A stretch of 64,000 bases of DNA from Saccharofermentans sp. (GTDB taxonomy: Bacteria > Bacillota > Clostridia > Saccharofermentanales > Saccharofermentanaceae): NCBI GenBank assembly GCA_024688685.1, contig JAILDX010000036.1, forward strand, positions 50,513 to 114,512. The letters run 5' to 3'. The notes beneath the pieces are model-generated. The model was given only the letters and a program-made list of their open reading frames with translations. It was not told the origin of the DNA and made no database searches. A program made the translations under genes and the position numbers. Below are positions 1 to 64,000 of the stretch, one piece after another. Each line of letters begins with the position of its first letter. Positions within the stretch are counted from its first letter, which is position 1.

Positions 1-1655
1 TCCTCGTGTCGATAATCGCTTATCTCTTTGGAATAATAAATCCTGTAATGAGCCGTATCTTCTACGATTATCTCTTGACGGGAAAGTCCCCCGACTGGCT
101 TATACCGTTCATTGTAGTCCTGTCAGTCCTTACATGCTTCCAGCTGTTTGTGGAATGGACTAAAGTCATATATTCACTCAAGATCAACGGTAAGATGGAT
201 ATCGAAGGTAATTCGTCCTATATGTGGAAGGTTCTTCATCTTCCCATGGAGTTCTTCTCTCAGCGTCTTATGGCTGATATCCTTCAGAGACAGGCAACAA
301 ATGCAGGAATTGCCAATACGCTCATACAGACGGTGGCACCGCTTGTTCTTAATACGGCAATGATGATCTTCTATCTTTTCGTAATGATCAGGTACAGCGT
401 TATCATGACTCTTGTCGGAATCGGCTGTCTTGCGATCAATATGATCATCGCACAGTATATGTCAAAGAAACGCGTCAATATGACTCGTGTTCAGATGAGA
501 GATTCCGGTAAGCTTGCATCGGCAACAACGGCAGGAATAAGCATGGCAGAGACGATCAAGTCTGCAGGTGCGGAAAATGGTTTCTTCCGTAAGTGGTCAG
601 GATATCAGGCTGCAGTTATCTCATCATATCAGCAGTTCTATTCACTTAATGCAAAGGTTGGTATGATCCCTCAGTTTATCAGTTCGATATCAGGTTATAT
701 CGTTCTGTTCATCGGTATCCTGCTCACTATGCAGGGTAACTTTACTGTCGGTATGATCACGACATTCCAGGGCATCCTGGCGGCATTTATGGGACCTGCA
801 GCGACTCTTGTTGAGGCAGGACAGACGATCCAGGAGATGAGAACATCCATGGAGCGTGTGGAAGACGTAATGAACTATCCCGAAGATCCTCTCTTCAAGG
901 AGGAAGATGTAGATGAGAATACAGACTACAAGAAGCTGGGCGGCGATATTGAGTTTAAAAATGTCACCTTTGGATATTCTCCGCTGGCAGACCCTATCAT
1001 TAAGGACTTCTCCATGCATCTGGAACCCGGAAAGAGAATTGCCATCGTCGGTGCTTCAGGATGCGGCAAGTCAACTGTAAGTAAACTTGCGACAGGTCTG
1101 TATATGCCATGGTCAGGAGAAATCCTTTACGACGGCAAGCGTATATCCGAGATCCCAAGAAGCGTATTCACGAGCTCGGTTGCAATGGTCGATCAGGATA
1201 TAATGCTCTTTGAAGACACTATTGCCAATAATATCCGTATGTGGGATGAGACGATAGAGGATTTCGATATTATCCTTGCTGCAAGAGATGCACAGATCCA
1301 TGAGGATATCGTTGAGCGTCCGGGCGGTTATCAGGCAAAGATCATCGAGCGCGGCCGTAACCTTTCCGGTGGTCAGCGGCAGAGGATCGAGATAGCAAGA
1401 ACTCTTGCACTGGATCCTTCGATCGTTATCATGGATGAAGCTACAAGTGCTCTTGATGCAAAGACAGAGTTTGAACTTGTTAAGGCAGTTAATGCCCGTG
1501 GTATATCCTGTATTGTCGTGGCACACAGACTTTCGACGATCAGGGATTGTGATGAGATCATCGTTTTGAAGAACGGTGTGATTGAAGAACGCGGAACGCA
1601 CGATGAGCTTATGGCTAAGGGCGGGTCTTATAAAGATCTCGTCACGAGCGATTAA
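1..1655 (+). CDS. NHLM/NHLP-type bacteriocin ABC exporter, permease/ATPase part (5' truncated)
   Basis: Frame is open from the window edge, so the N-terminus is missing; the first possible start (GTG at 6) is just inside the edge. The visible 549 residues hold the membrane domain (hydrophobic stretches up to about residue 270), then an ATPase domain with Walker A GASGCGKST near residue 349, signature LSGGQRQ, Walker B IVIMDEATSALD and the H-loop AHRLST. Known family: NHLM-system exporters come as two adjacent ABC genes, one of which carries an N-terminal C39 double-glycine peptidase. That peptidase would lie upstream of the window; this is inference. The next exporter starts 11 bases downstream behind a strong AGGAGG site, so the two are co-translated. 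Likely role: membrane export and leader processing of a ribosomally made peptide. Confidence 0.8.
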   Translation, partial: LVSIIAYLFGIINPVMSRIFYDYLLTGKSPDWLIPFIVVLSVLTCFQLFVEWTKVIYSLKINGKMDIEGNSSYMWKVLHLPMEFFSQRLMADILQRQATNAGIANTLIQTVAPLVLNTAMMIFYLFVMIRYSVIMTLVGIGCLAINMIIAQYMSKKRVNMTRVQMRDSGKLASATTAGISMAETIKSAGAENGFFRKWSGYQAAVISSYQQFYSLNAKVGMIPQFISSISGYIVLFIGILLTMQGNFTVGMITTFQGILAAFMGPAATLVEAGQTIQEMRTSMERVEDVMNYPEDPLFKEEDVDENTDYKKLGGDIEFKNVTFGYSPLADPIIKDFSMHLEPGKRIAIVGASGCGKSTVSKLATGLYMPWSGEILYDGKRISEIPRSVFTSSVAMVDQDIMLFEDTIANNIRMWDETIEDFDIILAARDAQIHEDIVERPGGYQAKIIERGRNLSGGQRQRIEIARTLALDPSIVIMDEATSALDAKTEFELVKAVNARGISCIVVAHRLSTIRDCDEIIVLKNGVIEERGTHDELMAKGGSYKDLVTSD

Positions 1656-1666
1656 GGAGGTGGATC

Positions 1667-3850
1667 ATGGGATTATTTGATAAACAGATCCGCCGCAGGC
1701 TCCAGAATGATCAGAATGTCCTTGAGGACTCTCTGTTCCAGCTCGCAAGTGTCGTCATGGATAAGTGGACCGAAGCGAAGTTCGGTGATCAGCTCGTTTT
1801 TGCAAAGGGCGCAATAGATGATATTCTTCATTATTACCACGAGAAGCCCGTTGAGATTCCCGAGAATATAACCGGTATCGTGGAGCAGATGGAATACGCA
1901 TTCAGACCTGCAGGCCTTATGATGCGTGATGTTGTGCTGAAGGAAGGCTGGTATAAGGATGCATATGGTCCGATGCTCGGTTACCTTATGGACAGCGGTA
2001 CTCTTGTTGCTCTTATTCCTAATGCTTTTAAAGGCTACAGTTATAAAGATCCGGGTTCAGGAAAGAGAGTTAAGATCAACAGGAAAACAGCAAAACTCCT
2101 GTCTTCCGAGGCTATGTGCTTCTACAAGTCACTTCCCATGAAGTCTCTTGGCATCAAAGATCTGCTGCTCTATACCAAGGACTGCTTCTCATATGGTGAT
2201 GTTATCACGGCCGTCATTGCAACTCTTGGTGTTACGGTTATAGGAATGCTCGAACCTAAGATCTACGGTCTTGTTACAGGTCCTGTATTGAGGATACGTC
2301 AGCTTTCATTGCTGATAGGTGTTATGTCATTCCTCATCGCATCCGCATTTGCGTCGCAGATGATCAATATGGTAAAGCAGCTGCTCGTATCAAGGATAAG
2401 TACGAAGACTGACAATTCTGTCGAGGCTGCGGTAATGATAAGAGTGCTTTCTCTTCCTGTAGGTTTCTTCAGGCAGTATTCCGCAGGTGAACTTGCCAAA
2501 CGTGTACAATCAGTATCAACACTTGTAAATCTGATCATAACCAACCTGTTCTCAATAGGTCTTTCAAGTATCATGTCACTTCTTTATATCGGGCAGATAT
2601 TCAAGTATGCGCCGGGTCTTGTCTGGCCGTCTCTTATCATCACATTCCTTTCGCTGGCCATTACTGTCGTCGCATCGCTGATGCAGATGAAGGTTACCAA
2701 GAGACAGATGGAGATCGATGCGAAAGCTTCAGGTATAAGCTTCTCGGCTCTGGAGGGAATACAGAAGATCAAGCTGTGCGGTGCTGAGAAGAGAGTGTTC
2801 TCCAGATGGGGCAAGCTTTATGCTCAGGTAGCTCAGCTGTCTTATAATCCGCCCCTTTTCCTTAAGGCCAATGCAGTAATACAGACGGCTGTTACCATGA
2901 TCGGTACGATTGTTATCTACTATATCGCTGTAAAGACAGAGGTCGGATTTAACCAGTATTATGCTTTCCACGCAGCTTACGGACGTCTGTCAGCAGGTTT
3001 TACTGCTCTTGCAGGAATAGTAACATCTCTTGCAAGTATCAAGCCGATACTCGAGATGGCAGAACCCATCCTTAAAGCAGAACCTGAAGTAGCTTCTGAT
3101 AAGAAGAATGTTGTAAAGCTTTCGGGAAAGATCGAGATGAGCCATGTATCGTTCCGTTATGATGAGGCAACCCCTTACATCCTCAAGGATCTTTCTCTCA
3201 AGATCAAGGCAGGTGAGTACGTTGCTATCGTCGGACGTACAGGCTGCGGTAAATCAACTCTCGTGCGTAATCTCTTAGGATTCGATAAGCCGGAGAATGG
3301 CTCTATATTCTTTGACCAGTATGATCTGAATACCGTTGACGTCCGTTCACTCCGCCGCAAGATAGGCGTAGTCATGCAGGACGGACAGCTGTTCCAGGGC
3401 GACATCTTCTCCAACATTACGATCTCTGCGCCCCAGCTTACTCTTGATGAGGCATGGGAAGCTGCTGAGATCGCTGGTATAGCTGATGATATCCGTGAGA
3501 TGCCGATGGGCATGCATACCATAATATCAGAAGGACAGGGAGGCGTTTCCGGCGGTCAGAAACAGCGTCTGCTCATTGCGAGAGCTGTTGCGCCAAAGCC
3601 GAAGATCCTTATCCTTGACGAAGCTACCAGCGCACTTGACAATAAGACTCAGAAGCAGGTTTCTGACGCTCTTGATAATCTCAAGTGTACACGTATCGTC
3701 ATTGCTCACAGACTGTCTACGATCAGACATGCAGACCGTATCCTTGTTTTGAGCAACGGTGAGATCATCGAAGAGGGTACATATGATGAGCTTATCGCTC
3801 TTGGCGGCGAGTTTAAGACTCTTGTCGAGAGACAGAGACTGGACAACTGA
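1667..3850 (+). CDS. NHLM bacteriocin system ABC transporter, second subunit
   Basis: 727 residues. The first ~170 residues are a soluble domain without recognisable catalytic motifs, as in the second NHLM exporter, where this part is related to cyclic-nucleotide-binding folds. Transmembrane segments lie at about 180-460. The ATPase domain has Walker A GRTGCGKST, signature VSGGQKQ, Walker B ILILDEATSALD and H-loop AHRLST. Start ATG follows TTAAGGAGGTGGATC, an ideal ribosome-binding site. It is shorter than many family members (I recall about 900 residues), chiefly in the soluble N-terminal domain. Together with the preceding exporter it would form the bacteriocin secretion complex; the precursor and maturation genes are not in this window, so the substrate is unknown. 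Confidence 0.8.
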   Translation: MGLFDKQIRRRLQNDQNVLEDSLFQLASVVMDKWTEAKFGDQLVFAKGAIDDILHYYHEKPVEIPENITGIVEQMEYAFRPAGLMMRDVVLKEGWYKDAYGPMLGYLMDSGTLVALIPNAFKGYSYKDPGSGKRVKINRKTAKLLSSEAMCFYKSLPMKSLGIKDLLLYTKDCFSYGDVITAVIATLGVTVIGMLEPKIYGLVTGPVLRIRQLSLLIGVMSFLIASAFASQMINMVKQLLVSRISTKTDNSVEAAVMIRVLSLPVGFFRQYSAGELAKRVQSVSTLVNLIITNLFSIGLSSIMSLLYIGQIFKYAPGLVWPSLIITFLSLAITVVASLMQMKVTKRQMEIDAKASGISFSALEGIQKIKLCGAEKRVFSRWGKLYAQVAQLSYNPPLFLKANAVIQTAVTMIGTIVIYYIAVKTEVGFNQYYAFHAAYGRLSAGFTALAGIVTSLASIKPILEMAEPILKAEPEVASDKKNVVKLSGKIEMSHVSFRYDEATPYILKDLSLKIKAGEYVAIVGRTGCGKSTLVRNLLGFDKPENGSIFFDQYDLNTVDVRSLRRKIGVVMQDGQLFQGDIFSNITISAPQLTLDEAWEAAEIAGIADDIREMPMGMHTIISEGQGGVSGGQKQRLLIARAVAPKPKILILDEATSALDNKTQKQVSDALDNLKCTRIVIAHRLSTIRHADRILVLSNGEIIEEGTYDELIALGGEFKTLVERQRLDN

Positions 3851-3851
3851 T

Positions 3852-4064
3852 ATGGGGATCTTCAGCAGAAAGGAAAAGAAAGGTCACTGGATAAAGGAAG
3901 CTCATTTTTTCAGGAGTGATGTCTATGTCTGTTCTGTCTGCAGATCAAAGTTTCCAAAGACTTCCAAGAAATGCCCCAAGTGCGGGGTGGAGATGGTAAG
4001 CGAGAAGTATGATCCTCAGTGGGTTGATGAGTTGGAGATGCTGGATGCCATTTTTGACGACTGA
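3852..4064 (+). CDS. small zinc-ribbon protein (70 aa)
   Basis: MGIFSRKEKK... opens one base after the exporter stop codon and has no ribosome-binding site of its own, so it is probably translated by coupling. It carries two cysteine pairs, CSVC and CPKC, separated by eleven residues: a typical single zinc ribbon. The N-terminus is basic and the C-terminus acidic (DELEMLDAIFDD). I do not recognise it as a bacteriocin precursor: there is no double-glycine leader and no NHLP-type leader. Position suggests a role linked to the exporter operon, or a small zinc-binding accessory protein. It could also be independent and merely co-transcribed. Confidence 0.65.
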   Translation: MGIFSRKEKKGHWIKEAHFFRSDVYVCSVCRSKFPKTSKKCPKCGVEMVSEKYDPQWVDELEMLDAIFDD

Positions 4065-4073
4065 ATTATCTGT

Positions 4074-4919
4074 TCAGGGTCTGTTGCGTTCATAGTAGAA
4101 CATAAACTGCTGCATTATTCCTGCTGTTTCAGGATAGTTTTCTGCCGGGAATCTGCCGTTATAATATGCATCTACGATCCTCTGCATCCATACGTCGATC
4201 GGGAACATGCCGCATCTTCCGAGAGAATAGAGCATAATGCAGTTAGCTACTTTTTTCCCGATGCCATGCATTGATAAAAGTGTGTTATAAAGATCTTCGT
4301 CGTTTCTGGACATAAGCAGTTCCGGTGTTATCTTTCCGGAACGGAAATCATCTATCGCAGACATTATATATTCTGCTCTGTATCCGACCCCTGTATCAGT
4401 TATGTCCTGCAGAGAGGCTTTTGATAACTGTTCAACGTCAGGAAACGCGTAGTATACATCCTTAAGAGGCCTTACAAAAGGGGAGGAGAGCTCAGGAATA
4501 CTTATCTTTGTTCCGAATCGCTCCGATATCCGGTCAACGGATGTGGTTATTGACGGGATAGAACGTCTCTGCGAGATTATATAACTGATAACAGTTTCCC
4601 AGATATCCTGCTTCAGGATCCTGATCCCGTAACTGAAACTCGCGGAATCAGTCAGATATCTGTCTTCGCTGTCAACAGAGTTGTATATCTCAATATAATC
4701 CCGGTCCAGATCGAAATACTCCCGCCACACTTTCTCAAAATCACTGCTGCCGCAGGAGAAGGCATACTCATCATTCCCGAGACATGCTATCTGGAGATAC
4801 CGTCCCATTGCGACTACTTCAGAATGATGATCATCGATCGGGTGAAAACGGAACACCTGACCGCTTTTTGCGATCTTATACGGATCAAAGAAAGGTATGG
4901 TCTTCTTTACGTAATCCAT
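4074..4919 (-). CDS. 8-oxoguanine DNA glycosylase/AP lyase (OGG family)
   Basis: 281 residues, close to bacterial OGG1-type enzymes, which excise 8-oxoguanine opposite C. The helix-hairpin-helix GPD core reads HGIGKKVANC with the expected catalytic lysine at about residue 223, followed by FPIDVWM with the catalytic aspartate at about 242. The N-terminal segment FDPYKIAKSGQVFRF matches the OGG N-domain. The start codon directly abuts the stop of the upstream methyltransferase gene with no gap, so the two form an operon. This family is common in clostridia and replaces Fpg there. Function is assigned by motif only. Confidence 0.85.
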   Translation of the reverse strand: MDYVKKTIPFFDPYKIAKSGQVFRFHPIDDHHSEVVAMGRYLQIACLGNDEYAFSCGSSDFEKVWREYFDLDRDYIEIYNSVDSEDRYLTDSASFSYGIRILKQDIWETVISYIISQRRSIPSITTSVDRISERFGTKISIPELSSPFVRPLKDVYYAFPDVEQLSKASLQDITDTGVGYRAEYIMSAIDDFRSGKITPELLMSRNDEDLYNTLLSMHGIGKKVANCIMLYSLGRCGMFPIDVWMQRIVDAYYNGRFPAENYPETAGIMQQFMFYYERNRP

Positions 4920-6113
4920 TTATTCACCAAGCTTGAAATAGTTATTGAGCTGGCACTTGATATTGCCGTTATAGAGCTTATATCGCTTGTCTGCCTTAAA
5001 TCCCGTAGCTTTTTCAAACGTGTCATCAGGCGAGATGACAGAAAGACGTATGCCTTTGCGGCATTTGCCTTCTTTTGTAAGGTATATCCTTGCGATCCTT
5101 CGGTAGATCGCGTCTGCTTCCTCGGGAGTCATCAGACGGCCTCCGTATGGAGGGTTGGTAATTATGAGATTCCTGTCAAAGCAGGTTGTCTGTATCAGGA
5201 CCTCGGGAGATAGCTTGTTAAAGTCACATACTTTAAACCTGATAAACTTATCGACACCTGCCGATTTTGCGTTGCGTACAGAAGATTCGACCGCTTTGGG
5301 ATCGATGTCGGACCCAAAGAAGAAACAGTCGTCCATAGGCGAGAGGTCCTCAAAATCCAAAGCCTCATCAAGTGCCTTGCGGTAAGGCTGTCCGCCGATG
5401 TAGGGGAGATCTGTGTAAGCGAAGTTCCTAAGCTTTCCCGGAGCAACATTGAGAGCCGCAAGTGCCGCTTCTATCGCGATAGTGCCGGAACCGCAGAACG
5501 GATCATACAAAGCTTCGCAGCCAAATGGCTTAAAATGCGCTATATGGACCATAGCAGACGCCAGAGTCTCTCTTATAGGGGCTTCATGTGTAAGGGGCCT
5601 GTACCCGCGTTTATGGAGTCCTGCGCCTGATGAATCGATCATCATACGCACATGATCATCAACGATGCCGAACTGGATCCTGACAACACCCTTATCCTGG
5701 TCTTCGACAATATCAGTCTCGATCCCGCGCTTCTCCCTGAGATTATCAACGATCGCCTTCTTTGTAAGGGCCTGAAGGGCGGATATGCCGTAGAGCTTGG
5801 ACTTCCTTGAGAAACCGTTCACTATGAAAGCATAATCCTTCGGAATGAAATAATCCCAGTCAAGCTTCTTCACATTCTCGAAATACTCTTCAAAAGATTC
5901 CGCATCGAACTCTCCAACCGTGAAGAATACTCTTTCAGCGTGCCTGAGCCACATGTTTACGCGTGCCAGATCGTTCTTCCATGAATCATCAGGTGCGTTA
6001 AGCGTGACAACGCCGTCAGTTACTGTTATGAGCGAACTGTCATAACCGATTGCCAAAAGGTCATCTTTTGTAGGTTTTTCAAGTCCGAAAAGGGTTGTAC
6101 AGACGATTTTCAA
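4920..6113 (-). CDS. class I SAM-dependent rRNA (guanine-N2) methyltransferase, RlmL/YpsC type
   Basis: 397 residues. An N-terminal THUMP-like region (about 1-160) is followed by a methyltransferase domain with DPFCGSGTIAIEAAL (SAM-binding motif I) and the target-base motif IITNPPYGGR, the N-PPY signature of amino-group methylation. This layout matches YpsC/RlmL, which methylates 23S rRNA N2-guanine. Only the RlmL-like half is present; the RlmK half of the fused gammaproteobacterial enzyme is absent, as is usual in Bacillota. Ribosome-binding site GGAGGAATACTCTTGAAA lies just upstream (minus strand), and the first codons give MKIVCTTLFGLE. Confidence 0.82.
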   Translation of the reverse strand: MKIVCTTLFGLEKPTKDDLLAIGYDSSLITVTDGVVTLNAPDDSWKNDLARVNMWLRHAERVFFTVGEFDAESFEEYFENVKKLDWDYFIPKDYAFIVNGFSRKSKLYGISALQALTKKAIVDNLREKRGIETDIVEDQDKGVVRIQFGIVDDHVRMMIDSSGAGLHKRGYRPLTHEAPIRETLASAMVHIAHFKPFGCEALYDPFCGSGTIAIEAALAALNVAPGKLRNFAYTDLPYIGGQPYRKALDEALDFEDLSPMDDCFFFGSDIDPKAVESSVRNAKSAGVDKFIRFKVCDFNKLSPEVLIQTTCFDRNLIITNPPYGGRLMTPEEADAIYRRIARIYLTKEGKCRKGIRLSVISPDDTFEKATGFKADKRYKLYNGNIKCQLNNYFKLGE

Positions 6114-6153
6114 GAGTATTCCTCCAAGTTATATTTACTGTTTTTGACGATTT

Positions 6154-6184
6154 ATTATACATTTTTGTGTTTTGTGTCTGTCAA
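6154..6184 (-). promoter_or_regulatory. promoter of the rRNA methyltransferase-glycosylase operon
   Basis: On the minus strand a perfect TTGACA (6179-6184) and a perfect TATAAT (6154-6159) are separated by 19 bases, slightly long for a vegetative sigma promoter. It lies about 40 bases upstream of the methyltransferase start, and nothing else on the minus strand begins between. Confidence 0.65.
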
Positions 6185-6417
6185 TAGGAATTTTTGCAAT
6201 TTGATTGTCCTTCACTCGTGGACAATGCTAATCGAACAAGCGTTTATTAGCGGCCAAAACGCCGTAACTACGGGTTTTAACGCAAACGAAACCTGTCCGT
6301 AATCTGTTTGTCATATTTCCTTGCCAAATTGGCAGAACTCAATCTTTATAGGGGTTGAGGGGGATTCCAAATAACGAAATGCTGTTTTTGAGTTATCTAC
6401 AGAGTTTTGAACATTTT
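6185..6417. other. gene-free divergent intergenic region with possible hairpins
   Basis: The 424-base gap between the divergent methyltransferase and comM genes (6114-6537) holds no convincing coding frame. GCTAAT at 6228-6233 is matched by ATTAGC at 6247-6252 (perfect 6-bp stem, 13-base loop). Further on CGGGTTT and AAACCTG can pair with one G-U. These lie in tandem and could belong to an untranslated RNA leader, but I match them to no known riboswitch class. Confidence 0.3.
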
Positions 6418-6431
6418 GAACATTTTTGTTC
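6418..6431. promoter_or_regulatory. inverted repeat overlapping the comM -35 box (candidate operator)
   Basis: GAACA-TTTT-TGTTC is a perfect 5-4-5 inverted repeat, preceded at 6409 by another GAACATTTT half-site in direct orientation. It overlaps the proposed -35 element TTGTTC. Position fits a repressor or activator site for the competence-related genes downstream. It resembles the LexA/DinR box GAAC-N4-GTTC but has two extra central bases. Confidence 0.35.
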
Positions 6432-6454
6432 ATAACATGCCCGAAAAATACAAT
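6426..6454 (+). promoter_or_regulatory. promoter upstream of comM-dprA
   Basis: TTGTTC (6426-6431) and TACAAT (6449-6454) are spaced by 17 bases, giving about 80 bases of leader before the comM start at 6538. Confidence 0.5.
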
Positions 6455-6537
6455 TGCACTTTTTTCGTAGAATTTCGGAGCAAATTTGATATTTTCCGAT
6501 GCTAATCTGACCCCAAACTGCAAAGGAGGTATTTTTT

Positions 6538-8097
6538 ATGGCAGTAAGACAAAAGGTTGTAAGGCTCAGCTCATGCTTTGTCGACGGTATCATCGCAACC
6601 ATGTCGGAGATCGAGATCTCGTTAACTCCCGGAATTCCGACATTTGATATTATCGGTCTATGTGATTCGTCGATAAGGGAATCAAGGGGAAGGATAAGCG
6701 CGGCAATAAGATCGTGCGGCATACTTATGCCAAAAGGGCATATCACGGTCAATATCACACCGGCCTATATGCACAAGTCAGGTTCAGGATTTGATCTTCC
6801 CATCGCGATCGGCATTCTCTTCATTGCAGGATGCATCCCTTATTCTGAAGATATAAAAGTATATGCTCAGGGAGAATTATCTCTCAACGGCGAGATAAAG
6901 GGTACACCGGGAGCGATACTTAAACTGACAGAGGCTGTAAAAGATCATGCTGATGTCGTTTTTATCCCGGAACAGGAGACTTATGCAGCCGCCTGCACAG
7001 GAATATCGTGTATGCCCGTTAAGAGACTTATGGATATCATCAACATTATGGGTGATTACGATTACTGTGGTTCTGTTATCCCTATGGACAGAATGACAGT
7101 TAAGACTGATTTCAGTTTTGAGCATGGTCTTGCAGATCTTAAAGGTCAGCCTAAGGCGTCAGAAGCTCTTGTTATAGCCTGCTCAGGAATGCACAGCATA
7201 CTTATGCTCGGAAGCCCGGGCTGTGGTAAATCATTTGTTTCAGACATCATAAGCTCACTGCTCCCCCCACCGGACAACGCTGAGTACAGGCATCAGCTGG
7301 CGCTCCTGGAGCTCACCGGCGGGGCTGAAGACAAAAAGGCGGAAGCTTCACGCCCGTTGCGTCATATCTATCCCGGAGTTACTTTATCCAAGCTTTACGG
7401 GAAAAAAGGCAGCATGATCCCCGGTGAACTCGCCCTTGCTGACGGCGGAGTCCTGTTTGCGGATGAGATTTGCGATTTCGAGCCCGGGATGATTGATGAG
7501 CTTAAGGTCCCTCTTGAGCAGCATGTGGTGAGAGTGGTGAAGGACGGAAAGACTGTAACGGTGCCGGCTTCATTTCTTTTTGTCGCTGTAGGCAACCCAT
7601 GCAGATGCGGCAACTTTTATGAGGGTTTCTCTAAGTGCCGCTGCACGCCGGCGGCGCGCAAAAAGTATCTTGCCCGCCTATCGGGCGGATTTCTTGACAG
7701 GATAGATCTGTTTACCGAGATGAGATCGATCACTGACAGCGATATGAAGATGATTACAAGCGGGCGGACAGAAGCTGATGCAGCGATCGAAGCTGATGCG
7801 AAGAGGAGGATCGGTCTTGCGTGGAATATGCAGTCGGCAAGATTTAACTGGGAGGAAGGTATCCCCAAGGTCTTTAACGGAACATGTCAGACCGTTAATG
7901 CGGATCTGTTCAGGTTTACCGACGATACTGCGCAGTTTGCGTGCGAAGCCGCAGGAAGGTCAGGGATGAGCGGAAGGGGATATCTGAAGCTAATAAGAGT
8001 AGCAAGGACTATAGCAGATATGGAAGGGTCAGAGGTCATGACGGAGACGCACGTCAGGAAGGCTCTGATATACAGGGTGAACGAAGATGTTATCTGA
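6538..8097 (+). CDS. comM: YifB/ComM family Mg-chelatase-like AAA ATPase
   Basis: 519 residues, normal family length. The N-terminal ~170 residues form the Lon-protease-like ChlI domain. The AAA core follows with Walker A GSPGCGKS near residue 229, Walker B-type GGVLFADEICDF, and a C-terminal Mg-chelatase helical lid with RGYLKLIRVARTIAD. In other bacteria ComM is a hexameric helicase that extends branch migration of incoming DNA during natural transformation. Start ATG follows AAAGGAGGTATTTTTT, a strong site. The gene overlaps dprA by 11 bases, so the pair forms a DNA-uptake/recombination operon, though no other competence genes are in the window. Confidence 0.9.
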   Translation: MAVRQKVVRLSSCFVDGIIATMSEIEISLTPGIPTFDIIGLCDSSIRESRGRISAAIRSCGILMPKGHITVNITPAYMHKSGSGFDLPIAIGILFIAGCIPYSEDIKVYAQGELSLNGEIKGTPGAILKLTEAVKDHADVVFIPEQETYAAACTGISCMPVKRLMDIINIMGDYDYCGSVIPMDRMTVKTDFSFEHGLADLKGQPKASEALVIACSGMHSILMLGSPGCGKSFVSDIISSLLPPPDNAEYRHQLALLELTGGAEDKKAEASRPLRHIYPGVTLSKLYGKKGSMIPGELALADGGVLFADEICDFEPGMIDELKVPLEQHVVRVVKDGKTVTVPASFLFVAVGNPCRCGNFYEGFSKCRCTPAARKKYLARLSGGFLDRIDLFTEMRSITDSDMKMITSGRTEADAAIEADAKRRIGLAWNMQSARFNWEEGIPKVFNGTCQTVNADLFRFTDDTAQFACEAAGRSGMSGRGYLKLIRVARTIADMEGSEVMTETHVRKALIYRVNEDVI

Positions 8098-9292
8098 TAA
8101 TTACAGCAGGAGTTTAATGTATTCGGTTGTCATGAACAACACAAGGATAGATCACAGGTGTCTGGAAGAGCTGATGGAAAGAAAGGAGATAGAAAGCTAT
8201 AAAGATCTCTATGATTTTATAGCGGGCGGAAAGAGCATTGAGCATATCTCCGATATCAACAGTCTCAAGATAAAAGAGGCAAGGCTTTCAGTTGCGGTGC
8301 TTAACGAGCAGTACCGGCGGTATGAGAGGATACTCATGTCAGAAGGGATAAAGGTCATCTCCACGGAAAGCGATTATTATCCTGCCATCTGGAGCGGACT
8401 TAGCGGAATGCCAAATGTGCTCTTTCTCCGCGGAGATCCTCAGGTGCTGAAGGATATTGACCGCAACGGGTCTGTTTCGATAGTCGGGTCCAGAGATCCC
8501 GGAAGGTATTCGTGTTATGCGACGGCAGAGTTTACCTCCAAGCTTGCGGGCAAGGGTGTGGTAATAACATCAGGAATGGCAGTCGGGATCGACAGGGTGG
8601 CTCATGAGACTGCGGTAGATTCAGGAGGAAAGACGCTGGCTGTAATGCCGTGCGGGTGTGAGCAGATATACCCGTTACAGAATGAGGATATCTTTATGAA
8701 GATCATAAAGGGGGGCGGCGCCGTCATTTCAGAACTCCCTCCTATGTCAGGCGTGAGGAAACAGTATTTCCCTGCGCGCAACCGTCTCATCTCGGCGCTC
8801 TCTGACTGCTGTCTGATCATGGAGGCAGGAGAACATTCGGGAACTCTTCACACGGCATCATTTGCGGCAGCGCAGGGAAGAGATGTATATGTGCTTCCGA
8901 ACAACATATATGCCGATAACTGCCTCGGTGGTCTGAAGCTAATAAATGACGGGGCTTCAATACTGCTTGATGAGAATGACATTATTGATTCTGTCGCGGA
9001 GAGGCTCCTGTACCGCAAGGCTGACATGATACCCGCATATGACAGCAAAGAGAGAAAGATGCGTCTCACAGAGATCAGGAAGAAGGTTGATAAGGCTCCT
9101 GAGGAGATATGCACAGACGAGATAAGTGACCTGATCATAGACGAGCTCAGCATAAAGGATATGTCGGCAGATATGCTCTGTACGAGGATAAAACTTCCGT
9201 TTTACAGAGTGTCTGAGGCGCTGTCCGCCCTTGAACTTGATGGAAAGGCCGTTCTCCAGAAGGGAAAATACACCTTGGTCAAAACACATTGA
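8087..9292 (+). CDS. dprA: DNA-processing protein DprA/Smf
   Basis: 401 residues. The Rossmann core includes VGSRDPGRYS, VITSGMAVGIDRVAHETA, ARNRLISALSD and GTLHTASFAAAQGRDVYVLP, the DprA signature series that binds single-stranded DNA and loads RecA. The ~100-residue N-terminal extension is divergent. A C-terminal winged-helix segment (about 335-400) is present. The start ATG at 8087 lies inside comM; a second in-frame ATG a few codons on (MYSVVMNN) is possible. dprA followed by topA and trmFO is a conserved Bacillota order. The stop codon overlaps the -35 box of the topA promoter. Confidence 0.92.
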   Translation: MLSDNYSRSLMYSVVMNNTRIDHRCLEELMERKEIESYKDLYDFIAGGKSIEHISDINSLKIKEARLSVAVLNEQYRRYERILMSEGIKVISTESDYYPAIWSGLSGMPNVLFLRGDPQVLKDIDRNGSVSIVGSRDPGRYSCYATAEFTSKLAGKGVVITSGMAVGIDRVAHETAVDSGGKTLAVMPCGCEQIYPLQNEDIFMKIIKGGGAVISELPPMSGVRKQYFPARNRLISALSDCCLIMEAGEHSGTLHTASFAAAQGRDVYVLPNNIYADNCLGGLKLINDGASILLDENDIIDSVAERLLYRKADMIPAYDSKERKMRLTEIRKKVDKAPEEICTDEISDLIIDELSIKDMSADMLCTRIKLPFYRVSEALSALELDGKAVLQKGKYTLVKTH

Positions 9293-9319
9293 CAATGCGC
9301 ATTTAATGAATAATATATA
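9289..9319 (+). promoter_or_regulatory. probable topA promoter
   Basis: A perfect TTGACA at 9289-9294 shares bases with the dprA stop codon; an AT-rich -10 region (TAATATATAT, 9311-9320) lies 16-19 bases downstream. The exact -10 hexamer cannot be fixed by eye. About 55 bases of leader precede the topA start. Confidence 0.45.
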
Positions 9320-9374
9320 TAAAGTAAAATAAAGACGGCAAGTAGTCAAAGAAAGTTGAGTATTATTTAAGAAC

Positions 9375-11504
9375 ATGAGTAAGACATTAGTTATCGTAGA
9401 GTCTCCTGCCAAGGCAAAGACAATAGGCAGGTATTTAGGTGATGAGTATGTTATCAAGGCATCCAAGGGACACATAAGAGATCTTCCCCAGAAGGTAATG
9501 GGTGTCAACACAGCAAAAAATTATAAGCCGATGTACATCGATTCGCCTGATAAGGCGGATGTAATAAGAGAGATAAAGAGTCTGGCATCAAAGTGTGATG
9601 ACGTACTGATCGCAACGGACCCTGACCGCGAGGGAGAGGCTATTGCGTGGCACATCGCTTATATGCTCAAGATCGATCCGAGGACAAAGTGCAGGATCAC
9701 TTTTAATGAGATCACAAAGAATGCGGTCCAGAATGCTGTAGCAAACCCAAGAGAGATAGATCTCAACGTTGTTGACGCACAGCAGGCAAGACGAGTTCTG
9801 GACAGGCTTTATGGATATGAACTGAGCCCTCTTCTCTGGAAGAAGATCCAGAAAGATCTTTCGGCAGGAAGAGTTCAGTCAGTTGCCACAAAGCTGGTTA
9901 TGGAGAGAGATGATGAGATCAATGCTTTCGAGCCGAAGGAGTTCTGGAAGATAACAGCTGACGTTTCACAGCAGGGATCAAAGCTTAAGAAGGACAGATT
10001 CCAGGTCGAGTTCTACGGCGTGAAGAAGGGCGGTTCTGTCGAGAAGGTTGCGCTTAACAACGAGAGCGAGGCAAATGCGGTGCTCGATCAGGTAAAGGGC
10101 AATGACATGACTGTCGTCAAGGTTACAAAGACTGAGAAGGAACGCAAGAGTTCAGCACCTTTTACTACATCAACTCTGCAGCAGGAAGCATCAAGAAGAC
10201 TTGGTTTTGCGCCTTCAAGGACTATGAGCGTTGCGCAGATGCTCTATCAGGGTGTCGAGATCAAGGATCAGGGCCAGATCGCGCTTATCTCATATATGAG
10301 AACAGACTCCGTAAGAATATCCAAGGAGGCGATGGACGCTGCAAGGAAGCTTATCGTCGATAAGTATGGCAAGGAGTACCTGAGTCCTTACAAGCGTGAG
10401 TTCAAGAATAAGAATTCCGCACAGGATGCACACGAGGCAATAAGGCCTACCCATTTCGAGTTCGATCCCGAGACAGTAAAGTCTTCGCTTACAAGTGATC
10501 AGTACAAGCTCTATAAGCTTATCTGGGAGCGCTTTATTGCAACACAGATGGCATCTGTAAGACTTGATGTAACAGAGGCTGATATCTGCTGCGGAGATAA
10601 TGTGTTTAAGGCTTCCGGCGAGATAGTCAAGTTTGACGGTTTCCTTAAGCTCTATGCCGATCTCAGAGAGGGAAGCGGAACAACAAAGACTGTGGAGCTC
10701 CCTTCTGTTTCGGAGGGAGAGATCCTTACGAACCATAACGTTGAGGCAACACAGAAGTTCACACAGCCCAAGCCTCATTTCACTGAAGCAACTCTCATCA
10801 ATGAGATGGAGAAGAACGGTATCGGAAGACCTTCAACATATGCGCCTACGATCTCGACGATCGAGAAGCGTAATTACGTTGAGAAGGAAGGCAAGAACAT
10901 CCTCATCACAGAGATAGGAAGAGTCGTTACTATATTCCTTCAGGAACATTTCGAGAAAGAGATGGATGTCGGATTTACCGCTGACATGGAGGAGAGACTC
11001 GACTCGATCGAGAACGGTGATGCAAACTGGGTTGACGTAATAGATGATTTCTATCCTGATTTCCATGCTCAGATCGACAGGGTAACAAAGAATACCGAGA
11101 GGATCACTATCGAGGATGAGAAGACAGGAGAGAAGTGCCCCGAGTGCGGTCACGATCTTGTTTTCAAGAACAGCAGATACGGCAAGTTCATTGCCTGCTC
11201 AAATTATCCTGACTGTACTTACAGCCGCAATATCGAGAATAAGCTTGACGGAACACCCTGTCCTCTCTGCGGTGCGGGTATCAATATTCTTAAGTCGAAG
11301 AAACACAGGAACAAGATCTTCTATGCTTGCGACAAGACAGGAAGCGATCCCGAGTGTTCTTTCATCTCGTGGGATCCGCCGGCAAAGGATAAGAAGTGTA
11401 CTGCATGCGGATCATTCATGGTCTATAAGAAGTTCCGCGGCAAGACTTATCTGAGATGCGGAAACAGAGACTGTTCAACAAATACAAAGCCTAAGAAGTC
11501 ATGA
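9375..11504 (+). CDS. topA: DNA topoisomerase I
   Basis: 709 residues, usual length. It relaxes negatively supercoiled DNA by single-strand passage. Visible: TOPRIM start VIVESPAKAKTIGRYLG, acidic motif DPDREGEAIAWH, and the catalytic tyrosine in SYMRTDSVRIS (about Tyr307). The C-terminus holds three cysteine-rich zinc ribbons (CPEC...CSNYPDC, CPLC...C, CTAC...CGNRDC), as in other type IA enzymes of Bacillota. There is no good ribosome-binding site right before the ATG at 9375, but the N-terminus matches the family exactly. The last four bases overlap the trmFO start (ATGA). Confidence 0.96.
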   Translation: MSKTLVIVESPAKAKTIGRYLGDEYVIKASKGHIRDLPQKVMGVNTAKNYKPMYIDSPDKADVIREIKSLASKCDDVLIATDPDREGEAIAWHIAYMLKIDPRTKCRITFNEITKNAVQNAVANPREIDLNVVDAQQARRVLDRLYGYELSPLLWKKIQKDLSAGRVQSVATKLVMERDDEINAFEPKEFWKITADVSQQGSKLKKDRFQVEFYGVKKGGSVEKVALNNESEANAVLDQVKGNDMTVVKVTKTEKERKSSAPFTTSTLQQEASRRLGFAPSRTMSVAQMLYQGVEIKDQGQIALISYMRTDSVRISKEAMDAARKLIVDKYGKEYLSPYKREFKNKNSAQDAHEAIRPTHFEFDPETVKSSLTSDQYKLYKLIWERFIATQMASVRLDVTEADICCGDNVFKASGEIVKFDGFLKLYADLREGSGTTKTVELPSVSEGEILTNHNVEATQKFTQPKPHFTEATLINEMEKNGIGRPSTYAPTISTIEKRNYVEKEGKNILITEIGRVVTIFLQEHFEKEMDVGFTADMEERLDSIENGDANWVDVIDDFYPDFHAQIDRVTKNTERITIEDEKTGEKCPECGHDLVFKNSRYGKFIACSNYPDCTYSRNIENKLDGTPCPLCGAGINILKSKKHRNKIFYACDKTGSDPECSFISWDPPAKDKKCTACGSFMVYKKFRGKTYLRCGNRDCSTNTKPKKS

Positions 11505-12844
11505 ATAAAGTAACCGTAATAGGCGCAGGACTTGCAGGGTCGGAAGCTGCTAATGTAATAGCTTCTTTCGGCGTGCCCGTCGACCTTTATGAGATGAAGC
11601 CGGCCAAGATGAGTCCGGCTCATCATTCTGAGGGGTTTGCGGAACTTGTCTGCAGCAATTCCCTGAGGGCGGCGAATATCGAGAATGCGGTAGGACTCCT
11701 TAAAGAGGAACTCAGAAGGCTCGGTTCGCTCATCATGGAAGCGGCTGACAGTTCTGCAGTTCCTGCAGGCGGTGCTCTTGCGGTTGACAGGGATGAATTC
11801 TCTTCCTACATAACAGAGAAGATCAGGAGCAATCCCCTCATAAACGTTATCAGCGAAGAGGTTACGAAGATACCTGAGGAGGGGATAACTGTTATTGCCA
11901 CAGGCCCTTTGACATCAGATGCTTTATACGATGCAATAATGGAGCTGACCGATAAGAATGATCTTCATTTTTTCGATGCGGCAGCTCCTATCGTATCGCT
12001 TGAATCCATAGATATGACAAAGGCTTTTAAGCAGTCCAGATATGGCAAGGGCGGTGATGATTACATCAACTGTCCGATGAACAAAGAAGAGTATCTCAGG
12101 GTTTATAATGCTCTTATAACTGCGGAGCGTGCCGAGGTCAAGGACTTTGACAAAGAGACAGTATTTGAGGGATGCATGCCCATCGAGACAATGGCATCAA
12201 GAGGGGAAGACACAATGCGCTACGGACCTCTGAAGCCTGTAGGACTTACTGATCCGAGAACAGGTGAGGAGCCGTATGCCTGCCTCCAGCTGAGACAGGA
12301 TGACAGGGAAGGTACGATGTACAATCTCGTCGGCTTCCAGACAAGGCTTAAGTGGCCTGAACAGAAGCGTGTATTCGGCATGATTCCCGGACTTGAGAAT
12401 GCGGAGTATCTCAGATATGGGGTAATGCACCGCAATACTTATCTCAATTCTCCGAGACTCCTTACAAACCATTATGAGATGAGGAGCAGGAAAGGCCTTT
12501 TCTTTGCGGGGCAGATGACAGGTGTTGAGGGATATATCGAGTCAACTGCATCAGGTTTCCTTGCAGGTCTTTATGCAGCGCTTGAAGCTCTTGAAGAAGA
12601 CGGCAGAACGATCGAGTTTGAAGAACCGGGGAGCGACACAGTGATCGGTTCGATGGCTAACTATATTTCAGATCCGAGTATAAAAGAACTCGTTCCTATG
12701 AATGCCAATTTCGGACTGGTAACCCCTTATTCGGGCAAGTTCAAGGGCAAGGATAAGAAGAAACAGAAAAATCACGCTATAGCGGAAAGAGCACTTGCAA
12801 AGATCGACGGATTTGCGACAATAATAAATACGGTGAGGCGTTAA
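11501..12844 (+). CDS. trmFO: methylenetetrahydrofolate-tRNA-(uracil-54 C5) methyltransferase
   Basis: 447 residues. This FAD enzyme makes ribothymidine 54 in tRNA using methylene-THF. The N-terminal FAD fold reads VIGAGLAGSEAANVIA; CSNSLRAANIENAVGLLKEE and AGQMTGVEGYIESTASG are TrmFO signatures that include the conserved substrate and flavin contacts. Overlaps topA by ATGA, the classic topA-trmFO (gid) arrangement. The downstream DUF624-like gene begins three bases after the stop. Confidence 0.96.
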   Translation: MNKVTVIGAGLAGSEAANVIASFGVPVDLYEMKPAKMSPAHHSEGFAELVCSNSLRAANIENAVGLLKEELRRLGSLIMEAADSSAVPAGGALAVDRDEFSSYITEKIRSNPLINVISEEVTKIPEEGITVIATGPLTSDALYDAIMELTDKNDLHFFDAAAPIVSLESIDMTKAFKQSRYGKGGDDYINCPMNKEEYLRVYNALITAERAEVKDFDKETVFEGCMPIETMASRGEDTMRYGPLKPVGLTDPRTGEEPYACLQLRQDDREGTMYNLVGFQTRLKWPEQKRVFGMIPGLENAEYLRYGVMHRNTYLNSPRLLTNHYEMRSRKGLFFAGQMTGVEGYIESTASGFLAGLYAALEALEEDGRTIEFEEPGSDTVIGSMANYISDPSIKELVPMNANFGLVTPYSGKFKGKDKKKQKNHAIAERALAKIDGFATIINTVRR

Positions 12845-12847
12845 GAT

Positions 12848-13909
12848 ATGGCATCAAAGATGAAAGTTTCCAATGTTGATTATGTCGAGACCGAGCACGG
12901 TCCCGTCTATAATTTCCTGTACTCTTTCTGGGCTCATATCCTTCAGATAATGTCTGCAAACGTGCTTATCGTCATCTTTAACATTCCGACTATGTTTGCA
13001 GCTTATGCGATATCGCTTTTCCTCCTTCCGAGGATCAACAGTTTCTTTGAAGTTGATAATTTCATAAAGGTTATGGAAGAGAACGGGATTGCGGGCAATG
13101 ATACGCTCAATAACGGTATCGCCGGTGCTGATGCGGCTGTTCAGCTTTACTTCCTTCTGATGGTTTTCTGCGTTATATTCCTGATCAGTTCCACGCTTGT
13201 ATGCATCGGACCGTTCCAGGCAGGTTTCTCGCAGATCTACAGGAATCTCAGAAGGCAGTCAGGCGTATTCTTTTTCCCTGATTTCAAGGAAGGTATCGTA
13301 AAGAACTGGAAGCAGTCTCTTGCTGCATGTATTTTATCTGCGGTCGTTACATGCGCTGACCTTCTGGCTATCGGTTTTTATATGAACAGCGGGTCAAAGG
13401 TCGGTGTGTTCGTATCGGCATTCTTTATCGCATTTTTCTTTGTGTTTATGCTCATACAGAATATCGTTTATCAGGTAATGGTATCGCGTGATCTTCCTCT
13501 GCATAAGATATACCGCAACGCGTTCCTTTTCTTTATGATGGAGTTTGGACCGTGCCTCGGAATGATTGGCGTAATGATCATCTTCCTGATAATTATCCCG
13601 TTTGTCCTTATCCTTAATACTTCATACATGACACTCGGTATATTCGTATTTTTCTACGGATTTATCATGATAGCTTTTGTCCAGTATCTCCTTGCATTCT
13701 TCACAGGCGGACTTCTCCATAAGTACATGCCTGCGCCGAAGACGGAGGACGTTGAAGACGACTATGATGAAGAATACGACAGCGAAGAAGATACTGACGA
13801 TACAGACAACACAGACAATGCAGAAAATACAGAAGACGGCAACACGGAAGCGCAGGATGAAGTAACAGACAACGATAACGGCGATGGAAATACTGACGTA
13901 TCTGTTTGA
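12848..13909 (+). CDS. DUF624 (YesL)-like membrane protein with acidic tail
   Basis: 353 residues with about six transmembrane segments between residues 20 and 290. The pattern GPFQAGFSQIYRNLRRQ followed by a DF...NWKQ segment resembles YesL/DUF624, a family of unknown molecular function. The C-terminal ~55 residues are strongly acidic and low in complexity (runs of D, E, T and N) and end with DGNTDVSV; this looks like a disordered cytoplasmic tail added to the family core. The last 26 bases overlap the next gene, so the tail is also a coding sequence for the start of the phosphatase in another frame. Family assignment is by pattern only. Confidence 0.6.
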   Translation: MASKMKVSNVDYVETEHGPVYNFLYSFWAHILQIMSANVLIVIFNIPTMFAAYAISLFLLPRINSFFEVDNFIKVMEENGIAGNDTLNNGIAGADAAVQLYFLLMVFCVIFLISSTLVCIGPFQAGFSQIYRNLRRQSGVFFFPDFKEGIVKNWKQSLAACILSAVVTCADLLAIGFYMNSGSKVGVFVSAFFIAFFFVFMLIQNIVYQVMVSRDLPLHKIYRNAFLFFMMEFGPCLGMIGVMIIFLIIIPFVLILNTSYMTLGIFVFFYGFIMIAFVQYLLAFFTGGLLHKYMPAPKTEDVEDDYDEEYDSEEDTDDTDNTDNAENTEDGNTEAQDEVTDNDNGDGNTDVSV

Positions 13910-14789
13910 CATCGATTTCAAGCTGGGCCTTGCGGTCTATATAATGATCCCGGTATTCCTCGCAGGAGTTATCGAGTTCTGCTATTTTCTGGACAATTAC
14001 CTTACGACATACCGCAAACAGATCGTAAATTCCGATGTCCTTACAAAACGTCAGCTCATGTGCAGGATCGCGTATTTTTCCGAGAAGGGCGCGAGGAAAA
14101 GGCAGGAGGATTCATATTACATCTCTCCGATGACTGATGTATCAGAGAACGGTATCGTAGCTGTTGTATCGGACGGTATAGGCGGTCTTAAATACGGAGA
14201 TGATGTATCAAAGTATGTGACTGACAGGATCGCTGAGAGCTTTCCTCTCGTGTTTGAGGATACGGAGATAAACTCAACTATCTTAAGAGGTATCTCAAGA
14301 GAGATTTATAACAAATACAAGTTAAAAGGCGGAGCGACTCTTGCCATGGTCCATATTAAGGACGACTATATGAATATCTACTGTTGCGGCGACAGCAATG
14401 TCATTCTCATAAGAGACGGAAAGGCGATAATGCTCAACACAAAACAGAATTATCTTTCTGTGCTTGTCGGAAAGCTTGCGTCTAACGGGGAAGTGACCAA
14501 GAGTGCATATCTTGATAAGGATGCCAAGGCTCTGATCGATTTTATGGGCAATTCCTATTCGAGGGTCAACAGGACTTTCAGACCGATAAGGATCTTTGAA
14601 GGGGATTATATAATCGTTTCGTCTGACGGACTTACTGATGCGATCCCGATGGAGAAGCTCCCTGAATATCTGAACAAACAGTCAGTATATTCCGCCGAGA
14701 GATTAAAGTTCTCGGTAAGGAGCAGCAAGAGACCTAACCAGGATAATTACACCGCGATTATCATCAAGATGGAGTTTGATATTTTCTGA
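13884..14789 (+). CDS. membrane-anchored PP2C-type Ser/Thr phosphatase
   Basis: 301 residues. One or two hydrophobic helices (about residues 12-38) are followed by a PP2C domain. Visible metal-binding motifs: KRQEDSYYI (RxxxED equivalent), VSDGIGGLKYGD (DGxGG), CGDSNVILIRDGK (GD/xR), IIVSSDGLTDAI (SDGLTD) and RPNQDNYTAIIIK (DN). All main Mn/Mg ligands of the PP2C fold are present, so it is probably active. The start lies inside the preceding gene. Substrate is unknown; the PrkC-type kinase at 22234 is the obvious Ser/Thr kinase in the window, but a soluble PrpC already sits beside that kinase. Confidence 0.75.
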   Translation: MEILTYLFDIDFKLGLAVYIMIPVFLAGVIEFCYFLDNYLTTYRKQIVNSDVLTKRQLMCRIAYFSEKGARKRQEDSYYISPMTDVSENGIVAVVSDGIGGLKYGDDVSKYVTDRIAESFPLVFEDTEINSTILRGISREIYNKYKLKGGATLAMVHIKDDYMNIYCCGDSNVILIRDGKAIMLNTKQNYLSVLVGKLASNGEVTKSAYLDKDAKALIDFMGNSYSRVNRTFRPIRIFEGDYIIVSSDGLTDAIPMEKLPEYLNKQSVYSAERLKFSVRSSKRPNQDNYTAIIIKMEFDIF

Positions 14790-14808
14790 TACGGATAAGG
14801 ATGCATAA

Positions 14809-17539
<2,731 letters not shown>

Positions 17540-17632
17540 GCGTAACAATTTACTATTTTCGTTCCCAAATATCAATATTTACTTAACTTATGTTAAAATA
17601 AACAAGTAAAAATAATAAAAAGAGGATAATAT

Positions 17633-18115
17633 ATGGCACTTAGAAATCTGGTATTGGAAGATGATCCTCTCATAAGGAAGCACTGCCGTCCTGTTGATGA
17701 GATCACGCCGCGTATCTTAAAGCTTTTGGACGATATGGCTGACACCATGTACTTCGAGAACAGAGGCATCGGTATTGCCGCTCCTCAGGTCGGTGTACTG
17801 AGACGTGTATTTATCGTTGACGTTGGTGATGATCACGGGCTTATCGAGTTCATTAATCCCGAGATAACCTACAAGGAAGGAAGCCAGATCGGCGGAGAAG
17901 GCTGTCTTTCAGTTCCCGGCAAGACATGTGAAGTCGACAGACCGCAGAAGATCAGGGTAAAGGCTCTTGACCGCAACGGCAAGGAGTTCGAACTTGAGGC
18001 CGAGGACCTCCTCGCGAGATGTATCTGTCACGAGAATGATCATCTCGATGGCATCCTTTTCATTGACAGATCAGTTGACGGCAAAGTTTACAAGATAGAG
18101 GACCAGGATGAATAA
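17633..18115 (+). CDS. def: peptide deformylase
   Basis: 160 residues. Removes the N-formyl group from new proteins. All three motifs are present: GIGIAAPQVG (about 45-54), EGCLS with metal ligand Cys91, and CHENDHLDG with His133, His137 and catalytic Glu134. Start ATG follows AAAGAGGATAATAT. First gene of the long co-directional block that continues to thiN; overlaps fmt by eight bases. Confidence 0.97.
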   Translation: MALRNLVLEDDPLIRKHCRPVDEITPRILKLLDDMADTMYFENRGIGIAAPQVGVLRRVFIVDVGDDHGLIEFINPEITYKEGSQIGGEGCLSVPGKTCEVDRPQKIRVKALDRNGKEFELEAEDLLARCICHENDHLDGILFIDRSVDGKVYKIEDQDE

Positions 18116-19049
18116 ATCAGACATCAGGATCGTTTTTATGGGAACTCCGAAGATCGCTTCGGACATACTTTCAGCACTTTCAAATAACGGGTTTAACGTG
18201 GTGCTTGGCATATGCCAGCCGGACAAGCCTGTCGGAAGGAAGAAGATAATAACGGCTCCGCCTGTAAAGGAGAAGCTGACTGAGCTGGGAATACCATGCT
18301 ATCAGCCTTCTTCTCTTAAGAATGATGAAGCGTATGAGACGATATCATCTTATTCTCCTGATATTATCGTTACTTGTGCTTACGGGAAGATCCTTCCGGG
18401 TTCCGTTCTCGGGATCCCGAAGTTCGGATGCCTTAATGTTCATGCTTCGCTGCTTCCTCTCAAGAGAGGTTCAGCACCGATACAGCGTGCGATAATGGAC
18501 GGCGATGAAGTTACGGGCATTACCATCATGAAGATGGATGAAGGTCTTGATACGGGCGATATCATTTCGACAGTGGAAGTTCCCGTCGATGTTAATGTTC
18601 ATACCGAAGAGCTTTTCGGGATCATGGGAGAAGCGGGAGCAAAGCTGCTTCTTGATACAATCATGCCTTATGTAAACGGTGAGACTGAGCTTGTTAAGCA
18701 GGATGACAGCAAGGCTACATACTGTCCGCCGATCGCTGCCGAAGAAGGCGAGATCGACTGGAACAGTTCTGCTTTTATGATCCACAAGAAGATCCATGCT
18801 TTATCAACCTGGCCCGGAGCATATACGGTCTACGGCGGAAAGAAGCTGAAGATCTATGATTCGTCTCTTGTTGAGGACGATACGCTTCAGGGTCAGCCGG
18901 GAGAAGTCGTGAAGGCTCATAAGAAGGACCTCTGGATAATGACAGGCGAAGGTATCCTTGCGGTAAACGTTCTTCAGACTGAAGGCGGCAAGAGGCTCAA
19001 TGCAATCGATTGTGCCCACAATTTCAGGGCAGGACAGAGACTGGGATAA
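18108..19049 (+). CDS. fmt: methionyl-tRNA formyltransferase
   Basis: 313 residues. Formylates initiator Met-tRNA. N-terminal VFMGTPKIASDIL, catalytic-loop region GCLNVHASLLPLKRGSAPIQ and MDEGLDTGDI are the formyltransferase signatures; the C-terminal ~100 residues form the OB-fold tRNA-binding domain. Overlaps def, the usual partner, so start and removal of formyl-methionine are co-expressed. rsmB follows three bases later. Confidence 0.97.
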   Translation: MNKSDIRIVFMGTPKIASDILSALSNNGFNVVLGICQPDKPVGRKKIITAPPVKEKLTELGIPCYQPSSLKNDEAYETISSYSPDIIVTCAYGKILPGSVLGIPKFGCLNVHASLLPLKRGSAPIQRAIMDGDEVTGITIMKMDEGLDTGDIISTVEVPVDVNVHTEELFGIMGEAGAKLLLDTIMPYVNGETELVKQDDSKATYCPPIAAEEGEIDWNSSAFMIHKKIHALSTWPGAYTVYGGKKLKIYDSSLVEDDTLQGQPGEVVKAHKKDLWIMTGEGILAVNVLQTEGGKRLNAIDCAHNFRAGQRLG

Positions 19050-19052
19050 GTA

Positions 19053-20444
19053 ATGATCAGACCGCAGTTAAGTGACAAGGTCATATCCGATCTGACAGCG
19101 AAGGACAATATGAGAGAGCTTTGTGCTCTTATGCTTTATGAGGTTTACGAGAACGGTGCATATACAAATCTCGTCCTTAAAAAATGTGATCAGATTGCAG
19201 GCGGCAGGGATCTTCACATCAGATCGCTCCGTGCGATGTTATACGGAACTGTTACCTATACTTACACTATTGATTTTCTGATAAAGCATATTGCAAAACG
19301 TGATGTGTCCGAATTTGACGGTTTCGTCAGAACGCTTCTGAGGTTCGGTTCGTGGCAGATACTTTTCTCGACGCAGATACCTGTTTTCGCGGCAGTTTCC
19401 GAGACTGTCAATATAGCGGACAAGTATTGCCCGAATGCAAAAGGCCTGATCAATGCGGTGCTCCGCAAGATCGCAGAGGCACCTGAAGAGGACAGGGATC
19501 CCGACAGGTTCAGACCTGATGTCGCATGTTCGCTCAAGAGCGAGATATACGGGATATTCAAGCGTGATTACGGTAAGGAGAGAGCTCTTGACATTGGTAA
19601 GGCTTTCTTAAGACAGCCGAAGCTCACGATCAGATTTGATCCCTCAAAGATATCCGCGGAGGAGCTCGAGATAAGGCTTGCTGAAGAATCATTCAGCGTT
19701 TTCCCGGGAGCGGTGCTTCCTGAGATAAGGACTGTTGATGCGGGAATGTCAGGTCTTGAGAGATCCGGATGCTTCAGGGAAGGGCTGTTCTTTGTTCAGA
19801 ATGAAGCAGCGGCCATAGCATCTCACATAGCATCGCCGCAGAAAGGTATGAAGATCCTTGACTGCTGTGCGGCTCCGGGAGGAAAGGCAACTCATCTGTC
19901 CGAGCTTACAAACGGAGATTCCGATATCCTCGCTCTTGATATAAACAGTTCCAGGATGGAGCTGCTCTCACAGAATATCAGAAGACTCGGTATCGGCAAC
20001 ATAAGAACAGATATCTGCGATGCGACTGACATGTCAGGCATAAAAGAAGAATTCGACATCGTCCTTGCAGACTGCCCGTGCAGCGGCCTCGGACTTATCG
20101 GACGCAAGCCGGACATCAGGCTCAACATAACATATGACAAGATAAAGGAACTCCTTGATGTTCAGAAGATGATAATCAGGGAAGCGGCATCAAAGGTTAA
20201 GGTCGGAGGAGCTTTCATCTACTGTACCTGTACGGTCAATAAAGATGAGAATGAGAGACAGATACTTAAGTTTCTAGAAGAGAACAGTAATTTCAAGGCA
20301 TCTTCGATACTTCCGTATCTGCCTTCCGACATGATAATCGATGACGGCAGGAAAGAAGATGCCAGGAACGGTTACCTCACACTCCTGCCGGATACCGACG
20401 GGTGTGACGGTTTCTTTATAAGCAGGATAGAGAGGATAAGCTGA
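19053..20444 (+). CDS. rsmB: 16S rRNA (cytosine-967 C5) methyltransferase
   Basis: 463 residues. The N-terminal NusB-like domain (about 1-150) is followed by a Rossmann methyltransferase domain: LDCCAAPGGKATHLSEL (SAM site), ADCPCSGLGLIGRKPD (motif IV cysteine) and YCTCTVNKDENE (catalytic cysteine, motif VI). This two-domain layout distinguishes RsmB from the related RsmF. Part of the def-fmt-rsmB-rlmN run. Confidence 0.95.
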   Translation: MIRPQLSDKVISDLTAKDNMRELCALMLYEVYENGAYTNLVLKKCDQIAGGRDLHIRSLRAMLYGTVTYTYTIDFLIKHIAKRDVSEFDGFVRTLLRFGSWQILFSTQIPVFAAVSETVNIADKYCPNAKGLINAVLRKIAEAPEEDRDPDRFRPDVACSLKSEIYGIFKRDYGKERALDIGKAFLRQPKLTIRFDPSKISAEELEIRLAEESFSVFPGAVLPEIRTVDAGMSGLERSGCFREGLFFVQNEAAAIASHIASPQKGMKILDCCAAPGGKATHLSELTNGDSDILALDINSSRMELLSQNIRRLGIGNIRTDICDATDMSGIKEEFDIVLADCPCSGLGLIGRKPDIRLNITYDKIKELLDVQKMIIREAASKVKVGGAFIYCTCTVNKDENERQILKFLEENSNFKASSILPYLPSDMIIDDGRKEDARNGYLTLLPDTDGCDGFFISRIERIS

Positions 20445-20445
20445 T

Positions 20446-21480
20446 ATGGATAAGAGATTCTGTCTTGATCTTGATCTTGCCGATCTTAAGAAATGGTGCG
20501 AAGAACGCTCTGTAAAGCCGTTCAGAGCAGCCCAGATATATGACTGGCTCAAGAAGGGCGTGACAGATACATCCGACATGACCAATGTACCAAAGGATGT
20601 CAGGACAATGCTCGGGGAGGATTTCATCTTCGGAGGATTTAAGGTTCTGCAGAAGTTTGTTTCGGAGATCGACGGAACGACGAAGTTTGTATATCTGCTC
20701 CACGACGGAAACATAATAGAGACTGTTGTTATGCGCTATAATACGGGTCTTTCCGTATGTATATCTTCTCAGGCAGGATGCAAGATGGGTTGTAAGTTCT
20801 GTGCTTCCGCTAAGGCAGGATTCGGACGATCACTGTCTGCGGGAGAGCTTGTTGCACAGGTTACTGTGTCTCAGAAGCTGATGGGAGAGAAGATCCGCAA
20901 TGTCGTCGTAATGGGCATAGGAGAGCCGTTTGATAATTTCGATAATCTCCTGAGATTCATAGAACTCATGAACGATCCCGAAGGCGTTGGAATGGGAGCA
21001 AGGCATATTACCGTATCTACATGCGGCATAGTCCCGAAACTCAATGAATTTGCACAGCTCAGATCTCAGGTCAACATTGCGGTTTCGCTTCATGCGCCGA
21101 ACGATGCGATAAGACTTAAGATAATGCCGATAGCAAAGGCTTATGACATGAAGACTCTGATGGATTCATGCAGGGAATACACAAAGCTTACAGGCAGAAG
21201 AATCACGTTTGAGTATTCGCTGTTCAGCGGAGTGAATGACAGCATCGAATGTGCTGAGGAACTCGCGAAGAGACTTAAGGGAATGCTCTGCCATGTCAAT
21301 CTGATAGCAGCGAACGAGTTCCCCGGAAGTGATTTCAGAAGGCCGGACAAAAAGACTGTCGAAGCCTTCCGCAAGGCTCTTTGCGACAGAGGGATCAATG
21401 CAACGCTGAGACGCGAGATGGGCACGGATATCATGGCTGCATGCGGCCAGCTGAGAAGGGGAATGGAGAACAAGGAATGA
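20446..21480 (+). CDS. rlmN: 23S rRNA (A2503-C2)/tRNA (A37-C2) methyltransferase, radical SAM
   Basis: 344 residues. The radical-SAM cluster motif is GCKMGCKFCAS (Cys112, 116, 119). GIGEPFDNFDN and STCGIVP are RlmN/Cfr signatures, and the C-terminal methyl-accepting cysteine lies in DIMAACGQLRRG (Cys333). The N-terminal HhH-like region is present. RlmN is the housekeeping member of this family, and its place beside rsmB and prpC favours it over the resistance enzyme Cfr. Stop codon overlaps the prpC start (ATGA). Confidence 0.96.
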   Translation: MDKRFCLDLDLADLKKWCEERSVKPFRAAQIYDWLKKGVTDTSDMTNVPKDVRTMLGEDFIFGGFKVLQKFVSEIDGTTKFVYLLHDGNIIETVVMRYNTGLSVCISSQAGCKMGCKFCASAKAGFGRSLSAGELVAQVTVSQKLMGEKIRNVVVMGIGEPFDNFDNLLRFIELMNDPEGVGMGARHITVSTCGIVPKLNEFAQLRSQVNIAVSLHAPNDAIRLKIMPIAKAYDMKTLMDSCREYTKLTGRRITFEYSLFSGVNDSIECAEELAKRLKGMLCHVNLIAANEFPGSDFRRPDKKTVEAFRKALCDRGINATLRREMGTDIMAACGQLRRGMENKE

Positions 21481-22214
21481 TCGAGGTTTGCGGTACATCT
21501 GTCTGCGGTCCCAGACGCAGGAATAACGAGGATTCTTTCGATTACCGTTATGAAGACGGCATCCTTGTGATGGCTGTTGCGGATGGGCTTGGCGGAATGC
21601 CTTACGGGGAGATCGCAAGCGGTATCGCTGTTTCGTCGGCGATGGATTTTATAATGGGATCGATCGATAACGATATGAGCGATGAGGATCTTGAGTTCCT
21701 GTTAGACAGAGCTTTTAATAAAGCAAACGTTGACATATTGAGGAACTGCGTGGATGAGCCTGATCATATTGGCATGAGTTCCACTCTCACGGTTGGGGTG
21801 ATAAGGCACGGAAGGCTTACGCTGAGCCATTTCGGTGACTGCAGATGTTATATCGTCAGGGACGGAAAGATCGAACAGCTTACGGATGATCACAATCTGG
21901 CCGGCTATCTGGTACGGTCCGGGGAGATCACGGAAGAGGAGTCCATGAGTGATCCCGGCAGATCCAGCCTTCTGAACTGTCTGGGCGAGAATACGTTTAT
22001 AAGACCTGATATCAACGGCTATGATGTAATTTCCGGTGATTGTGTTATACTTGCTACGGATGGTATGTATTCTTTATTTGAAAAGGATGCATTCCGGGAT
22101 ATATTGGAGCACGCGGATAGTCCGAAGACCCTGTGTGAATTGCTTGAGATTCGGGGTACTACGGATGATTCAAGGGACAATTCTACGGTGGTAGCTGCAT
22201 ATATCACCGAATGA
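21477..22214 (+). CDS. prpC: PrpC/Stp-type PP2C Ser/Thr phosphatase
   Basis: 245 residues from MIEVCGTSVCGPRRRNNEDS. This start overlaps the rlmN stop (ATGA); a longer open frame upstream runs inside rlmN and is not needed. PP2C motifs: RRRNNEDSF, VADGLGGMPYGE, GDCRCYIVRDGK, LATDGMYSL and SRDNSTVVA, with every metal ligand in place. Reverses phosphorylation by the kinase encoded next; the prpC-prkC pair is conserved in Bacillota and acts on cell-wall and translation targets. Confidence 0.93.
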   Translation: MIEVCGTSVCGPRRRNNEDSFDYRYEDGILVMAVADGLGGMPYGEIASGIAVSSAMDFIMGSIDNDMSDEDLEFLLDRAFNKANVDILRNCVDEPDHIGMSSTLTVGVIRHGRLTLSHFGDCRCYIVRDGKIEQLTDDHNLAGYLVRSGEITEEESMSDPGRSSLLNCLGENTFIRPDINGYDVISGDCVILATDGMYSLFEKDAFRDILEHADSPKTLCELLEIRGTTDDSRDNSTVVAAYITE

Positions 22215-22233
22215 GAGGGTAAAAAGGAAGACT

Positions 22234-24321
22234 ATGAACAATGTACAAGGCCCTGAGGGCATGACATTTGCAGGGAAATACAGGATCGTACGGCTTATCG
22301 GACGCGGAGGTATGGCCAATGTCTATCTTGCTACAGATATATCATCAGGCGTTAACGTTGCGATCAAGATATTAAAGCCGGAGTATTCCTCTGACGAAGA
22401 GTTTATCAGAAGATTTGATACGGAAGCAAAGGCTGTATCAATGCTCAATCATTCAAATATCGTTAAGGTGTTCGGCGTAGGCCACGAAGGCAACTACCGT
22501 TATATCGTTCAGGAATATGTTGAGGGTATAACAGTCAAGGAACTTATCAATCAGAACGGACATCTCGACTGGAAGGTTGCGGTACCTATCGTTATCCAGG
22601 TCGGAATGGCTCTTGAGAATGCTCATCAGAACGGTATCGTTCACAGAGACATCAAGCCTCAGAACATTCTTATCTCAAGAGACCGTATCGCGAAGATCAC
22701 CGACTTCGGTATAGCAAGAGCTTCAACGAACAGCACGATTACAATGACAAGCGGTGGCGCAATGGGTTCAGTCCACTATTTCTCACCCGAACAGGCGAGA
22801 GGCGGAAATGTAGGCCCGGCGTCTGATATCTATTCCGTTGGCGTAATGCTTTTCGAGATGGTAACAGGCCGTGTTCCTTTTGACGGTGACAGTAATGTTG
22901 CCATTGCCGTAAAGCATCTGCAGGAAGCAGTTCCGAAGGCTTCAAGCTTTGTTCCCGGTATCCCTGCAGGTCTTGATGCCATCATCAACAAGTGTATGCA
23001 GAAGACTCCTGACAAGAGATATAAGACAATGAGCGAGATGGTAACGGAGCTTGATGCCATCCTCGTAGATCCTAACGGCGTTTATGGTGTTATCAGCAAT
23101 ACCGGCAACTCTGATAATGAAGTCAATATCTCGTTCAGACAGGATCCGAATTACGATAAGATCGGCGAGATGGAAAAGTCTGCTGAAGTAAGAAGAATGT
23201 CGAGACTCCGTGACAACGTTCTCCTCATCCTCATTATCGTTGCCATCGTCGGCGTTCTGGTCGGTCTGTCGGTGCTCGTTATCACATCGATAAAGAATGC
23301 TACGAATATTGAGCAGAATACCGATTATGAGGTTAAGAATTATGTAGGTTCACTCCTTAGCGAAGTTAAGGATGAACTGGACCGCAACAATATCAACTAT
23401 GAGATCCAGTATGAGAATACCGAGGAATATGAGCCCGGTACGATCATTGCACAGAATATCGCGGAAGGAATGATAATCTCAGAGAAGAGCGCCGTAAGCA
23501 AGCTCATTCTTACTGTTGCCGCTCCTCTTGAGGCTACCGAGCTTGCAGATTATGCAGGTATGCCGTTCTCAGATGCTTACCGTATGCTCTCCAATCTCGG
23601 TTATGTAGTCTCGCTGAGATCGATGCCGAGTGATGAGTTTGACGAGGATACGGTCATCAGGACTGAGCCTGAAGCAGGTTCCACTGTCAATGTCGGTGAT
23701 GCAGTCTGTATCGTCTATGCAACGGCTCCTACGAGCAGCCTGATACCTGATCTCAGAGGTGACAGCCTTGAGACAGCAAGAACAAAGCTTTCTGAATTAA
23801 ATCTCGTTATCGGACAGATCGACGGTTCACCTGAGGTGCTTGCACTTCCTGAATCACAGCAGTTCGTCATGACGACAACACCTGCTGCAGGAACATCAGT
23901 TCCCAGAAGATCTTCGATCAAGATCATCGTGGGTTCTGCGGATGACGTTGCTAACGGAGGTACGCCTACACCTACTCCTGTAATGTACACGGTAACCGTT
24001 ACTATGGAGGGTGGCGGAACTGCCCAGGGCGGCGGTACATATGCACCCGGAACGCTTGTAACGCTCCAGGCTGAAGCTGCTACTGATTACCATTTTGTAT
24101 GCTGGAGAGACGGTCTGAATAACATCGTTGGCTACAATGCAGATTTCTCATTCGTAGTAGGAAATGCGAATGTTACATATAAGGCTGTATTCGAGAGAAG
24201 CGATACCCCGACTCCAACCCCTACGAATACACCTACGCCTACTCCTACTACTGCGCCTGCGGATCCGACCACGCCTGATCCGCCGCCGGTAGGACCAGAC
24301 GGAGAACCTATCGTTAACTGA
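22234..24321 (+). CDS. prkC: PASTA-domain Ser/Thr protein kinase with an extra InlB-repeat ectodomain
   Basis: 695 residues. Kinase domain about 13-275: IGRGGMANVYLA glycine loop, VHRDIKPQN catalytic loop near 137, DFGIARA and SPEQARGG. One transmembrane helix at about 329-350. Outside: three PASTA-like repeats (about 365-570), which in this family sense muropeptides or lipid II. Then comes an unusual domain (about 583-655), YTVTVTMEGGGTAQGGG followed by a CWRDG segment and YKAVF, matching the divergent InlB B-repeat pattern, and a Thr/Pro tail (TPTPT repeats) to the end. Typical PrkC proteins stop after the PASTA repeats, so the last ~120 residues are an accretion. It is flanked by its phosphatase and rsgA, a known PrkC target in other Bacillota. 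Confidence 0.93.
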   Translation: MNNVQGPEGMTFAGKYRIVRLIGRGGMANVYLATDISSGVNVAIKILKPEYSSDEEFIRRFDTEAKAVSMLNHSNIVKVFGVGHEGNYRYIVQEYVEGITVKELINQNGHLDWKVAVPIVIQVGMALENAHQNGIVHRDIKPQNILISRDRIAKITDFGIARASTNSTITMTSGGAMGSVHYFSPEQARGGNVGPASDIYSVGVMLFEMVTGRVPFDGDSNVAIAVKHLQEAVPKASSFVPGIPAGLDAIINKCMQKTPDKRYKTMSEMVTELDAILVDPNGVYGVISNTGNSDNEVNISFRQDPNYDKIGEMEKSAEVRRMSRLRDNVLLILIIVAIVGVLVGLSVLVITSIKNATNIEQNTDYEVKNYVGSLLSEVKDELDRNNINYEIQYENTEEYEPGTIIAQNIAEGMIISEKSAVSKLILTVAAPLEATELADYAGMPFSDAYRMLSNLGYVVSLRSMPSDEFDEDTVIRTEPEAGSTVNVGDAVCIVYATAPTSSLIPDLRGDSLETARTKLSELNLVIGQIDGSPEVLALPESQQFVMTTTPAAGTSVPRRSSIKIIVGSADDVANGGTPTPTPVMYTVTVTMEGGGTAQGGGTYAPGTLVTLQAEAATDYHFVCWRDGLNNIVGYNADFSFVVGNANVTYKAVFERSDTPTPTPTNTPTPTPTTAPADPTTPDPPPVGPDGEPIVN

Positions 24322-24324
24322 TAT

Positions 24325-25221
24325 ATGCAGGGGATCATTACCAAAGGGATCGGAGGAGTCTACGAAGTCAAGGTGATTTCCGGCGGGTCTTTTGACGGGC
24401 GCGTTCTCTGCGCCGCAAGAGGCGGTATCCGCAACAGGAAGATTACTCCTGCCATTGGTGATAATGTGGTCATTTCAGAGACCAGTGATCCTGATGTGCC
24501 GTATATCATCGACAGGATACTTGAGCGAAAGAATGTGCTTATAAGACCTCCGGTAGCAAATATCAGCACTCTTATACTGACGTTTGCCTGTAAGGATCCA
24601 GAGCCGGACTTAAAGCTCCTGGACAAGATGCTTATAATAACTGCGACACTTGATATAAAGCCGGTAATCGTCTTTACGAAGGGTGATCTTGACAGGAATT
24701 ACTGCGAACAGCTGGCAAAGGTTTACAGAGACTGCGGTTATACCGTATTTATCTCCGGGACGGATGACATGATCTCGCTTGATAAGATCAGGGATTCGCT
24801 CCTTCCGGGCATCACAGGCTTTGCGGGACCTTCAGGCGTTGGCAAGAGTACTGCGCTCAACAGCATCCTTGAAGGGGAACATATGAAGACAGGTAATGTT
24901 TCCGAGAGACTTAAGAGGGGAAAACATACGACAAGGCATGTGGAACTCTTTGATTTCGGAGACGATTTCCTTGTCGATACGCCGGGATTTACATCTCTCA
25001 GCCTGTACGAACTGGGGATAACTTATTCGGATGTAATACTCGGGTATCCTGAGATCAGCGAGCTGTCGACTGGCTGCAAATTTGATGACTGCAGGCATAT
25101 AGGAGAGAAGGAATGCGCCGTCAGGGGAAATGTCGATCAGGGAAGATACGACAGATACAAAGAGTTTTATGAAGAGCTTTATGCGCTTCGCAATACATAT
25201 ACCGGGAGGATACGTAAATGA
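24325..25221 (+). CDS. rsgA: ribosome small-subunit biogenesis GTPase RsgA
   Basis: 298 residues. N-terminal OB fold, then a circularly permuted GTPase: the G4 motif (FTKGD) precedes G1 (GPSGVGKST) and G3 (DTPGFTSL). The C-terminal zinc site uses CKFDDCRHIGEKECAV. RsgA matures the 30S subunit late in assembly. Begins three bases after prkC and overlaps rpe by four (ATGA). Confidence 0.96.
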   Translation: MQGIITKGIGGVYEVKVISGGSFDGRVLCAARGGIRNRKITPAIGDNVVISETSDPDVPYIIDRILERKNVLIRPPVANISTLILTFACKDPEPDLKLLDKMLIITATLDIKPVIVFTKGDLDRNYCEQLAKVYRDCGYTVFISGTDDMISLDKIRDSLLPGITGFAGPSGVGKSTALNSILEGEHMKTGNVSERLKRGKHTTRHVELFDFGDDFLVDTPGFTSLSLYELGITYSDVILGYPEISELSTGCKFDDCRHIGEKECAVRGNVDQGRYDRYKEFYEELYALRNTYTGRIRK

Positions 25222-25877
25222 ACGATATAGAGATAGCTCCGTCTATCCTGTCAGCCGATTTTGGTTATCTGATGAAGGATATCAAGGATATAGAACCTTT
25301 CTGCAAATTCCTTCATCTTGATGTAATGGATGGTCACTATGTGCCCAATCTTACGATAGGTGTGCCTGTCATCAAGACGATAAGAAAGCATACTGATATG
25401 ATCTTTGACTGTCATCTCATGATAACCGATCCCGGGAAATATATTGAGCCTTTTGCCGCTGCGGGATGCGATTACATCACATTCCACATTGAATGCAGTG
25501 ATGATATAGAAGGCCTCTGTAATAAGATCAGAGCTCTGGGAAAGAAGGCAGGTATCGCCATTCATCCCGATACACCGATAGAGACGATATATCCGTACCT
25601 TCCTTATGCGGATCTTGTACTGATAATGTCCGTAAGACCCGGCTTTGGAGGACAGAGCTATATGGACGGATCAACGGAGAGGATTTCCCTTGTCCGCGCT
25701 GAACTGGATAAGATCGGTTCTGATGCTATTCTGTCTGTTGACGGCGGTATAAATATGTCGACTATAAAAGAAGCACATGACGCAGGTGCAAAGCTCCTCG
25801 TTGCGGGCAGTGCCGTGTTTGGAAAGGAAGATCAGGGAAAGGCTGTAAGAGATTTGATAGAATGCGCATTGCAATAG
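25218..25877 (+). CDS. rpe: ribulose-phosphate 3-epimerase
   Basis: 219 residues. TIM-barrel enzyme of the pentose phosphate pathway interconverting ribulose-5-P and xylulose-5-P. Signatures: IAPSILSADFGYL, HLDVMDGHYVPNLTIG, DCHLMI, MSVRPGFGGQ and VDGGI. The metal-binding His and Asp residues of these motifs are in place. Overlaps both neighbours. Confidence 0.97.
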   Translation: MNDIEIAPSILSADFGYLMKDIKDIEPFCKFLHLDVMDGHYVPNLTIGVPVIKTIRKHTDMIFDCHLMITDPGKYIEPFAAAGCDYITFHIECSDDIEGLCNKIRALGKKAGIAIHPDTPIETIYPYLPYADLVLIMSVRPGFGGQSYMDGSTERISLVRAELDKIGSDAILSVDGGINMSTIKEAHDAGAKLLVAGSAVFGKEDQGKAVRDLIECALQ

Positions 25878-26506
25878 TTACAGGCGGACCGGTCTTTGAT
25901 GAGGCCGCTGATATCGTAAGAGGTTCAGACAGGATAATCTGTGCTGATTCAGGTGCGGATTTTTGTGTCAGACACGGAATTGTTCCGGATGAAGTCCTTG
26001 GAGACATGGATTCCATCTCCGCAGAGACATTCGAGATGATGCGTTCAAGAAGGATACCTTTTAAGACATATCCTTCACATAAGGATGAGACGGATACAGA
26101 GATTGCGCTGGAGTCATGTCCTGAAGGTTCAGAGATAACGCTTGTATGCTCGCTTACGGGAAGGATAGACCATGAGCTTTCCAATCTGTCCCTGCTTATA
26201 AAGTATAAGGAAGCAGGCTTTGACATAACCGCAACTGACGGCAGGAGCGACGTTATCCCGATGTCAGGCGTGGATACGCTTAATGTTGAAGGTATCGACG
26301 GCAAGGTAGCAATATCGATCATACCATTTGGCTGCAGCCGTATTGAAGGTGTTACGACAAAAGGTCTTGCCTATCCGCTGCAGGATGCATCGATCGATGC
26401 GTTAGGTTCACTTTCGGTATCAAATGAACTTTCAGATGGAGAGTCGGGGTTTGAGATCAGCATCAGGAGCGGAAGAACACTGGTCACGATTTCGAGAGAC
26501 GTCTGA
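25862..26506 (+). CDS. thiN: thiamine pyrophosphokinase
   Basis: 214 residues. Transfers pyrophosphate from ATP to thiamine. Motifs: CADSGADFCVRHGI, VLGDMDSIS and KDETDTEIAL, then the C-terminal thiamine-binding beta region. Overlaps rpe by 16 bases. Last gene of the def-to-thiN block. No TPP riboswitch is visible, consistent with expression as part of the housekeeping run. Confidence 0.94.
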   Translation: MRIAIVTGGPVFDEAADIVRGSDRIICADSGADFCVRHGIVPDEVLGDMDSISAETFEMMRSRRIPFKTYPSHKDETDTEIALESCPEGSEITLVCSLTGRIDHELSNLSLLIKYKEAGFDITATDGRSDVIPMSGVDTLNVEGIDGKVAISIIPFGCSRIEGVTTKGLAYPLQDASIDALGSLSVSNELSDGESGFEISIRSGRTLVTISRDV

Positions 26507-26589
26507 GAGGTAATGATCACGGGGGTTTAAGAACAATTTCTCCGAAATGGATTGCATTTTTTACCCCCTGTTTATGAGACTTTCAGGCA

Positions 26590-26618
26590 TTGTATGAGAA
26601 TGCATGACATACTATACT
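26590..26618 (+). promoter_or_regulatory. candidate promoter between thiN and the DUF5688 gene
   Basis: TTGTAT (26590-26595), 17-base spacer, TATACT (26613-26618). Transcription would begin near 26625, just before the terminator hairpin at 26656. Confidence 0.45.
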
Positions 26619-26654
26619 TAAGCTACTTCAATCTAATATTTTCGTGTGACGATC

Positions 26655-26680
26655 AACGACCCTTTCCGGGTCGTTTTTTT
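26655..26680 (+). terminator. intrinsic terminator or attenuator after thiN
   Basis: ACGACCC-TTTCC-GGGTCGT, a perfect 7-bp stem with a 5-base loop, followed by a run of T. It can end the long operon. Because a plausible promoter lies only about 40 bases upstream, it could also act on a short leader for the gene at 26707. Confidence 0.85.
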
Positions 26681-26706
26681 ATGCCGCGAAGAGGAAAGGA
26701 ACATTT

Positions 26707-27627
26707 ATGGAAAAGATGAGTTTTGAAGAGTTTAAGAAGTGGTCGGGGAAGAATGTGAAGTCATATCTGCCGGCGAAGTACAAGAAGGTCAAGCCGCGGT
26801 TTGAGAACATGACCAAGCATGATATCAGTTACCACGGGATGATAATGCGGCCTGAGAACGAGCGGGTATCAAGTGTCATCAATCTCGATATGTTCTATGA
26901 CCGGTATCTGATGGGAGACGATCCTGAACTGCTCCTGCCGGAGATGGCTGATATCGTTCTGACAAAACCGCCTATAAAGTCGACAGGTGACGTGGGAGCT
27001 CTTTTTGACTACAAGAAGACAAAGAAACAGCTGTTTATCAGAGTCCTTAATCTCGAGGACGCTGGTGAAAGACTCGACAGTATTCCGCATAAGGTGGATG
27101 GGGAGTTTGTTATAACGTACAGTATCAGATTTGAGTATGACAGCAAGCTGTATGGTTCGGCCCTTATCGATAATGATCTTCTGAGCAGATACGGAATCAC
27201 TCTTGAGCAGCTCCATAAGGATGCAATAAAGAATGCTGCAGTGATTATGCCGGCATGTTTCGACAGCATAAAGGAGATATCAGGAAAGACAAAAGCATCG
27301 ATTCCCGAGGATATAGTTATTCCCGAGTCTATAAGCTCGATGCTGATCGTCTCGGATCTTTATTCAAAGGCCGGATCTGCCGTTCTCTTCTATCCTAATA
27401 CGCTTAAGAAGATCGCAGAAAAATTGGGCGGTGACTTTTATGTCATTCCTTATTCAGAGAAGTGTTCGATTGCTTTCTCTGCGGAGTTCATAGACGAGAT
27501 AGAAGAATACCTGAACTTTATCTCGATCACATATGATCCTGACAATGACGGCAATATCCTTTCTCACAATCTCTATATGTATGACAGTGATGAGCGGAAT
27601 CTTAAATGCATGAAGAGTCTTAAATGA
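26707..27627 (+). CDS. DUF5688-like protein
   Basis: 306 residues, cytoplasmic, no membrane helices. The N-terminal basic part and the segment VINLDMFYDRYLMGDDPEL, followed by a region with LFIRVLNLEDA and LIDNDLLSRYGI, resemble DUF5688 proteins, common in gut clostridia and without known function. Ribosome-binding site AGGAAAGGAAC precedes the ATG. It is followed ten bases later by the large surface protein, so it may be co-transcribed with it. Family call rests on overall pattern, not on a catalytic motif. Confidence 0.6.
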   Translation: MEKMSFEEFKKWSGKNVKSYLPAKYKKVKPRFENMTKHDISYHGMIMRPENERVSSVINLDMFYDRYLMGDDPELLLPEMADIVLTKPPIKSTGDVGALFDYKKTKKQLFIRVLNLEDAGERLDSIPHKVDGEFVITYSIRFEYDSKLYGSALIDNDLLSRYGITLEQLHKDAIKNAAVIMPACFDSIKEISGKTKASIPEDIVIPESISSMLIVSDLYSKAGSAVLFYPNTLKKIAEKLGGDFYVIPYSEKCSIAFSAEFIDEIEEYLNFISITYDPDNDGNILSHNLYMYDSDERNLKCMKSLK

Positions 27628-27637
27628 GGTGTTCACT

Positions 27638-30600
27638 ATGAAAAACAGTATATTAAGAAAGGTAACAGCGGTTCTGTCAGCAGTGTCCATCTTTGCGATC
27701 GGCACATTATCCATTGCGGCGGCATCCTGGATCGATCCGCTGACTGATATAAGGTCTCCGCTTACGGCAAAGGAAGTTCCTGTTACGATCACTGATGTAG
27801 CGAGGAGTTTTGGAAATGTGTGTTTCGATCTGCAGAACCAGTATCCGACATCTCTGTATCAGGTTTATGCAGACGGGCGGAAGCATTACGCCATTTGTGT
27901 TGCCGCATCTCACAATACTCCGGGAAACGGCGGCAAGGCCTACAGGATGGATGTATCAGGCCTGTCGCAGTACAGCGGGATGAACTCACATCTTCTTGAG
28001 GCATCTGCCAATCTAACGTCAAGTGACGGCACATATACGATATGGGAGGAAGCGTTCAGGGATTCGGATCTGTCTGATTATAACGATGAGCAGATCCTGA
28101 GAAAGATCGCGTGGATGGTAAATGACGGTCACTGGGTCTATTATCCTCTGTCCAAGACCTATACTGCGGCAAGCGGTAATCTCGGTGTGGAACTGAATTT
28201 CAACAGTCCTATTGAGGCAACAGGTATCTACAGGGATCTTGTTGTCAGCACTGATGCAATGTCCAGATACAAGGCTTTCAATATAGCGTCCGGCAGAGTA
28301 GGCAAGAGCATAAGCGGTCTTTACGGTGCTGCACATGCGATCGCAAGCCGTATGATAACAGGTGAGAGATACCATCTTTCAGGAACTCTTTATTATTCGT
28401 TTACGAGAACGGAGCCGGATAAGGCGACTTATACATACGGAAGCCATTCGGCGTTTGCATTTGGTGATAACGGCAACGGAAACCAGAATTACACATACCG
28501 CAAGATTCAGCTAATGCAGTACATGAACATCATAGCGCATGCTCCTGAATACAGCGGTGATCTGTATCTTTATTCCCCGGATCAGCGTTCCGGGGACGGA
28601 CAGCAGTGGCTTTTGTACGTTGATTCGCAGTCTGATTATATAGGCAAGGAATCATATGTAATTCCAGCCATTATAAAGAATACGTCAGGCGATAACAGGA
28701 TGACAGGAGCAGAGTTTACTTTCTATTCCGATGAGAGCCTCTCAAACGTTGCCGGAACACTGAAGGATAATGACGGAGACGGAATATATACTGACTATAC
28801 GAATGCTCTTAACGGCGCGGACGAATCAGCTTCGATGATACATCTTACGAACAGGATGAACGGTTCTTATGATGCCTGTTTTTACGTAAAGGAAACGGAA
28901 GCTCCTGACCACATAACCGGACTTAACGGCGATGCAGTTCTTTTATATGAAGACATCAAAGATGAGAATACTTATAAGGTCACATATTCATATGACCTTG
29001 GCAGCAGAACTCTCGCCACAGAGGTATATAACGGCGAAGAGAAAGTTTATGGAAATACATTCTACGGATATGACGGATTAAACAGCCCTGAATATGTTTA
29101 TCTCGGGAATAACAGCAATGCGGATTTTACTGACGGATCAGGACTCTGCGTTCTAAAGGAGACATCCAACGGATATACAGTTACGAATACCGTATTCTCG
29201 CTTTATAAGGGGGACAGCACCGACGGGGATGCACTTGCATATTACAGATATTCTGACGGTTGGAACTGGTTTACCGGAAAGTCGGACGGCAGCGTTATCG
29301 GTTCTTCATATCCTGTGCTCAAGGACAGAACATATACTTTAGTCGAAGAGTATGTTCCTGATACATATGCTGATACGGAGATCCCTTATACAGTTCGCAA
29401 TGAATCGGGATGGAAGTTCCTGTCAGAGAACAGATACAGTTATACTTTTGATACGACAGGCTTAGGCAGCGGCGATGAGATGACGGTCATAGCAACTAAC
29501 GACAGACAGATGTCGGGGGTTACTGTAAGCAAATCATCTGATGACGGCAACATAGCAGGGGTTTCGTTTGAAATCGATTACCTCGGCAACGGGAATACTC
29601 CGTCAGAAGAAAGCGTTCACGCAGTTACTGCCGTAACTGATGAAAATGGTATCGCATCTGCAGACAGTCTGCCTCTAGGATGGTACAGCATCAGTGAGAA
29701 TGTAAGTGAAGGTTATGCTTTGTCTTGGCAGGACGGGACAAGCCTGCGGGGAGATTCCGCACTTGTTCATCTGACATCATCTTCCTCAGCGGACGCAAGG
29801 GTTTGTGCTTATAACAGAGTTTCAACGGTAATAGCAGCTGTCAAGAAAGATGTGATAACGGGAGAGTATCTGAAAGGGGCAACATTCAGGCTTTATAATG
29901 ATCTGAACGGAAATGGCGTGCTGGACGGCGATGAGCGGAACAGTTATTCGTCATCCACGGATACAGACAACGACGGTATTGCTCTTTTCTACGGTGCAGG
30001 CATAGGAAGTTATATTGTGGAGGAAGCAAATCCGCCTTTTGGCTATTATAATTCTGATATGATATATCCCGTAACCGTTTCGGGGCTGCCGCAGAGCAGT
30101 GTTGAGGTTAACGGTCAGATGATAAACGCATATGTGATAGAAGCGTTTGATGAACCGTATCAGGCTCCTGTCCATGTAGTCAAGAATGACAGCAGAGATG
30201 AGGATGTGAAGCTTTCCGGAGCGTATTTCGAGATCTATGAGGATACGGACGGAAACGGATCATATGATCCTGAGACAGATCAGACCGCAAAGACGTTTAT
30301 TGACGGATCATTGTTTGATGTCAGGATCGTTGAACGTAACGGAAGATATGAGACAACGGGAAAGGGTTTAAGACCGGGGATGTATTTCGTGGTGGAACAT
30401 GTTGCACCGGAGATGTATATCGGAAGTTCGGAGGTTAAGACAGTTGTAATCGAACCTGTTGATACGACGTCTGTTTCGACCCCTGTTCCGGTTACAGTGG
30501 TATTTGTTAACGAAATGTCCTTTGAGACGGCCCTCACATCAGACAAGGGAGACAAGATCCCTGAGTATTCTGATTCGTCAGTGATTATAGATACCGTAAG

Positions 30601-31813
30601 ATACACAAATCTTATCGCCGGACGCACATATACACTGACCGGCGAACTGGTGATCAGGGACGGTTCTGAAAACGGGGACAGTTCTCATACAAGTACAGGA
30701 ATTACAGGTGTTACGACGTTTACGCCGGAAGATGACGGAACGGGTGCCGTATCAGCAGACGGTACCATAAGAGTAAGCGGCACTGCGGAAGTCCAGTTTG
30801 TCGTCGATGTAACTAAGTATAAGGGATGCACGCTAGTGGCATTTGAGACGCTGAGGCATACTTCGGTAACGATAGCTGTCCATGCAGATATCAATGACCG
30901 CGCACAGACTATATATGTCCCTGATCTGGAAACTGAGTTCACAGATTGCGAAACGGGGACACATACGGTAACGATCTCTCCCGATACGGTACTCGTTGAT
31001 ACAGTCAGATATGAGAATCTTGTTCCCGGGACAGAATATGTAATTACAGGCAGACTGATCAATAAGGAAACAGGAGAAGAAATTACAGATGCAAACGGAA
31101 ACGTGATAACTGCGGAGAAATCTTTTGTTGCTGATGGTTCTGACGGATCTGTTGATGTCTCCTATACAGTTGATACTACAGAGCTTCCCGGCAGACAGAT
31201 CGTGGCGTTTGAAGAACTGTGGTTTGAAGATACACTCATAGCTGAACATGCTGATCCTGAAGACGGTTCACAGACGGTCGGTGTTCCTGAACTCATTACA
31301 AGAGCATCAGGTGGAAATGGTGAGAAGTATGTTATGCGCGGTACTAACGTCAGAATCGTTGACAGTGTAAGATATGCGAATCTCGCCCCGGGTGAGAGAT
31401 ATATAATCGAGGGAACACTTGTTGACGTGTCAACTGGCGGGACTGTTAAGGACTCAAACAATAATGCGGTAGTATCGAGAACACTTCTGATACCTGATGA
31501 ACCGTCCGGAATAATTGAAGTTCCGTTTGAGTTTGACGGAAGTTCATTTAATGAAGGCAATAAGATCGTTGTCTTTGAAGAAGCATACATGGTTACAGGT
31601 TCTTCGGAGAATGAGAAGATCCTTATCTGCAGCCACTGCGATCCGTCAAACAGGGAACAGACGGTTACGTTCAAGAGGGACGTTCCAAAGACAGGTGAAG
31701 AAAGCAATACATCAGATCTTGTATATGGTACTCTTGCTCTGGCCGGTACAGTTATTTCTGCTGCGGGAATAATCGTGATCCTTTCAAAGAGACGCAAAGG
31801 ATATGAGACATAA
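27638..31813 (+). CDS. sortase-anchored surface protein with SpaA/CnaB-like domains and VaFE repeats
   Basis: 1391 residues. Signal peptide MKNSILRKVTAVLSAVSIFA (start at 27638 behind GAGGTG, not the GTG at 27629). The N-terminal part (about 40-270) resembles adhesin head domains. Several CnaB/SpaA-type folds follow, each ending in a Y-x-V-x-E-x-x-x-P pattern such as YIVEEANPPFGYY and FVVEHVAPEMYIG. Three VaFE repeats lie at about 980-1105, 1105-1215 and 1225-1345, each with D[TS]VRY.NL..G..Y and a (V)AFE or VFEE core. The sorting signal is VPKTG near 1349, a hydrophobic helix and SKRRKGYET. Isopeptide cross-links are likely in the repeated domains. The adjacent class B sortase is the probable anchoring enzyme. 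Role: cell-surface adhesin or pilin-like stalk. Confidence 0.85.
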   Translation: MKNSILRKVTAVLSAVSIFAIGTLSIAAASWIDPLTDIRSPLTAKEVPVTITDVARSFGNVCFDLQNQYPTSLYQVYADGRKHYAICVAASHNTPGNGGKAYRMDVSGLSQYSGMNSHLLEASANLTSSDGTYTIWEEAFRDSDLSDYNDEQILRKIAWMVNDGHWVYYPLSKTYTAASGNLGVELNFNSPIEATGIYRDLVVSTDAMSRYKAFNIASGRVGKSISGLYGAAHAIASRMITGERYHLSGTLYYSFTRTEPDKATYTYGSHSAFAFGDNGNGNQNYTYRKIQLMQYMNIIAHAPEYSGDLYLYSPDQRSGDGQQWLLYVDSQSDYIGKESYVIPAIIKNTSGDNRMTGAEFTFYSDESLSNVAGTLKDNDGDGIYTDYTNALNGADESASMIHLTNRMNGSYDACFYVKETEAPDHITGLNGDAVLLYEDIKDENTYKVTYSYDLGSRTLATEVYNGEEKVYGNTFYGYDGLNSPEYVYLGNNSNADFTDGSGLCVLKETSNGYTVTNTVFSLYKGDSTDGDALAYYRYSDGWNWFTGKSDGSVIGSSYPVLKDRTYTLVEEYVPDTYADTEIPYTVRNESGWKFLSENRYSYTFDTTGLGSGDEMTVIATNDRQMSGVTVSKSSDDGNIAGVSFEIDYLGNGNTPSEESVHAVTAVTDENGIASADSLPLGWYSISENVSEGYALSWQDGTSLRGDSALVHLTSSSSADARVCAYNRVSTVIAAVKKDVITGEYLKGATFRLYNDLNGNGVLDGDERNSYSSSTDTDNDGIALFYGAGIGSYIVEEANPPFGYYNSDMIYPVTVSGLPQSSVEVNGQMINAYVIEAFDEPYQAPVHVVKNDSRDEDVKLSGAYFEIYEDTDGNGSYDPETDQTAKTFIDGSLFDVRIVERNGRYETTGKGLRPGMYFVVEHVAPEMYIGSSEVKTVVIEPVDTTSVSTPVPVTVVFVNEMSFETALTSDKGDKIPEYSDSSVIIDTVRYTNLIAGRTYTLTGELVIRDGSENGDSSHTSTGITGVTTFTPEDDGTGAVSADGTIRVSGTAEVQFVVDVTKYKGCTLVAFETLRHTSVTIAVHADINDRAQTIYVPDLETEFTDCETGTHTVTISPDTVLVDTVRYENLVPGTEYVITGRLINKETGEEITDANGNVITAEKSFVADGSDGSVDVSYTVDTTELPGRQIVAFEELWFEDTLIAEHADPEDGSQTVGVPELITRASGGNGEKYVMRGTNVRIVDSVRYANLAPGERYIIEGTLVDVSTGGTVKDSNNNAVVSRTLLIPDEPSGIIEVPFEFDGSSFNEGNKIVVFEEAYMVTGSSENEKILICSHCDPSNREQTVTFKRDVPKTGEESNTSDLVYGTLALAGTVISAAGIIVILSKRRKGYET

Positions 31814-32546
31814 CGCAGATCAGACCCTTAAGACAGTATTGCTCCTGATGATCCTCCTGCTTGTTCTGGGGCTTAGTGCCGCCAGGGCTTATAAGAACTA
31901 CAGCGGTATTATCCGGAATATAAGCAGAAAGGCTGAAGACGAGAAATACTATGAACAACTCAGGACTTCGGCATCCTCATATTCGGCAGATGAGAAGATG
32001 CTCAGGTCATACGACTCCTTTCTTGACCTGGCAGGGTGGGTCTCCATACCTGATACGGATATATCATACCCTGTCATGTCGGAAGAGGAAGCATCGGTCG
32101 GATTTTATCTTGATCACCGCCCCGACGGTGCTTCCTCTTCATATGGAAGCCTTTTTATTCCGGCTGGAAATCTTCCCTCAGATGATAATGTGATCATCTA
32201 TGGTCATCATATGCGCAACGGCTCGATGTTTGGAGAACTGGGAAAGTATAAGGATGAGGAATGGGCGCATGAGCACAGGACGATCACTTTTTTGACAGAA
32301 GAAGGTTTATACAGTTATGAAGTCATATCGGTCTTTGTGCAGAGTATGGCTTCGTCAGGATACAGGTGGGAGGATAAGATCTCTTTTGCGGATGATGCTT
32401 CTAAAGAAGAATACAGACAGAAGATAACGGCCCTGTCTATGTTTCGTCTTGAAGACGGACACAGGGAATACACAAGATTTATTACTCTTGTGACTTGTGA
32501 TTATTCTGTTCCTGAAGGCAGGGTCGTCGTAGTCGGAGCTTTATAG
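31803..32546 (+). CDS. class B sortase
   Basis: 247 residues. One N-terminal membrane helix (about 9-27), then the sortase barrel: GWVSIPDTDISYPV, IIYGHHMRNGSMFG with the catalytic histidine, LVTCDYS with the catalytic cysteine and GRVVVVG with the arginine. The order and the YGHHM/TCDY context fit class B rather than the housekeeping class A. Overlaps the surface-protein gene by 11 bases, a strong sign that it anchors that protein through its VPKTG signal. It converges with the following aminotransferase, the ends overlapping by six bases. Confidence 0.9.
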   Translation: MRHNADQTLKTVLLLMILLLVLGLSAARAYKNYSGIIRNISRKAEDEKYYEQLRTSASSYSADEKMLRSYDSFLDLAGWVSIPDTDISYPVMSEEEASVGFYLDHRPDGASSSYGSLFIPAGNLPSDDNVIIYGHHMRNGSMFGELGKYKDEEWAHEHRTITFLTEEGLYSYEVISVFVQSMASSGYRWEDKISFADDASKEEYRQKITALSMFRLEDGHREYTRFITLVTCDYSVPEGRVVVVGAL

Positions 32547-33731
32547 AGAAGATCTGTGCGGTATCCCGAGTTCTTTGGCGATGGCAAAGAAAGCCTTGCG
32601 GGAGTTCCTTATCGTGCTTTCCGATACGCAGAAGGCAAGACGGCAGTATCCCGGCTTTGCAAAGCTTGCGCCTTTTACAAGGAGCAGATTATGGGATGCG
32701 CACTTGTCTGCGAATGCTTCGTCACTCATCCCCTCGGGTGTGTTCATAAATATGTAGAGCGCACCTGAAGGCTTGACGGAGTCGAAACCTGCGTCGACGA
32801 TGTTGGAATAGAGAAGATCTCTTCGCTTCTCGTAATCAGACACATCCACCTTTGCGTCAATGGCGCGTTCGATCACTCTCTGCCAGATGGCGGGCGCATT
32901 GACACTTCCCAGTGTTCTGTTGGAAAGGACGATCGCCTGAGTGAGATCCTCAAAGTCCCTGTTGCCCGGACTTACGAGTGTGTATCCGATGCGTTCTCCA
33001 GGAAGTGAGAGCGATTTGCTCCACGAGAAGCAGATGACAAGATCGTCAATGTATTTGAGGGCGCAGGGAACGGAAAGTCCGTCATAAACGAGATCGATGT
33101 AAGGCTCGTCTGAGATGACCTGAATAACGTGATCCTGTGACTTGAGGAGACTGTTCAGCTCGCTTAGGAAGGTTTCTGAGTAGATAACTCCGGAAGGATT
33201 GTTGGGAGTGTTGATGATTATTGCCTTTGTTCGTGAAGTGATGGCTGCAGCAATGTCTTCTGTATGAGGCATAAACTTATCGTCAGTATTAACGATAACG
33301 ACTTTGCCGTTGTGGTTGGCGATATAGCTGTTGTATTCCATAAAGTAAGGAGCGAGGACGATAACCTCATCTCCGGGATCGAGAAGAGAATGTAAAACGT
33401 CGTTCATTGCAGCAGCCGCGCCGACTGTCATGCAGACAGCTTCGGGACCTATATCAAGACCTGACTCAGCTGATCTTCTGTCAGCGATGACCTTGCGTGT
33501 GCTCTCGTAGCCGCTGTTGCTCATGTAGCCGTGCATGCCGGGAATGTCAGAAGATGAGATGTCGATGAGCGCGTCGCGGACCTCTTTGGGCGGTTCAAGG
33601 TCGGGGTTGCCGATGGAGAAGTCATATACATTATCAGCCCCATAGATCTTTTTGAGCCTGTTGCCCTCTTCAAACATCTTGCGGATAGCTGATCCGTTCT
33701 TTATGGATTCTTTCATCTTGGACGATATCAT
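32541..33731 (-). CDS. PLP-dependent aminotransferase, class I/II
   Basis: 396 residues. Fold type I: FSIGNPDLEPP at the start, NNPSGVIYS (conserved Asn), DEPYIDLVYDG and the PLP-lysine motif SWSKSLSLPGERIGY. Resembles aspartate/aromatic aminotransferases of the AspC/PatA group; the amino-acid specificity cannot be read from sequence. Ribosome-binding site GGAGGAATTATCG precedes the ATG. Transcribed divergently from the YraN-family gene, the two sharing a 63-base AT-rich promoter region. Confidence 0.9.
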   Translation of the reverse strand: MISSKMKESIKNGSAIRKMFEEGNRLKKIYGADNVYDFSIGNPDLEPPKEVRDALIDISSSDIPGMHGYMSNSGYESTRKVIADRRSAESGLDIGPEAVCMTVGAAAAMNDVLHSLLDPGDEVIVLAPYFMEYNSYIANHNGKVVIVNTDDKFMPHTEDIAAAITSRTKAIIINTPNNPSGVIYSETFLSELNSLLKSQDHVIQVISDEPYIDLVYDGLSVPCALKYIDDLVICFSWSKSLSLPGERIGYTLVSPGNRDFEDLTQAIVLSNRTLGSVNAPAIWQRVIERAIDAKVDVSDYEKRRDLLYSNIVDAGFDSVKPSGALYIFMNTPEGMSDEAFADKCASHNLLLVKGASFAKPGYCRLAFCVSESTIRNSRKAFFAIAKELGIPHRSSL

Positions 33732-33794
33732 CGATAATTCCTCCCGGTAAACAAAGATAACTAATTATATAACTTAATCGAAAGTGAGACAAAG

Positions 33795-34163
33795 ATGAAT
33801 AAACGAGAGACAACGAAACAGACAGGACAGAGGGCCGAGGACCACGTAGCCGCTGTCTTCGAATCGAGAGGCGCAAAGCTTCTCGTAAGGAACTTCAGTA
33901 TCCATAATGTAGGGGAGCTCGACCTGGTGTTTACCGACTCTACGACGGTATACATAATAGAAGTCAGAGCAAGAAAGCCGAGCCCGGGATACCCGACCCC
34001 GGCTGAAAGCGTTACTGCTTCAAAACGCAAAAAGATCAAAAATACAACAAGATATCTGATAAACAGATATGATCTCTTTAACAAAAATATTTACTTTTTA
34101 ATAGCTCAAGTGACGTTAGACGGGCGGGGATTGGTACAAAATGTAGATTTTATTCCTTTTTAA
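33795..34163 (+). CDS. YraN/UPF0102 family endonuclease-like protein
   Basis: 122 residues, family length. Core motif GELDLVFTDSTTVYIIEVRAR is a restriction-endonuclease-like (D...E-x-K-type) fold, here with VRAR where many members have VKxR. N-terminal GQRAEDHVAAVFESRGA is typical. The biochemical role of YraN is still unclear; in most genomes it lies near rnhB and the comM/dprA genes, whereas here it is about 25 kb away from them. Confidence 0.85.
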   Translation: MNKRETTKQTGQRAEDHVAAVFESRGAKLLVRNFSIHNVGELDLVFTDSTTVYIIEVRARKPSPGYPTPAESVTASKRKKIKNTTRYLINRYDLFNKNIYFLIAQVTLDGRGLVQNVDFIPF

Positions 34164-34183
34164 AAGCATTAAATGAAAATCTG

Positions 34184-34212
34184 TTGTTTATTTCTTGCAA
34201 GTTTTATATAAT
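34184..34212 (+). promoter_or_regulatory. promoter of the aminotransferase-purB-desulfurase operon
   Basis: TTGTTT (34184-34189), 17-base spacer, perfect TATAAT (34207-34212). Leaves a leader of about 78 bases before the start at 34297. Confidence 0.65.
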
Positions 34213-34296
34213 CACCAAGGTTAAAAAGCGGTATACGGCAAGAAAAATGAAATATGACATAAAAAATCTTGCAAAAATTACAAGAAAGAGGATCTT

Positions 34297-35583
34297 ATGA
34301 AATCTTACGTTGAGATGAGTAGAGAAGAACTTGCAAACGAGAGAGCAATGCTGAAGTCCATGTATGAGAAGTACAAAGAGATGGGCCTTGCACTTGATAT
34401 GACAAGAGGAAAGCCCAGCCCTGAGCAGCTCGATCTTTCGGTCGGTATGTATTCCAATCTTTCCAAAGACGGATACAAGGCAAAGGACGGAACCGATACA
34501 AGGAACTACAGCTGTCCTGCAGGTATCAATGACATGAGAGAGGTTTTCGCTCAGATACTTGATACAACTTATGACAAGATATTTCTCGGCAACTCATCAA
34601 GTCTCAACCAGATGTTTGACAGCATCATGAGAGCTATGGTCTTCGGTGAGCATGATTCCGATAAGCCCTGGGCGCAGATCGAGGGAAGAAAGTGGCTTTG
34701 TCCTGCTCCTGGTTATGACAGACATTTCAGAGTAACTGAGACTCTGGGCTTTGAGCTCATCACAGTTCCCATGACAGAGAGTGGCCCTGACATGGATGTC
34801 GTTGAAGAACTCGTAAAGGATGAGAAGGTTCTCGGTATCTGGTGCAACCCCGTATACAGCAATCCTGACGGAATCGTTTATTCCGAAGAGACATGCAGAA
34901 GACTTGCTTCCATGAAGACTGCTGCAAAGGACTTCAGGATCTACTGGGACAACGCATATGTTATTCATCATCTTAGTGATGATAAGGCAAAGCAGGGCAA
35001 GGTTCCCGATATCCTCGGCCTCTGCGAAGAATACGACAATCCTTCAAGAGTATATGAGTTCGCATCCACATCAAAGGTAACTTTTGCAGGTGCAGGAATC
35101 TCCTGTATTGCAGCAAATAAGGACAATCTCGACTACGCAAAGAAGATCATGGCTGTTCAGACTATCTGCAATAATAAGGTCAATCAGCTCGCTCACGCAA
35201 GGATGCTTCCTGACCTTAAGGCTGTAATGGCTCATATGAGCAAGCATGCCGGGATTTTAAGACCTAAGTTTGAGATGGTCGACAAGGTTCTTTCCGAGAA
35301 CCTCGACGGTACCGGTGTAGCAACATGGCATAAGCCTATGGGCGGTTATTTTGTCAGCCTTTTCGTTATGCCCGGTACTGCTGATAAGGTCGTTCAGATG
35401 TGCAAGGATGCAGGTGTGGCTCTTACGCCCGCAGGCGCTACATATCCTTATGGTAAGGATCCCGCAAATTCAAATATCAGGATCGCTCCCAGCTTCCCTT
35501 CGGTAAGTGATATAGAACAGGCTGTAAATGTACTTGCCGTATGTGCTAAAATTACTGCTATAGACAAGATCCTGGAGGCATAA
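34297..35583 (+). CDS. aspartate aminotransferase, subgroup 1c type
   Basis: 428 residues. Differs from the other aminotransferase in the window: LALDMTRGKPSPEQLDLS, FLGNSSSLNQMFD, CPAPGYDRHF, WCNPVYSNPDGIVYS, YWDNAYVIHHL and the PLP-lysine segment FASTSKVTFAGAGISC are characteristic of the small 1c group of aspartate aminotransferases. It interconverts aspartate and oxaloacetate. Ribosome-binding site AGAAAGAGG lies upstream. It abuts purB, which ultimately uses aspartate-derived nitrogen, so a supply role is plausible. Confidence 0.85.
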   Translation: MKSYVEMSREELANERAMLKSMYEKYKEMGLALDMTRGKPSPEQLDLSVGMYSNLSKDGYKAKDGTDTRNYSCPAGINDMREVFAQILDTTYDKIFLGNSSSLNQMFDSIMRAMVFGEHDSDKPWAQIEGRKWLCPAPGYDRHFRVTETLGFELITVPMTESGPDMDVVEELVKDEKVLGIWCNPVYSNPDGIVYSEETCRRLASMKTAAKDFRIYWDNAYVIHHLSDDKAKQGKVPDILGLCEEYDNPSRVYEFASTSKVTFAGAGISCIAANKDNLDYAKKIMAVQTICNNKVNQLAHARMLPDLKAVMAHMSKHAGILRPKFEMVDKVLSENLDGTGVATWHKPMGGYFVSLFVMPGTADKVVQMCKDAGVALTPAGATYPYGKDPANSNIRIAPSFPSVSDIEQAVNVLAVCAKITAIDKILEA

Positions 35584-35584
35584 T

Positions 35585-37021
35585 ATGAAAGACACATACG
35601 AGAGCCCGCTTAATTCCAGATATGCCAGCCGCGAGATGCAGTATATCTTCTCGCCCGACAAGAAGTTCAAGACATGGCGACAGCTCTGGATCGCACTTGC
35701 TGAGTCAGAGATGGAGCTCGGACTCAATATCACTCAGGAGCAGATAGATGAGCTTAAGGCTCACGCAGATGATATCAACTATGATGTAGCTGCTGAAGAA
35801 GAGAAGAAGAGAAGACACGACGTAATGAGCCATGTTTATGCATATGGTGTTCAGTGTCCTAATGCAAAGGGTATCATCCATCTCGGTGCAACATCATGCT
35901 ATGTCGGAGACAATACTGACATTATCCTGATGAGAGAAGCTCTTGAGCTTACCCGCAAGAGACTGGTTGTAGTTATCAAGGAGCTTGCTGATTTTGCAGA
36001 CAAGTATAAGGCAACACCCACACTGGGATTTACGCATTTCCAGCCCGCACAGCTCGTTACTGTAGGTAAGAGAGCATCACTCTGGCTTCAGGATCTCACT
36101 TTCGATCTTGAGGAAGTAGTACATGTTGCCGACAGTCTTAAGCTTCTCGGATGCAAGGGAACGACAGGAACGCAGGCAAGCTTCCTTGAACTCTTCTCCG
36201 GAGATCACAGCAAGTGTGTTGAGCTTGATAAGAAGATCTGCTCAAAGATGGGTTTTGAGTCTTCATACTATGTATCAGGCCAGACGTATTCACGTAAGGT
36301 TGATTCCATGGTTCTTAATGCTCTCTGCGGAATTGCCCAGAGTGCGCACAAGTTCTCGAATGATATAAGACTTCTTCAGCATCTGAAGGAGATCGAGGAG
36401 CCTTTTGAGAAGGGTCAGATCGGATCTTCCGCTATGGCTTACAAGCGCAATCCTATGAGATCTGAGAGAATAGCATCTCTTGCAAGATATGTAATCTCCG
36501 CATCTACAAGTCCTATGATGACGGCATCCGAGCAGTGGTTTGAGAGAACACTCGATGATTCTGCAAACAAGCGTATATCAGTTCCCGAGGCATTCCTTGC
36601 TGTTGATGCGATCCTCGGTATCTATGCCAATATCGCAGACGGTCTCGTTGTCTATGAGAAGGTTATCAACAAGCACATGATGGATGAGCTTCCTTTCATG
36701 GCAACAGAGAATATCATCATGGATACTGTTAAGTACAGGAATGGGGACAGACAGGATCTTCATGAGAGGATCAGAGTCTACTCAATGGAAGCCGGTAAGG
36801 TCGTTAAGGAAGAAGGAAAGCCTAATGATCTTCTTACGAGGATCGCAAATGACCCTGTATTCGGCATCAAACTCGAGGATACAGATAAGTTCATGGATCC
36901 CAAGCTCTACATCGGCAGATGTCCTGAGCAGGTTACGGCATTCCTCGATGAAGCTGTAAAGCCGCTCCTTGAGAAGTATAAGGACGATCTTAACGTTAAC
37001 GCAGTAGAACTCAAGGTATGA
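35585..37021 (+). CDS. purB: adenylosuccinate lyase
   Basis: 478 residues. Cleaves SAICAR and adenylosuccinate, releasing fumarate, in purine synthesis. The fumarase-superfamily signature is GSSAMAYKRNPMRSERI; HLGATSCYVGDN and TLGFTHFQPAQLVTVGKR carry the catalytic His. The length and the last part match the eukaryote-like PurB subgroup. One base separates it from the aminotransferase, and it overlaps the cysteine desulfurase by four (ATGA). No other purine genes are nearby. Confidence 0.95.
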   Translation: MKDTYESPLNSRYASREMQYIFSPDKKFKTWRQLWIALAESEMELGLNITQEQIDELKAHADDINYDVAAEEEKKRRHDVMSHVYAYGVQCPNAKGIIHLGATSCYVGDNTDIILMREALELTRKRLVVVIKELADFADKYKATPTLGFTHFQPAQLVTVGKRASLWLQDLTFDLEEVVHVADSLKLLGCKGTTGTQASFLELFSGDHSKCVELDKKICSKMGFESSYYVSGQTYSRKVDSMVLNALCGIAQSAHKFSNDIRLLQHLKEIEEPFEKGQIGSSAMAYKRNPMRSERIASLARYVISASTSPMMTASEQWFERTLDDSANKRISVPEAFLAVDAILGIYANIADGLVVYEKVINKHMMDELPFMATENIIMDTVKYRNGDRQDLHERIRVYSMEAGKVVKEEGKPNDLLTRIANDPVFGIKLEDTDKFMDPKLYIGRCPEQVTAFLDEAVKPLLEKYKDDLNVNAVELKV

Positions 37022-38151
37022 TCTATTACGACAACAGTGCTACGACAAGGCCCTGCGATGAAGTCAGGGATCTTGTAACTGAACAGCTTGCAAGCGACCT
37101 CTTCGGAAATCCGGGGTCGCTTCATAAACTCGGGGTTGCGGCGGATAAGGAGTATAAGAGAGTAACGGCTTCTGTTGCTTCAATTCTCGGTGCGAAGCCA
37201 GATGAGATATTCTTTACTTCCTGCGGGTCTGAGAGCGCTAATACTGCGATAAGAGGATTTGTCTCCCGCAATAAGCGCAGCGGCAGTAAGATCATTTCCA
37301 CACGGACTGAACACAAGGCAACTCTTGAGGTCTTGTCTCTTCTCGAGAAGGAAGGATATGAAGTTGTTTATATCAGCGTAGGAAGGGACGGCAAGCCTGA
37401 TCTCGATCAGATAAGAGAGAATATCGCTGACTGCTCGCTGATGTGCTTTACCCATGTCAACAATGAGACCGGCGCGATATTGCCATTGGAAGACATAGTC
37501 AGCATTCGTAATACATTGAACCGTAAATGTGCAATATACCTTGACTGTGTCCAGTCTCTCGGCAAGCTGGCAATAGACCTCGGCAAGATGGGTGTTGAGA
37601 TGGCTTCATTCTCAGGTCACAAGATCCACGGTATCAAAGGCGTCGGTGTTCTCTATGTTAAGAATAATACGAGAATTGACCCGCTTATCCTTGGCGGCGG
37701 TCAGCAGAAGGGAATGAGATCGGGAACGGAGAGCCTGCTCCTGGCCTCATCGTTTGAAGCTGCTCTTTCTGCAGCTGTCAAAGCAAGGGAAGAGGCGTAT
37801 AAGAACATCAGGGAGATCAATTCGTATCTGCGCGATGAGCTCGCAAAGAGGGGAAATATCATACTTTCTCCAGACGATGCTCTGCCTTTTGTTCTTAACT
37901 GTTCTTTTAGAGGTTTTCAGTCAGAGACGATGTTACATTGTCTCGAGATATATGATATATTTGTATCCACGGTGTCAGCCTGCTCATCCAAGGCGAAGAA
38001 GGTAAGCTATGTTCTTCTGGAATATGGTATTGACCGTATGATCGCTTCGAATGCCGTAAGACTTTCATTCTCAAGAGAGAATACTATGGAAGAGGCTGAA
38101 GAGTTTATTAAGACCGTCGATGAGATCTACGCAAAGTATCTCGTCGGATAA
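37018..38151 (+). CDS. cysteine desulfurase (NifS/IscS-like) serving ThiI
   Basis: 377 residues. PLP lysine in FSGHKIHGIKGVG (Lys202) and the persulfide-carrying cysteine in TVSACSSKAK (Cys322). Starts with IYYDNSATTRPC, typical for NifS-like enzymes. It delivers sulfane sulfur; the neighbour thiI, 22 bases downstream, is the expected acceptor, as with NifZ-ThiI in Bacillus. No iscU or sufU is adjacent, arguing against a primary iron-sulfur role. Confidence 0.92.
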   Translation: MIYYDNSATTRPCDEVRDLVTEQLASDLFGNPGSLHKLGVAADKEYKRVTASVASILGAKPDEIFFTSCGSESANTAIRGFVSRNKRSGSKIISTRTEHKATLEVLSLLEKEGYEVVYISVGRDGKPDLDQIRENIADCSLMCFTHVNNETGAILPLEDIVSIRNTLNRKCAIYLDCVQSLGKLAIDLGKMGVEMASFSGHKIHGIKGVGVLYVKNNTRIDPLILGGGQQKGMRSGTESLLLASSFEAALSAAVKAREEAYKNIREINSYLRDELAKRGNIILSPDDALPFVLNCSFRGFQSETMLHCLEIYDIFVSTVSACSSKAKKVSYVLLEYGIDRMIASNAVRLSFSRENTMEEAEEFIKTVDEIYAKYLVG

Positions 38152-38173
38152 TAACTGATCAGGAAGTGTATTT

Positions 38174-39367
38174 ATGGGTAATGTTATTCTGGCAAGAATG
38201 GGCGAAGTCACGCTCAAAGGACTTAACAGGGGTAATTTTGAGACACAGCTCAAGCATAATCTCAAGTGGAGATTAAGGGGATTTGGAAAACTCGATATCT
38301 ATCAGAGTCAGAGCAGGATATGGATCGAACCCAAGGAAGAGGATAATCCCAATTTCGCGGACGGTGAGGCTGCTCAGGATATCATGAAGGCCGTGACGCA
38401 GGTCTTTGGTATTGTTTCTGTCAGTTTCGCGGTGAAGTTTGAAGGCGATTTTGAAGTTATCCGTAAGGAAGCCGTTGAGTATACGAGAGTTCTGCTTCAG
38501 GAACATCCTGAATACAAGACTTTTAAGGTCGAAGCAAGACGCGGTGACAAGAGCTTCCCGATGGATTCAAGAGAGATAAGTGCTGAGGCAGGCGGAGACA
38601 TTATTGAAGCATTCCCTCAGTTGTCAGCAAAGATGAAGGATCCTGATTTCATCCTCAATATTGAGGTCAGGGATTTTAACTATGTATATTCGGGCAAGAT
38701 AATGGCTCACAGAGGCCTTCCTGTCGGAACGGCAGGTAAGGGCATGCTCCTCCTTTCCGGAGGTATCGACAGCCCTGTTGCAGGATATATGATGGCAAGC
38801 CGCGGAATGCCGCTCGAGTGCGTATATTTCCACTCTCATCCTTATACGAGCGATCAGGCAAAGGATAAGGTAATCGAGCTTGCAAGGATCGTATCAGGCT
38901 TCTCAGGCACGCTGAAGCTCCACATCGTTAACTTTACTGAGATACAGCTTGACATGGTCAGGAACAGTCCGCAGGATATGATCACTATCACCATGAGAAG
39001 AGTCATGCTCCAGATCGCGGAGAGACTTGCGCAGCAGAATAACTGCAAGTGTCTGATCACGGGCGAGAGCCTCGGACAGGTCGCAAGCCAGACTCTTGAA
39101 GCGATCAACGTCACGAATGAGGTCGTTAAGATGCCGATCCTCAGACCTCTGATAGGTCTGGACAAGCAGGATACATGCGATATTTCGAGAAGGATAGGGG
39201 CATTCGAGACATCGATCCTGCCCTATGAAGACTGTTGTACGATCTTCGTCGCGAAACATCCGAAGACACATCCCACAAAGGACGATGTTATAAATGCGGA
39301 GAAAAATATCAATATTCCCAACATGATTGAACTTGGCCTCAAGGATGTTGAGACAATCGTCATCTGA
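38174..39367 (+). CDS. thiI: tRNA 4-thiouridine(8) synthase
   Basis: 397 residues. Ferredoxin-like and THUMP domains (about 1-165), then the adenylating PP-loop domain with LLSGGIDSPVAGYMM. It ends about residue 397, without the C-terminal rhodanese domain of the E. coli enzyme, so sulfur must come directly from the partner desulfurase. ITGESLGQVASQT and CCTIFVAKHPKTHP are typical. Modifies uridine 8 in tRNA, the near-UV sensor. Confidence 0.95.
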   Translation: MGNVILARMGEVTLKGLNRGNFETQLKHNLKWRLRGFGKLDIYQSQSRIWIEPKEEDNPNFADGEAAQDIMKAVTQVFGIVSVSFAVKFEGDFEVIRKEAVEYTRVLLQEHPEYKTFKVEARRGDKSFPMDSREISAEAGGDIIEAFPQLSAKMKDPDFILNIEVRDFNYVYSGKIMAHRGLPVGTAGKGMLLLSGGIDSPVAGYMMASRGMPLECVYFHSHPYTSDQAKDKVIELARIVSGFSGTLKLHIVNFTEIQLDMVRNSPQDMITITMRRVMLQIAERLAQQNNCKCLITGESLGQVASQTLEAINVTNEVVKMPILRPLIGLDKQDTCDISRRIGAFETSILPYEDCCTIFVAKHPKTHPTKDDVINAEKNINIPNMIELGLKDVETIVI

Positions 39368-39369
39368 TT

Positions 39370-39378
39370 TGATATACT
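39370..39378 (+). promoter_or_regulatory. extended -10 promoter upstream of the PAS gene
   Basis: TGATATACT: a TGn extension directly before TATACT (39373-39378), about 30 bases before the PAS-protein start. A TTGAGA 19 bases upstream is a weak -35. Confidence 0.4.
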
Positions 39379-39408
39379 TATAAACAAGTTTGACATGGCG
39401 GTGATATC

Positions 39409-40515
39409 ATGAACACTATTCGCATCAATGTTTTCTGTAATCTCTCCAACAAAGGCATAGAAGATGTTCTTAAAACAGTAGGCAAGATAGAAGGTGCAGA
39501 ACTCAAGTTCTGCGATATGATTGATGATGCGGTAGGTTTTTGCCTTCTTATCACGGAGAGTGTTGATGAGGCGATGGGCTTCAGAGGCGCAGCAAGCAGT
39601 AAATCCAGGATCTATTCTGTTTATATCTGCAATTCCCAGGATTCCCAGGCTCTCAATAACAGAAGTGATTTCGTGGATGATATCTGGCCGCTGAATGAGA
39701 ATGCAAATGTTACTAAGAGCAGATTCAAGAAGACCATCAGGAATATCGTAAATGAGCATAACGCATGGTTCTTCAAAAATCTGTATTTCACAGCCTTGGA
39801 TTCCATTCCAGAGATGAGCTGGTGCAAGGATCTTAAAGGCAGGCATCATTACGTTAACAAGGCTTTTTCCGAGACAGTCCACAAGTCAAAGGAAGAGTGT
39901 GAGGATAGAGATCATTACTATATCTGGAATGTCAAAAAAGAAGATCATGTACCGGGTGATCTGGTCTGTGTTGATTCGGAAGAACTCGTGCTGAAGGAGC
40001 TCAGGACTCTGAAACTCGACGAGACTCTTTCGACGGAAGACGGGATGGTAAAGCTTGCTACTTACAAATCTCCCGTATATAACGAATTCGGTGATGTTAT
40101 CGGTACGATCGGTATAGCACACGATGTAACTGAATTTGCCAATGCACAGCGTGAGAACACTCTGCTGGTTGAGAGTGTGCCGTTCCCTGTAGTAGTTGTT
40201 GATGCTAACTGGAAGACGGTTCTCATAAACGGAACGATGAGAAGACTCCTGAATCTTGAAGGCCCCATCGAGAGATTTGATTACCTCACATGGAAAAAGT
40301 ATTTCCTTACGCCTGTATCCGAGCCTGTAGTTAACGATGAGTTCCATTTCGTAAACCAGATCTTCTCTGCCAACGATAACAGAGTTAACTTCCAGTTCCA
40401 GATTAACGAACAGGATATTACTGATGTATTCGGCAGTGTTACAGGTCATATCATTATCCCGAGAAAACTCGGCCCTAAAGGCGAGATTCTCGGTAAACCT
40501 GCCAACATAAATTGA
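39409..40515 (+). CDS. PAS-domain sensor protein without output domain
   Basis: 368 residues, cytoplasmic. Residues about 1-120 are an unrecognised N-terminal domain. A first PAS fold lies at about 125-245 (SIPEMSWCKDLKGRHHYVNKA ... VIGTIGIAHDVTEF), with the usual PAC-type ending. A second, less typical PAS follows (about 250-350: VPFPVVVVDANWKTVLING). The chain ends soon after, with no GGDEF, EAL, kinase or helix-turn-helix output. The similar PAS arrangement in clostridial diguanylate cyclases suggests an output-less relative that acts by binding a partner. Confidence 0.65.
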   Translation: MNTIRINVFCNLSNKGIEDVLKTVGKIEGAELKFCDMIDDAVGFCLLITESVDEAMGFRGAASSKSRIYSVYICNSQDSQALNNRSDFVDDIWPLNENANVTKSRFKKTIRNIVNEHNAWFFKNLYFTALDSIPEMSWCKDLKGRHHYVNKAFSETVHKSKEECEDRDHYYIWNVKKEDHVPGDLVCVDSEELVLKELRTLKLDETLSTEDGMVKLATYKSPVYNEFGDVIGTIGIAHDVTEFANAQRENTLLVESVPFPVVVVDANWKTVLINGTMRRLLNLEGPIERFDYLTWKKYFLTPVSEPVVNDEFHFVNQIFSANDNRVNFQFQINEQDITDVFGSVTGHIIIPRKLGPKGEILGKPANIN

Positions 40516-40578
40516 TATTTACTTATATATTTAAATAAAGTAAACTATTGCAGGAAATTCATTATTGGAGGCATATAT

Positions 40579-41823
40579 ATGTACGATCACATCAGGGCGG
40601 AAGACCCGGAGATCTTTTCTGCGATCTCTCAGGAACTTGAAAGACAGAGAAATAAGATCGAGCTCATCGCTTCGGAGAATTTTGTATCAGAGGCGGTACT
40701 TGAGGCCGCAGGCTCACCCCTTACAAACAAGTATGCAGAAGGTTATCCGGGAAAGAGATACTACGGCGGATGTGAATATGTAGATATCGTAGAACAGCTT
40801 GCTATCGACAGATTAAAGCAGCTCTTTGGTGCTAAGTATGCCAATGTTCAGCCCCATTCAGGCGCCCAGGCTAATACAGCTGTTTATTTTGCTATCCTTC
40901 AGCCCGGTGATACGATCCTCGGTATGGATCTTTCTCACGGCGGCCACCTGACACACGGTATGAAGCTTAATGTTTCGGGAAGAACATATAACTCAGAGTT
41001 CTATCAGGTTAATCCCGAGACACAGATGATCGATTATGAGGCAGTTCGTGCAAAGGCTCTTGAGTGCAAGCCGAAGGTAATCGTTGCAGGTGCTTCAGCT
41101 TATCCCAGGATCATTGATTTCAATAAGTTCCGCGCGATCGCAGACGAGGTAGGTGCTTACCTCTTCGTTGATATGGCTCATATCGCGGGACTTGTTGCAG
41201 CAGGACTCCATCCTAATCCGGTCCCGATCGCAGACATTACAACTACAACAACACATAAGACCTTAAGAGGTCCCCGTGGCGGCGTTATAATGTGCAATGA
41301 CGAAGACCTTGCAAAGAAGATAAACTCCGCAGTATTCCCCGGACAGCAGGGTGGTCCTCTGATGCACATCATCGCTGCAAAGGCAGTTGCATTTAAGGAA
41401 GCTCTTTCTCCCGAGTTCAGAGAGTATGCAAACGGTATCGTAAAGAATGCAAAGGCTCTGTCAGAGGCACTTCTTGCAAGAGGCGTTAAGCTCGTTTCCG
41501 GAGGTACAGATAATCACCTCATGCTGATCGACCTCAGAGGTACAGGCATTACCGGTAAGGAACTGCAGCTCAGACTCGATGACTGCGACATTACGGCAAA
41601 CAAGAATACAATTCCTTTTGACCCTGAGAAGCCTTTCGTTACATCAGGAGTCAGGATCGGTACAGCCGCTGTTACATCCAGAGGCATGAACGAGGATGAT
41701 ATGGTTGAGATAGCAGATCTTATCTCACTCTGCATCTTCGATTTCGAGAATAAGAAGGATGAGGTAAGGGCAAGAGTAGCTGCGCTTACTTCGAAGTACC
41801 CGCTTTATCCCGATCTTAAATAA
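40579..41823 (+). CDS. glyA: serine hydroxymethyltransferase
   Basis: 414 residues. Interconverts serine and glycine with tetrahydrofolate. PLP lysine in [14 protein letters not shown] (Lys227). [34 protein letters not shown] and [12 protein letters not shown] are family signatures. Strong ribosome-binding site ATTGGAGGCATATAT. The stop codon overlaps the rarA start (TAATG). Confidence 0.97.
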
Positions 41824-43136
41824 TGCCGGAGTTTTATGACAGTAACAGCAAGCCACTGGCTTACAGGATGTCACCGAGGAATCTCGATGAGTATGTAGGT
41901 CAGGAACATATTATCGGCAAAGGCAAGATGCTTAGAAGAATGATTGAGGCAGACAGACTGTCCTCAATTATTCTTTTTGGTCCTCCCGGGGTAGGTAAAT
42001 CTGCACTGGCACGGGTTATAGCGCTTACATCCAGTTTCAGGTTCGAACAGATCAATGCAGTTACAGCAGGTGTCTCTGACATCAAGAATGTCATCGCAGA
42101 CGCACAGAATCCGATCCTCAGTGAAGGCAAGAGAACGGTCCTTTTTATCGATGAGATCCACAGGTTCAACAAGCTTCAGCAGGACAGCCTTCTGCCATTT
42201 GTCGAGAACGGAACGATAGTACTCATCGGAGCGACGACGGAGAATCCGTTCTTTGAGGTAAACAAGGCTCTTATATCAAGGTCAACAGTCCTTCAGCTCA
42301 ATCCGCTCACACAGGAGAACATCGAGACGATCCTCCGCAATGCCATTTCTGACAAAGAAAGGGGATACGGAGATACTGAAGTGGTGATCTCAGACGAGAC
42401 GATCTCAAAGATCGCATATAACAGCAACGGTGATGCCAGGAATGCCCTTAAGGCTCTTGAACTTGCGGTCATTACAACAGCACCTGATTCAAAGGGGCGT
42501 GTCGTACTTACTGATGAGGTCATAGCTGACTGTATGCAGAGCAGGATCATCGCTTTTGATAAGGACGGAGAGAATCATTATGACAATATCAGCGCGATGA
42601 TCAAGTCGATGAGAGGCTCTGATCCCGATGCTGCCATTCTTTATCTCGCAAGAGCACTTAAGGCCGGAGAGCCCATCGAGTTCCTTGCAAGACGTATCAT
42701 GATCTGTGCTGCCGAGGATGTGGGCCTTGCCAATCCCAATGCTCTTCTTCTCGCTGTTGCGGCTTTTCAGACAGCAATAGCGGTCGGTATGCCTGAAGCT
42801 CGTATCCCGCTGGCAGAGGCTTGTATAATGGTTGCAGCTTCACCCAAGTCCAACGCATCATATATGGCGATCAATAAAGCTCTTTCTGATGTTGAGAATA
42901 CTGATACGGGAGTTGTCCCGATGCATCTCCGCAATGCTCCTGCAAAAGGTATGAGCGAGCTTGGTTACGGTGTCGATTACAAGTATGCACATGATTTCCC
43001 GGGACATGTGGTCAAGCAGCAGTACATGACTGATAAGACAATAGGACGCAAGTATTATGAACCAACATCCATCGGATATGAGGTTAAGATAAAAGAATAT
43101 ATCGCCAAGGTCGACGAGATCTTGAACGGACAGTAA
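41823..43136 (+). CDS. rarA: replication-associated recombination protein A
   Basis: 437 residues. AAA clamp-loader-like ATPase acting at stalled forks. MSPRNLDEYVGQEHIIG, Walker A GPPGVGKSAL, Walker B FIDEIHRFNKLQQD and sensor GATTENPFFEVN are diagnostic of RarA/MgsA. The C-terminal tetramerisation domain with AARRIMICAAEDVG-like sequence (here FLARRIMICAAEDVGLANP) is complete. Translationally coupled to glyA. Confidence 0.95.
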   Translation: MPEFYDSNSKPLAYRMSPRNLDEYVGQEHIIGKGKMLRRMIEADRLSSIILFGPPGVGKSALARVIALTSSFRFEQINAVTAGVSDIKNVIADAQNPILSEGKRTVLFIDEIHRFNKLQQDSLLPFVENGTIVLIGATTENPFFEVNKALISRSTVLQLNPLTQENIETILRNAISDKERGYGDTEVVISDETISKIAYNSNGDARNALKALELAVITTAPDSKGRVVLTDEVIADCMQSRIIAFDKDGENHYDNISAMIKSMRGSDPDAAILYLARALKAGEPIEFLARRIMICAAEDVGLANPNALLLAVAAFQTAIAVGMPEARIPLAEACIMVAASPKSNASYMAINKALSDVENTDTGVVPMHLRNAPAKGMSELGYGVDYKYAHDFPGHVVKQQYMTDKTIGRKYYEPTSIGYEVKIKEYIAKVDEILNGQ

Positions 43137-43152
43137 AAGGAGAAGGATTGAT

Positions 43153-43707
43153 ATGCGTGTAAGAACGGTATGTGTATTATTGATCATCACACTTTTTGCA
43201 ACTTTCAATTTTACGGGTTGTGACCGTAATGCTGTAACCAAGATGGATCTCGACGATCCTGTCGTAATGGAGGACGTTAACAAGTCTTCCGCTCAGGTCG
43301 TAAGAGCTTTCTTTGAGTCTATCTATAACGGCAACAAAGAGATCTTCGAGAAGTGTTATCCCGAGGTGTTTATATCAGACCTCAAGGAATCTGATATCGA
43401 TCTTTATGATGAGTACGCAAACAGTCTTGTTGTTCCCGGAACATTCATCGGTACCCAGTATCTCAAGTACAATGAACTGTCAAGCGAAGGCGGATATGAG
43501 GACTACGGGCTTTATATCGACAATATAGCACAGATCCAGGGTGTAGATGCGTCAAAGATAGAGTCCATGCAGATAGTTGACATCAAAGTGTATTTCGAGG
43601 TGGATGGTGAGAACAAGTACCTTGAGGTGTACTCGATCGCATACTGTCTCGAGGGCAACTGGTATATGTATGAGATACAGGATTCTTCTGCGGAGTTTAA
43701 GAACTGA
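43153..43707 (+). CDS. hypothetical lipoprotein
   Basis: 184 residues. Signal peptide of type II: basic start MRVR, hydrophobic helix, lipobox FTGC with the lipidated cysteine at about residue 23. The mature part is acidic, with no motif I recognise; it looks like a small NTF2/DUF-type extracellular domain (VVRAFFESIYNGNKEIFEKCY is typical of such folds, a guess). Ribosome-binding site AAAGGAG. The stop overlaps the dtd start by one base, so it belongs to the glyA-rarA-dtd run. Confidence 0.7.
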   Translation: MRVRTVCVLLIITLFATFNFTGCDRNAVTKMDLDDPVVMEDVNKSSAQVVRAFFESIYNGNKEIFEKCYPEVFISDLKESDIDLYDEYANSLVVPGTFIGTQYLKYNELSSEGGYEDYGLYIDNIAQIQGVDASKIESMQIVDIKVYFEVDGENKYLEVYSIAYCLEGNWYMYEIQDSSAEFKN

Positions 43708-44165
43708 TGAGATTTGTAATCCAGATATCAGACGAAGCGAGAGTCGATGTTGATGGTAAGACTGTCGGTAAGATAGGGCAGGGGTACCTTGTATTTGTGG
43801 GTATTGGTGACGGCGATACAAAAGAGATCGCTGACAAGATGGTAAAGAAGATGATGGGTCTCCGCATATTCAAGGACGAGAACGACAAGATCAATCTCTC
43901 GATTAAGGATGTTGGCGGCGAGATCCTGCTCGTCTCACAGTTTACCCTTTATGCGGACTGCAAAAAGGGCAACAGGCCTAACTTCATAAAGAGCGCCGCA
44001 CCTGACTTTGCCGAGGACCTGTTCAATTATATCGTTGACCTTGTGAAAACCGAGACTGAAGTTGTCGAGACAGGCGTCTTTGGGGCGCACATGTCAGTCA
44101 GCCTCGTTAACAACGGACCTTTTACAGTTATCCTGGATTCTGACGAGATACTACGATCTGTATGA
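43707..44165 (+). CDS. dtd: D-aminoacyl-tRNA deacylase
   Basis: 152 residues. Removes D-amino acids (and glycine) from mischarged tRNA. The SQFTLYADCKKGNRP motif and the C-terminal NNGPFTVILDS, containing the Gly-cisPro pair that shapes the active site across the dimer, are both present. Its last 15 bases overlap the 3' end of the convergent argJ. Confidence 0.95.
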   Translation: MRFVIQISDEARVDVDGKTVGKIGQGYLVFVGIGDGDTKEIADKMVKKMMGLRIFKDENDKINLSIKDVGGEILLVSQFTLYADCKKGNRPNFIKSAAPDFAEDLFNYIVDLVKTETEVVETGVFGAHMSVSLVNNGPFTVILDSDEILRSV

Positions 44166-45392
44166 TCCGTTGATCTTGACGTAATCGTAGGAGAAGTCGC
44201 AGGTGTACATCCTGTCGAAAGCATCTCCTTCGTGAAGGATTATCTCTATCTTTATGTCGTGACCTGCAAGAAGCTTCTTTGCAAGATCTTCATCAAAATC
44301 TACTGCTATACCGTTCTCGTAAGTGAGAAGACTGTTCAGTCTGATGTCGATCTTATCAGGGTCAAATGAAGCTCCGCTGTATCCGGCAGCCGTTATAACA
44401 CGTCCGCAGTTGCAGTCTTCGCCGAAGATCATTGTCTTAACAAGGGGAGACCTTGCAACAGACGTAACTACAAGCTTTGCGTCATCCGCATCCTTGGCGC
44501 CCGAAACAGTTATCTCAACAAACTTCGTCGCACCTTCGCCGTCAGAAGCGATCATCCTTGCTAGATCCTCAGACAGACCCGTAAGAGCTTCCTCAAAGAT
44601 CTTATAATCTTCACTGCTGTCTTCAATTACAGCTTCTGAAGCACCGTTAGCCATTATTATGACGGAATCGCATACAGATGTGTCTCCGTCAACGCTGACT
44701 CTGTTGAATGTATGAGCAACAGCCGCTCTCAGTGCCTTATCAAGAACCTTGTTATCGGCTTTAACATCAGTCGTGAAAACACTGATCATTGTAGCGAGGT
44801 TGGGGTGGATCATACCAGAACCCTTTGCAATAGCCGCGATATTAACTTCCTGACCGCCGTTCAGCGTGATAGAAGCTGCAACCTCCTTGGGGACCGTATC
44901 TGTGGTCATCATCGCGTATTCCGCATCGTGTGCACTCTCAGGATCGCTCGAAAGGCCGTTTACGAGTTCATCGTGAACCTTTATCATCTTCTCGACGGGA
45001 AGTCTTGTTCCGATGACTCCTGTGGAAGCAGTAAGGATCTCGTCAGGATTAATGCCGAGCTTTCCTGCAAGGGAAGAGGCAATATCATCAGCATCCTTAA
45101 CACCGATCTTACCTACGCATGCATTGGCAACCTTGCTGTTAACGGTAATGCCGCGAACTTCCTTGCCTGAGTTGATAATATCGATAGATCTTGTGAGTGA
45201 ATGACCTTTGACAAGGTTGGATGTATAAACTCCTGCAACGTTGCAGGGGAGATCCGATAAGATGAGAGAAACATCAAGATATGAAGATCTCGGATCGTCT
45301 TTATTTATATTAGCGGGGTCGCTGCACTTCATTCCTGCAGAAACGCCGTTTGCCTTAAAACCCTTAGGTAAAGTGATATATGCTTCTTCCAT
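44151..45392 (-). CDS. argJ: bifunctional ornithine acetyltransferase/N-acetylglutamate synthase
   Basis: 413 residues from MEEAYITLPKGFKANG. Cyclic arginine-pathway enzyme. The self-cleavage site lies in KGSGMIHPNLATMISVF (cut before the Thr, which becomes the nucleophile). The ATG at 45392 is well placed behind AGAGGTGA; a GTG three codons upstream lies within that site and is rejected. It stands alone, without other arg genes in the window. Confidence 0.94.
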   Translation of the reverse strand: MEEAYITLPKGFKANGVSAGMKCSDPANINKDDPRSSYLDVSLILSDLPCNVAGVYTSNLVKGHSLTRSIDIINSGKEVRGITVNSKVANACVGKIGVKDADDIASSLAGKLGINPDEILTASTGVIGTRLPVEKMIKVHDELVNGLSSDPESAHDAEYAMMTTDTVPKEVAASITLNGGQEVNIAAIAKGSGMIHPNLATMISVFTTDVKADNKVLDKALRAAVAHTFNRVSVDGDTSVCDSVIIMANGASEAVIEDSSEDYKIFEEALTGLSEDLARMIASDGEGATKFVEITVSGAKDADDAKLVVTSVARSPLVKTMIFGEDCNCGRVITAAGYSGASFDPDKIDIRLNSLLTYENGIAVDFDEDLAKKLLAGHDIKIEIILHEGDAFDRMYTCDFSYDYVKINGSYRS

Positions 45393-45461
45393 ACGTGTCA
45401 CCTCTGTTAATGATTCAGCTAATTATTATATTACTCATTTTATGTAAATTGAAGTTCAATA

Positions 45462-45490
45462 TTGACTTATTCGGTTCTTAAAGATAAAAT
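45462..45490 (+). promoter_or_regulatory. promoter of the tRNA-His/tRNA-Gln unit
   Basis: TTGACT (45462-45467), 17-base spacer, TAAAAT (45485-45490), about 40 bases before tRNA-His. Strong match to a vegetative promoter. Confidence 0.65.
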
Positions 45491-45529
45491 TGTTTAGCAA
45501 CCAGGGATGGCATAAGCCTTATCCGATAT

Positions 45530-45608
45530 GGTGGGATTAGTTCAGTCGGTCTAGAGCGCTGGTTTGTGGCACCAGATATCCTGGGTTCGAATCCCAGATC
45601 CCACCCCA
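45530..45608 (+). tRNA. tRNA-His (GTG)
   Basis: Acceptor GTGGGAT pairs with ATCCCAC; anticodon arm CTGGT-TTGTGGC-ACCAG gives anticodon GTG. The base before the acceptor is G (45530) and the discriminator is C, the G-1:C73 pair specific to tRNA-His. T-arm GGTTCGAATCC is present and CCA is encoded. Confidence 0.97.
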
Positions 45609-45643
45609 TTTTTTATTTCACTGTCAGAAGACTAACTGGTCAC

Positions 45644-45718
45644 TGGGGTGTAGCCAAGTGGTAAGGCACGGGTCTTTGACTCCCGCATTCGTAGGTTCAA
45701 ATCCTGCCACCCCAGCCA
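45644..45718 (+). tRNA. tRNA-Gln (TTG)
   Basis: Acceptor TGGGGTG/CACCCCA with encoded CCA; anticodon loop CTTTGAC gives TTG. The innermost anticodon-stem pair is T-T (CGGGT against TCCCG) instead of a Watson-Crick pair. The rest of the cloverleaf is normal, so it is probably functional. Confidence 0.95.
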
Positions 45719-45743
45719 TTTTGGCGCTAATGGGGGATTTCAG

Positions 45744-46409
45744 ATGAGAAAGTTATTGTCAGTCGTACTCATTCTGAGTTTTCTTTTTGTTTTTGCTTCC
45801 TGTTCTCATAAGAAAGATTACTTTTACCTCAGTGAAGACGGTAATTATTGTCCCAATCTTGAAGATTACACTATTGATGAGCTTAAAGAGCTTGTTACGG
45901 GTGAGTTTATCGTACCTGAAGGCGCACAGGCATTTTACCGCCTTGAAGGATTTACCAAGATCACAAAGGTTGTTGTTCCTTCATCTGTAACATATCTTCC
46001 TGTTCACGCATTTGACGGATGCACAGCGCTTACGGAGGTCGTTCTGCCTGATACGCTGACAGCTATCAAAGGTCATACATTTGAGGACTGTCCGAATCTT
46101 AAGTCTCTTGTGCTTCCAAAGTCTTTTCAGACTATGATCGGCCCTAACAATTTCTTCAGATGCGGGATTACGGAATACTATTTTCCTGCTGAAGTGGAAC
46201 TCGTGAATTACACTCGCGACAAGATCTTTACACAGATGCCGCAGGAAGCTTCTGCCGGGGAACACAATATCACGGTCTATGTGGTTGAAGGGTCATGGAT
46301 GGATATCCATTTCGATGACCTGTACAGAGATGAGAACTCTATAATCACAAATAATGGTGTAAATGAGTGTGTTCCTGCCAAGGCGTACTGGAACGGATAC
46401 TTGATATAA
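45744..46409 (+). CDS. leucine-rich (BspA-type) repeat lipoprotein
   Basis: 221 residues. Lipoprotein signal MRKLLSVVLILSFLFVFASC with lipobox FASC. Two to three LRR_5/BspA-like repeats at about 70-150: ITKVVVPSSVTYLPVHAFDGC, then LTEVVLPDTLTAIKGHTFEDC and LKSLVLP. Such repeats form surface solenoids for adhesion or recognition. It is short for the family, with an unrelated C-terminal third. It sits between tRNA-Gln and tRNA-Lys, its ATG only 25 bases after the tRNA-Gln end, so it may be transcribed from the tRNA promoter. Confidence 0.75.
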   Translation: MRKLLSVVLILSFLFVFASCSHKKDYFYLSEDGNYCPNLEDYTIDELKELVTGEFIVPEGAQAFYRLEGFTKITKVVVPSSVTYLPVHAFDGCTALTEVVLPDTLTAIKGHTFEDCPNLKSLVLPKSFQTMIGPNNFFRCGITEYYFPAEVELVNYTRDKIFTQMPQEASAGEHNITVYVVEGSWMDIHFDDLYRDENSIITNNGVNECVPAKAYWNGYLI

Positions 46410-46430
46410 ATCGGGTAATGCCTTATAATC
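46402..46430 (+). promoter_or_regulatory. tRNA-Lys promoter
   Basis: TTGATA (46402-46407) overlapping the stop codon of the lipoprotein gene, 17-base spacer, perfect TATAAT (46425-46430); tRNA-Lys starts 20 bases later. Confidence 0.7.
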
Positions 46431-46450
46431 TTTTTTGCTCAAGTTTAAAT

Positions 46451-46526
46451 GGTTCACTAGCTCAGTCGGTAGAGCACTTGACTTTTAATCAAGGGGTCTG
46501 GAGTTCGAACCTCCAGTGAGCCACCA
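46451..46526 (+). tRNA. tRNA-Lys (TTT)
   Basis: Acceptor GGTTCAC/GTGAGCC (one G-U), anticodon arm CTTGA-CTTTTAA-TCAAG giving TTT, T-arm GAGTTCGAACCTC, encoded CCA. It marks the left border of the accessory stretch. Confidence 0.97.
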
Positions 46527-46533
46527 GAGTTCA

Positions 46534-46631
46534 TAATGTCTTTCCGGCTTCAGTCCTCGGCGCTACTTGTAGTGTCTGCAAACCGTCAGTTGCGTTAACG
46601 CGCCTGCGGTAAGTCCGCCGGAAAGACATTA
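46534..46631. repeat. 15-bp inverted repeat forming a long hairpin after tRNA-Lys
   Basis: TAATGTCTTTCCGGC (46534-46548) is the exact reverse complement of GCCGGAAAGACATTA (46617-46631). The right arm is also part of the tandem repeat unit that follows. Between the arms lies a perfect palindrome GCGTTAACGC (46592-46601). Confidence 0.8.
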
Positions 46632-46770
46632 TTCACTTTCAGGAGGACGCGCCTGCGGTAAGTCCGCCGGAAAGACATTATTCACTTTCAGGAGGGCGCG
46701 CCTGCGGTAAGTCCGCCGAATAGGCATTACTCACTTTAGGGGACGCGCCTGCGGAAAGTCCGCTCGCATA
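46600..46770. repeat. tandem 49-bp repeats, four copies
   Basis: The core GCGCCTGCGG recurs at 46600, 46649, 46698 and 46745, so spacings are 49, 49 and 47 bases. The first two units are nearly identical; the third and fourth diverge. Each unit can fold as CCTGCGG-TAAGT-CCGCCGG (one mismatch). The 318-base gap 46527-46844 contains these repeats and the hairpin and no coding frame I believe. Confidence 0.85.
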
Positions 46771-46844
46771 GGATCCGTTTGTGTTTCAGCGGTTATTGTT
46801 ATATATATAATTAATTGGTAAACTGATAGAAGGAGGGCTTTGCC

Positions 46845-48275
46845 ATGGCTAGACATATTTTGAGATCTTTATCGGTTGTATTGTCAACTGCACTCGTTTT
46901 TAGTTGTTTTAATCCTGTTGTTCTTGCTGAAGATGAGCAGAAAAATGAGACTGAACAGGATGTTGAAATTGAGCAGGTTGTTGAACCTGAACAGTTTGAT
47001 TCTACAAGCATACAGTATTTAAATTTTACGCTGGAAGCACCTGTTGTTGGAACTGTTGTAAGCCTTAATGATTCTCCTGATATTTACAACTTGCAGAATA
47101 ACAGACCTGTGGTCAGCGGACCTGAAGCTGTTGACGTTGTAGGCGTATGGGTTACCGGTACAGTAGGCCCTAATTGGGAAGTTAGCCCGTCCGATCCTTC
47201 GCCAGATCAGGCCGTACCGTTTAAAGGGGCTATTGAAAGCGGTATGACATATGATGTTGCGATCCTTGTCATTCCTCATGATGGATATGCTTTGGCTGAT
47301 GATGCTATGTATATCATCAATGGCGATCAGATTGCAAGTGATAAGATATATGATTCCACTCAGGGCCGCTATTTTGGATTTTCAATTGAATCAGTTATGC
47401 CGACGGTTGAGCCCGTGCCTGAGTTTACAGGAATGTCTGTAACTCTTGATGGTCTGGTTGGACTTGATTTCCATGTTGATCCTCATGGCGTTGATATGCA
47501 GGGTGCATATGTTTCGTTTGAGGGCAATACTATTGAAGACCAGATGAACGTAGTTGGAGTTCCGGTTGATGGAGAGCTTCTCTACACGATAAAGATCGCG
47601 CCTTACCAGTTGGGTGAAGAAATCACTGCAACACTTCACTATGGTGACGGTGAGTCTCTTGTTTTGACACAGACATCCGGATGTGATTATCTCAACGCGG
47701 TCATAAATGATACTACTTCTTCCTATAAGCCTGTGGAGAAAAATATCTCAAAAGCGTTGATGATATATGGTTATAATTCCCAGGTGTTTCTCGCTGATTA
47801 TAATGGATGGACTATCGGTGTAAATTATGCAGCAATCCCTCAGCCTGCTAATAGCGATCTTTCCGAACAGTTTGATACTGTTGCGTCTTCGACAAATGAC
47901 ATCGACATTGTGGATGCCGGATTGATCGACAGAGATTCCGTTGCGTCAAGGTTGATCATCGGAGCTGAAATAACACTGGTCGTAAGGTTTAAACTCGCTG
48001 AAGGCGTAAGCGATGCCGACGTTACCGTCAATGATGCACAGAAGAGCTCTGACGGTTATTACTATGCATATTTTAATAATATCAGTGCTGGTCATGTCAG
48101 CAACCTTAAAACAATAACTGTTAGCTATGGTAATTCAGATGCTACGATCAAAGCGTCACCTATGACATATGCGCATAGGATCCTTTCAAACGATAACAGC
48201 TCAGTTGCTCTGAAGAATCTGCTTTGTTCAATTTACTTGTATAACAGAGCATGTTCGACCTTTTTCCCGGAATGA
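46845..48275 (+). CDS. secreted protein of unknown function
   Basis: 476 residues. Signal peptide MARHILRSLSVVLSTALVF ending near VVLAED, then an acidic linker rich in Glu and Gln (about 28-55). The remainder is beta-rich with no motif I know. The end, MTYAHRILSNDN followed by LLCSIYLYNRACSTFF, looks like the small helical C-terminal segment I have seen in secreted proteins of gut clostridia; this is an impression. Start supported by AGGAGGG eight bases upstream. Codon use looks more AT-rich than the conserved genes to the left. A 34-codon peptide gene follows 22 bases later. Confidence 0.6.
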   Translation: MARHILRSLSVVLSTALVFSCFNPVVLAEDEQKNETEQDVEIEQVVEPEQFDSTSIQYLNFTLEAPVVGTVVSLNDSPDIYNLQNNRPVVSGPEAVDVVGVWVTGTVGPNWEVSPSDPSPDQAVPFKGAIESGMTYDVAILVIPHDGYALADDAMYIINGDQIASDKIYDSTQGRYFGFSIESVMPTVEPVPEFTGMSVTLDGLVGLDFHVDPHGVDMQGAYVSFEGNTIEDQMNVVGVPVDGELLYTIKIAPYQLGEEITATLHYGDGESLVLTQTSGCDYLNAVINDTTSSYKPVEKNISKALMIYGYNSQVFLADYNGWTIGVNYAAIPQPANSDLSEQFDTVASSTNDIDIVDAGLIDRDSVASRLIIGAEITLVVRFKLAEGVSDADVTVNDAQKSSDGYYYAYFNNISAGHVSNLKTITVSYGNSDATIKASPMTYAHRILSNDNSSVALKNLLCSIYLYNRACSTFFPE

Positions 48276-48297
48276 TTATAAGCAAGAGGGTTTATAT

Positions 48298-48402
48298 ATG
48301 AATGAATATGTTGAATTAGAGATAAAGGTTATATATTTCGACAGCGAAGACGTTATTACAGATAGCCAGTGTCCCGGTCTGACTCCTTGGGATAATCAGT
48401 AA
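48298..48402 (+). CDS. short peptide (34 aa) with SEDVITDSQC motif
   Basis: ATG at 48298 follows AGAGGG by eight bases. The product begins MNEYVELEIKVIYFDSEDV and continues ITDSQCPGLTPWDNQ. It resembles the many ~40-60-residue clostridial peptides whose conserved part reads roughly F-[DE]-x-E-D-V-I-x-[TA]-S before a variable Cys/Gly-rich end; their function is unknown, and some are suspected secreted or modified peptides. One cysteine. It lies directly after the secreted protein and could share its transcript. Confidence 0.5.
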   Translation: MNEYVELEIKVIYFDSEDVITDSQCPGLTPWDNQ

Positions 48403-48412
48403 TAATCTCTGA

Positions 48413-48841
48413 ATGCTGCCAATGGATAAAGATAGAATAATCGGATTCATTAAGAAGCAGAAGGTCAGCTTTGTCTGTTCGGTTGATGAGAATGGATTCC
48501 CTAATGTTAAGGCCATGCTCAAGCCGAGAAAGCAGGTTGGATTAAAGGAGTTTTATTTCTCGACCAATTCTTCTTCGATGCGTGTTAAGCAGTATCTTGA
48601 TAATCCGAATGCAAGTATATACTTTTATCATAAAGGCATCGTTCGATATGAAGGCGTTATGCTAACCGGGACGATGGAAGTGCTTACTGATCAGAAGACA
48701 AAAGATATGATATGGCGGAAAGGGGACACCATGTTCTATAAAGGTGGTGTCACGGATCCTGATTATTGTGTATTGAAGTTTACTGCAAAAAGCGGAAGAT
48801 ATTACTGTGATATGAAAACAGAGAGTTTTGATGTGATCTGA
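48413..48841 (+). CDS. pyridoxamine 5'-phosphate oxidase-like flavin-binding protein
   Basis: 142 residues; the start may be MLPMDKDR at 48413 or the ATG three codons on. The split-barrel pattern VSFVCSVDENGFPNVKAM, FYFSTNSSSMRVKQYLDNPNASIYFY and VMLTGTMEVLTD is that of the general-stress-protein-26/PNPOx-like group, which bind FMN or heme rather than making PLP. No ribosome-binding site is obvious. Substrate unknown. Confidence 0.75.
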   Translation: MLPMDKDRIIGFIKKQKVSFVCSVDENGFPNVKAMLKPRKQVGLKEFYFSTNSSSMRVKQYLDNPNASIYFYHKGIVRYEGVMLTGTMEVLTDQKTKDMIWRKGDTMFYKGGVTDPDYCVLKFTAKSGRYYCDMKTESFDVI

Positions 48842-48865
48842 TTCATGAACGCAGGGGGGGTAAGC

Positions 48866-50044
48866 ATGGGTTTATTTGATAAGTTCAAGACCGGTAAGAA
48901 AAGCGGTTTGGTGAATCCCGGAACAAAGACTTTTAAGGACTATCCGCATTGTGAGAGCCCTTTTCGCCAAAGGGTTGAGTTATGCTGGAAACAGTTTGTT
49001 AAGGAAGAGTCAGTTCTCAGGGGATTGATCGATGCAAAGGCGGGCCCTGATCAGATATCTGAGGAACTTCATAAGTTGTTGTCTCCGGCGTTTGCCCGTA
49101 CGTATGCCGAGGTTGGCCGCAATGGTGATAAATATGATCTGATACTGAATCTTGAAGGGGATTGGGCAAAACTGTTCTCGAGGGCTTATTTCAAGAGCAA
49201 AGCCCCAAAGGAAGTTCTGGAACATTGGAACATAATAGTCGGCAGGCAGTCTAACGGTCAGGCAATAGATAACTTTAAGATCGTAATGGAGGAGGACTCC
49301 GTCTGTGCTTCTGATATCAGTTTATGGACTGACTGGGAGAACGGCTGCGTCAGGATTTCGGTTTATTGTGAGGAGATGAGACCGATAATAGAAGGGAATA
49401 TCAACGCGGCATACAATCTTCTCTATATCCTGTTGGATCAGACTGTAGGCGAGCTTGCTGAGATGAAATATATTGCTGATCTCAGGTTTATAGATCAGCC
49501 TTTGGACAGGCCGGTTGTCAGTCTTAAGGATCTTATGGATAATTTCGTTTCCAATCTTAAGATGACAAAAGAGCTGCTGCTTGATGCGGACAGGTATATC
49601 GATCTGTACAGTGCATACCGAATGAATCCGGATCCCGGATCAAAAGACGGAACGCGCGGAGATATCATATCCGGATCTACATGTTTTCTCCCGCTTATGA
49701 ACGATTATTATGGCGACAGGTCAAATATTATGGATTCGCTGCAGGAAGACGGAATCCTGGCAGGATTTCTTTTTTATCCGCTCGATACTGTAGAAAGTGA
49801 TTCGAGGGGTACGCAGATACTTGACCTCAGGGATGCGATTACGAGCGAACTGGAACAGGCATTACCTGATTCCTTTATGTTTGTTGGCGGTGCGACAGGT
49901 GTTAATCTCGGATACATAGATTTTATTGCGTGGGATTTTCGTGACATTTTGGACAAGGTTCCCGGGATTGCAGAAAAGCACGGGTTAAGTTGGATCTCTT
50001 TCCGCAGCTTTAAAAGAGATTCAGAGAGTTATACAGCAGTTTAA
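48866..50044 (+). CDS. hypothetical protein, 392 aa
   Basis: Starts MGLFDKFKTGKKSGLVNPG at 48866 behind the run AGGGGGGG; an upstream ATG at 48845 would put that site inside the gene and is less likely. Soluble, mixed alpha/beta, no signal peptide or membrane helix. Two visible sections: an N-terminal ~230 residues (ISEELHKLLSPAFARTYAEV, LILNLEGDWAKLF) and a C-terminal ~150 residues with FVGGATGVNLGYIDFIAWD. I do not recognise the family. Proteins beginning MGLFDKFK are often small cytoplasmic proteins of secretion or immunity loci, which is only a hint. Confidence 0.55.
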   Translation: MGLFDKFKTGKKSGLVNPGTKTFKDYPHCESPFRQRVELCWKQFVKEESVLRGLIDAKAGPDQISEELHKLLSPAFARTYAEVGRNGDKYDLILNLEGDWAKLFSRAYFKSKAPKEVLEHWNIIVGRQSNGQAIDNFKIVMEEDSVCASDISLWTDWENGCVRISVYCEEMRPIIEGNINAAYNLLYILLDQTVGELAEMKYIADLRFIDQPLDRPVVSLKDLMDNFVSNLKMTKELLLDADRYIDLYSAYRMNPDPGSKDGTRGDIISGSTCFLPLMNDYYGDRSNIMDSLQEDGILAGFLFYPLDTVESDSRGTQILDLRDAITSELEQALPDSFMFVGGATGVNLGYIDFIAWDFRDILDKVPGIAEKHGLSWISFRSFKRDSESYTAV

Positions 50045-50221
50045 TCAACACAATCCTTTTATTCTGTTGCTTATTCAACATATCAGACCGATATTATTGA
50101 TTGTCTGTTCTCTGCTTGATTGGGATAATCCAATCGTTAATACGAGAAGGAAATGGAGACAGGAAATTGGTTAACGTTGAAATGGATAAGATCACATTAG
50201 GAAAGACAGCAGGCGGTAATG

Positions 50222-50326
50222 ATGTCACACACCGAGTATATGTGTACCAAGTGCGGAGAGGTTTGGACACGCAAAGAAAAGGTCAGTTGAACTAAATGTG
50301 CCGGTAATGTATATTTTGCATTATGA
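50222..50326 (+). pseudogene. zinc-ribbon gene interrupted by TGA at a cysteine position
   Basis: From ATG 50222 the frame reads MSHTEYMCTKCGEVWTRKEK, then VS, a TGA at 50288-50290, and TKCAGNVYFAL to a TGA at 50324-50326. If the internal TGA were TGT or TGC the product would carry the matched pairs CTKC and CTKC of a zinc ribbon. The final TGA overlaps the next start as ATGA, typical of a real coupled gene. Explanations: single-base decay, a sequencing error, or readthrough. The surrounding gap 50045-50321 contains no other gene I believe. Confidence 0.55.
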
Positions 50327-50904
50327 ACGACAGACCGTTGCTTAACAAAGACCTGAGCGGAGAGACATTCCGCAAGTGGTACTGGCTCAAAGAAGAGCTG
50401 GTTGATTTCTGCCGGGCGAATGAGATCCCGGCAACAGGATCAAAGACTGAGATAAGTGACAGGATCTCATACTATCTGGATACAGGTAAGGTCCTGAGCA
50501 TATCAAAAACAAAGCGTGTGTCTGCAAAGGTCACGTCACTGTCTTTGGACAGCATCATAGAACCTGATATTGTATGCTCAGAGGTTCACCGCGCATTCTT
50601 TAAGGAACAGATCGGTGAGAAGTTCTCTTTTAACGTTGCCTTTCAGAAATGGCTGAAGGCGAATGCCGGAAGAACATATCGTGACGCCGTAGAGGCTTAT
50701 TATTTGATCCTTGAAGAGACGAAAAAAGGCAGGTCTGCTATCGATAAGCAGTTCGAGTACAATACCTATATAAGGGATTTCTTTGAAGACAACAAGGGAC
50801 TCACACTTGATGATGCAATTAAGTGCTGGAAATACAAAAAGAGTTCTCCCGGTCATAACAGATATGAGAGATCTGATTTGACAGTTCTAAAAAGGAATAA
50901 GTGA
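50323..50904 (+). CDS. SAP-domain protein, DUF6434-like
   Basis: 193 residues. The N-terminal ~60 residues form a SAP helix pair: YWLKEELVDFCRANEIPATG followed by SKTEISDRISYYLDTGK, a DNA/RNA-binding motif. The C-terminal part (about 90-190: FNVAFQKWLKANAGRTYRDA, then LDDAIKCWKYKKS) resembles the DUF6434 domain found after SAP in clostridia. Basic C-terminus (ERSDLTVLKRNK). Starts inside the stop of the interrupted zinc-ribbon frame. Confidence 0.7.
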   Translation: MNDRPLLNKDLSGETFRKWYWLKEELVDFCRANEIPATGSKTEISDRISYYLDTGKVLSISKTKRVSAKVTSLSLDSIIEPDIVCSEVHRAFFKEQIGEKFSFNVAFQKWLKANAGRTYRDAVEAYYLILEETKKGRSAIDKQFEYNTYIRDFFEDNKGLTLDDAIKCWKYKKSSPGHNRYERSDLTVLKRNK

Positions 50905-50910
50905 TATAAT
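50902..50910 (+). promoter_or_regulatory. extended -10 promoter of the diguanylate cyclase gene
   Basis: TGATATAAT with the TGn extension; a perfect TTGACA lies 21 bases upstream of the -10 (50878-50883), too far for standard spacing. Start codon of the cyclase is 37 bases downstream. Confidence 0.45.
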
Positions 50911-50947
50911 GACTTTATTATAGTTATGAGACTGCAGGATTGGAAAT

Positions 50948-52723
50948 ATGAAGAAATCCAGATCTTTCTTTTTATCGATAAGCACCAAGATGATGCTCCT
51001 GATCGTGATCGGAACCTTTGTGCTTGCCGTAACACTTGTGATAATCAGTGTTGTTCTGACCGGCAGAATACTTACAAAAGGTGCTGCAACCCAGATGAAT
51101 CTGTTCTGCGAGGAGCGTGCTGACGACCTCGATACGGAGCTTTTAAGGATCGAAGATGCGGTTGGATCCCTTTCGAGATGGACAAGAAGCAAGATCCCGG
51201 ATGTTGAGACGATTACAAATGATGCAGATCTGCGTGATACGATCGTCGATGACGCAGATGATCTTATTCTCTTTATGACGGAGCATAACGATACTATTCA
51301 GGGGGCTTATATACATTACACTCTTGATATTACCGGTATTACCAGTCGTGAAGAAGGTGTTTATTATACGAGAGGTGACGACGGAAAGTATACGACAATA
51401 CCTTTTGCACAGGATGAGATCGAGAGTGATCCGGTAGCTGATTACTGGTATTACGCACCTATCAGCAACAAGGATGCACTATGGACAAAACCATATTTCG
51501 ACGGCAGTGTGGATGATTATGTGATCTCATATGTTGAACCTGTCTATATTGATGATACGCCGGTCGCGATCATCGGAATCGACATCAGTTTTTCAAGGCT
51601 TCTTGAATGGGTCGATTCGCTCAAATATCATGAGACTGGGTATATGTACCTCAAGGAAAGTGACGGAAGTGCACACTATCACTATAATGCTCTCGGACAG
51701 AAGCATTTTCACAGCGATGAGGAAGATCATATCATTGAGAATGAAGAACTCATGTCACAGGCTTCGACTGGCGAGAAGCTTATCAGATATATTTACGAAG
51801 GTCGTGACCGGGTTATGGCATTTGTAACTCTCAGGAACGGTATGAAGTTCGTTCTTTGTGATGGTTATGACAAATTTTACAGCGAGAGGAACAATGCGAT
51901 CATCGTCATGTCATCCCTGTCGGCCGGTCTTTCTATTATCCTGGCGGTAGTTGCTGCGATCATGGCATCGCGTATAACCGATCCTCTGAGAAAACTCACT
52001 GCGGCGGCAAACGAGATCAGTGAAGGGGATTATGATGTAATACTTCCTCCTGAACATCACGATGAGGTTGGTGAGCTTTCGAGAGCTTTCAGAATAGCGA
52101 TCGACAATATCCGTGCGAGAACGGAGGATATCGAGGCAAGAGTCAGGGCTCAGGATCAGAAGATCGAGACAGATGCACAGACTATGAAGAAACAGGAAGA
52201 TGACCTTGTTGCCATGAAGAATCTTGCATATATCGACTCTCTGACTAATGTAAAGAGTAAACATGCATATGAGGATACGGTTAAGTACATCGGCGAACAG
52301 ATAAAGAACGGAACTGCAGAGTTTGCGGTCATTATGTGTGATCTTAATTATCTTAAGCTGATCAATGATACGCTCGGACATAAAGCCGGTGACATAGCTA
52401 TACAAAGGGCAGCAAAGTTACTTTGTAAAGCATTCCCGATGAGTACAGTATTCAGGATAGGCGGCGACGAGTTCGTGGTCATTCCATCGTTGATCGAATA
52501 CGCCGAACTCGAGGAGAAACTAGATCTTCTTAGGGCGGTCCTTAAAGAAGAGAGGGATGCTTCGGACAGTATCCTTGAGCGTGTTTCGCTGGCATTCGGG
52601 TGCGCTGTCTTTGACCGCTCGAGAGATCATTCATACCAGGAAGTCTTTGAACGTGCAGACAAGATCATGTATGAGGAGAAGAAAAAACTGCACGAGATCG
52701 ACGGTATTACGACTGACAGATAA
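50948..52723 (+). CDS. membrane diguanylate cyclase (Cache-HAMP-GGDEF)
   Basis: 591 residues. Transmembrane helix at about 14-37; extracytoplasmic Cache-like sensor (about 40-310) with DDYVISYVEPVYIDDTPVAI, typical of double-Cache domains; second helix about 315-340; HAMP about 341-393; short coiled coil; GGDEF domain from about 425 with IGGDEFV (GGDEF at 505-509). The active-site motif is intact, so it probably makes c-di-GMP from GTP. The position of the inhibitory RxxD site before GGDEF reads PMSTVFR and lacks it, so product feedback inhibition is unlikely. The ligand of the sensor is unknown. Confidence 0.9.
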   Translation: MKKSRSFFLSISTKMMLLIVIGTFVLAVTLVIISVVLTGRILTKGAATQMNLFCEERADDLDTELLRIEDAVGSLSRWTRSKIPDVETITNDADLRDTIVDDADDLILFMTEHNDTIQGAYIHYTLDITGITSREEGVYYTRGDDGKYTTIPFAQDEIESDPVADYWYYAPISNKDALWTKPYFDGSVDDYVISYVEPVYIDDTPVAIIGIDISFSRLLEWVDSLKYHETGYMYLKESDGSAHYHYNALGQKHFHSDEEDHIIENEELMSQASTGEKLIRYIYEGRDRVMAFVTLRNGMKFVLCDGYDKFYSERNNAIIVMSSLSAGLSIILAVVAAIMASRITDPLRKLTAAANEISEGDYDVILPPEHHDEVGELSRAFRIAIDNIRARTEDIEARVRAQDQKIETDAQTMKKQEDDLVAMKNLAYIDSLTNVKSKHAYEDTVKYIGEQIKNGTAEFAVIMCDLNYLKLINDTLGHKAGDIAIQRAAKLLCKAFPMSTVFRIGGDEFVVIPSLIEYAELEEKLDLLRAVLKEERDASDSILERVSLAFGCAVFDRSRDHSYQEVFERADKIMYEEKKKLHEIDGITTDR

Positions 52724-52742
52724 GTAATAGGAAGATAGAACT

Positions 52743-53144
52743 GTGACAAACGACATTGATAAGAAAACTCTTGATGAAGAACCTCAGCTTGACGAATTAA
52801 AAGAGGCTGCAGGCGGCAGATATCTTACAGGGAACGAACTCTACGGTTATTTCGAGATCGACACATGGATATAGTGTAAGCGTAAAGATCTGCTTAGCAG
52901 ATGCAGAAAGGCTGAAGCAGAAAAGCTTAGTAACGCGCTTAATGATGCTTTTGGACAATGGAAAACTTATGTTAAGGGTCTTCCTGAAGGTTAAGCGGAA
53001 GTTGATTTCAACCGTAATTTTACTCTGGAAACGGATAAAGCAGATATAGCAAGGGAAAGTGACAAGCCGAGATATTGGAAATCATTTATTTCTCAGATAG
53101 GAGATGAGGTGTATTCGGACGGATATATCTTCAGATTCTATTAG
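52743..53144 (+). pseudogene. decayed ORF with two in-frame stop codons
   Basis: One frame from GTG 52743 runs 133 codons to TAG 53142 with internal stops TAG (52872-52874) and TAA (52992-52994). Segments read MTNDIDKKTLDEEPQLDELK, GRYLTGNELYGYFEIDTWI, then CKRKDLLSRCRKAEAEKLSN and PRYWKSFISQIGDEVYSDGY. The coherent amino-acid composition across both stops indicates a former gene killed by point mutations. No known family. It lies between the cyclase and a lipoprotein gene. Confidence 0.6.
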
Positions 53145-53227
53145 AATGCATGATTATTGAAGTGTTTGACAATGAGTTGTATACTTGCAAAGGTTTCATT
53201 CAGGATCAAAAAAAAGAGGAGAGAAAA

Positions 53228-54031
53228 ATGAAAAAGACAAAGATTTGCGCACTTGCTTTAAGTGCATGCATGGTTCTCACAGTTTTCGCAGGCTGTGATA
53301 CAACAAAGGAAACAAGCGAGTCAACAGAGACTTCTGAAAGCAGCTCTGAGGTTACAGATGAGTCAACAGAGGAATCCCAGGAGACTGAGGCGTCCCAGGA
53401 GACGGATGAGTCTGAAGAAAGAGAGATAGAAATCGATCAGGAATATGCTAATACTTTCATCAGCAAGTTCGCTGAGCAGTCATTTGGAACCTATGATGGT
53501 ACTCCCATCATTCCTGAGCAGCTTCTGAGATACGTTCATCTTTACCTGAAGCTGAACGACCATGAGTCTATCCACTATGCTGACAAGGGTGATCTTACTT
53601 ACGAGACATTCGATATGGATACAGCAAATGATGTTATCCTTAACACTTTTGGCTACAATTTTACTGAAGCTGACGTATCAGATCTTCCTAAGCCTCCTAC
53701 GTCCTTTGATGCTTCCGTAGCAGGCGGTGTTTTCTTTGAAGATGATAAGATCTGGTATATTGCTGCTGACGGTGAGACATATAATACAATTGCTGTTGTT
53801 GATTCAGCTTCAGCAAATGATTCAAAGGGTACTGTTACACTGAACTTTACTATCTATGAGATCGATTTTGATGCATATTCAGCTATGGATATCGACGGTA
53901 TAGTTAAGTATTACAGAATGACTCCTGATGAGGCAGCAAATGACAGCACACTTCACAAGATCAAGACCGGTACAGCTGAGGTGGATATTGCTCAATCCGG
54001 TGATTATATCCTGCTTGCATACAACGTGTAA
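53228..54031 (+). CDS. lipoprotein with Ser/Thr/Glu-rich linker
   Basis: 267 residues from MKKTKICALALSACMVLTVF (start behind GAGGAGAG; the longer frame from 53150 is rejected). Lipobox FAGC. A low-complexity acidic linker of S, T and E repeats spans about 27-75, after which a compact domain of ~190 residues follows (QEYANTFISKFAEQSFGTYD). Unknown function; the layout fits a surface-tethered domain on a flexible stalk. Confidence 0.7.
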   Translation: MKKTKICALALSACMVLTVFAGCDTTKETSESTETSESSSEVTDESTEESQETEASQETDESEEREIEIDQEYANTFISKFAEQSFGTYDGTPIIPEQLLRYVHLYLKLNDHESIHYADKGDLTYETFDMDTANDVILNTFGYNFTEADVSDLPKPPTSFDASVAGGVFFEDDKIWYIAADGETYNTIAVVDSASANDSKGTVTLNFTIYEIDFDAYSAMDIDGIVKYYRMTPDEAANDSTLHKIKTGTAEVDIAQSGDYILLAYNV

Positions 54032-54067
54032 TCCGGTAGTATAATCTGATCAATATAAATATCTATG

Positions 54068-54109
54068 TTAAGACCGGGAGCTCTTATCATTAAGAGCGAC
54101 CGGTCTTAA
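54068..54109. terminator. long two-part hairpin with a tandem GA internal loop
   Basis: TTAAGACCGG (54068-54077) pairs with CCGGTCTTAA (54100-54109); inside, GCTCTTA pairs with TAAGAGC around a TCAT loop; the two stems are joined by GA opposite GA. The following bases are only moderately T-rich (TATTATT). Probably the terminator of the lipoprotein gene, or a structured element. Confidence 0.6.
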
Positions 54110-54135
54110 TATTATTCAGGAGTTGTGTAAGAAAT

Positions 54136-54267
54136 ATGAATAGAAGTTGTATTCTGCGTCCCACATCTGTTGTTCTGTCTTTGGTTTTCATACTGAATGG
54201 GGAAATTGTTGAAGAGGACGATATTATCTATATGACAAACTGCGCCGCGACTTTTGACGAGATATAA
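54136..54267 (+). CDS. short peptide (43 aa) with EEDDIIYMTNC motif
   Basis: ATG 54136, 13 bases after an AGGAG (a long spacing). The product starts MNRSCILRPTSVVLSLVFIL, a hydrophobic stretch, then NGEIVEEDDIIYMTNCAATF and DEI. The motif acidic-D-[VI]-I-x-x-x-[NQ]-C resembles that of the 34-residue peptide at 48298. Real coding status is uncertain. Confidence 0.3.
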   Translation: MNRSCILRPTSVVLSLVFILNGEIVEEDDIIYMTNCAATFDEI

Positions 54268-54297
54268 AACAAAACGGCAGGAATTGATCCTGCCGTT
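54264..54297 (-). terminator. terminator of the DUF4003 gene
   Basis: On the minus strand ACGGCAGGA-TCAAT-TCCTGCCGT is a perfect 9-bp stem followed by TTTGTTTTA, a good intrinsic terminator 23 bases after the DUF4003 stop codon. Confidence 0.85.
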
Positions 54298-54319
54298 GCC
54301 GTTATATTGATCAGCAGTA

Positions 54320-55309
54320 TCAGGTTGATGCAGCTGCCGCAGATGAAGATGCTGCGCTTATAGAGGCAGAAATGCATGCTATCTCAATAGCAATGACTGT
54401 TGAGATAATGGAGTTGATGACAGCTGTTTTGGCCTTTGTATCGCCACATGTGTATGCATCAAGAACGATCGCACTTGCAATCGTATTGCGTACTCTCTTG
54501 CCGGCACCCAAAGGCCCAAGTCCGCGGAGATTCTTGATCTCGTCACTTAACTTTCCGATCCTCTTGATAACTGTCTTTCTGTCTTCTTCTCTGACCAGCA
54601 TTGCGGTGGCCGCAACAATGGCAAATGCATCGGAATCGAAACGTACTCCCTCGGACTTCAACATCTCGTATGTGCGGCGGATAACATCAGCCTTCTCATC
54701 AGCCGGCATGTCGAAAACAGAAGCCAGACAAGCCATGAACTGAACCTTGTTCGAGCTTAGGAAACGCTTTTTGAGAGCAACGAATGATTCTTCCGTAAGT
54801 GATGTGAGCTTTTCTGCATCTATATCCGACAGAGCCATGATAACGCAGTTTGTAATATCTTCTGATCCTGTTATAAAAGGGTGATCATGACGTATTAGCT
54901 TATAGATCTCGCGGGTCCTCTTGATGTAGAGAGCGTAGTCGCTTTCACGTGCAACCTTGTAGATCATAACGGCTGCCAGTACGAGGTAATCTGAATCAAA
55001 GAACTTGCGGTCGAGCCCCTTGTGGATCTGCTTGATCTTTTCCAAGGTTTGGGAAGGGTCATTGGATTGTGCAAGAGTTGCAACAACAATCTGCCTTGAG
55101 TTGCCTCTCAGAGTTGAGAGAAATCCGGTATTCTTACTTAACAGAGCCTTTGCTTCCTTCATTGCTTCCTCAGAAGTTGGTCTGGTATCGCCGATAAAGG
55201 CTGATGCGCATGCAGCTGCCTCGAGTCCCGAATTAAGGATAAATGCTTTCTTTGCGATCTTATAGTTCTCTTCGAATACTTCAAGATTTAAGTTGATACG
55301 TGTTTCCAT
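54320..55309 (-). CDS. DUF4003 family protein
   Basis: 329 residues, soluble and helical. FILNSGLEAAACASAFIGDT, FLSTLRGNSRQIVVATLAQS and DSDAFAIVAATAMLVREEDR, with repeated helical units, match the DUF4003 pattern; the family has no known activity. The end (from about 305) is an Ala/Ser-rich tail, IEIACISASISAASSSAAAAS. It has its own promoter and a strong terminator. Confidence 0.7.
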   Translation of the reverse strand: METRINLNLEVFEENYKIAKKAFILNSGLEAAACASAFIGDTRPTSEEAMKEAKALLSKNTGFLSTLRGNSRQIVVATLAQSNDPSQTLEKIKQIHKGLDRKFFDSDYLVLAAVMIYKVARESDYALYIKRTREIYKLIRHDHPFITGSEDITNCVIMALSDIDAEKLTSLTEESFVALKKRFLSSNKVQFMACLASVFDMPADEKADVIRRTYEMLKSEGVRFDSDAFAIVAATAMLVREEDRKTVIKRIGKLSDEIKNLRGLGPLGAGKRVRNTIASAIVLDAYTCGDTKAKTAVINSIISTVIAIEIACISASISAASSSAAAAST

Positions 55310-55338
55310 ATTCCTGTCTCCTTTCGTACACAGTTTTG

Positions 55339-55367
55339 ATTATAGTTGTTTTAAGGTGTCATTACAA
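55339..55367 (-). promoter_or_regulatory. promoter of the DUF4003 gene
   Basis: Minus strand TTGTAA (55362-55367), 17-base spacer, perfect TATAAT (55339-55344), about 30 bases before the start at 55309. Confidence 0.6.
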
Positions 55368-55378
55368 TCATGTCTGAA

Positions 55379-55387
55379 TGATATAAT
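55379..55387 (+). promoter_or_regulatory. extended -10 promoter of the EAL remnant/Hpt unit
   Basis: TGATATAAT, back to back with the DUF4003 promoter, 36 bases before the ATG at 55424. Nearly identical to the element before the diguanylate cyclase gene. Confidence 0.4.
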
Positions 55388-55423
55388 GAAAATAGCTGAT
55401 AATAAGGGAGAGAGTTAAACAGT

Positions 55424-55646
55424 ATGGGACACAGGTTTCCGGGTAAGGTAAGAACAAGGCTGATCTCAATCACAGTATGCCTCTGATGAATACCTTGGAG
55501 TACCCATAATAGCTGAAGGTGTTGAGACAGAAGATCAGTATCTTGCACTCAAGAAACTGGGCTGTGCAATAATTCAGGGCTACTACTTCTCAAAGCCGGT
55601 GCCTGATTATGAGTTCGAGAGATTCCTTATAGAGAAGAAGGGTTAA
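55424..55646 (+). pseudogene. EAL phosphodiesterase remnant with internal deletion
   Basis: ATG 55424 gives MGHRFPGKVRTRLISITVCL and a stop, the look of the first residues before a membrane helix. In a second frame, from about 55464 to TAA 55644, comes the end of an EAL domain: DEYLGVPIIAEGVETEDQYL, ALKKLGCAIIQGYYFSKPVP, then EFERFLIEKKG. AEGVET and QGYYFSKP are diagnostic of c-di-GMP phosphodiesterases. The simplest reading is a full membrane GGDEF/EAL protein that lost its middle. Confidence 0.75.
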
Positions 55647-55659
55647 GGAGGACAGGATA

Positions 55660-56001
55660 ATGCTTACAATAGATACTCTTAAGCAGTTCGGCGCAGATTC
55701 TGACGACGGCCTTGCACGCTGTTTGAATAATGAGGCTTTTTATTTCAAGCCAATTGGTAAGGCAGCGGACGATAAGAACTTTGATTCCCTTGAGAAGGCG
55801 ATTGAAGATAATGATCTTGATTCAGCTTTCGAGACCGGTCACTCTCTTAAAGGTGTGCTCGGGAACCTTGCGCTGACGCCGATCTATACGCCTGTATATG
55901 AAATGACAGAGCTTCTCCGTTCCAGAAGAGCGGTTGACTATAGCCCCTATCTTGAAGAGGTTAAGAAGAGAAGGGCAGAACTTAAGGAGATATTATCCTG
56001 A
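55660..56001 (+). CDS. Hpt-domain phosphotransfer protein
   Basis: 113 residues. Helical-bundle pattern with the phospho-accepting histidine in GHSLKGVLGNLAL (His61). Ribosome-binding site AAGGAGG. It follows the EAL remnant; in clostridia such Hpt genes or domains often accompany large GGDEF/EAL or hybrid kinase proteins, so its partner may be lost here. Its end overlaps the convergent PrsW gene by nine bases. Confidence 0.8.
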   Translation: MLTIDTLKQFGADSDDGLARCLNNEAFYFKPIGKAADDKNFDSLEKAIEDNDLDSAFETGHSLKGVLGNLALTPIYTPVYEMTELLRSRRAVDYSPYLEEVKKRRAELKEILS

Positions 56002-56910
56002 TACAGGCCTCTGACAGCCGCAGTTACCGCAGAACTTGTAATATGAGAGTGTTCCGCACTTGGGGCAGTTCCAGGGTTCCTCTATGGGGCGCTGATGACC
56101 GCATTGTGAGCAGAAATTGAAATCGTTTTCTGTGCCGCAGATGCATTTCCATCTGCCCATGACCGCGGGATTATATATAGCCTGCGCTGCGTTTGGAACA
56201 GTTACGATGCAGAAATCATGTTTTGCGGAGTAGATGACAGTTACTACAGAACCGGCAAAGAGGACTATCACATAACCGATCCAGAGCAGTACACTGAATC
56301 CGGTAATAAGGCCGTCATTAGTTGCCCTGCCGCCCATTATTATCGCATCGTAGATCCCATGAAGGACGATAGGAACGATAATCGACAGTGCCGTGTATAA
56401 TGCCTGTTTGTCTTTCTTGTTCGTAAGCTGGGCATACTTTGCTTTGCTGTAGAAGAATCCCATGAATACAGCATCGCACGCATGACCGGGAACAGCGGTG
56501 AACATGCGGAGAAGTGCTGTTCCCATGCCGTTTGTAAAGACATACATAATATTCTCAACAGCGGCAAATCCAAGTGATGCGAATACAGCATATACGATCG
56601 CATCGTAACTGTAATTAAAGTTCTTGTTCTTCCATGTGATGAGCCTGAGCACAGCGAACTTGCCGAGTTCCTCTGCAGGAGCGATGATAAAGAGTGAAAG
56701 AACGATCGCATTAAGCGCTGAGTTGTAAGGGATTATGAAATTTATGGCAATCTGTCCGACTAACTCCGCAATTATCGCGGTTATTACGGTACCCATTCCG
56801 GCAAAGAACAGACCTGCCAGAAGACCCATGGGTTCTTTTTCTTTTTTGTCGTTGAAATAAATGAATGCCAGGAGGGCAAAGACAGGGATCAGGGCTAATG
56901 AAAACAGCAT
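55993..56910 (-). CDS. PrsW-like intramembrane protease with C-terminal zinc ribbons
   Basis: 305 residues. Seven or eight membrane helices carry the PrsW motifs: PAEELGKF (EExxK, Glu80-Lys84), FAAVENIMY (Glu119), PGHACDAVFMG (His143) and LHGIYD (His184). The last ~55 residues are two zinc ribbons: CICGT...CSQC and CPKCGT...CGNCGC. PrsW cleaves anti-sigma factors in Bacillus; the substrate here is unknown. Start ATG follows GGAGCGATAT. Confidence 0.88.
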   Translation of the reverse strand: MLFSLALIPVFALLAFIYFNDKKEKEPMGLLAGLFFAGMGTVITAIIAELVGQIAINFIIPYNSALNAIVLSLFIIAPAEELGKFAVLRLITWKNKNFNYSYDAIVYAVFASLGFAAVENIMYVFTNGMGTALLRMFTAVPGHACDAVFMGFFYSKAKYAQLTNKKDKQALYTALSIIVPIVLHGIYDAIIMGGRATNDGLITGFSVLLWIGYVIVLFAGSVVTVIYSAKHDFCIVTVPNAAQAIYNPAVMGRWKCICGTENDFNFCSQCGHQRPIEEPWNCPKCGTLSYYKFCGNCGCQRPVSG

Positions 56911-57067
56911 ATATCGCTCCTTATATAATTATTTCTTCGACTTCTTCTTTACTGTCGAGACTGCTGACAGATCCGTCTACGATCAGTTCAAATATCAGCT
57001 GTAAAATGAAATCCATTCACAAACCACTTTAATTAATATATTTATTTTAGAACATATTGTACCACAA

Positions 57068-57076
57068 TGGTATAAT
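57068..57076 (+). promoter_or_regulatory. extended -10 promoter of the TIR-S41 cassette
   Basis: TGGTATAAT with the TGn extension and perfect TATAAT (57071-57076). Transcription would start near 57083, which favours the ATG at 57111 over the one at 57090 for the TIR protein. Confidence 0.6.
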
Positions 57077-57110
57077 GTATGTTTGATTAATGTCCTTGTA
57101 TGGAGAATTA

Positions 57111-59453
57111 ATGGAGAATAGCGAGAGATATACTGCTTTTATAAGCTACAGACACTGCAAACCTGACAGTGAGATTGCTGCCGGCCTTCAGAAGAAACTG
57201 GAAAACTACCGTCTTCCAAAGGAAGTGGCAAAGAAAACAGGCAGGAAAGGTCTTGGCCGTGTGTTCAGGGATGATGCGGACCTGTCTGTATCTGACAATC
57301 TTTCTGAGGAGATCGATAAGGCTCTCAGGAATTCTGATTATCTTATAGCTGTATGCTCTCCGGCTTATCTTGAGTCTGTCTGGTGCAGGAAGGAACTGGA
57401 TCATTTTCTGAAGTTTAAAGACAGAAGCCGCATACTTCTCGTTCTTGCCGATGGAGAACCTGAGACGGCCTTCCCTGATGTTTTGTTTTCGGATGGCACG
57501 GAGCCTCTTGCTGCTGACTGCAGGGGAAGTGATGCAAAGGAACGTAAGAATCTCACGGACACAGCTGCGATCCGTCTTGCTGCCGCTATTTGCGGTGTAG
57601 GATACGATGACTTTGTACAGCGTCACAGGAAAGAGCAACAGAGACGTAATATAAGGAGAACTCTAATTGCATTTCTGGTGATGCTGGCTATCCTGATGAT
57701 AAGCGTATATTTCCTCATCAGGATCTCTAGACAGAATGCTATCATTACTCAGAGATATGCGGATACACTTGCAGCAACTTCGGCCAATCTTCTTTCTGAC
57801 GGACGGAGGATCGATGCAGCATATGCTGCCAGACTCGGACTCCCTGATCACAGGACTGATACCTACAGTGAATCAGCGTCAAAGGCTCTGGTAAAAGCAC
57901 TGGGTATATATGATGTTCCCGGATTTGGCTGTGATGAAGATATCAAGCTTCCTTTTTCCGCAAGCTACTACTTTACGGTTTCTCCAACCGGTAAGTATAT
58001 AGGAGTATGTGGCCTCAGTGACGACGCCTATATTATGAATGTCGAGACAAAAGAAGTGAATCCCATAAGTGATAACTCAGTTCTTAAAAGCGGTTTTTTC
58101 GATTCAGACAGAGGTTTTGTATGTATGAAGGGTGATGGAGGATTCCTATATTATGATCTGTCAGATTCTTCTGTGACAGACCTTGGTTTCATCGGTGCAG
58201 ATATCGCTGTTGATACCAAAGGCGCAGGGTATGCATTTATAGATAATGATAAGATCTCGTTCTACAGAGGAACAGATTGTCTGTACGAGTTCCACTATTA
58301 CGACGTTATTGAGAATAACGGGTCGATGTATCGGATCGAGGTTGATTTCAGTTCTGACGGTTCCCGTGCGGTCGTTTACTGTGGCAGTTATTCGGATAAC
58401 AGGTCTTATGTCTTTTCTGTTGATCTCGAGATGCACCGCGTAAGGAATATAAGTCTTACAATAGGCGGATACTATACTCTGTTTGCCTCTGACGACACAG
58501 CATTTGTCTCTTCGGTCATTGACGGTTCTGATGAGTTTATCCTTTTCCAGGATCTCGATTCCAAAAACATGCACTGGTCGAGTGTTATGTTTGAACGTCT
58601 GGCCGGATTAGGTATTCTTGGCGATGACATCGTTGCATATACCGAATATGAGATCTATATCTTTGACCGGGATCTCAGATTTAAGCAGAAGATAATATCA
58701 AGCGGACTCCTTTCGGATATAGAGGTTACGAACGATGGCATCATCATATACGATCAGGGTGGCGGAGTGCATATCATAAAAGATGGAGAATGTACCAGAG
58801 TTCAGCCTGTAATCTCATCCGGTAACAATTATAAGGAGCAGGACTTCAGTAATGGAACACTCTATCTTTTAAGATCGGGAGATAACCATATTTCTACATA
58901 TGCTGAACGTTATTCCGATTATCTGACTCAGTTTGACGGGGAATATACAGAATTGTCTTTGTATGATCATGATTCACCTTATATCACCGGACTTGTCAGT
59001 TCCATCCTGGAACATGAGAATGAATACGATGAAAGCAGGATATATGATGTAATGCCATGTGAGAATGCTGATCTCATATTGGTACAGTTATGGGATGGAA
59101 TTGTTTATATATATGATGCAAATACTTATGAGTGCATCAAGACCGTTTATGCGATTAACGGCATGGTATCATCTTTCTGCTATGATGAAGCACACGATTA
59201 CTATTATATAAGTTCAACAAACCTTGAGGTTTATGATAAAAATTTTAAGAACATATATGAGATTCAGAACTGTTTTCTTTGCGGATTTGATGAATTAACC
59301 GGAAATCCGGTCATCTCAGAACGGAAAGGTATGACTGAATATCATTATCTGGTAAATCCGCTGTCTTATGAGGAGATAATCAGTCTGGCAGATGAAAGTC
59401 TTGAGGGGTATGAGCCTGATGAAAGAGTAAAGGAGGAGTATTCGCTTGAGTAA
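57111..59453 (+). CDS. TIR-domain transmembrane protein with beta-propeller ectodomain
   Basis: 780 residues from MENSERYTAFISYRH. TIR domain about 5-130: YTAFISYRH (box 1), GRVFRDDADLSVSDNL (BB-loop region) and SPAYLESVWCRKEL, whose Glu95 sits where catalytic TIR NADases have their glutamate. One membrane helix near 195-215 (LIAFLVMLAILMISVYFLI). Beyond it ~560 residues of repeating beta strands suggest a WD40/PQQ-like propeller. A linker with LSDGRRIDAAYAARLGLPDH resembles others of this clostridial TIR family. The start at 57111 has GGAGAATTA before it. The stop overlaps the protease gene by eight bases. Function of such membrane TIR proteins is unknown; NAD cleavage or signalling on envelope disturbance is plausible inference. 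Confidence 0.85.
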   Translation: MENSERYTAFISYRHCKPDSEIAAGLQKKLENYRLPKEVAKKTGRKGLGRVFRDDADLSVSDNLSEEIDKALRNSDYLIAVCSPAYLESVWCRKELDHFLKFKDRSRILLVLADGEPETAFPDVLFSDGTEPLAADCRGSDAKERKNLTDTAAIRLAAAICGVGYDDFVQRHRKEQQRRNIRRTLIAFLVMLAILMISVYFLIRISRQNAIITQRYADTLAATSANLLSDGRRIDAAYAARLGLPDHRTDTYSESASKALVKALGIYDVPGFGCDEDIKLPFSASYYFTVSPTGKYIGVCGLSDDAYIMNVETKEVNPISDNSVLKSGFFDSDRGFVCMKGDGGFLYYDLSDSSVTDLGFIGADIAVDTKGAGYAFIDNDKISFYRGTDCLYEFHYYDVIENNGSMYRIEVDFSSDGSRAVVYCGSYSDNRSYVFSVDLEMHRVRNISLTIGGYYTLFASDDTAFVSSVIDGSDEFILFQDLDSKNMHWSSVMFERLAGLGILGDDIVAYTEYEIYIFDRDLRFKQKIISSGLLSDIEVTNDGIIIYDQGGGVHIIKDGECTRVQPVISSGNNYKEQDFSNGTLYLLRSGDNHISTYAERYSDYLTQFDGEYTELSLYDHDSPYITGLVSSILEHENEYDESRIYDVMPCENADLILVQLWDGIVYIYDANTYECIKTVYAINGMVSSFCYDEAHDYYYISSTNLEVYDKNFKNIYEIQNCFLCGFDELTGNPVISERKGMTEYHYLVNPLSYEEIISLADESLEGYEPDERVKEEYSLE

Positions 59454-61173
59454 GGAACACAAACAAAAAAAACCGATGCCGAAATGGTTGAAGATCACAC
59501 TTACGGTTTTCTACTCCTTGGCAGTCTTGATCAACTGGGGAATAATCTTTACTGTTTTTATTCCTCTGTTTAAGGGTATAGCCAATAATCTGTACTTTGA
59601 CTGTAATTTCCCTGCAGAGCATGTGGAGACCGCCCTCACTCAGGAACAAAGACTTAAGGATCTTGACTATATGTATGATATAGTGTGCCTTAAGAATCCC
59701 AGAAAGGAATACTTTGAAGAGGCTTATGGAATATCGTATGATGACTTATATAACAGATACAGGGAATATATTAAATACTCAAAGAGTGACTATGAATTTT
59801 TCTCTTATCTTACCTGCTTCCTTGCGGTGCTTCCGGGACAGCATAACTATATGAGTTTTCCTAAATATGAGTTCAGCAGTGTTAATGGTTTTAATCTGTC
59901 TGATGTATATGGAACACAGGAATTTAACGACTACATCAATTCCTGGATAGATGATTTCCGTGATGATGTTGAAAGATATAGTGAATACTCGCTGATCTGC
60001 TTCCGTTATATTGACGGCCAGTATGTGTCAGTTGCTCTTTCAGCAACTGACAGATCATGCATAGATGACTATGAGCTTGGCAGGCTAATATCTCTGGATG
60101 GTAAGGATCCTGTTGATATGTGTTTTGACTTTTTCGAAAGGTCAGTTCCTGTATATGATAAGGGCAACGATTGCTTCTTCCGCAATGTCCTGCTCTTTAA
60201 TAACGGATCAGGAGTGAGACATACAGCAGAGATACTTATGCCGGATGGTGAGACTGTCACAGTTGATCTGTATGATGATCCTTGTTTCGACGTGTATTAT
60301 ACAGATGGTTACAGTGCATATAAGACTGCAGAAGAACGCCCTGAGGGTGATGAATCCGGTGAGGATGTACCGGCCCCCGACATAATGGATGATGATTATG
60401 TCCCTGCCACATATACTATTGTTACAGATGAAGACAGAGACTTGATATATGTGGAATCCACAAGCTGTGAGACAGACGAGGGAGAGAGACTTGTCAGAGA
60501 TCTCACGCAGGAACTGAACAGAACCGGTATCGACACCATCGTTCTTGATATCCGTAATAACGGAGGCGGTGAGATAGATTTTGTAAGATATCAGTTGCTT
60601 CCTGCATTGTTCAGTCATGATGTACAGTTTAATCCTCAGGTTATCGGAACGAAGAATTCATATACGCGTAATTACTACTTCAGTGCATATAGCAGGCTCA
60701 CTGACATAATCCGTGGGGATGATTTCCCTACAACTGATTCCGAGTGCTTTTATTATACGGAAGATTTCAGTGTCGAAGGAAATGCTGACAGGGATTACAA
60801 GATTTATCTGATAACTTCTACTAACACATTCTCGTCAGGCGACATCATGACCCGTCTTTGCAAGTTGTATGACAATGCTGTTGTTGTCGGTACAAATACC
60901 GAGGGAGAAGGGATCTGCGGTTCCCCGTTCAACTGTTATCTGCCTGAGAGCCGTTTTGCGTTTGTTTATGTTCCTACCGTAAATATCGACAGCGTGGATG
61001 ACAGCATCTATGGTACAGAACCTGATATCTATATTCCGACAACTTATGAGGACTATTGCAGAAGGATAGAACTAAAAAGTGGTGAGATCGATCCGACTTC
61101 TTATGAAGGACGACTTCTGTGGGATCAGACACTGATCTCCATTCTTGATATGATTAATAGCGATGCTGATTAG
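59446..61173 (+). CDS. membrane-anchored S41-family peptidase
   Basis: 575 residues starting at TTG 59446, supported by AGGAGG nine bases upstream. One N-terminal membrane helix (about 15-45), then a ~350-residue N-domain and the S41 catalytic part: IVLDIRNNGGGEIDFVRY, TNTFSSGDIMTRLCKLYD with the nucleophile Ser463, and VVVGTNTEGEGICGSPF. There is no PDZ domain I can see. Faces outside, like the propeller of the TIR partner. Translational overlap with the TIR gene implies a shared function. Confidence 0.88.
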   Translation: MSKEHKQKKPMPKWLKITLTVFYSLAVLINWGIIFTVFIPLFKGIANNLYFDCNFPAEHVETALTQEQRLKDLDYMYDIVCLKNPRKEYFEEAYGISYDDLYNRYREYIKYSKSDYEFFSYLTCFLAVLPGQHNYMSFPKYEFSSVNGFNLSDVYGTQEFNDYINSWIDDFRDDVERYSEYSLICFRYIDGQYVSVALSATDRSCIDDYELGRLISLDGKDPVDMCFDFFERSVPVYDKGNDCFFRNVLLFNNGSGVRHTAEILMPDGETVTVDLYDDPCFDVYYTDGYSAYKTAEERPEGDESGEDVPAPDIMDDDYVPATYTIVTDEDRDLIYVESTSCETDEGERLVRDLTQELNRTGIDTIVLDIRNNGGGEIDFVRYQLLPALFSHDVQFNPQVIGTKNSYTRNYYFSAYSRLTDIIRGDDFPTTDSECFYYTEDFSVEGNADRDYKIYLITSTNTFSSGDIMTRLCKLYDNAVVVGTNTEGEGICGSPFNCYLPESRFAFVYVPTVNIDSVDDSIYGTEPDIYIPTTYEDYCRRIELKSGEIDPTSYEGRLLWDQTLISILDMINSDAD

Positions 61174-61200
61174 TGTATAATTAGGGAAGTGTACAATGCG

Positions 61201-61479
61201 ATGAAAGATAATAAGGTTTGGAAAGGTGTTTTTATTCTTACGTCAGTGCTCCTGGTGGCGTTCCTTGTGTTTGTCGGAGTATCTGCATATAAGAATATCA
61301 ACTATTCCGGCCATTATCCATATCCGACTATCGCCGGCACTGTTAATAACTGGCGGGACGGGACAATTGTAGATGTCGGGATCCTTTTCCCGTTTTATGG
61401 GTTGCCGCTCATAGCAGATATTGTGTATTTTATAATATCGGGTGTTAAGCTCATTAAGAGCAGAAGAGGGAAGAAATGA
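61201..61479 (+). CDS. small membrane protein (92 aa)
   Basis: MKDNKVWKGVFILTSVLLVA begins at ATG 61201; a GTG at 61189 is also possible. Two hydrophobic helices at about 10-30 and 66-84 flank a loop with NYSGHYPYPTIAGTVNNWRD. Basic end SRRGKK faces the cytoplasm. Third gene of the TIR-S41 cassette, with no known family. The stop overlaps the next small gene as ATGA. Confidence 0.6.
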   Translation: MKDNKVWKGVFILTSVLLVAFLVFVGVSAYKNINYSGHYPYPTIAGTVNNWRDGTIVDVGILFPFYGLPLIADIVYFIISGVKLIKSRRGKK

Positions 61480-61622
61480 TCGGCAAACGCATTCGAATGA
61501 CAAACTTCAATGCTGCATATGGTGCTATTCAGGTAGGCCTTGAACAGATCGAGGCAGCGAAGAAGTTCGACGCGATCGACCTTGATGTTCTGAGGAGTGG
61601 CAAAGCAGCCAAGGGTGACTGA
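61476..61622 (+). CDS. small protein (48 aa)
   Basis: MIGKRIRMTNFNAAYGAIQV, then GLEQIEAAKKFDAIDLDVLR and SGKAAKGD. Coupled to the preceding stop (ATGA) and only three bases before the next gene, so it is likely translated. Short, helical and charged; no cysteines, no membrane segment. Function unknown. Confidence 0.5.
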   Translation: MIGKRIRMTNFNAAYGAIQVGLEQIEAAKKFDAIDLDVLRSGKAAKGD

Positions 61623-61625
61623 TGT

Positions 61626-62501
61626 ATGGGAATTTGTACGTGCTGCGGTTATTCCGGTCCTATGACTGAGTACTGTCCTTCCTGCGGCTTTCCGAATAAA
61701 GCTGACACGGGGAGGAAAGACTTAATAGAACATGGCTGGCGTGACGGCAATGGTGAGTTCAATGCCGTTCTTAAGGACGGAAGGTTCATATCCCGGTATA
61801 TTGATGCCGAGTATTCTTTTTCCGGTAACGCACGTATGGGATTCCCGTCTATGATGCAGAAGATCACGCATCCTGATGAAGAGTTCCTTATTTACCCGGA
61901 CGAAGTCTGTTATAAGAAAGACAATCGGAATGAGTATGGTATCTCTAAGCTGTGGTATGGGTCCGGGACTCTCCATATGGATCTGTACAGTTTCGAGAAC
62001 CATAGTCTGTTTACCGTTGACTTTCAGATGGACGACAGTGTTATTGCTGATCTGATCGAACCTGAAGAACCTGTGGGCTGGACATGCTTAAAGTGCGGGA
62101 AGCAGTATCAGACAGATGATTTCTTTTCGGAGTGTGGAGAACCGATCGATAAGATCGTACTGTTTTCATTAAGCAGATACAGTTCGGCAATGCCGCCGCA
62201 GAACGAAGGCGTACGTGTTTTTGAGTTCTCTGAAAAGGAACTTATATGTGAGATCTTAAAGAACGGAAAGGGAAGAAGGTGCTATATTTCATCATGTGTT
62301 ATTGAACCGGCTTATGAGATAATAAAGAAGTATGGTATAGATAAGTGGAAGGAGTATGAGAACATTTCGAGCGGTATGTGTGGCGGAAGTGTTTCCGTCA
62401 GATACAGGGACGGAGATGAGATCGACGGTTCATCTCTTGATCATATGGGAAGTGCCGTAGCCGACGCTTATCATGAGCTCTTTGCTCTCTTCGCAGGATA
62501 A
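61626..62501 (+). CDS. protein with zinc ribbons, unknown function
   Basis: 291 residues. N-terminal zinc ribbon CTCCGYSGPMTEYCPSCG (residues 4-21). A second ribbon near 155-180 reads WTCLKCGKQYQ...FFSECGEP, in which one of four expected cysteines is missing (FFSEC where FxCxxC is usual). The domain between and after has mixed strands and helices (DEFLIYPDEVCYKKD; VIEPAYEIIKKYGIDKWKEY). Not recognised. Part of the TIR-S41 cassette by spacing. Confidence 0.6.
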   Translation: MGICTCCGYSGPMTEYCPSCGFPNKADTGRKDLIEHGWRDGNGEFNAVLKDGRFISRYIDAEYSFSGNARMGFPSMMQKITHPDEEFLIYPDEVCYKKDNRNEYGISKLWYGSGTLHMDLYSFENHSLFTVDFQMDDSVIADLIEPEEPVGWTCLKCGKQYQTDDFFSECGEPIDKIVLFSLSRYSSAMPPQNEGVRVFEFSEKELICEILKNGKGRRCYISSCVIEPAYEIIKKYGIDKWKEYENISSGMCGGSVSVRYRDGDEIDGSSLDHMGSAVADAYHELFALFAG

Positions 62502-62502
62502 T

Positions 62503-63084
62503 ATGACGTATCAGACAGTGCCTTACAGATATGGAGACGAGATCTTCGCCATCGAGACAGACAGACTGCGGTTATCTGTTTACCGCAGGAGTGCATATAA
62601 GAAGGTTACTGACTATCTCGTTCGGAACAGGGACTTCCACAAACAGTTCTCTCAGCCGCAGCCGGACACGTATTTCACATATGCTGCACAGAAAGAGTAC
62701 CTCGATTGTGATCTGAGATCCTACAGAAGAGGCAATCTTGTCCCTCTGTGGATCACGCTTAAAGAGGATAACAGCAAGATAATAGGAAGGGTATCACTGT
62801 TTAATATTGCAAGAGGAGGCATGATGCTTGCCCAGCTCGGTTACCATATGGATAAGGAGTACACGGGGCAGGGAATCATGACTGAGGCTGTGAACGCCGC
62901 ATGCGAACTGATGTTTGAGGTAATGCAGCTTCACAGAATAGAGGCTTTTATCCTTCCGGAAAACCTCAAGAGCATAGCTCTTATCAAGAGATGCGGCTTT
63001 GAATATGAGGGTACAAGATACTCATATATGAACATAAACGGAAAGTTCAGGGATCATACGGTGTATTACAGGCTCAGACCCTGA
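62503..63084 (+). CDS. GNAT acetyltransferase, RimJ/RimL-like
   Basis: 193 residues from MTYQTVPYRYGDEIFAIETD. GNAT core: TDRLRLSVYRRSAYKKVTDY at the start, acetyl-CoA-binding loop DKEYTGQGIMTEAV and FILPENLKSIALIKRCGFEY. These are features of RimJ-type N-acetyltransferases, whose substrates range from ribosomal proteins to small molecules. One base after the zinc-ribbon gene; last gene of the cassette. Confidence 0.85.
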   Translation: MTYQTVPYRYGDEIFAIETDRLRLSVYRRSAYKKVTDYLVRNRDFHKQFSQPQPDTYFTYAAQKEYLDCDLRSYRRGNLVPLWITLKEDNSKIIGRVSLFNIARGGMMLAQLGYHMDKEYTGQGIMTEAVNAACELMFEVMQLHRIEAFILPENLKSIALIKRCGFEYEGTRYSYMNINGKFRDHTVYYRLRP

Positions 63085-63098
63085 TCGATATTTTTGCC

Positions 63099-63127
63099 TT
63101 TATTGTCACACAAATAAAATATATAAT
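63099..63127 (+). promoter_or_regulatory. promoter of the SH3 lipoprotein gene
   Basis: TTTATT (63099-63104), 17-base spacer, perfect TATAAT (63122-63127). The -35 match is weak. Confidence 0.4.
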
Positions 63128-63155
63128 AGAGAGCGGAATATGAGATAATCTATTC

Positions 63156-63171
63156 AGATAATGAATTATCT
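63156..63171. promoter_or_regulatory. palindrome in the SH3 lipoprotein leader
   Basis: AGATAAT-GA-ATTATCT, a perfect inverted repeat just before the ribosome-binding site, with a third AGATAAT at 63143-63149. Candidate operator. Confidence 0.3.
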
Positions 63172-63189
63172 TAACGGAGGTGGACGATA

Positions 63190-63630
63190 ATGAAGTCTTT
63201 TGGTTACAGAAAGATAGCAGCATTAGCTTTAACCGGTTCGATGCTCCTTTCCTTGTCAGCGTGCGGCAAGACTGAGGAGACAACTACTTCTTCAACGACT
63301 ACACAGGTAACAATAGCAACGATAACAACTCCTTCAACGACTCAGACGACGATCCCGGTCTATGAGGGACCTCTGGAGACGGCTGATACGACTGAGACAT
63401 CATGGACAGAGACTCCTCTTCAGAACGGATCACTGACACTTTATTCTACAGTTTCTGCAGGTAACTTCCTTCGTGTAAGGAAGGGCCCCAGCGTTGATTA
63501 TGACATTGTTGGTACTCTTACAAGGGGTCAGAGTGTTGTAGTTGTTGCTTCCACAGCTAATGACTGGTATAAGACAGAGGACGGATATTATATTTCCGGA
63601 CAGTACCTTAAGACAACAATGCCTCAGTAA
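63190..63630 (+). CDS. SH3b-domain lipoprotein
   Basis: 146 residues. Signal MKSFGYRKIAALALTGSMLL with lipobox LSAC. A Thr-rich linker (about 27-60) is followed by a bacterial SH3 (SH3_3) domain, GNFLRVRKGPSVDYDIVGTL, VVVVASTANDWYKTEDGYY and ISGQYLK. Such domains usually bind peptidoglycan or cell-wall polymers. Very strong ribosome-binding site ACGGAGGTGG. No enzyme domain, so it may tether or sense the wall. Confidence 0.85.
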   Translation: MKSFGYRKIAALALTGSMLLSLSACGKTEETTTSSTTTQVTIATITTPSTTQTTIPVYEGPLETADTTETSWTETPLQNGSLTLYSTVSAGNFLRVRKGPSVDYDIVGTLTRGQSVVVVASTANDWYKTEDGYYISGQYLKTTMPQ

Positions 63631-63644
63631 TCTGAAAATTCAGG

Positions 63645-63673
63645 TTGCCATCATCAAACTAATAGTGTATTAT
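63645..63673 (+). promoter_or_regulatory. promoter of tRNA-Gly/tRNA-Arg
   Basis: TTGCCA (63645-63650), 17-base spacer, TATTAT (63668-63673). Confidence 0.65.
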
Positions 63674-63674
63674 T

Positions 63675-63704
63675 ATTTAGCGCTGCGGTGACGTAGCGCT
63701 AAAT
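63675..63704. repeat. 10-bp inverted repeat at the tRNA transcription start
   Basis: ATTTAGCGCT (63675-63684) and AGCGCTAAAT (63695-63704), loop GCGGTGACGT. It covers the expected start site and ends two bases before tRNA-Gly, so it is either an operator or a hairpin in the 5' leader. Confidence 0.6.
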
Positions 63705-63706
63705 AT

Positions 63707-63780
63707 GCGGGTGTAGTTCAATGGTAGAACTTCAGCCTTCCAAGCTGACCACGTGGGTTCGATTCCCATCACCCGCTCCA
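63707..63780 (+). tRNA. tRNA-Gly (TCC)
   Basis: Acceptor GCGGGTG/CACCCGC, anticodon arm CAGC-CTTCCAA-GCTG giving TCC, T-arm GGGTTCGATTCCC, encoded CCA. Confidence 0.97.
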
Positions 63781-63785
63781 CTTAT

Positions 63786-63862
63786 GGGTCACTAGCTCAG
63801 CTGGATAGAGCAACAGCCTTCTAAGCTGTGGGTCGGAGGTTCGAGTCCCCCGTGGCTCACCA
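63786..63862 (+). tRNA. tRNA-Arg (TCT)
   Basis: Acceptor GGGTCAC/GTGGCTC (one G-U), anticodon arm ACAGC-CTTCTAA-GCTGT giving TCT, T-arm GAGGTTCGAGTCCCC region, encoded CCA. Five bases after tRNA-Gly, so both are on one transcript. Confidence 0.97.
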
Positions 63863-63874
63863 AAGTCTTTAAGT

Positions 63875-63916
63875 AAGCTGGATCAGATGCGTACCGCATC
63901 GTTCCAGCTTTTCTTT
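63875..63916 (+). terminator. terminator of the tRNA-Gly/tRNA-Arg transcript
   Basis: AAGCTGGA pairs with TCCAGCTT; an inner GATGCG-TAC-CGCATC stem stacks on it, followed by TTTCTTT. Confidence 0.85.
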
Positions 63917-63965
63917 ATGGGTTCAAGCTCGTCACTTCCCCATGAGGATCTGTTGAAACGGTGCG

Positions 63966-64000
63966 TTATGCACCCGATTCACTATACTTAAGGTGCATAA
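63966..64000. repeat. 9-bp inverted repeat at the right edge
   Basis: TTATGCACC (63966-63974) and GGTGCATAA (63992-64000) flank a TATACT -10-like box (63983-63988). It may be a regulatory site for a gene beyond the window; the context is cut. Confidence 0.3.

Follow-up and report, generated by a model that had tools for sequence, protein, structure and literature searches.

To our knowledge, the known bacterial TIR defense proteins (Thoeris, SpbK, and TIR-STING) sense from inside the cell. Animal Toll-like and IL-1 receptors, as outlined in PMC7075850, have a single membrane span, a cytoplasmic TIR domain, and an outer recognition-type domain. The bacterial propeller-bearing conflict systems of Kaur et al. 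2020 (PMC7159879) are described there as MoxR-vWA systems centered on an NTPase. Here, we analyzed a window of 64,000 nucleotides from a Saccharofermentans contig and compared its TIR locus with these systems. Relatives of the source bacterium occur in rumen and gut.

The TIR protein of the window resembles Toll-like and IL-1 receptors in predicted architecture: one span, the TIR domain inside, and a recognition-type domain outside. It differs in that the TIR domain is N-terminal, which reverses the order, and in having a predicted propeller rather than an LRR or Ig domain. The likeness is one of architecture only and is not a claim of common descent as receptors. With Thoeris ThsB, SpbK, and TIR-STING, the protein shares TIR_2 membership by Pfam score, a ThsB_TIR match above the Pfam cut-off, and a kept glutamate box; unlike them, it has a membrane span and a predicted outer propeller. 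It scored 21.5 bits against the Thoeris NCBIfam model (cut-off, 220), and Thoeris was rejected for want of a ThsA-type effector beside the TIR gene, since Pfam scans of 15 window proteins (46845-63630) turned up no effector of the SLOG, SIR2, or macro type. The conflict systems share TIR and propeller domains among their components (PMC7159879), whereas no such NTPase was found by Pfam among the window proteins scanned. PADLOC assigned no named system at the locus; over the TIR region it returned the candidate model PDC-S66 (3.2e-9, residues 54-108), RT-TIR_XII (0.0012), and weak ThsB models (1.6e-4 and 0.038). Comparison with PHROGs yielded only weak matches, all to families without a known function, over TIR and a single stretch of the propeller; four further proteins scanned had no match. 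A phage or plasmid origin was rejected, as tblastn gave no match for TIR in phages or S41 in plasmids; these searches thus place the locus in no defense setting. In the titles and abstract openings of open PMC, a scope that takes in little of the subscription literature, neither a TIR-S41 nor a TIR-DHH pair was found among the matches listed. No open PMC paper joined "TIR domain" with "DHH phosphoesterase," and "TIR" with "S41 peptidase" returned only matches unrelated by title, "S41" also fitting Nature DOIs.

All six open reading frames that the preliminary description had placed in a tightly packed run were found on the forward strand at 57068..63084 (Table 1). That description had also put all six behind one extended -10 promoter. 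The element itself was recognized by eye, and the two-hexamer scan omits it because no -35 accompanies TGGTATAAT. The scan gave a promoter-like match at 61154-61181, ahead of the two-helix gene, so one transcript for all six genes is not established. Such sites numbered 18 in the region, with 21.6 expected by chance, and promoter and terminator scans of the region yielded no signal tying the six genes together.

Table 1. Features of the TIR locus and its upstream neighbor (window positions)
Feature	Position	Strand	Remarks
PrsW-type intramembrane protease, zinc-ribbon tail	55993..56910	-	Divergent upstream neighbor, outside the finding
Extended -10 promoter-like element TGGTATAAT	57068..57076	+	By eye, consensus only, without -35
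TIR-membrane helix-stalk-propeller protein	57111..59453	+	780 aa; TIR_2 (PF13676) 57 bits, cut-off 28 (Pfam)
TIR domain	57138..57479	+	Residues 17-130 of 787, Pfam
Candidate NADase glutamate codon	57393..57395	+	E102 of 787 = E95 of 780
Membrane helix, ends approximate	57657..57725	+	From model and hydrophobicity/charge of sequence rows; predicted continuous with stalk helix
Predicted propeller ectodomain	57921..59354	+	Residues 278-755
S41 peptidase, membrane-anchored	59446..61173	+	575 aa, TTG start
Candidate catalytic His133 (PGxHN box)	59842..59844	+	PGxHN in 64/64 homologues
Candidate nucleophile Ser463	60832..60834	+	Invariant in 22 rows of alignment A1
Two-helix membrane protein	61201..61479	+	92 aa
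48-aa ORF	61476..61622	+	48 aa
Zinc-ribbon protein	61626..62501	+	Zinc ribbon only below Pfam cut-off
GNAT acetyltransferase	62503..63084	+	1-base gap; alternative start 62473 gives 29-base overlap

The TIR frame is open from an ATG at 57090 (787 aa; listed as 57090-59453). The ATG at 57111 is the likely start, as it is preceded by GGAG and P0001-P0004 begin there. The window's kind of TIR protein, here called accessory, was examined in 140 rows (120 listed homologues out of 456, plus 22 loci, with duplicates removed). The preliminary description had noted that the glutamate used by TIR NADases (its Glu95) is kept, and this was borne out: the residue is invariant across the 26 rows of TIR alignment A2, and the box SxW[CV]xxE is present in 140/140 accessory rows and in all 21 core TIR loci (L138 and L181-L200). 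The box is also found in TIR domains that lack NADase activity, including nonenzymatic ones, and therefore permits activity without proving it. On our reading, the TIR domain likely makes an NAD-derived signal. The proposed topology, with TIR in the cytoplasm and propeller and protease outside, agrees with the charge bias: the TIR protein has one hydrophobic segment whose positive side faces the TIR domain, K/R residues being in excess on the N-side of the helix in 140/140 TIR rows, and the same excess was seen at the membrane helix in 60/64 S41 rows, the other 4 being ties. The TIR protein is predicted to cross the membrane once. Its structure model (pLDDT, 85.6; pTM, 0.66) contains a single long predicted helix, residues 172-236, running through the membrane into the stalk, and when the whole model was used as the query in PDB fold searches, the matches were filled by propellers. 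Linker lengths were 51, 58, 65, 72, and 79 residues in 20, 29, 68, 20, and 1 TIR rows, respectively, and 76 in one row, so that stalk length steps by heptads in 138 of 139 rows (1 further row was missed by the pattern). Repeat slippage without selection can also yield heptad-sized indels.

The accessory type was found in 34 of 115 genomes of the taxonomic family and a core paralogue in 97 of the 115. For the DHH neighbor count given next, core-type rows are the family matches minus the accessory ones and include rows cut by contig ends (G035, G078, G016, and G007); this count omits two 602-codon frames (G027:C2 and C17), matches outside the family (G152, G161, and G162), and short pieces (G027:C8, G081:C10, G002:C159, G016:C10, and G076:C12). 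A DHH phosphoesterase gene adjoins core TIR in 84 of 100 copies, tail to tail in 70 and 6 to 71 bases upstream on the same strand in 14. Among the loci fetched, no DHH gene lay near the window TIR, 21 other accessory TIR loci, or the S41 loci. The DHH genes found beside core TIR genes hint at nucleotide chemistry.

In three species (G027, G089, and G063), accessory copies were 97.5 to 98.3% identical in DNA, while core TIR identity among the same genomes was only 60 to 63%, which indicates recent transfer of a single gene. DHH gene identity, available for G089-G063 only, was 74%. When G027 was compared with G089 and with G063, homology began 54 bases before the listed TIR start of G027 and stopped 6 to 14 bases past the TIR stop codon, and the flanks were unrelated. 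Not every accessory copy moves alone, since G106-G102 and G112-G098 have flanking gene families in common and G089, G063, and G075 share some bases 3' of the TIR gene (by eye). For G089-G075, identity was 94.1% for DHH, 89.1% for accessory TIR, and 68.4% for core TIR; with DHH above accessory TIR, DHH is no steady clock. These sequence comparisons make it appear that the accessory receptor gene moves between species.

Mosaic genes were detected among kin, of the accessory type in genus g5 and of the core type in g1, by comparing identity at 4-fold sites between the TIR part and the ectodomain (Fisher test on rounded percentages). The pairs tested are kin pairs, the close relatives of the window copy being represented by proteins only. 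For accessory genes, the TIR part and the ectodomain matched at 60% of 68 and 91% of 245 sites, respectively, in G106-G102 (p 1.6e-8) and at 67% of 69 and 89% of 232 in G112-G098 (p 5.4e-5). The core pair G080-G075 was reversed, with 83% of 76 and 37% of 184 sites (p 6.7e-12); the adjoining DHH gene matched at 72% of 179 sites. Not every contrast reached significance: p was 0.13 for the G089-G080 core pair, 0.14 for the G089-G063 accessory pair, and 0.005 for the G089-G075 core pair. Misaligned stretches may also depress ectodomain identities.

The S41 gene begins with a TTG that gives an 8-base overlap with the TIR gene, and AAGGAGG lies nine bases ahead of it. Its product belongs to S41 by Pfam score (PF03572, 52.7 bits; cut-off, 24) and predicted fold. 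The protein set comprised 64 rows (all 50 homologues plus 15 loci, duplicates removed). The His133 box matches the GH box of PDB 4l8k in position, and an FSxxD-type pattern surrounds the candidate nucleophile in 59/64 homologues; these motifs point to an S41B/CPAF-like Ser-His enzyme. CtpA/Prc-type S41A peptidases use a Ser-Lys dyad within a GxxTFGKG box. That assignment was rejected, as the corresponding column, compared by eye with that motif, reads NTxGEG with Glu488 invariant in 22 rows. The closest S41 peptidases of known structure are PDB 4ghn, 4l8k, and 8vcb and the CPAF and tricorn folds; unlike these, the window protein has an N-terminal membrane helix. It belongs to a family of its own: of the 188 genomes examined from the order, 15 carry it at E<=1e-20, and no match at that threshold fell outside the taxonomic family. 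Remote kin from a wider contig search were 24 to 33% identical, and TIR was absent from the stretches covered.

The preliminary description had joined TIR and S41 in a cassette. Co-occurrence speaks otherwise: the accessory TIR adjoins S41 in 2 of the 34 genomes carrying that TIR type, and S41 adjoins it in 2 of the 15 carrying S41. TIR thus occurs mostly without the protease, the outcome which that description had itself named as counting against the pairing. A conserved six-gene cassette was rejected on the same counts and on the differing surroundings of its partners elsewhere. It is quite improbable, in our estimate, that the two form a true module in which the protease, likely cotranslated, switches TIR signaling by cleaving either a peptide ligand or the ectodomain, the link having been lost or undone in most relatives. 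In favor of such a module, G027 has another adjacent pair, with the same order and strand but of separate origin, its genes lying in different parts of both the TIR and the S41 trees. Across the 5 further genomes that carry both genes, one such recurrence was expected 0.004 times (2400 genes assumed), but these odds are post hoc and concern one of three pairs tried; recurrences of S41 with the zinc ribbon and with PrsW were about as unexpected (0.008 and 0.011). In G027, the S41 gene starts with an ATG right where the shared TIR unit ends and would use the purine-rich stretch of that unit, and P0016 (TIR) and P0124 (S41), for which the length given for the longest contig is 16435 in both cases, are a possible third pair. 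Against this, four genomes with both genes (G029, G062, G070, and G075) keep them apart or on different contigs, and TIR is present at 1 of 23 named S41 loci, some of these stretches being short.

The surroundings of S41 elsewhere bear on a different reading, possible though doubtful, in which the protease belongs to a peptide-signaling or maturation repertoire and ended up beside TIR through something that has nothing to do with TIR, for example its promoter. S41 neighbors in G025 and G038 are a GHKL kinase, a LytTR regulator, and an Rce1-like protease, and S41 in G084 lies behind a pair of small genes whose starts resemble GG leaders (by eye) and one of which has a LysM domain; yet no single partner is common to most of the 15 S41 loci. 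The neighbor in G040 is a SpoIIE protein; signaling genes of these kinds near S41 also fit the receptor reading preferred below. We consider it unlikely that the six genes are a chance accessory run without shared function and that the TIR protein has a structural or scaffolding role and carries out no NAD chemistry. The differing surroundings of TIR, S41, zinc-ribbon, and two-helix relatives and the absence of a uniting signal in the promoter and terminator scans fit such a run, whereas the overlapping TIR-S41 junction with its strong ribosome-binding stretch, the kept glutamate box, and the DHH genes beside the core paralogue argue against it.

The explanation that we prefer, at about even chances, is that the TIR protein is a surface receptor that triggers NAD-cleaving TIR signaling inside the cell, with S41 an occasional neighbor that at most trims surface peptides. 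The receptor, rather than the protease, is then the main point of the window. Of the envelope sensor proposed at the outset, the receptor half is strengthened by the heptad stalk, transfer, kin mosaics, and DHH-linked core paralogue, and the S41 partnership, adjacent in 2/34 genomes, does not hold. The receptor likely senses something outside the cell, and the locus may serve in defense or stress. Two receptors would pair through a parallel coiled-coil stalk. Outside the cell, binding or displacement of a ligand would alter this pairing and bring the TIR domains into an active assembly. The product may be ADP-ribose or a cyclic form, which the DHH-DHHA1 phosphoesterase, the conserved neighbor of the core paralogue, would remove or process. 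In the few genomes that captured it, the codirectional S41 protein (Ser463/His133) may act on peptides or the ectodomain. A bolder and rather improbable proposal is that rumen Clostridia possess a counterpart of Toll-like receptors: surface receptors of the TIR-span-propeller kind whose ectodomains are swapped and change fast, a single core copy in each genome being wired to a DHH enzyme that erases the TIR-made nucleotide signal, and mobile accessory receptors spreading singly and now and then capturing an ectopeptidase that tunes sensing. If true, a TIR protein present family-wide that exposes its variable domain and is linked to a phosphoesterase would constitute an outward-facing TIR pathway, which would bear on the origin of TIR receptors.

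The other four genes of the run are likely passengers. Gene calls in the fetched loci of relatives used a simple longest-ORF method. Of the 115 family genomes, 6 have relatives of the two-helix protein, its own genome among them, and in the other 5 these never lie beside TIR or S41; the 48-aa ORF matches in 2 of 115 including its own, the other copy lying inside a 546-codon frame and not beside TIR or S41. Zinc-ribbon relatives occur in 25 of 115 genomes at E<=1e-15, and the gene adjoins S41 convergently in G015 and G075; G054:C42 is a zinc-ribbon locus without core TIR. The GNAT protein (Pfam, 75.8 bits; cut-off, 25.4) is RimJ-like, yet below the NCBIfam cut-off (91 bits versus 190). The upstream PrsW protein scored 102.4 bits by Pfam (cut-off, 23.5) and fell below its NCBIfam cut-off; in G029, a 61% relative of it is the nearest large convergent neighbor of S41.

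The six tightly packed reading frames listed in the preliminary description, from a TIR gene to a GNAT gene, were borne out in the window sequence. Two starts were corrected: the most likely start of the TIR gene is the ATG at 57111, and 62503 is a possible start of the GNAT gene. The S41 gene begins with TTG, and its strong ribosome-binding stretch sits within the end of the TIR gene, suggesting that the two genes are likely co-translated. A promoter scan found a promoter-like match ahead of the two-helix gene, so the six genes may or may not share a single transcript.

Features of the window and of two fetched stretches of the same genome (L138, L139)
Feature	Location	Strand	Remark
dCache-HAMP-GGDEF diguanylate cyclase	50948-52723	+	
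PrsW-type protease with zinc-ribbon tail	55993-56910	-	upstream of six genes, divergent
TIR	57111-59453	+	accessory type
Stalk behind TIR membrane helix	about 57726-57800		
S41	59446-61173	+	
Promoter-like match	61154-61181		
Two-helix protein	61201-61479	+	92 residues
48-residue ORF	61476-61622	+	
Zinc-ribbon protein	61626-62501	+	
GNAT	62503-63084	+	
DHH-DHHA1 phosphoesterase	L138 4427-5908	+	
Core TIR paralogue	L138 5912-8992	-	
SEFIR/TIR_2	L139 2979-3491	-	adjoins DUF2971 gene

The preliminary description had read these genes as a TIR-S41 cassette, a reading that the analysis bears out only in part. The packing is real, but the two genes adjoin in only two, the window and G027, of the six genomes that carry both (G000, the window's own, G027, G029, G062, G070, and G075). 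The window's family was represented by 115 genomes, of which 15 carry S41 relatives at E below 1e-150, one more (G087) has a weak match only, and 34 carry relatives of the accessory TIR (about 800 residues). The loci inspected were 14 further S41 loci, G027 included, and 20 further accessory TIR loci; the S41 search found no relative in the other 12 accessory-TIR genomes. A TIR gene was present at 1 of 23 named S41 loci, several of them contigs already sampled; this locus, L087 (JAFWMQ010000001.1), is from a sheep-gut MAG (compare G027, contig C9). The longest contig is 16435 for both TIR protein P0016 and S41 protein P0124, and the two may be a third pair that shares a contig.

Trees were built from 41 TIR and 36 S41 rows. 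In these, the TIR of the window grouped with the homologues P0001 to P0004 and P0007, and that of G027 with G089, G063, and G075, where the TIR genes have different neighbors. The G027 TIR unit is about 96% identical in DNA in G089 and G063, from 54 bases before the listed start to 6 to 14 bases after the stop, and alignment of the DNA outside this unit found nothing. The S41 ATG of G027 lies exactly at its downstream edge. By eye, G089, G063, and G075 have some further bases 3' of the TIR gene in common. Because the tree groups differ and the shared unit ends at the S41 ATG, the G027 pair is, judged from these comparisons, a separate joining from that of the window. By chance, 0.004 such recurrences would be expected across five genomes, assuming about 2,400 genes per genome and with TIR-S41 as one of three pairs tried (the others, 0.008 and 0.011). 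The recurrence hints at usefulness, short of proof of a module. A dedicated TIR-S41 module is unlikely; S41 is optional for the putative TIR receptor.

Relatives of the two-helix protein occur in 6 of the 115 genomes and those of the 48-residue ORF in 2, the window's own included in both counts; outside the window, none lies near TIR or S41. The sole other match of the 48-residue ORF falls close to the end of a G066 ORF of 534 residues (62% over residues 5 to 41), and the short ORF may therefore be what remains of a longer gene. Zinc-ribbon protein relatives (E ≤ 1e-15) were found in 25 of 115 genomes; the gene is the convergent neighbor of S41 in G015 and G075, and a PrsW relative (61%) is the nearest large convergent neighbor of S41 in G029. 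Relatives of both genes thus recur beside S41 in other genomes, and the PrsW tail carries zinc ribbons that match relatives of the window's zinc-ribbon protein.

The object of interest is the TIR receptor family plus a DHH partner. A core paralogue of about 1,030 residues, with TIR, span, and PQQ/WD-like propellers in a domain scan, is present in 97 of the 115 genomes. A DHH-DHHA1 phosphoesterase gene is its close neighbor in 84 of 100 copies, tail-to-tail in 70 and directly upstream on the same strand in 14. The protein scored above the Pfam cut-offs (DHH, 53.5 bits; DHHA1, 30.8), and no NCBIfam model exceeded its own. The DHH gene was found in 95 of the 97 core-TIR genomes; 5 of the 115 carry DHH but no listed core TIR, and 13 have neither. 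Occurrence of the pair in two arrangements is stronger support for a shared job than a single inherited order would be. The two may be a maker-eraser pair. No DHH gene was found near the accessory TIR or S41 loci inspected.

Among close pairs, protein identity between core TIRs was 91 to 99% in the TIR part versus 48 to 58% in the ectodomain for G089-G075, G080-G075, and G034-G019; the gap was smaller for G089-G080 (92 versus 78) and absent for G019-G020 (98 versus 96). The halves were compared at fourfold-degenerate sites of unchanged residues. Core G080-G075 gave 83% of 76 sites (TIR part) versus 37% of 184 (ectodomain), and accessory G106-G102 gave the reverse, 60% of 68 versus 91% of 245; two of six contrasts tested were not significant (0.13 and 0.14). 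From these differing histories, we infer that in this family ectodomains have been exchanged separately from TIR domains, as seen in kin pairs rather than the window's copy. The two halves of accessory G112/G098 likewise have different histories at these sites, as do those of the core TIR genes of G089, G034, and G019, which again points to ectodomain exchange.

DNA identity among G089, G063, and G027 is 97.5 to 98.3% for the accessory TIR genes, whereas it is 60 to 63% for the core TIR genes and 74% for the DHH genes (one pair measured); we therefore read the accessory TIR as recently transferred between species. The G089-G075 values (DHH, 94.1%; accessory TIR, 89.1%; core TIR, 68.4%) speak against a simple clock.

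The predicted receptor would be a dimer held by its stalk, with the ectodomain outside and TIR inside. Binding or displacement of the ectodomain would likely alter TIR pairing and so start NAD cleavage, with cell death, phage defense, or a response to competitors as candidate outcomes. ADP-ribose and its cyclic forms are described as TIR domain products in PMC7159879 and PMC10022894. The chances that the window's TIR protein is such a receptor are about even. Linkers in the accessory stalk come in lengths that lie whole heptads (seven residues) apart, as seen in 138 of 139 rows.

No evidence here ties the diguanylate cyclase to the six genes. The separate SEFIR/TIR_2 gene of 170 codons and its DUF2971 neighbor are possibly a defense locus.
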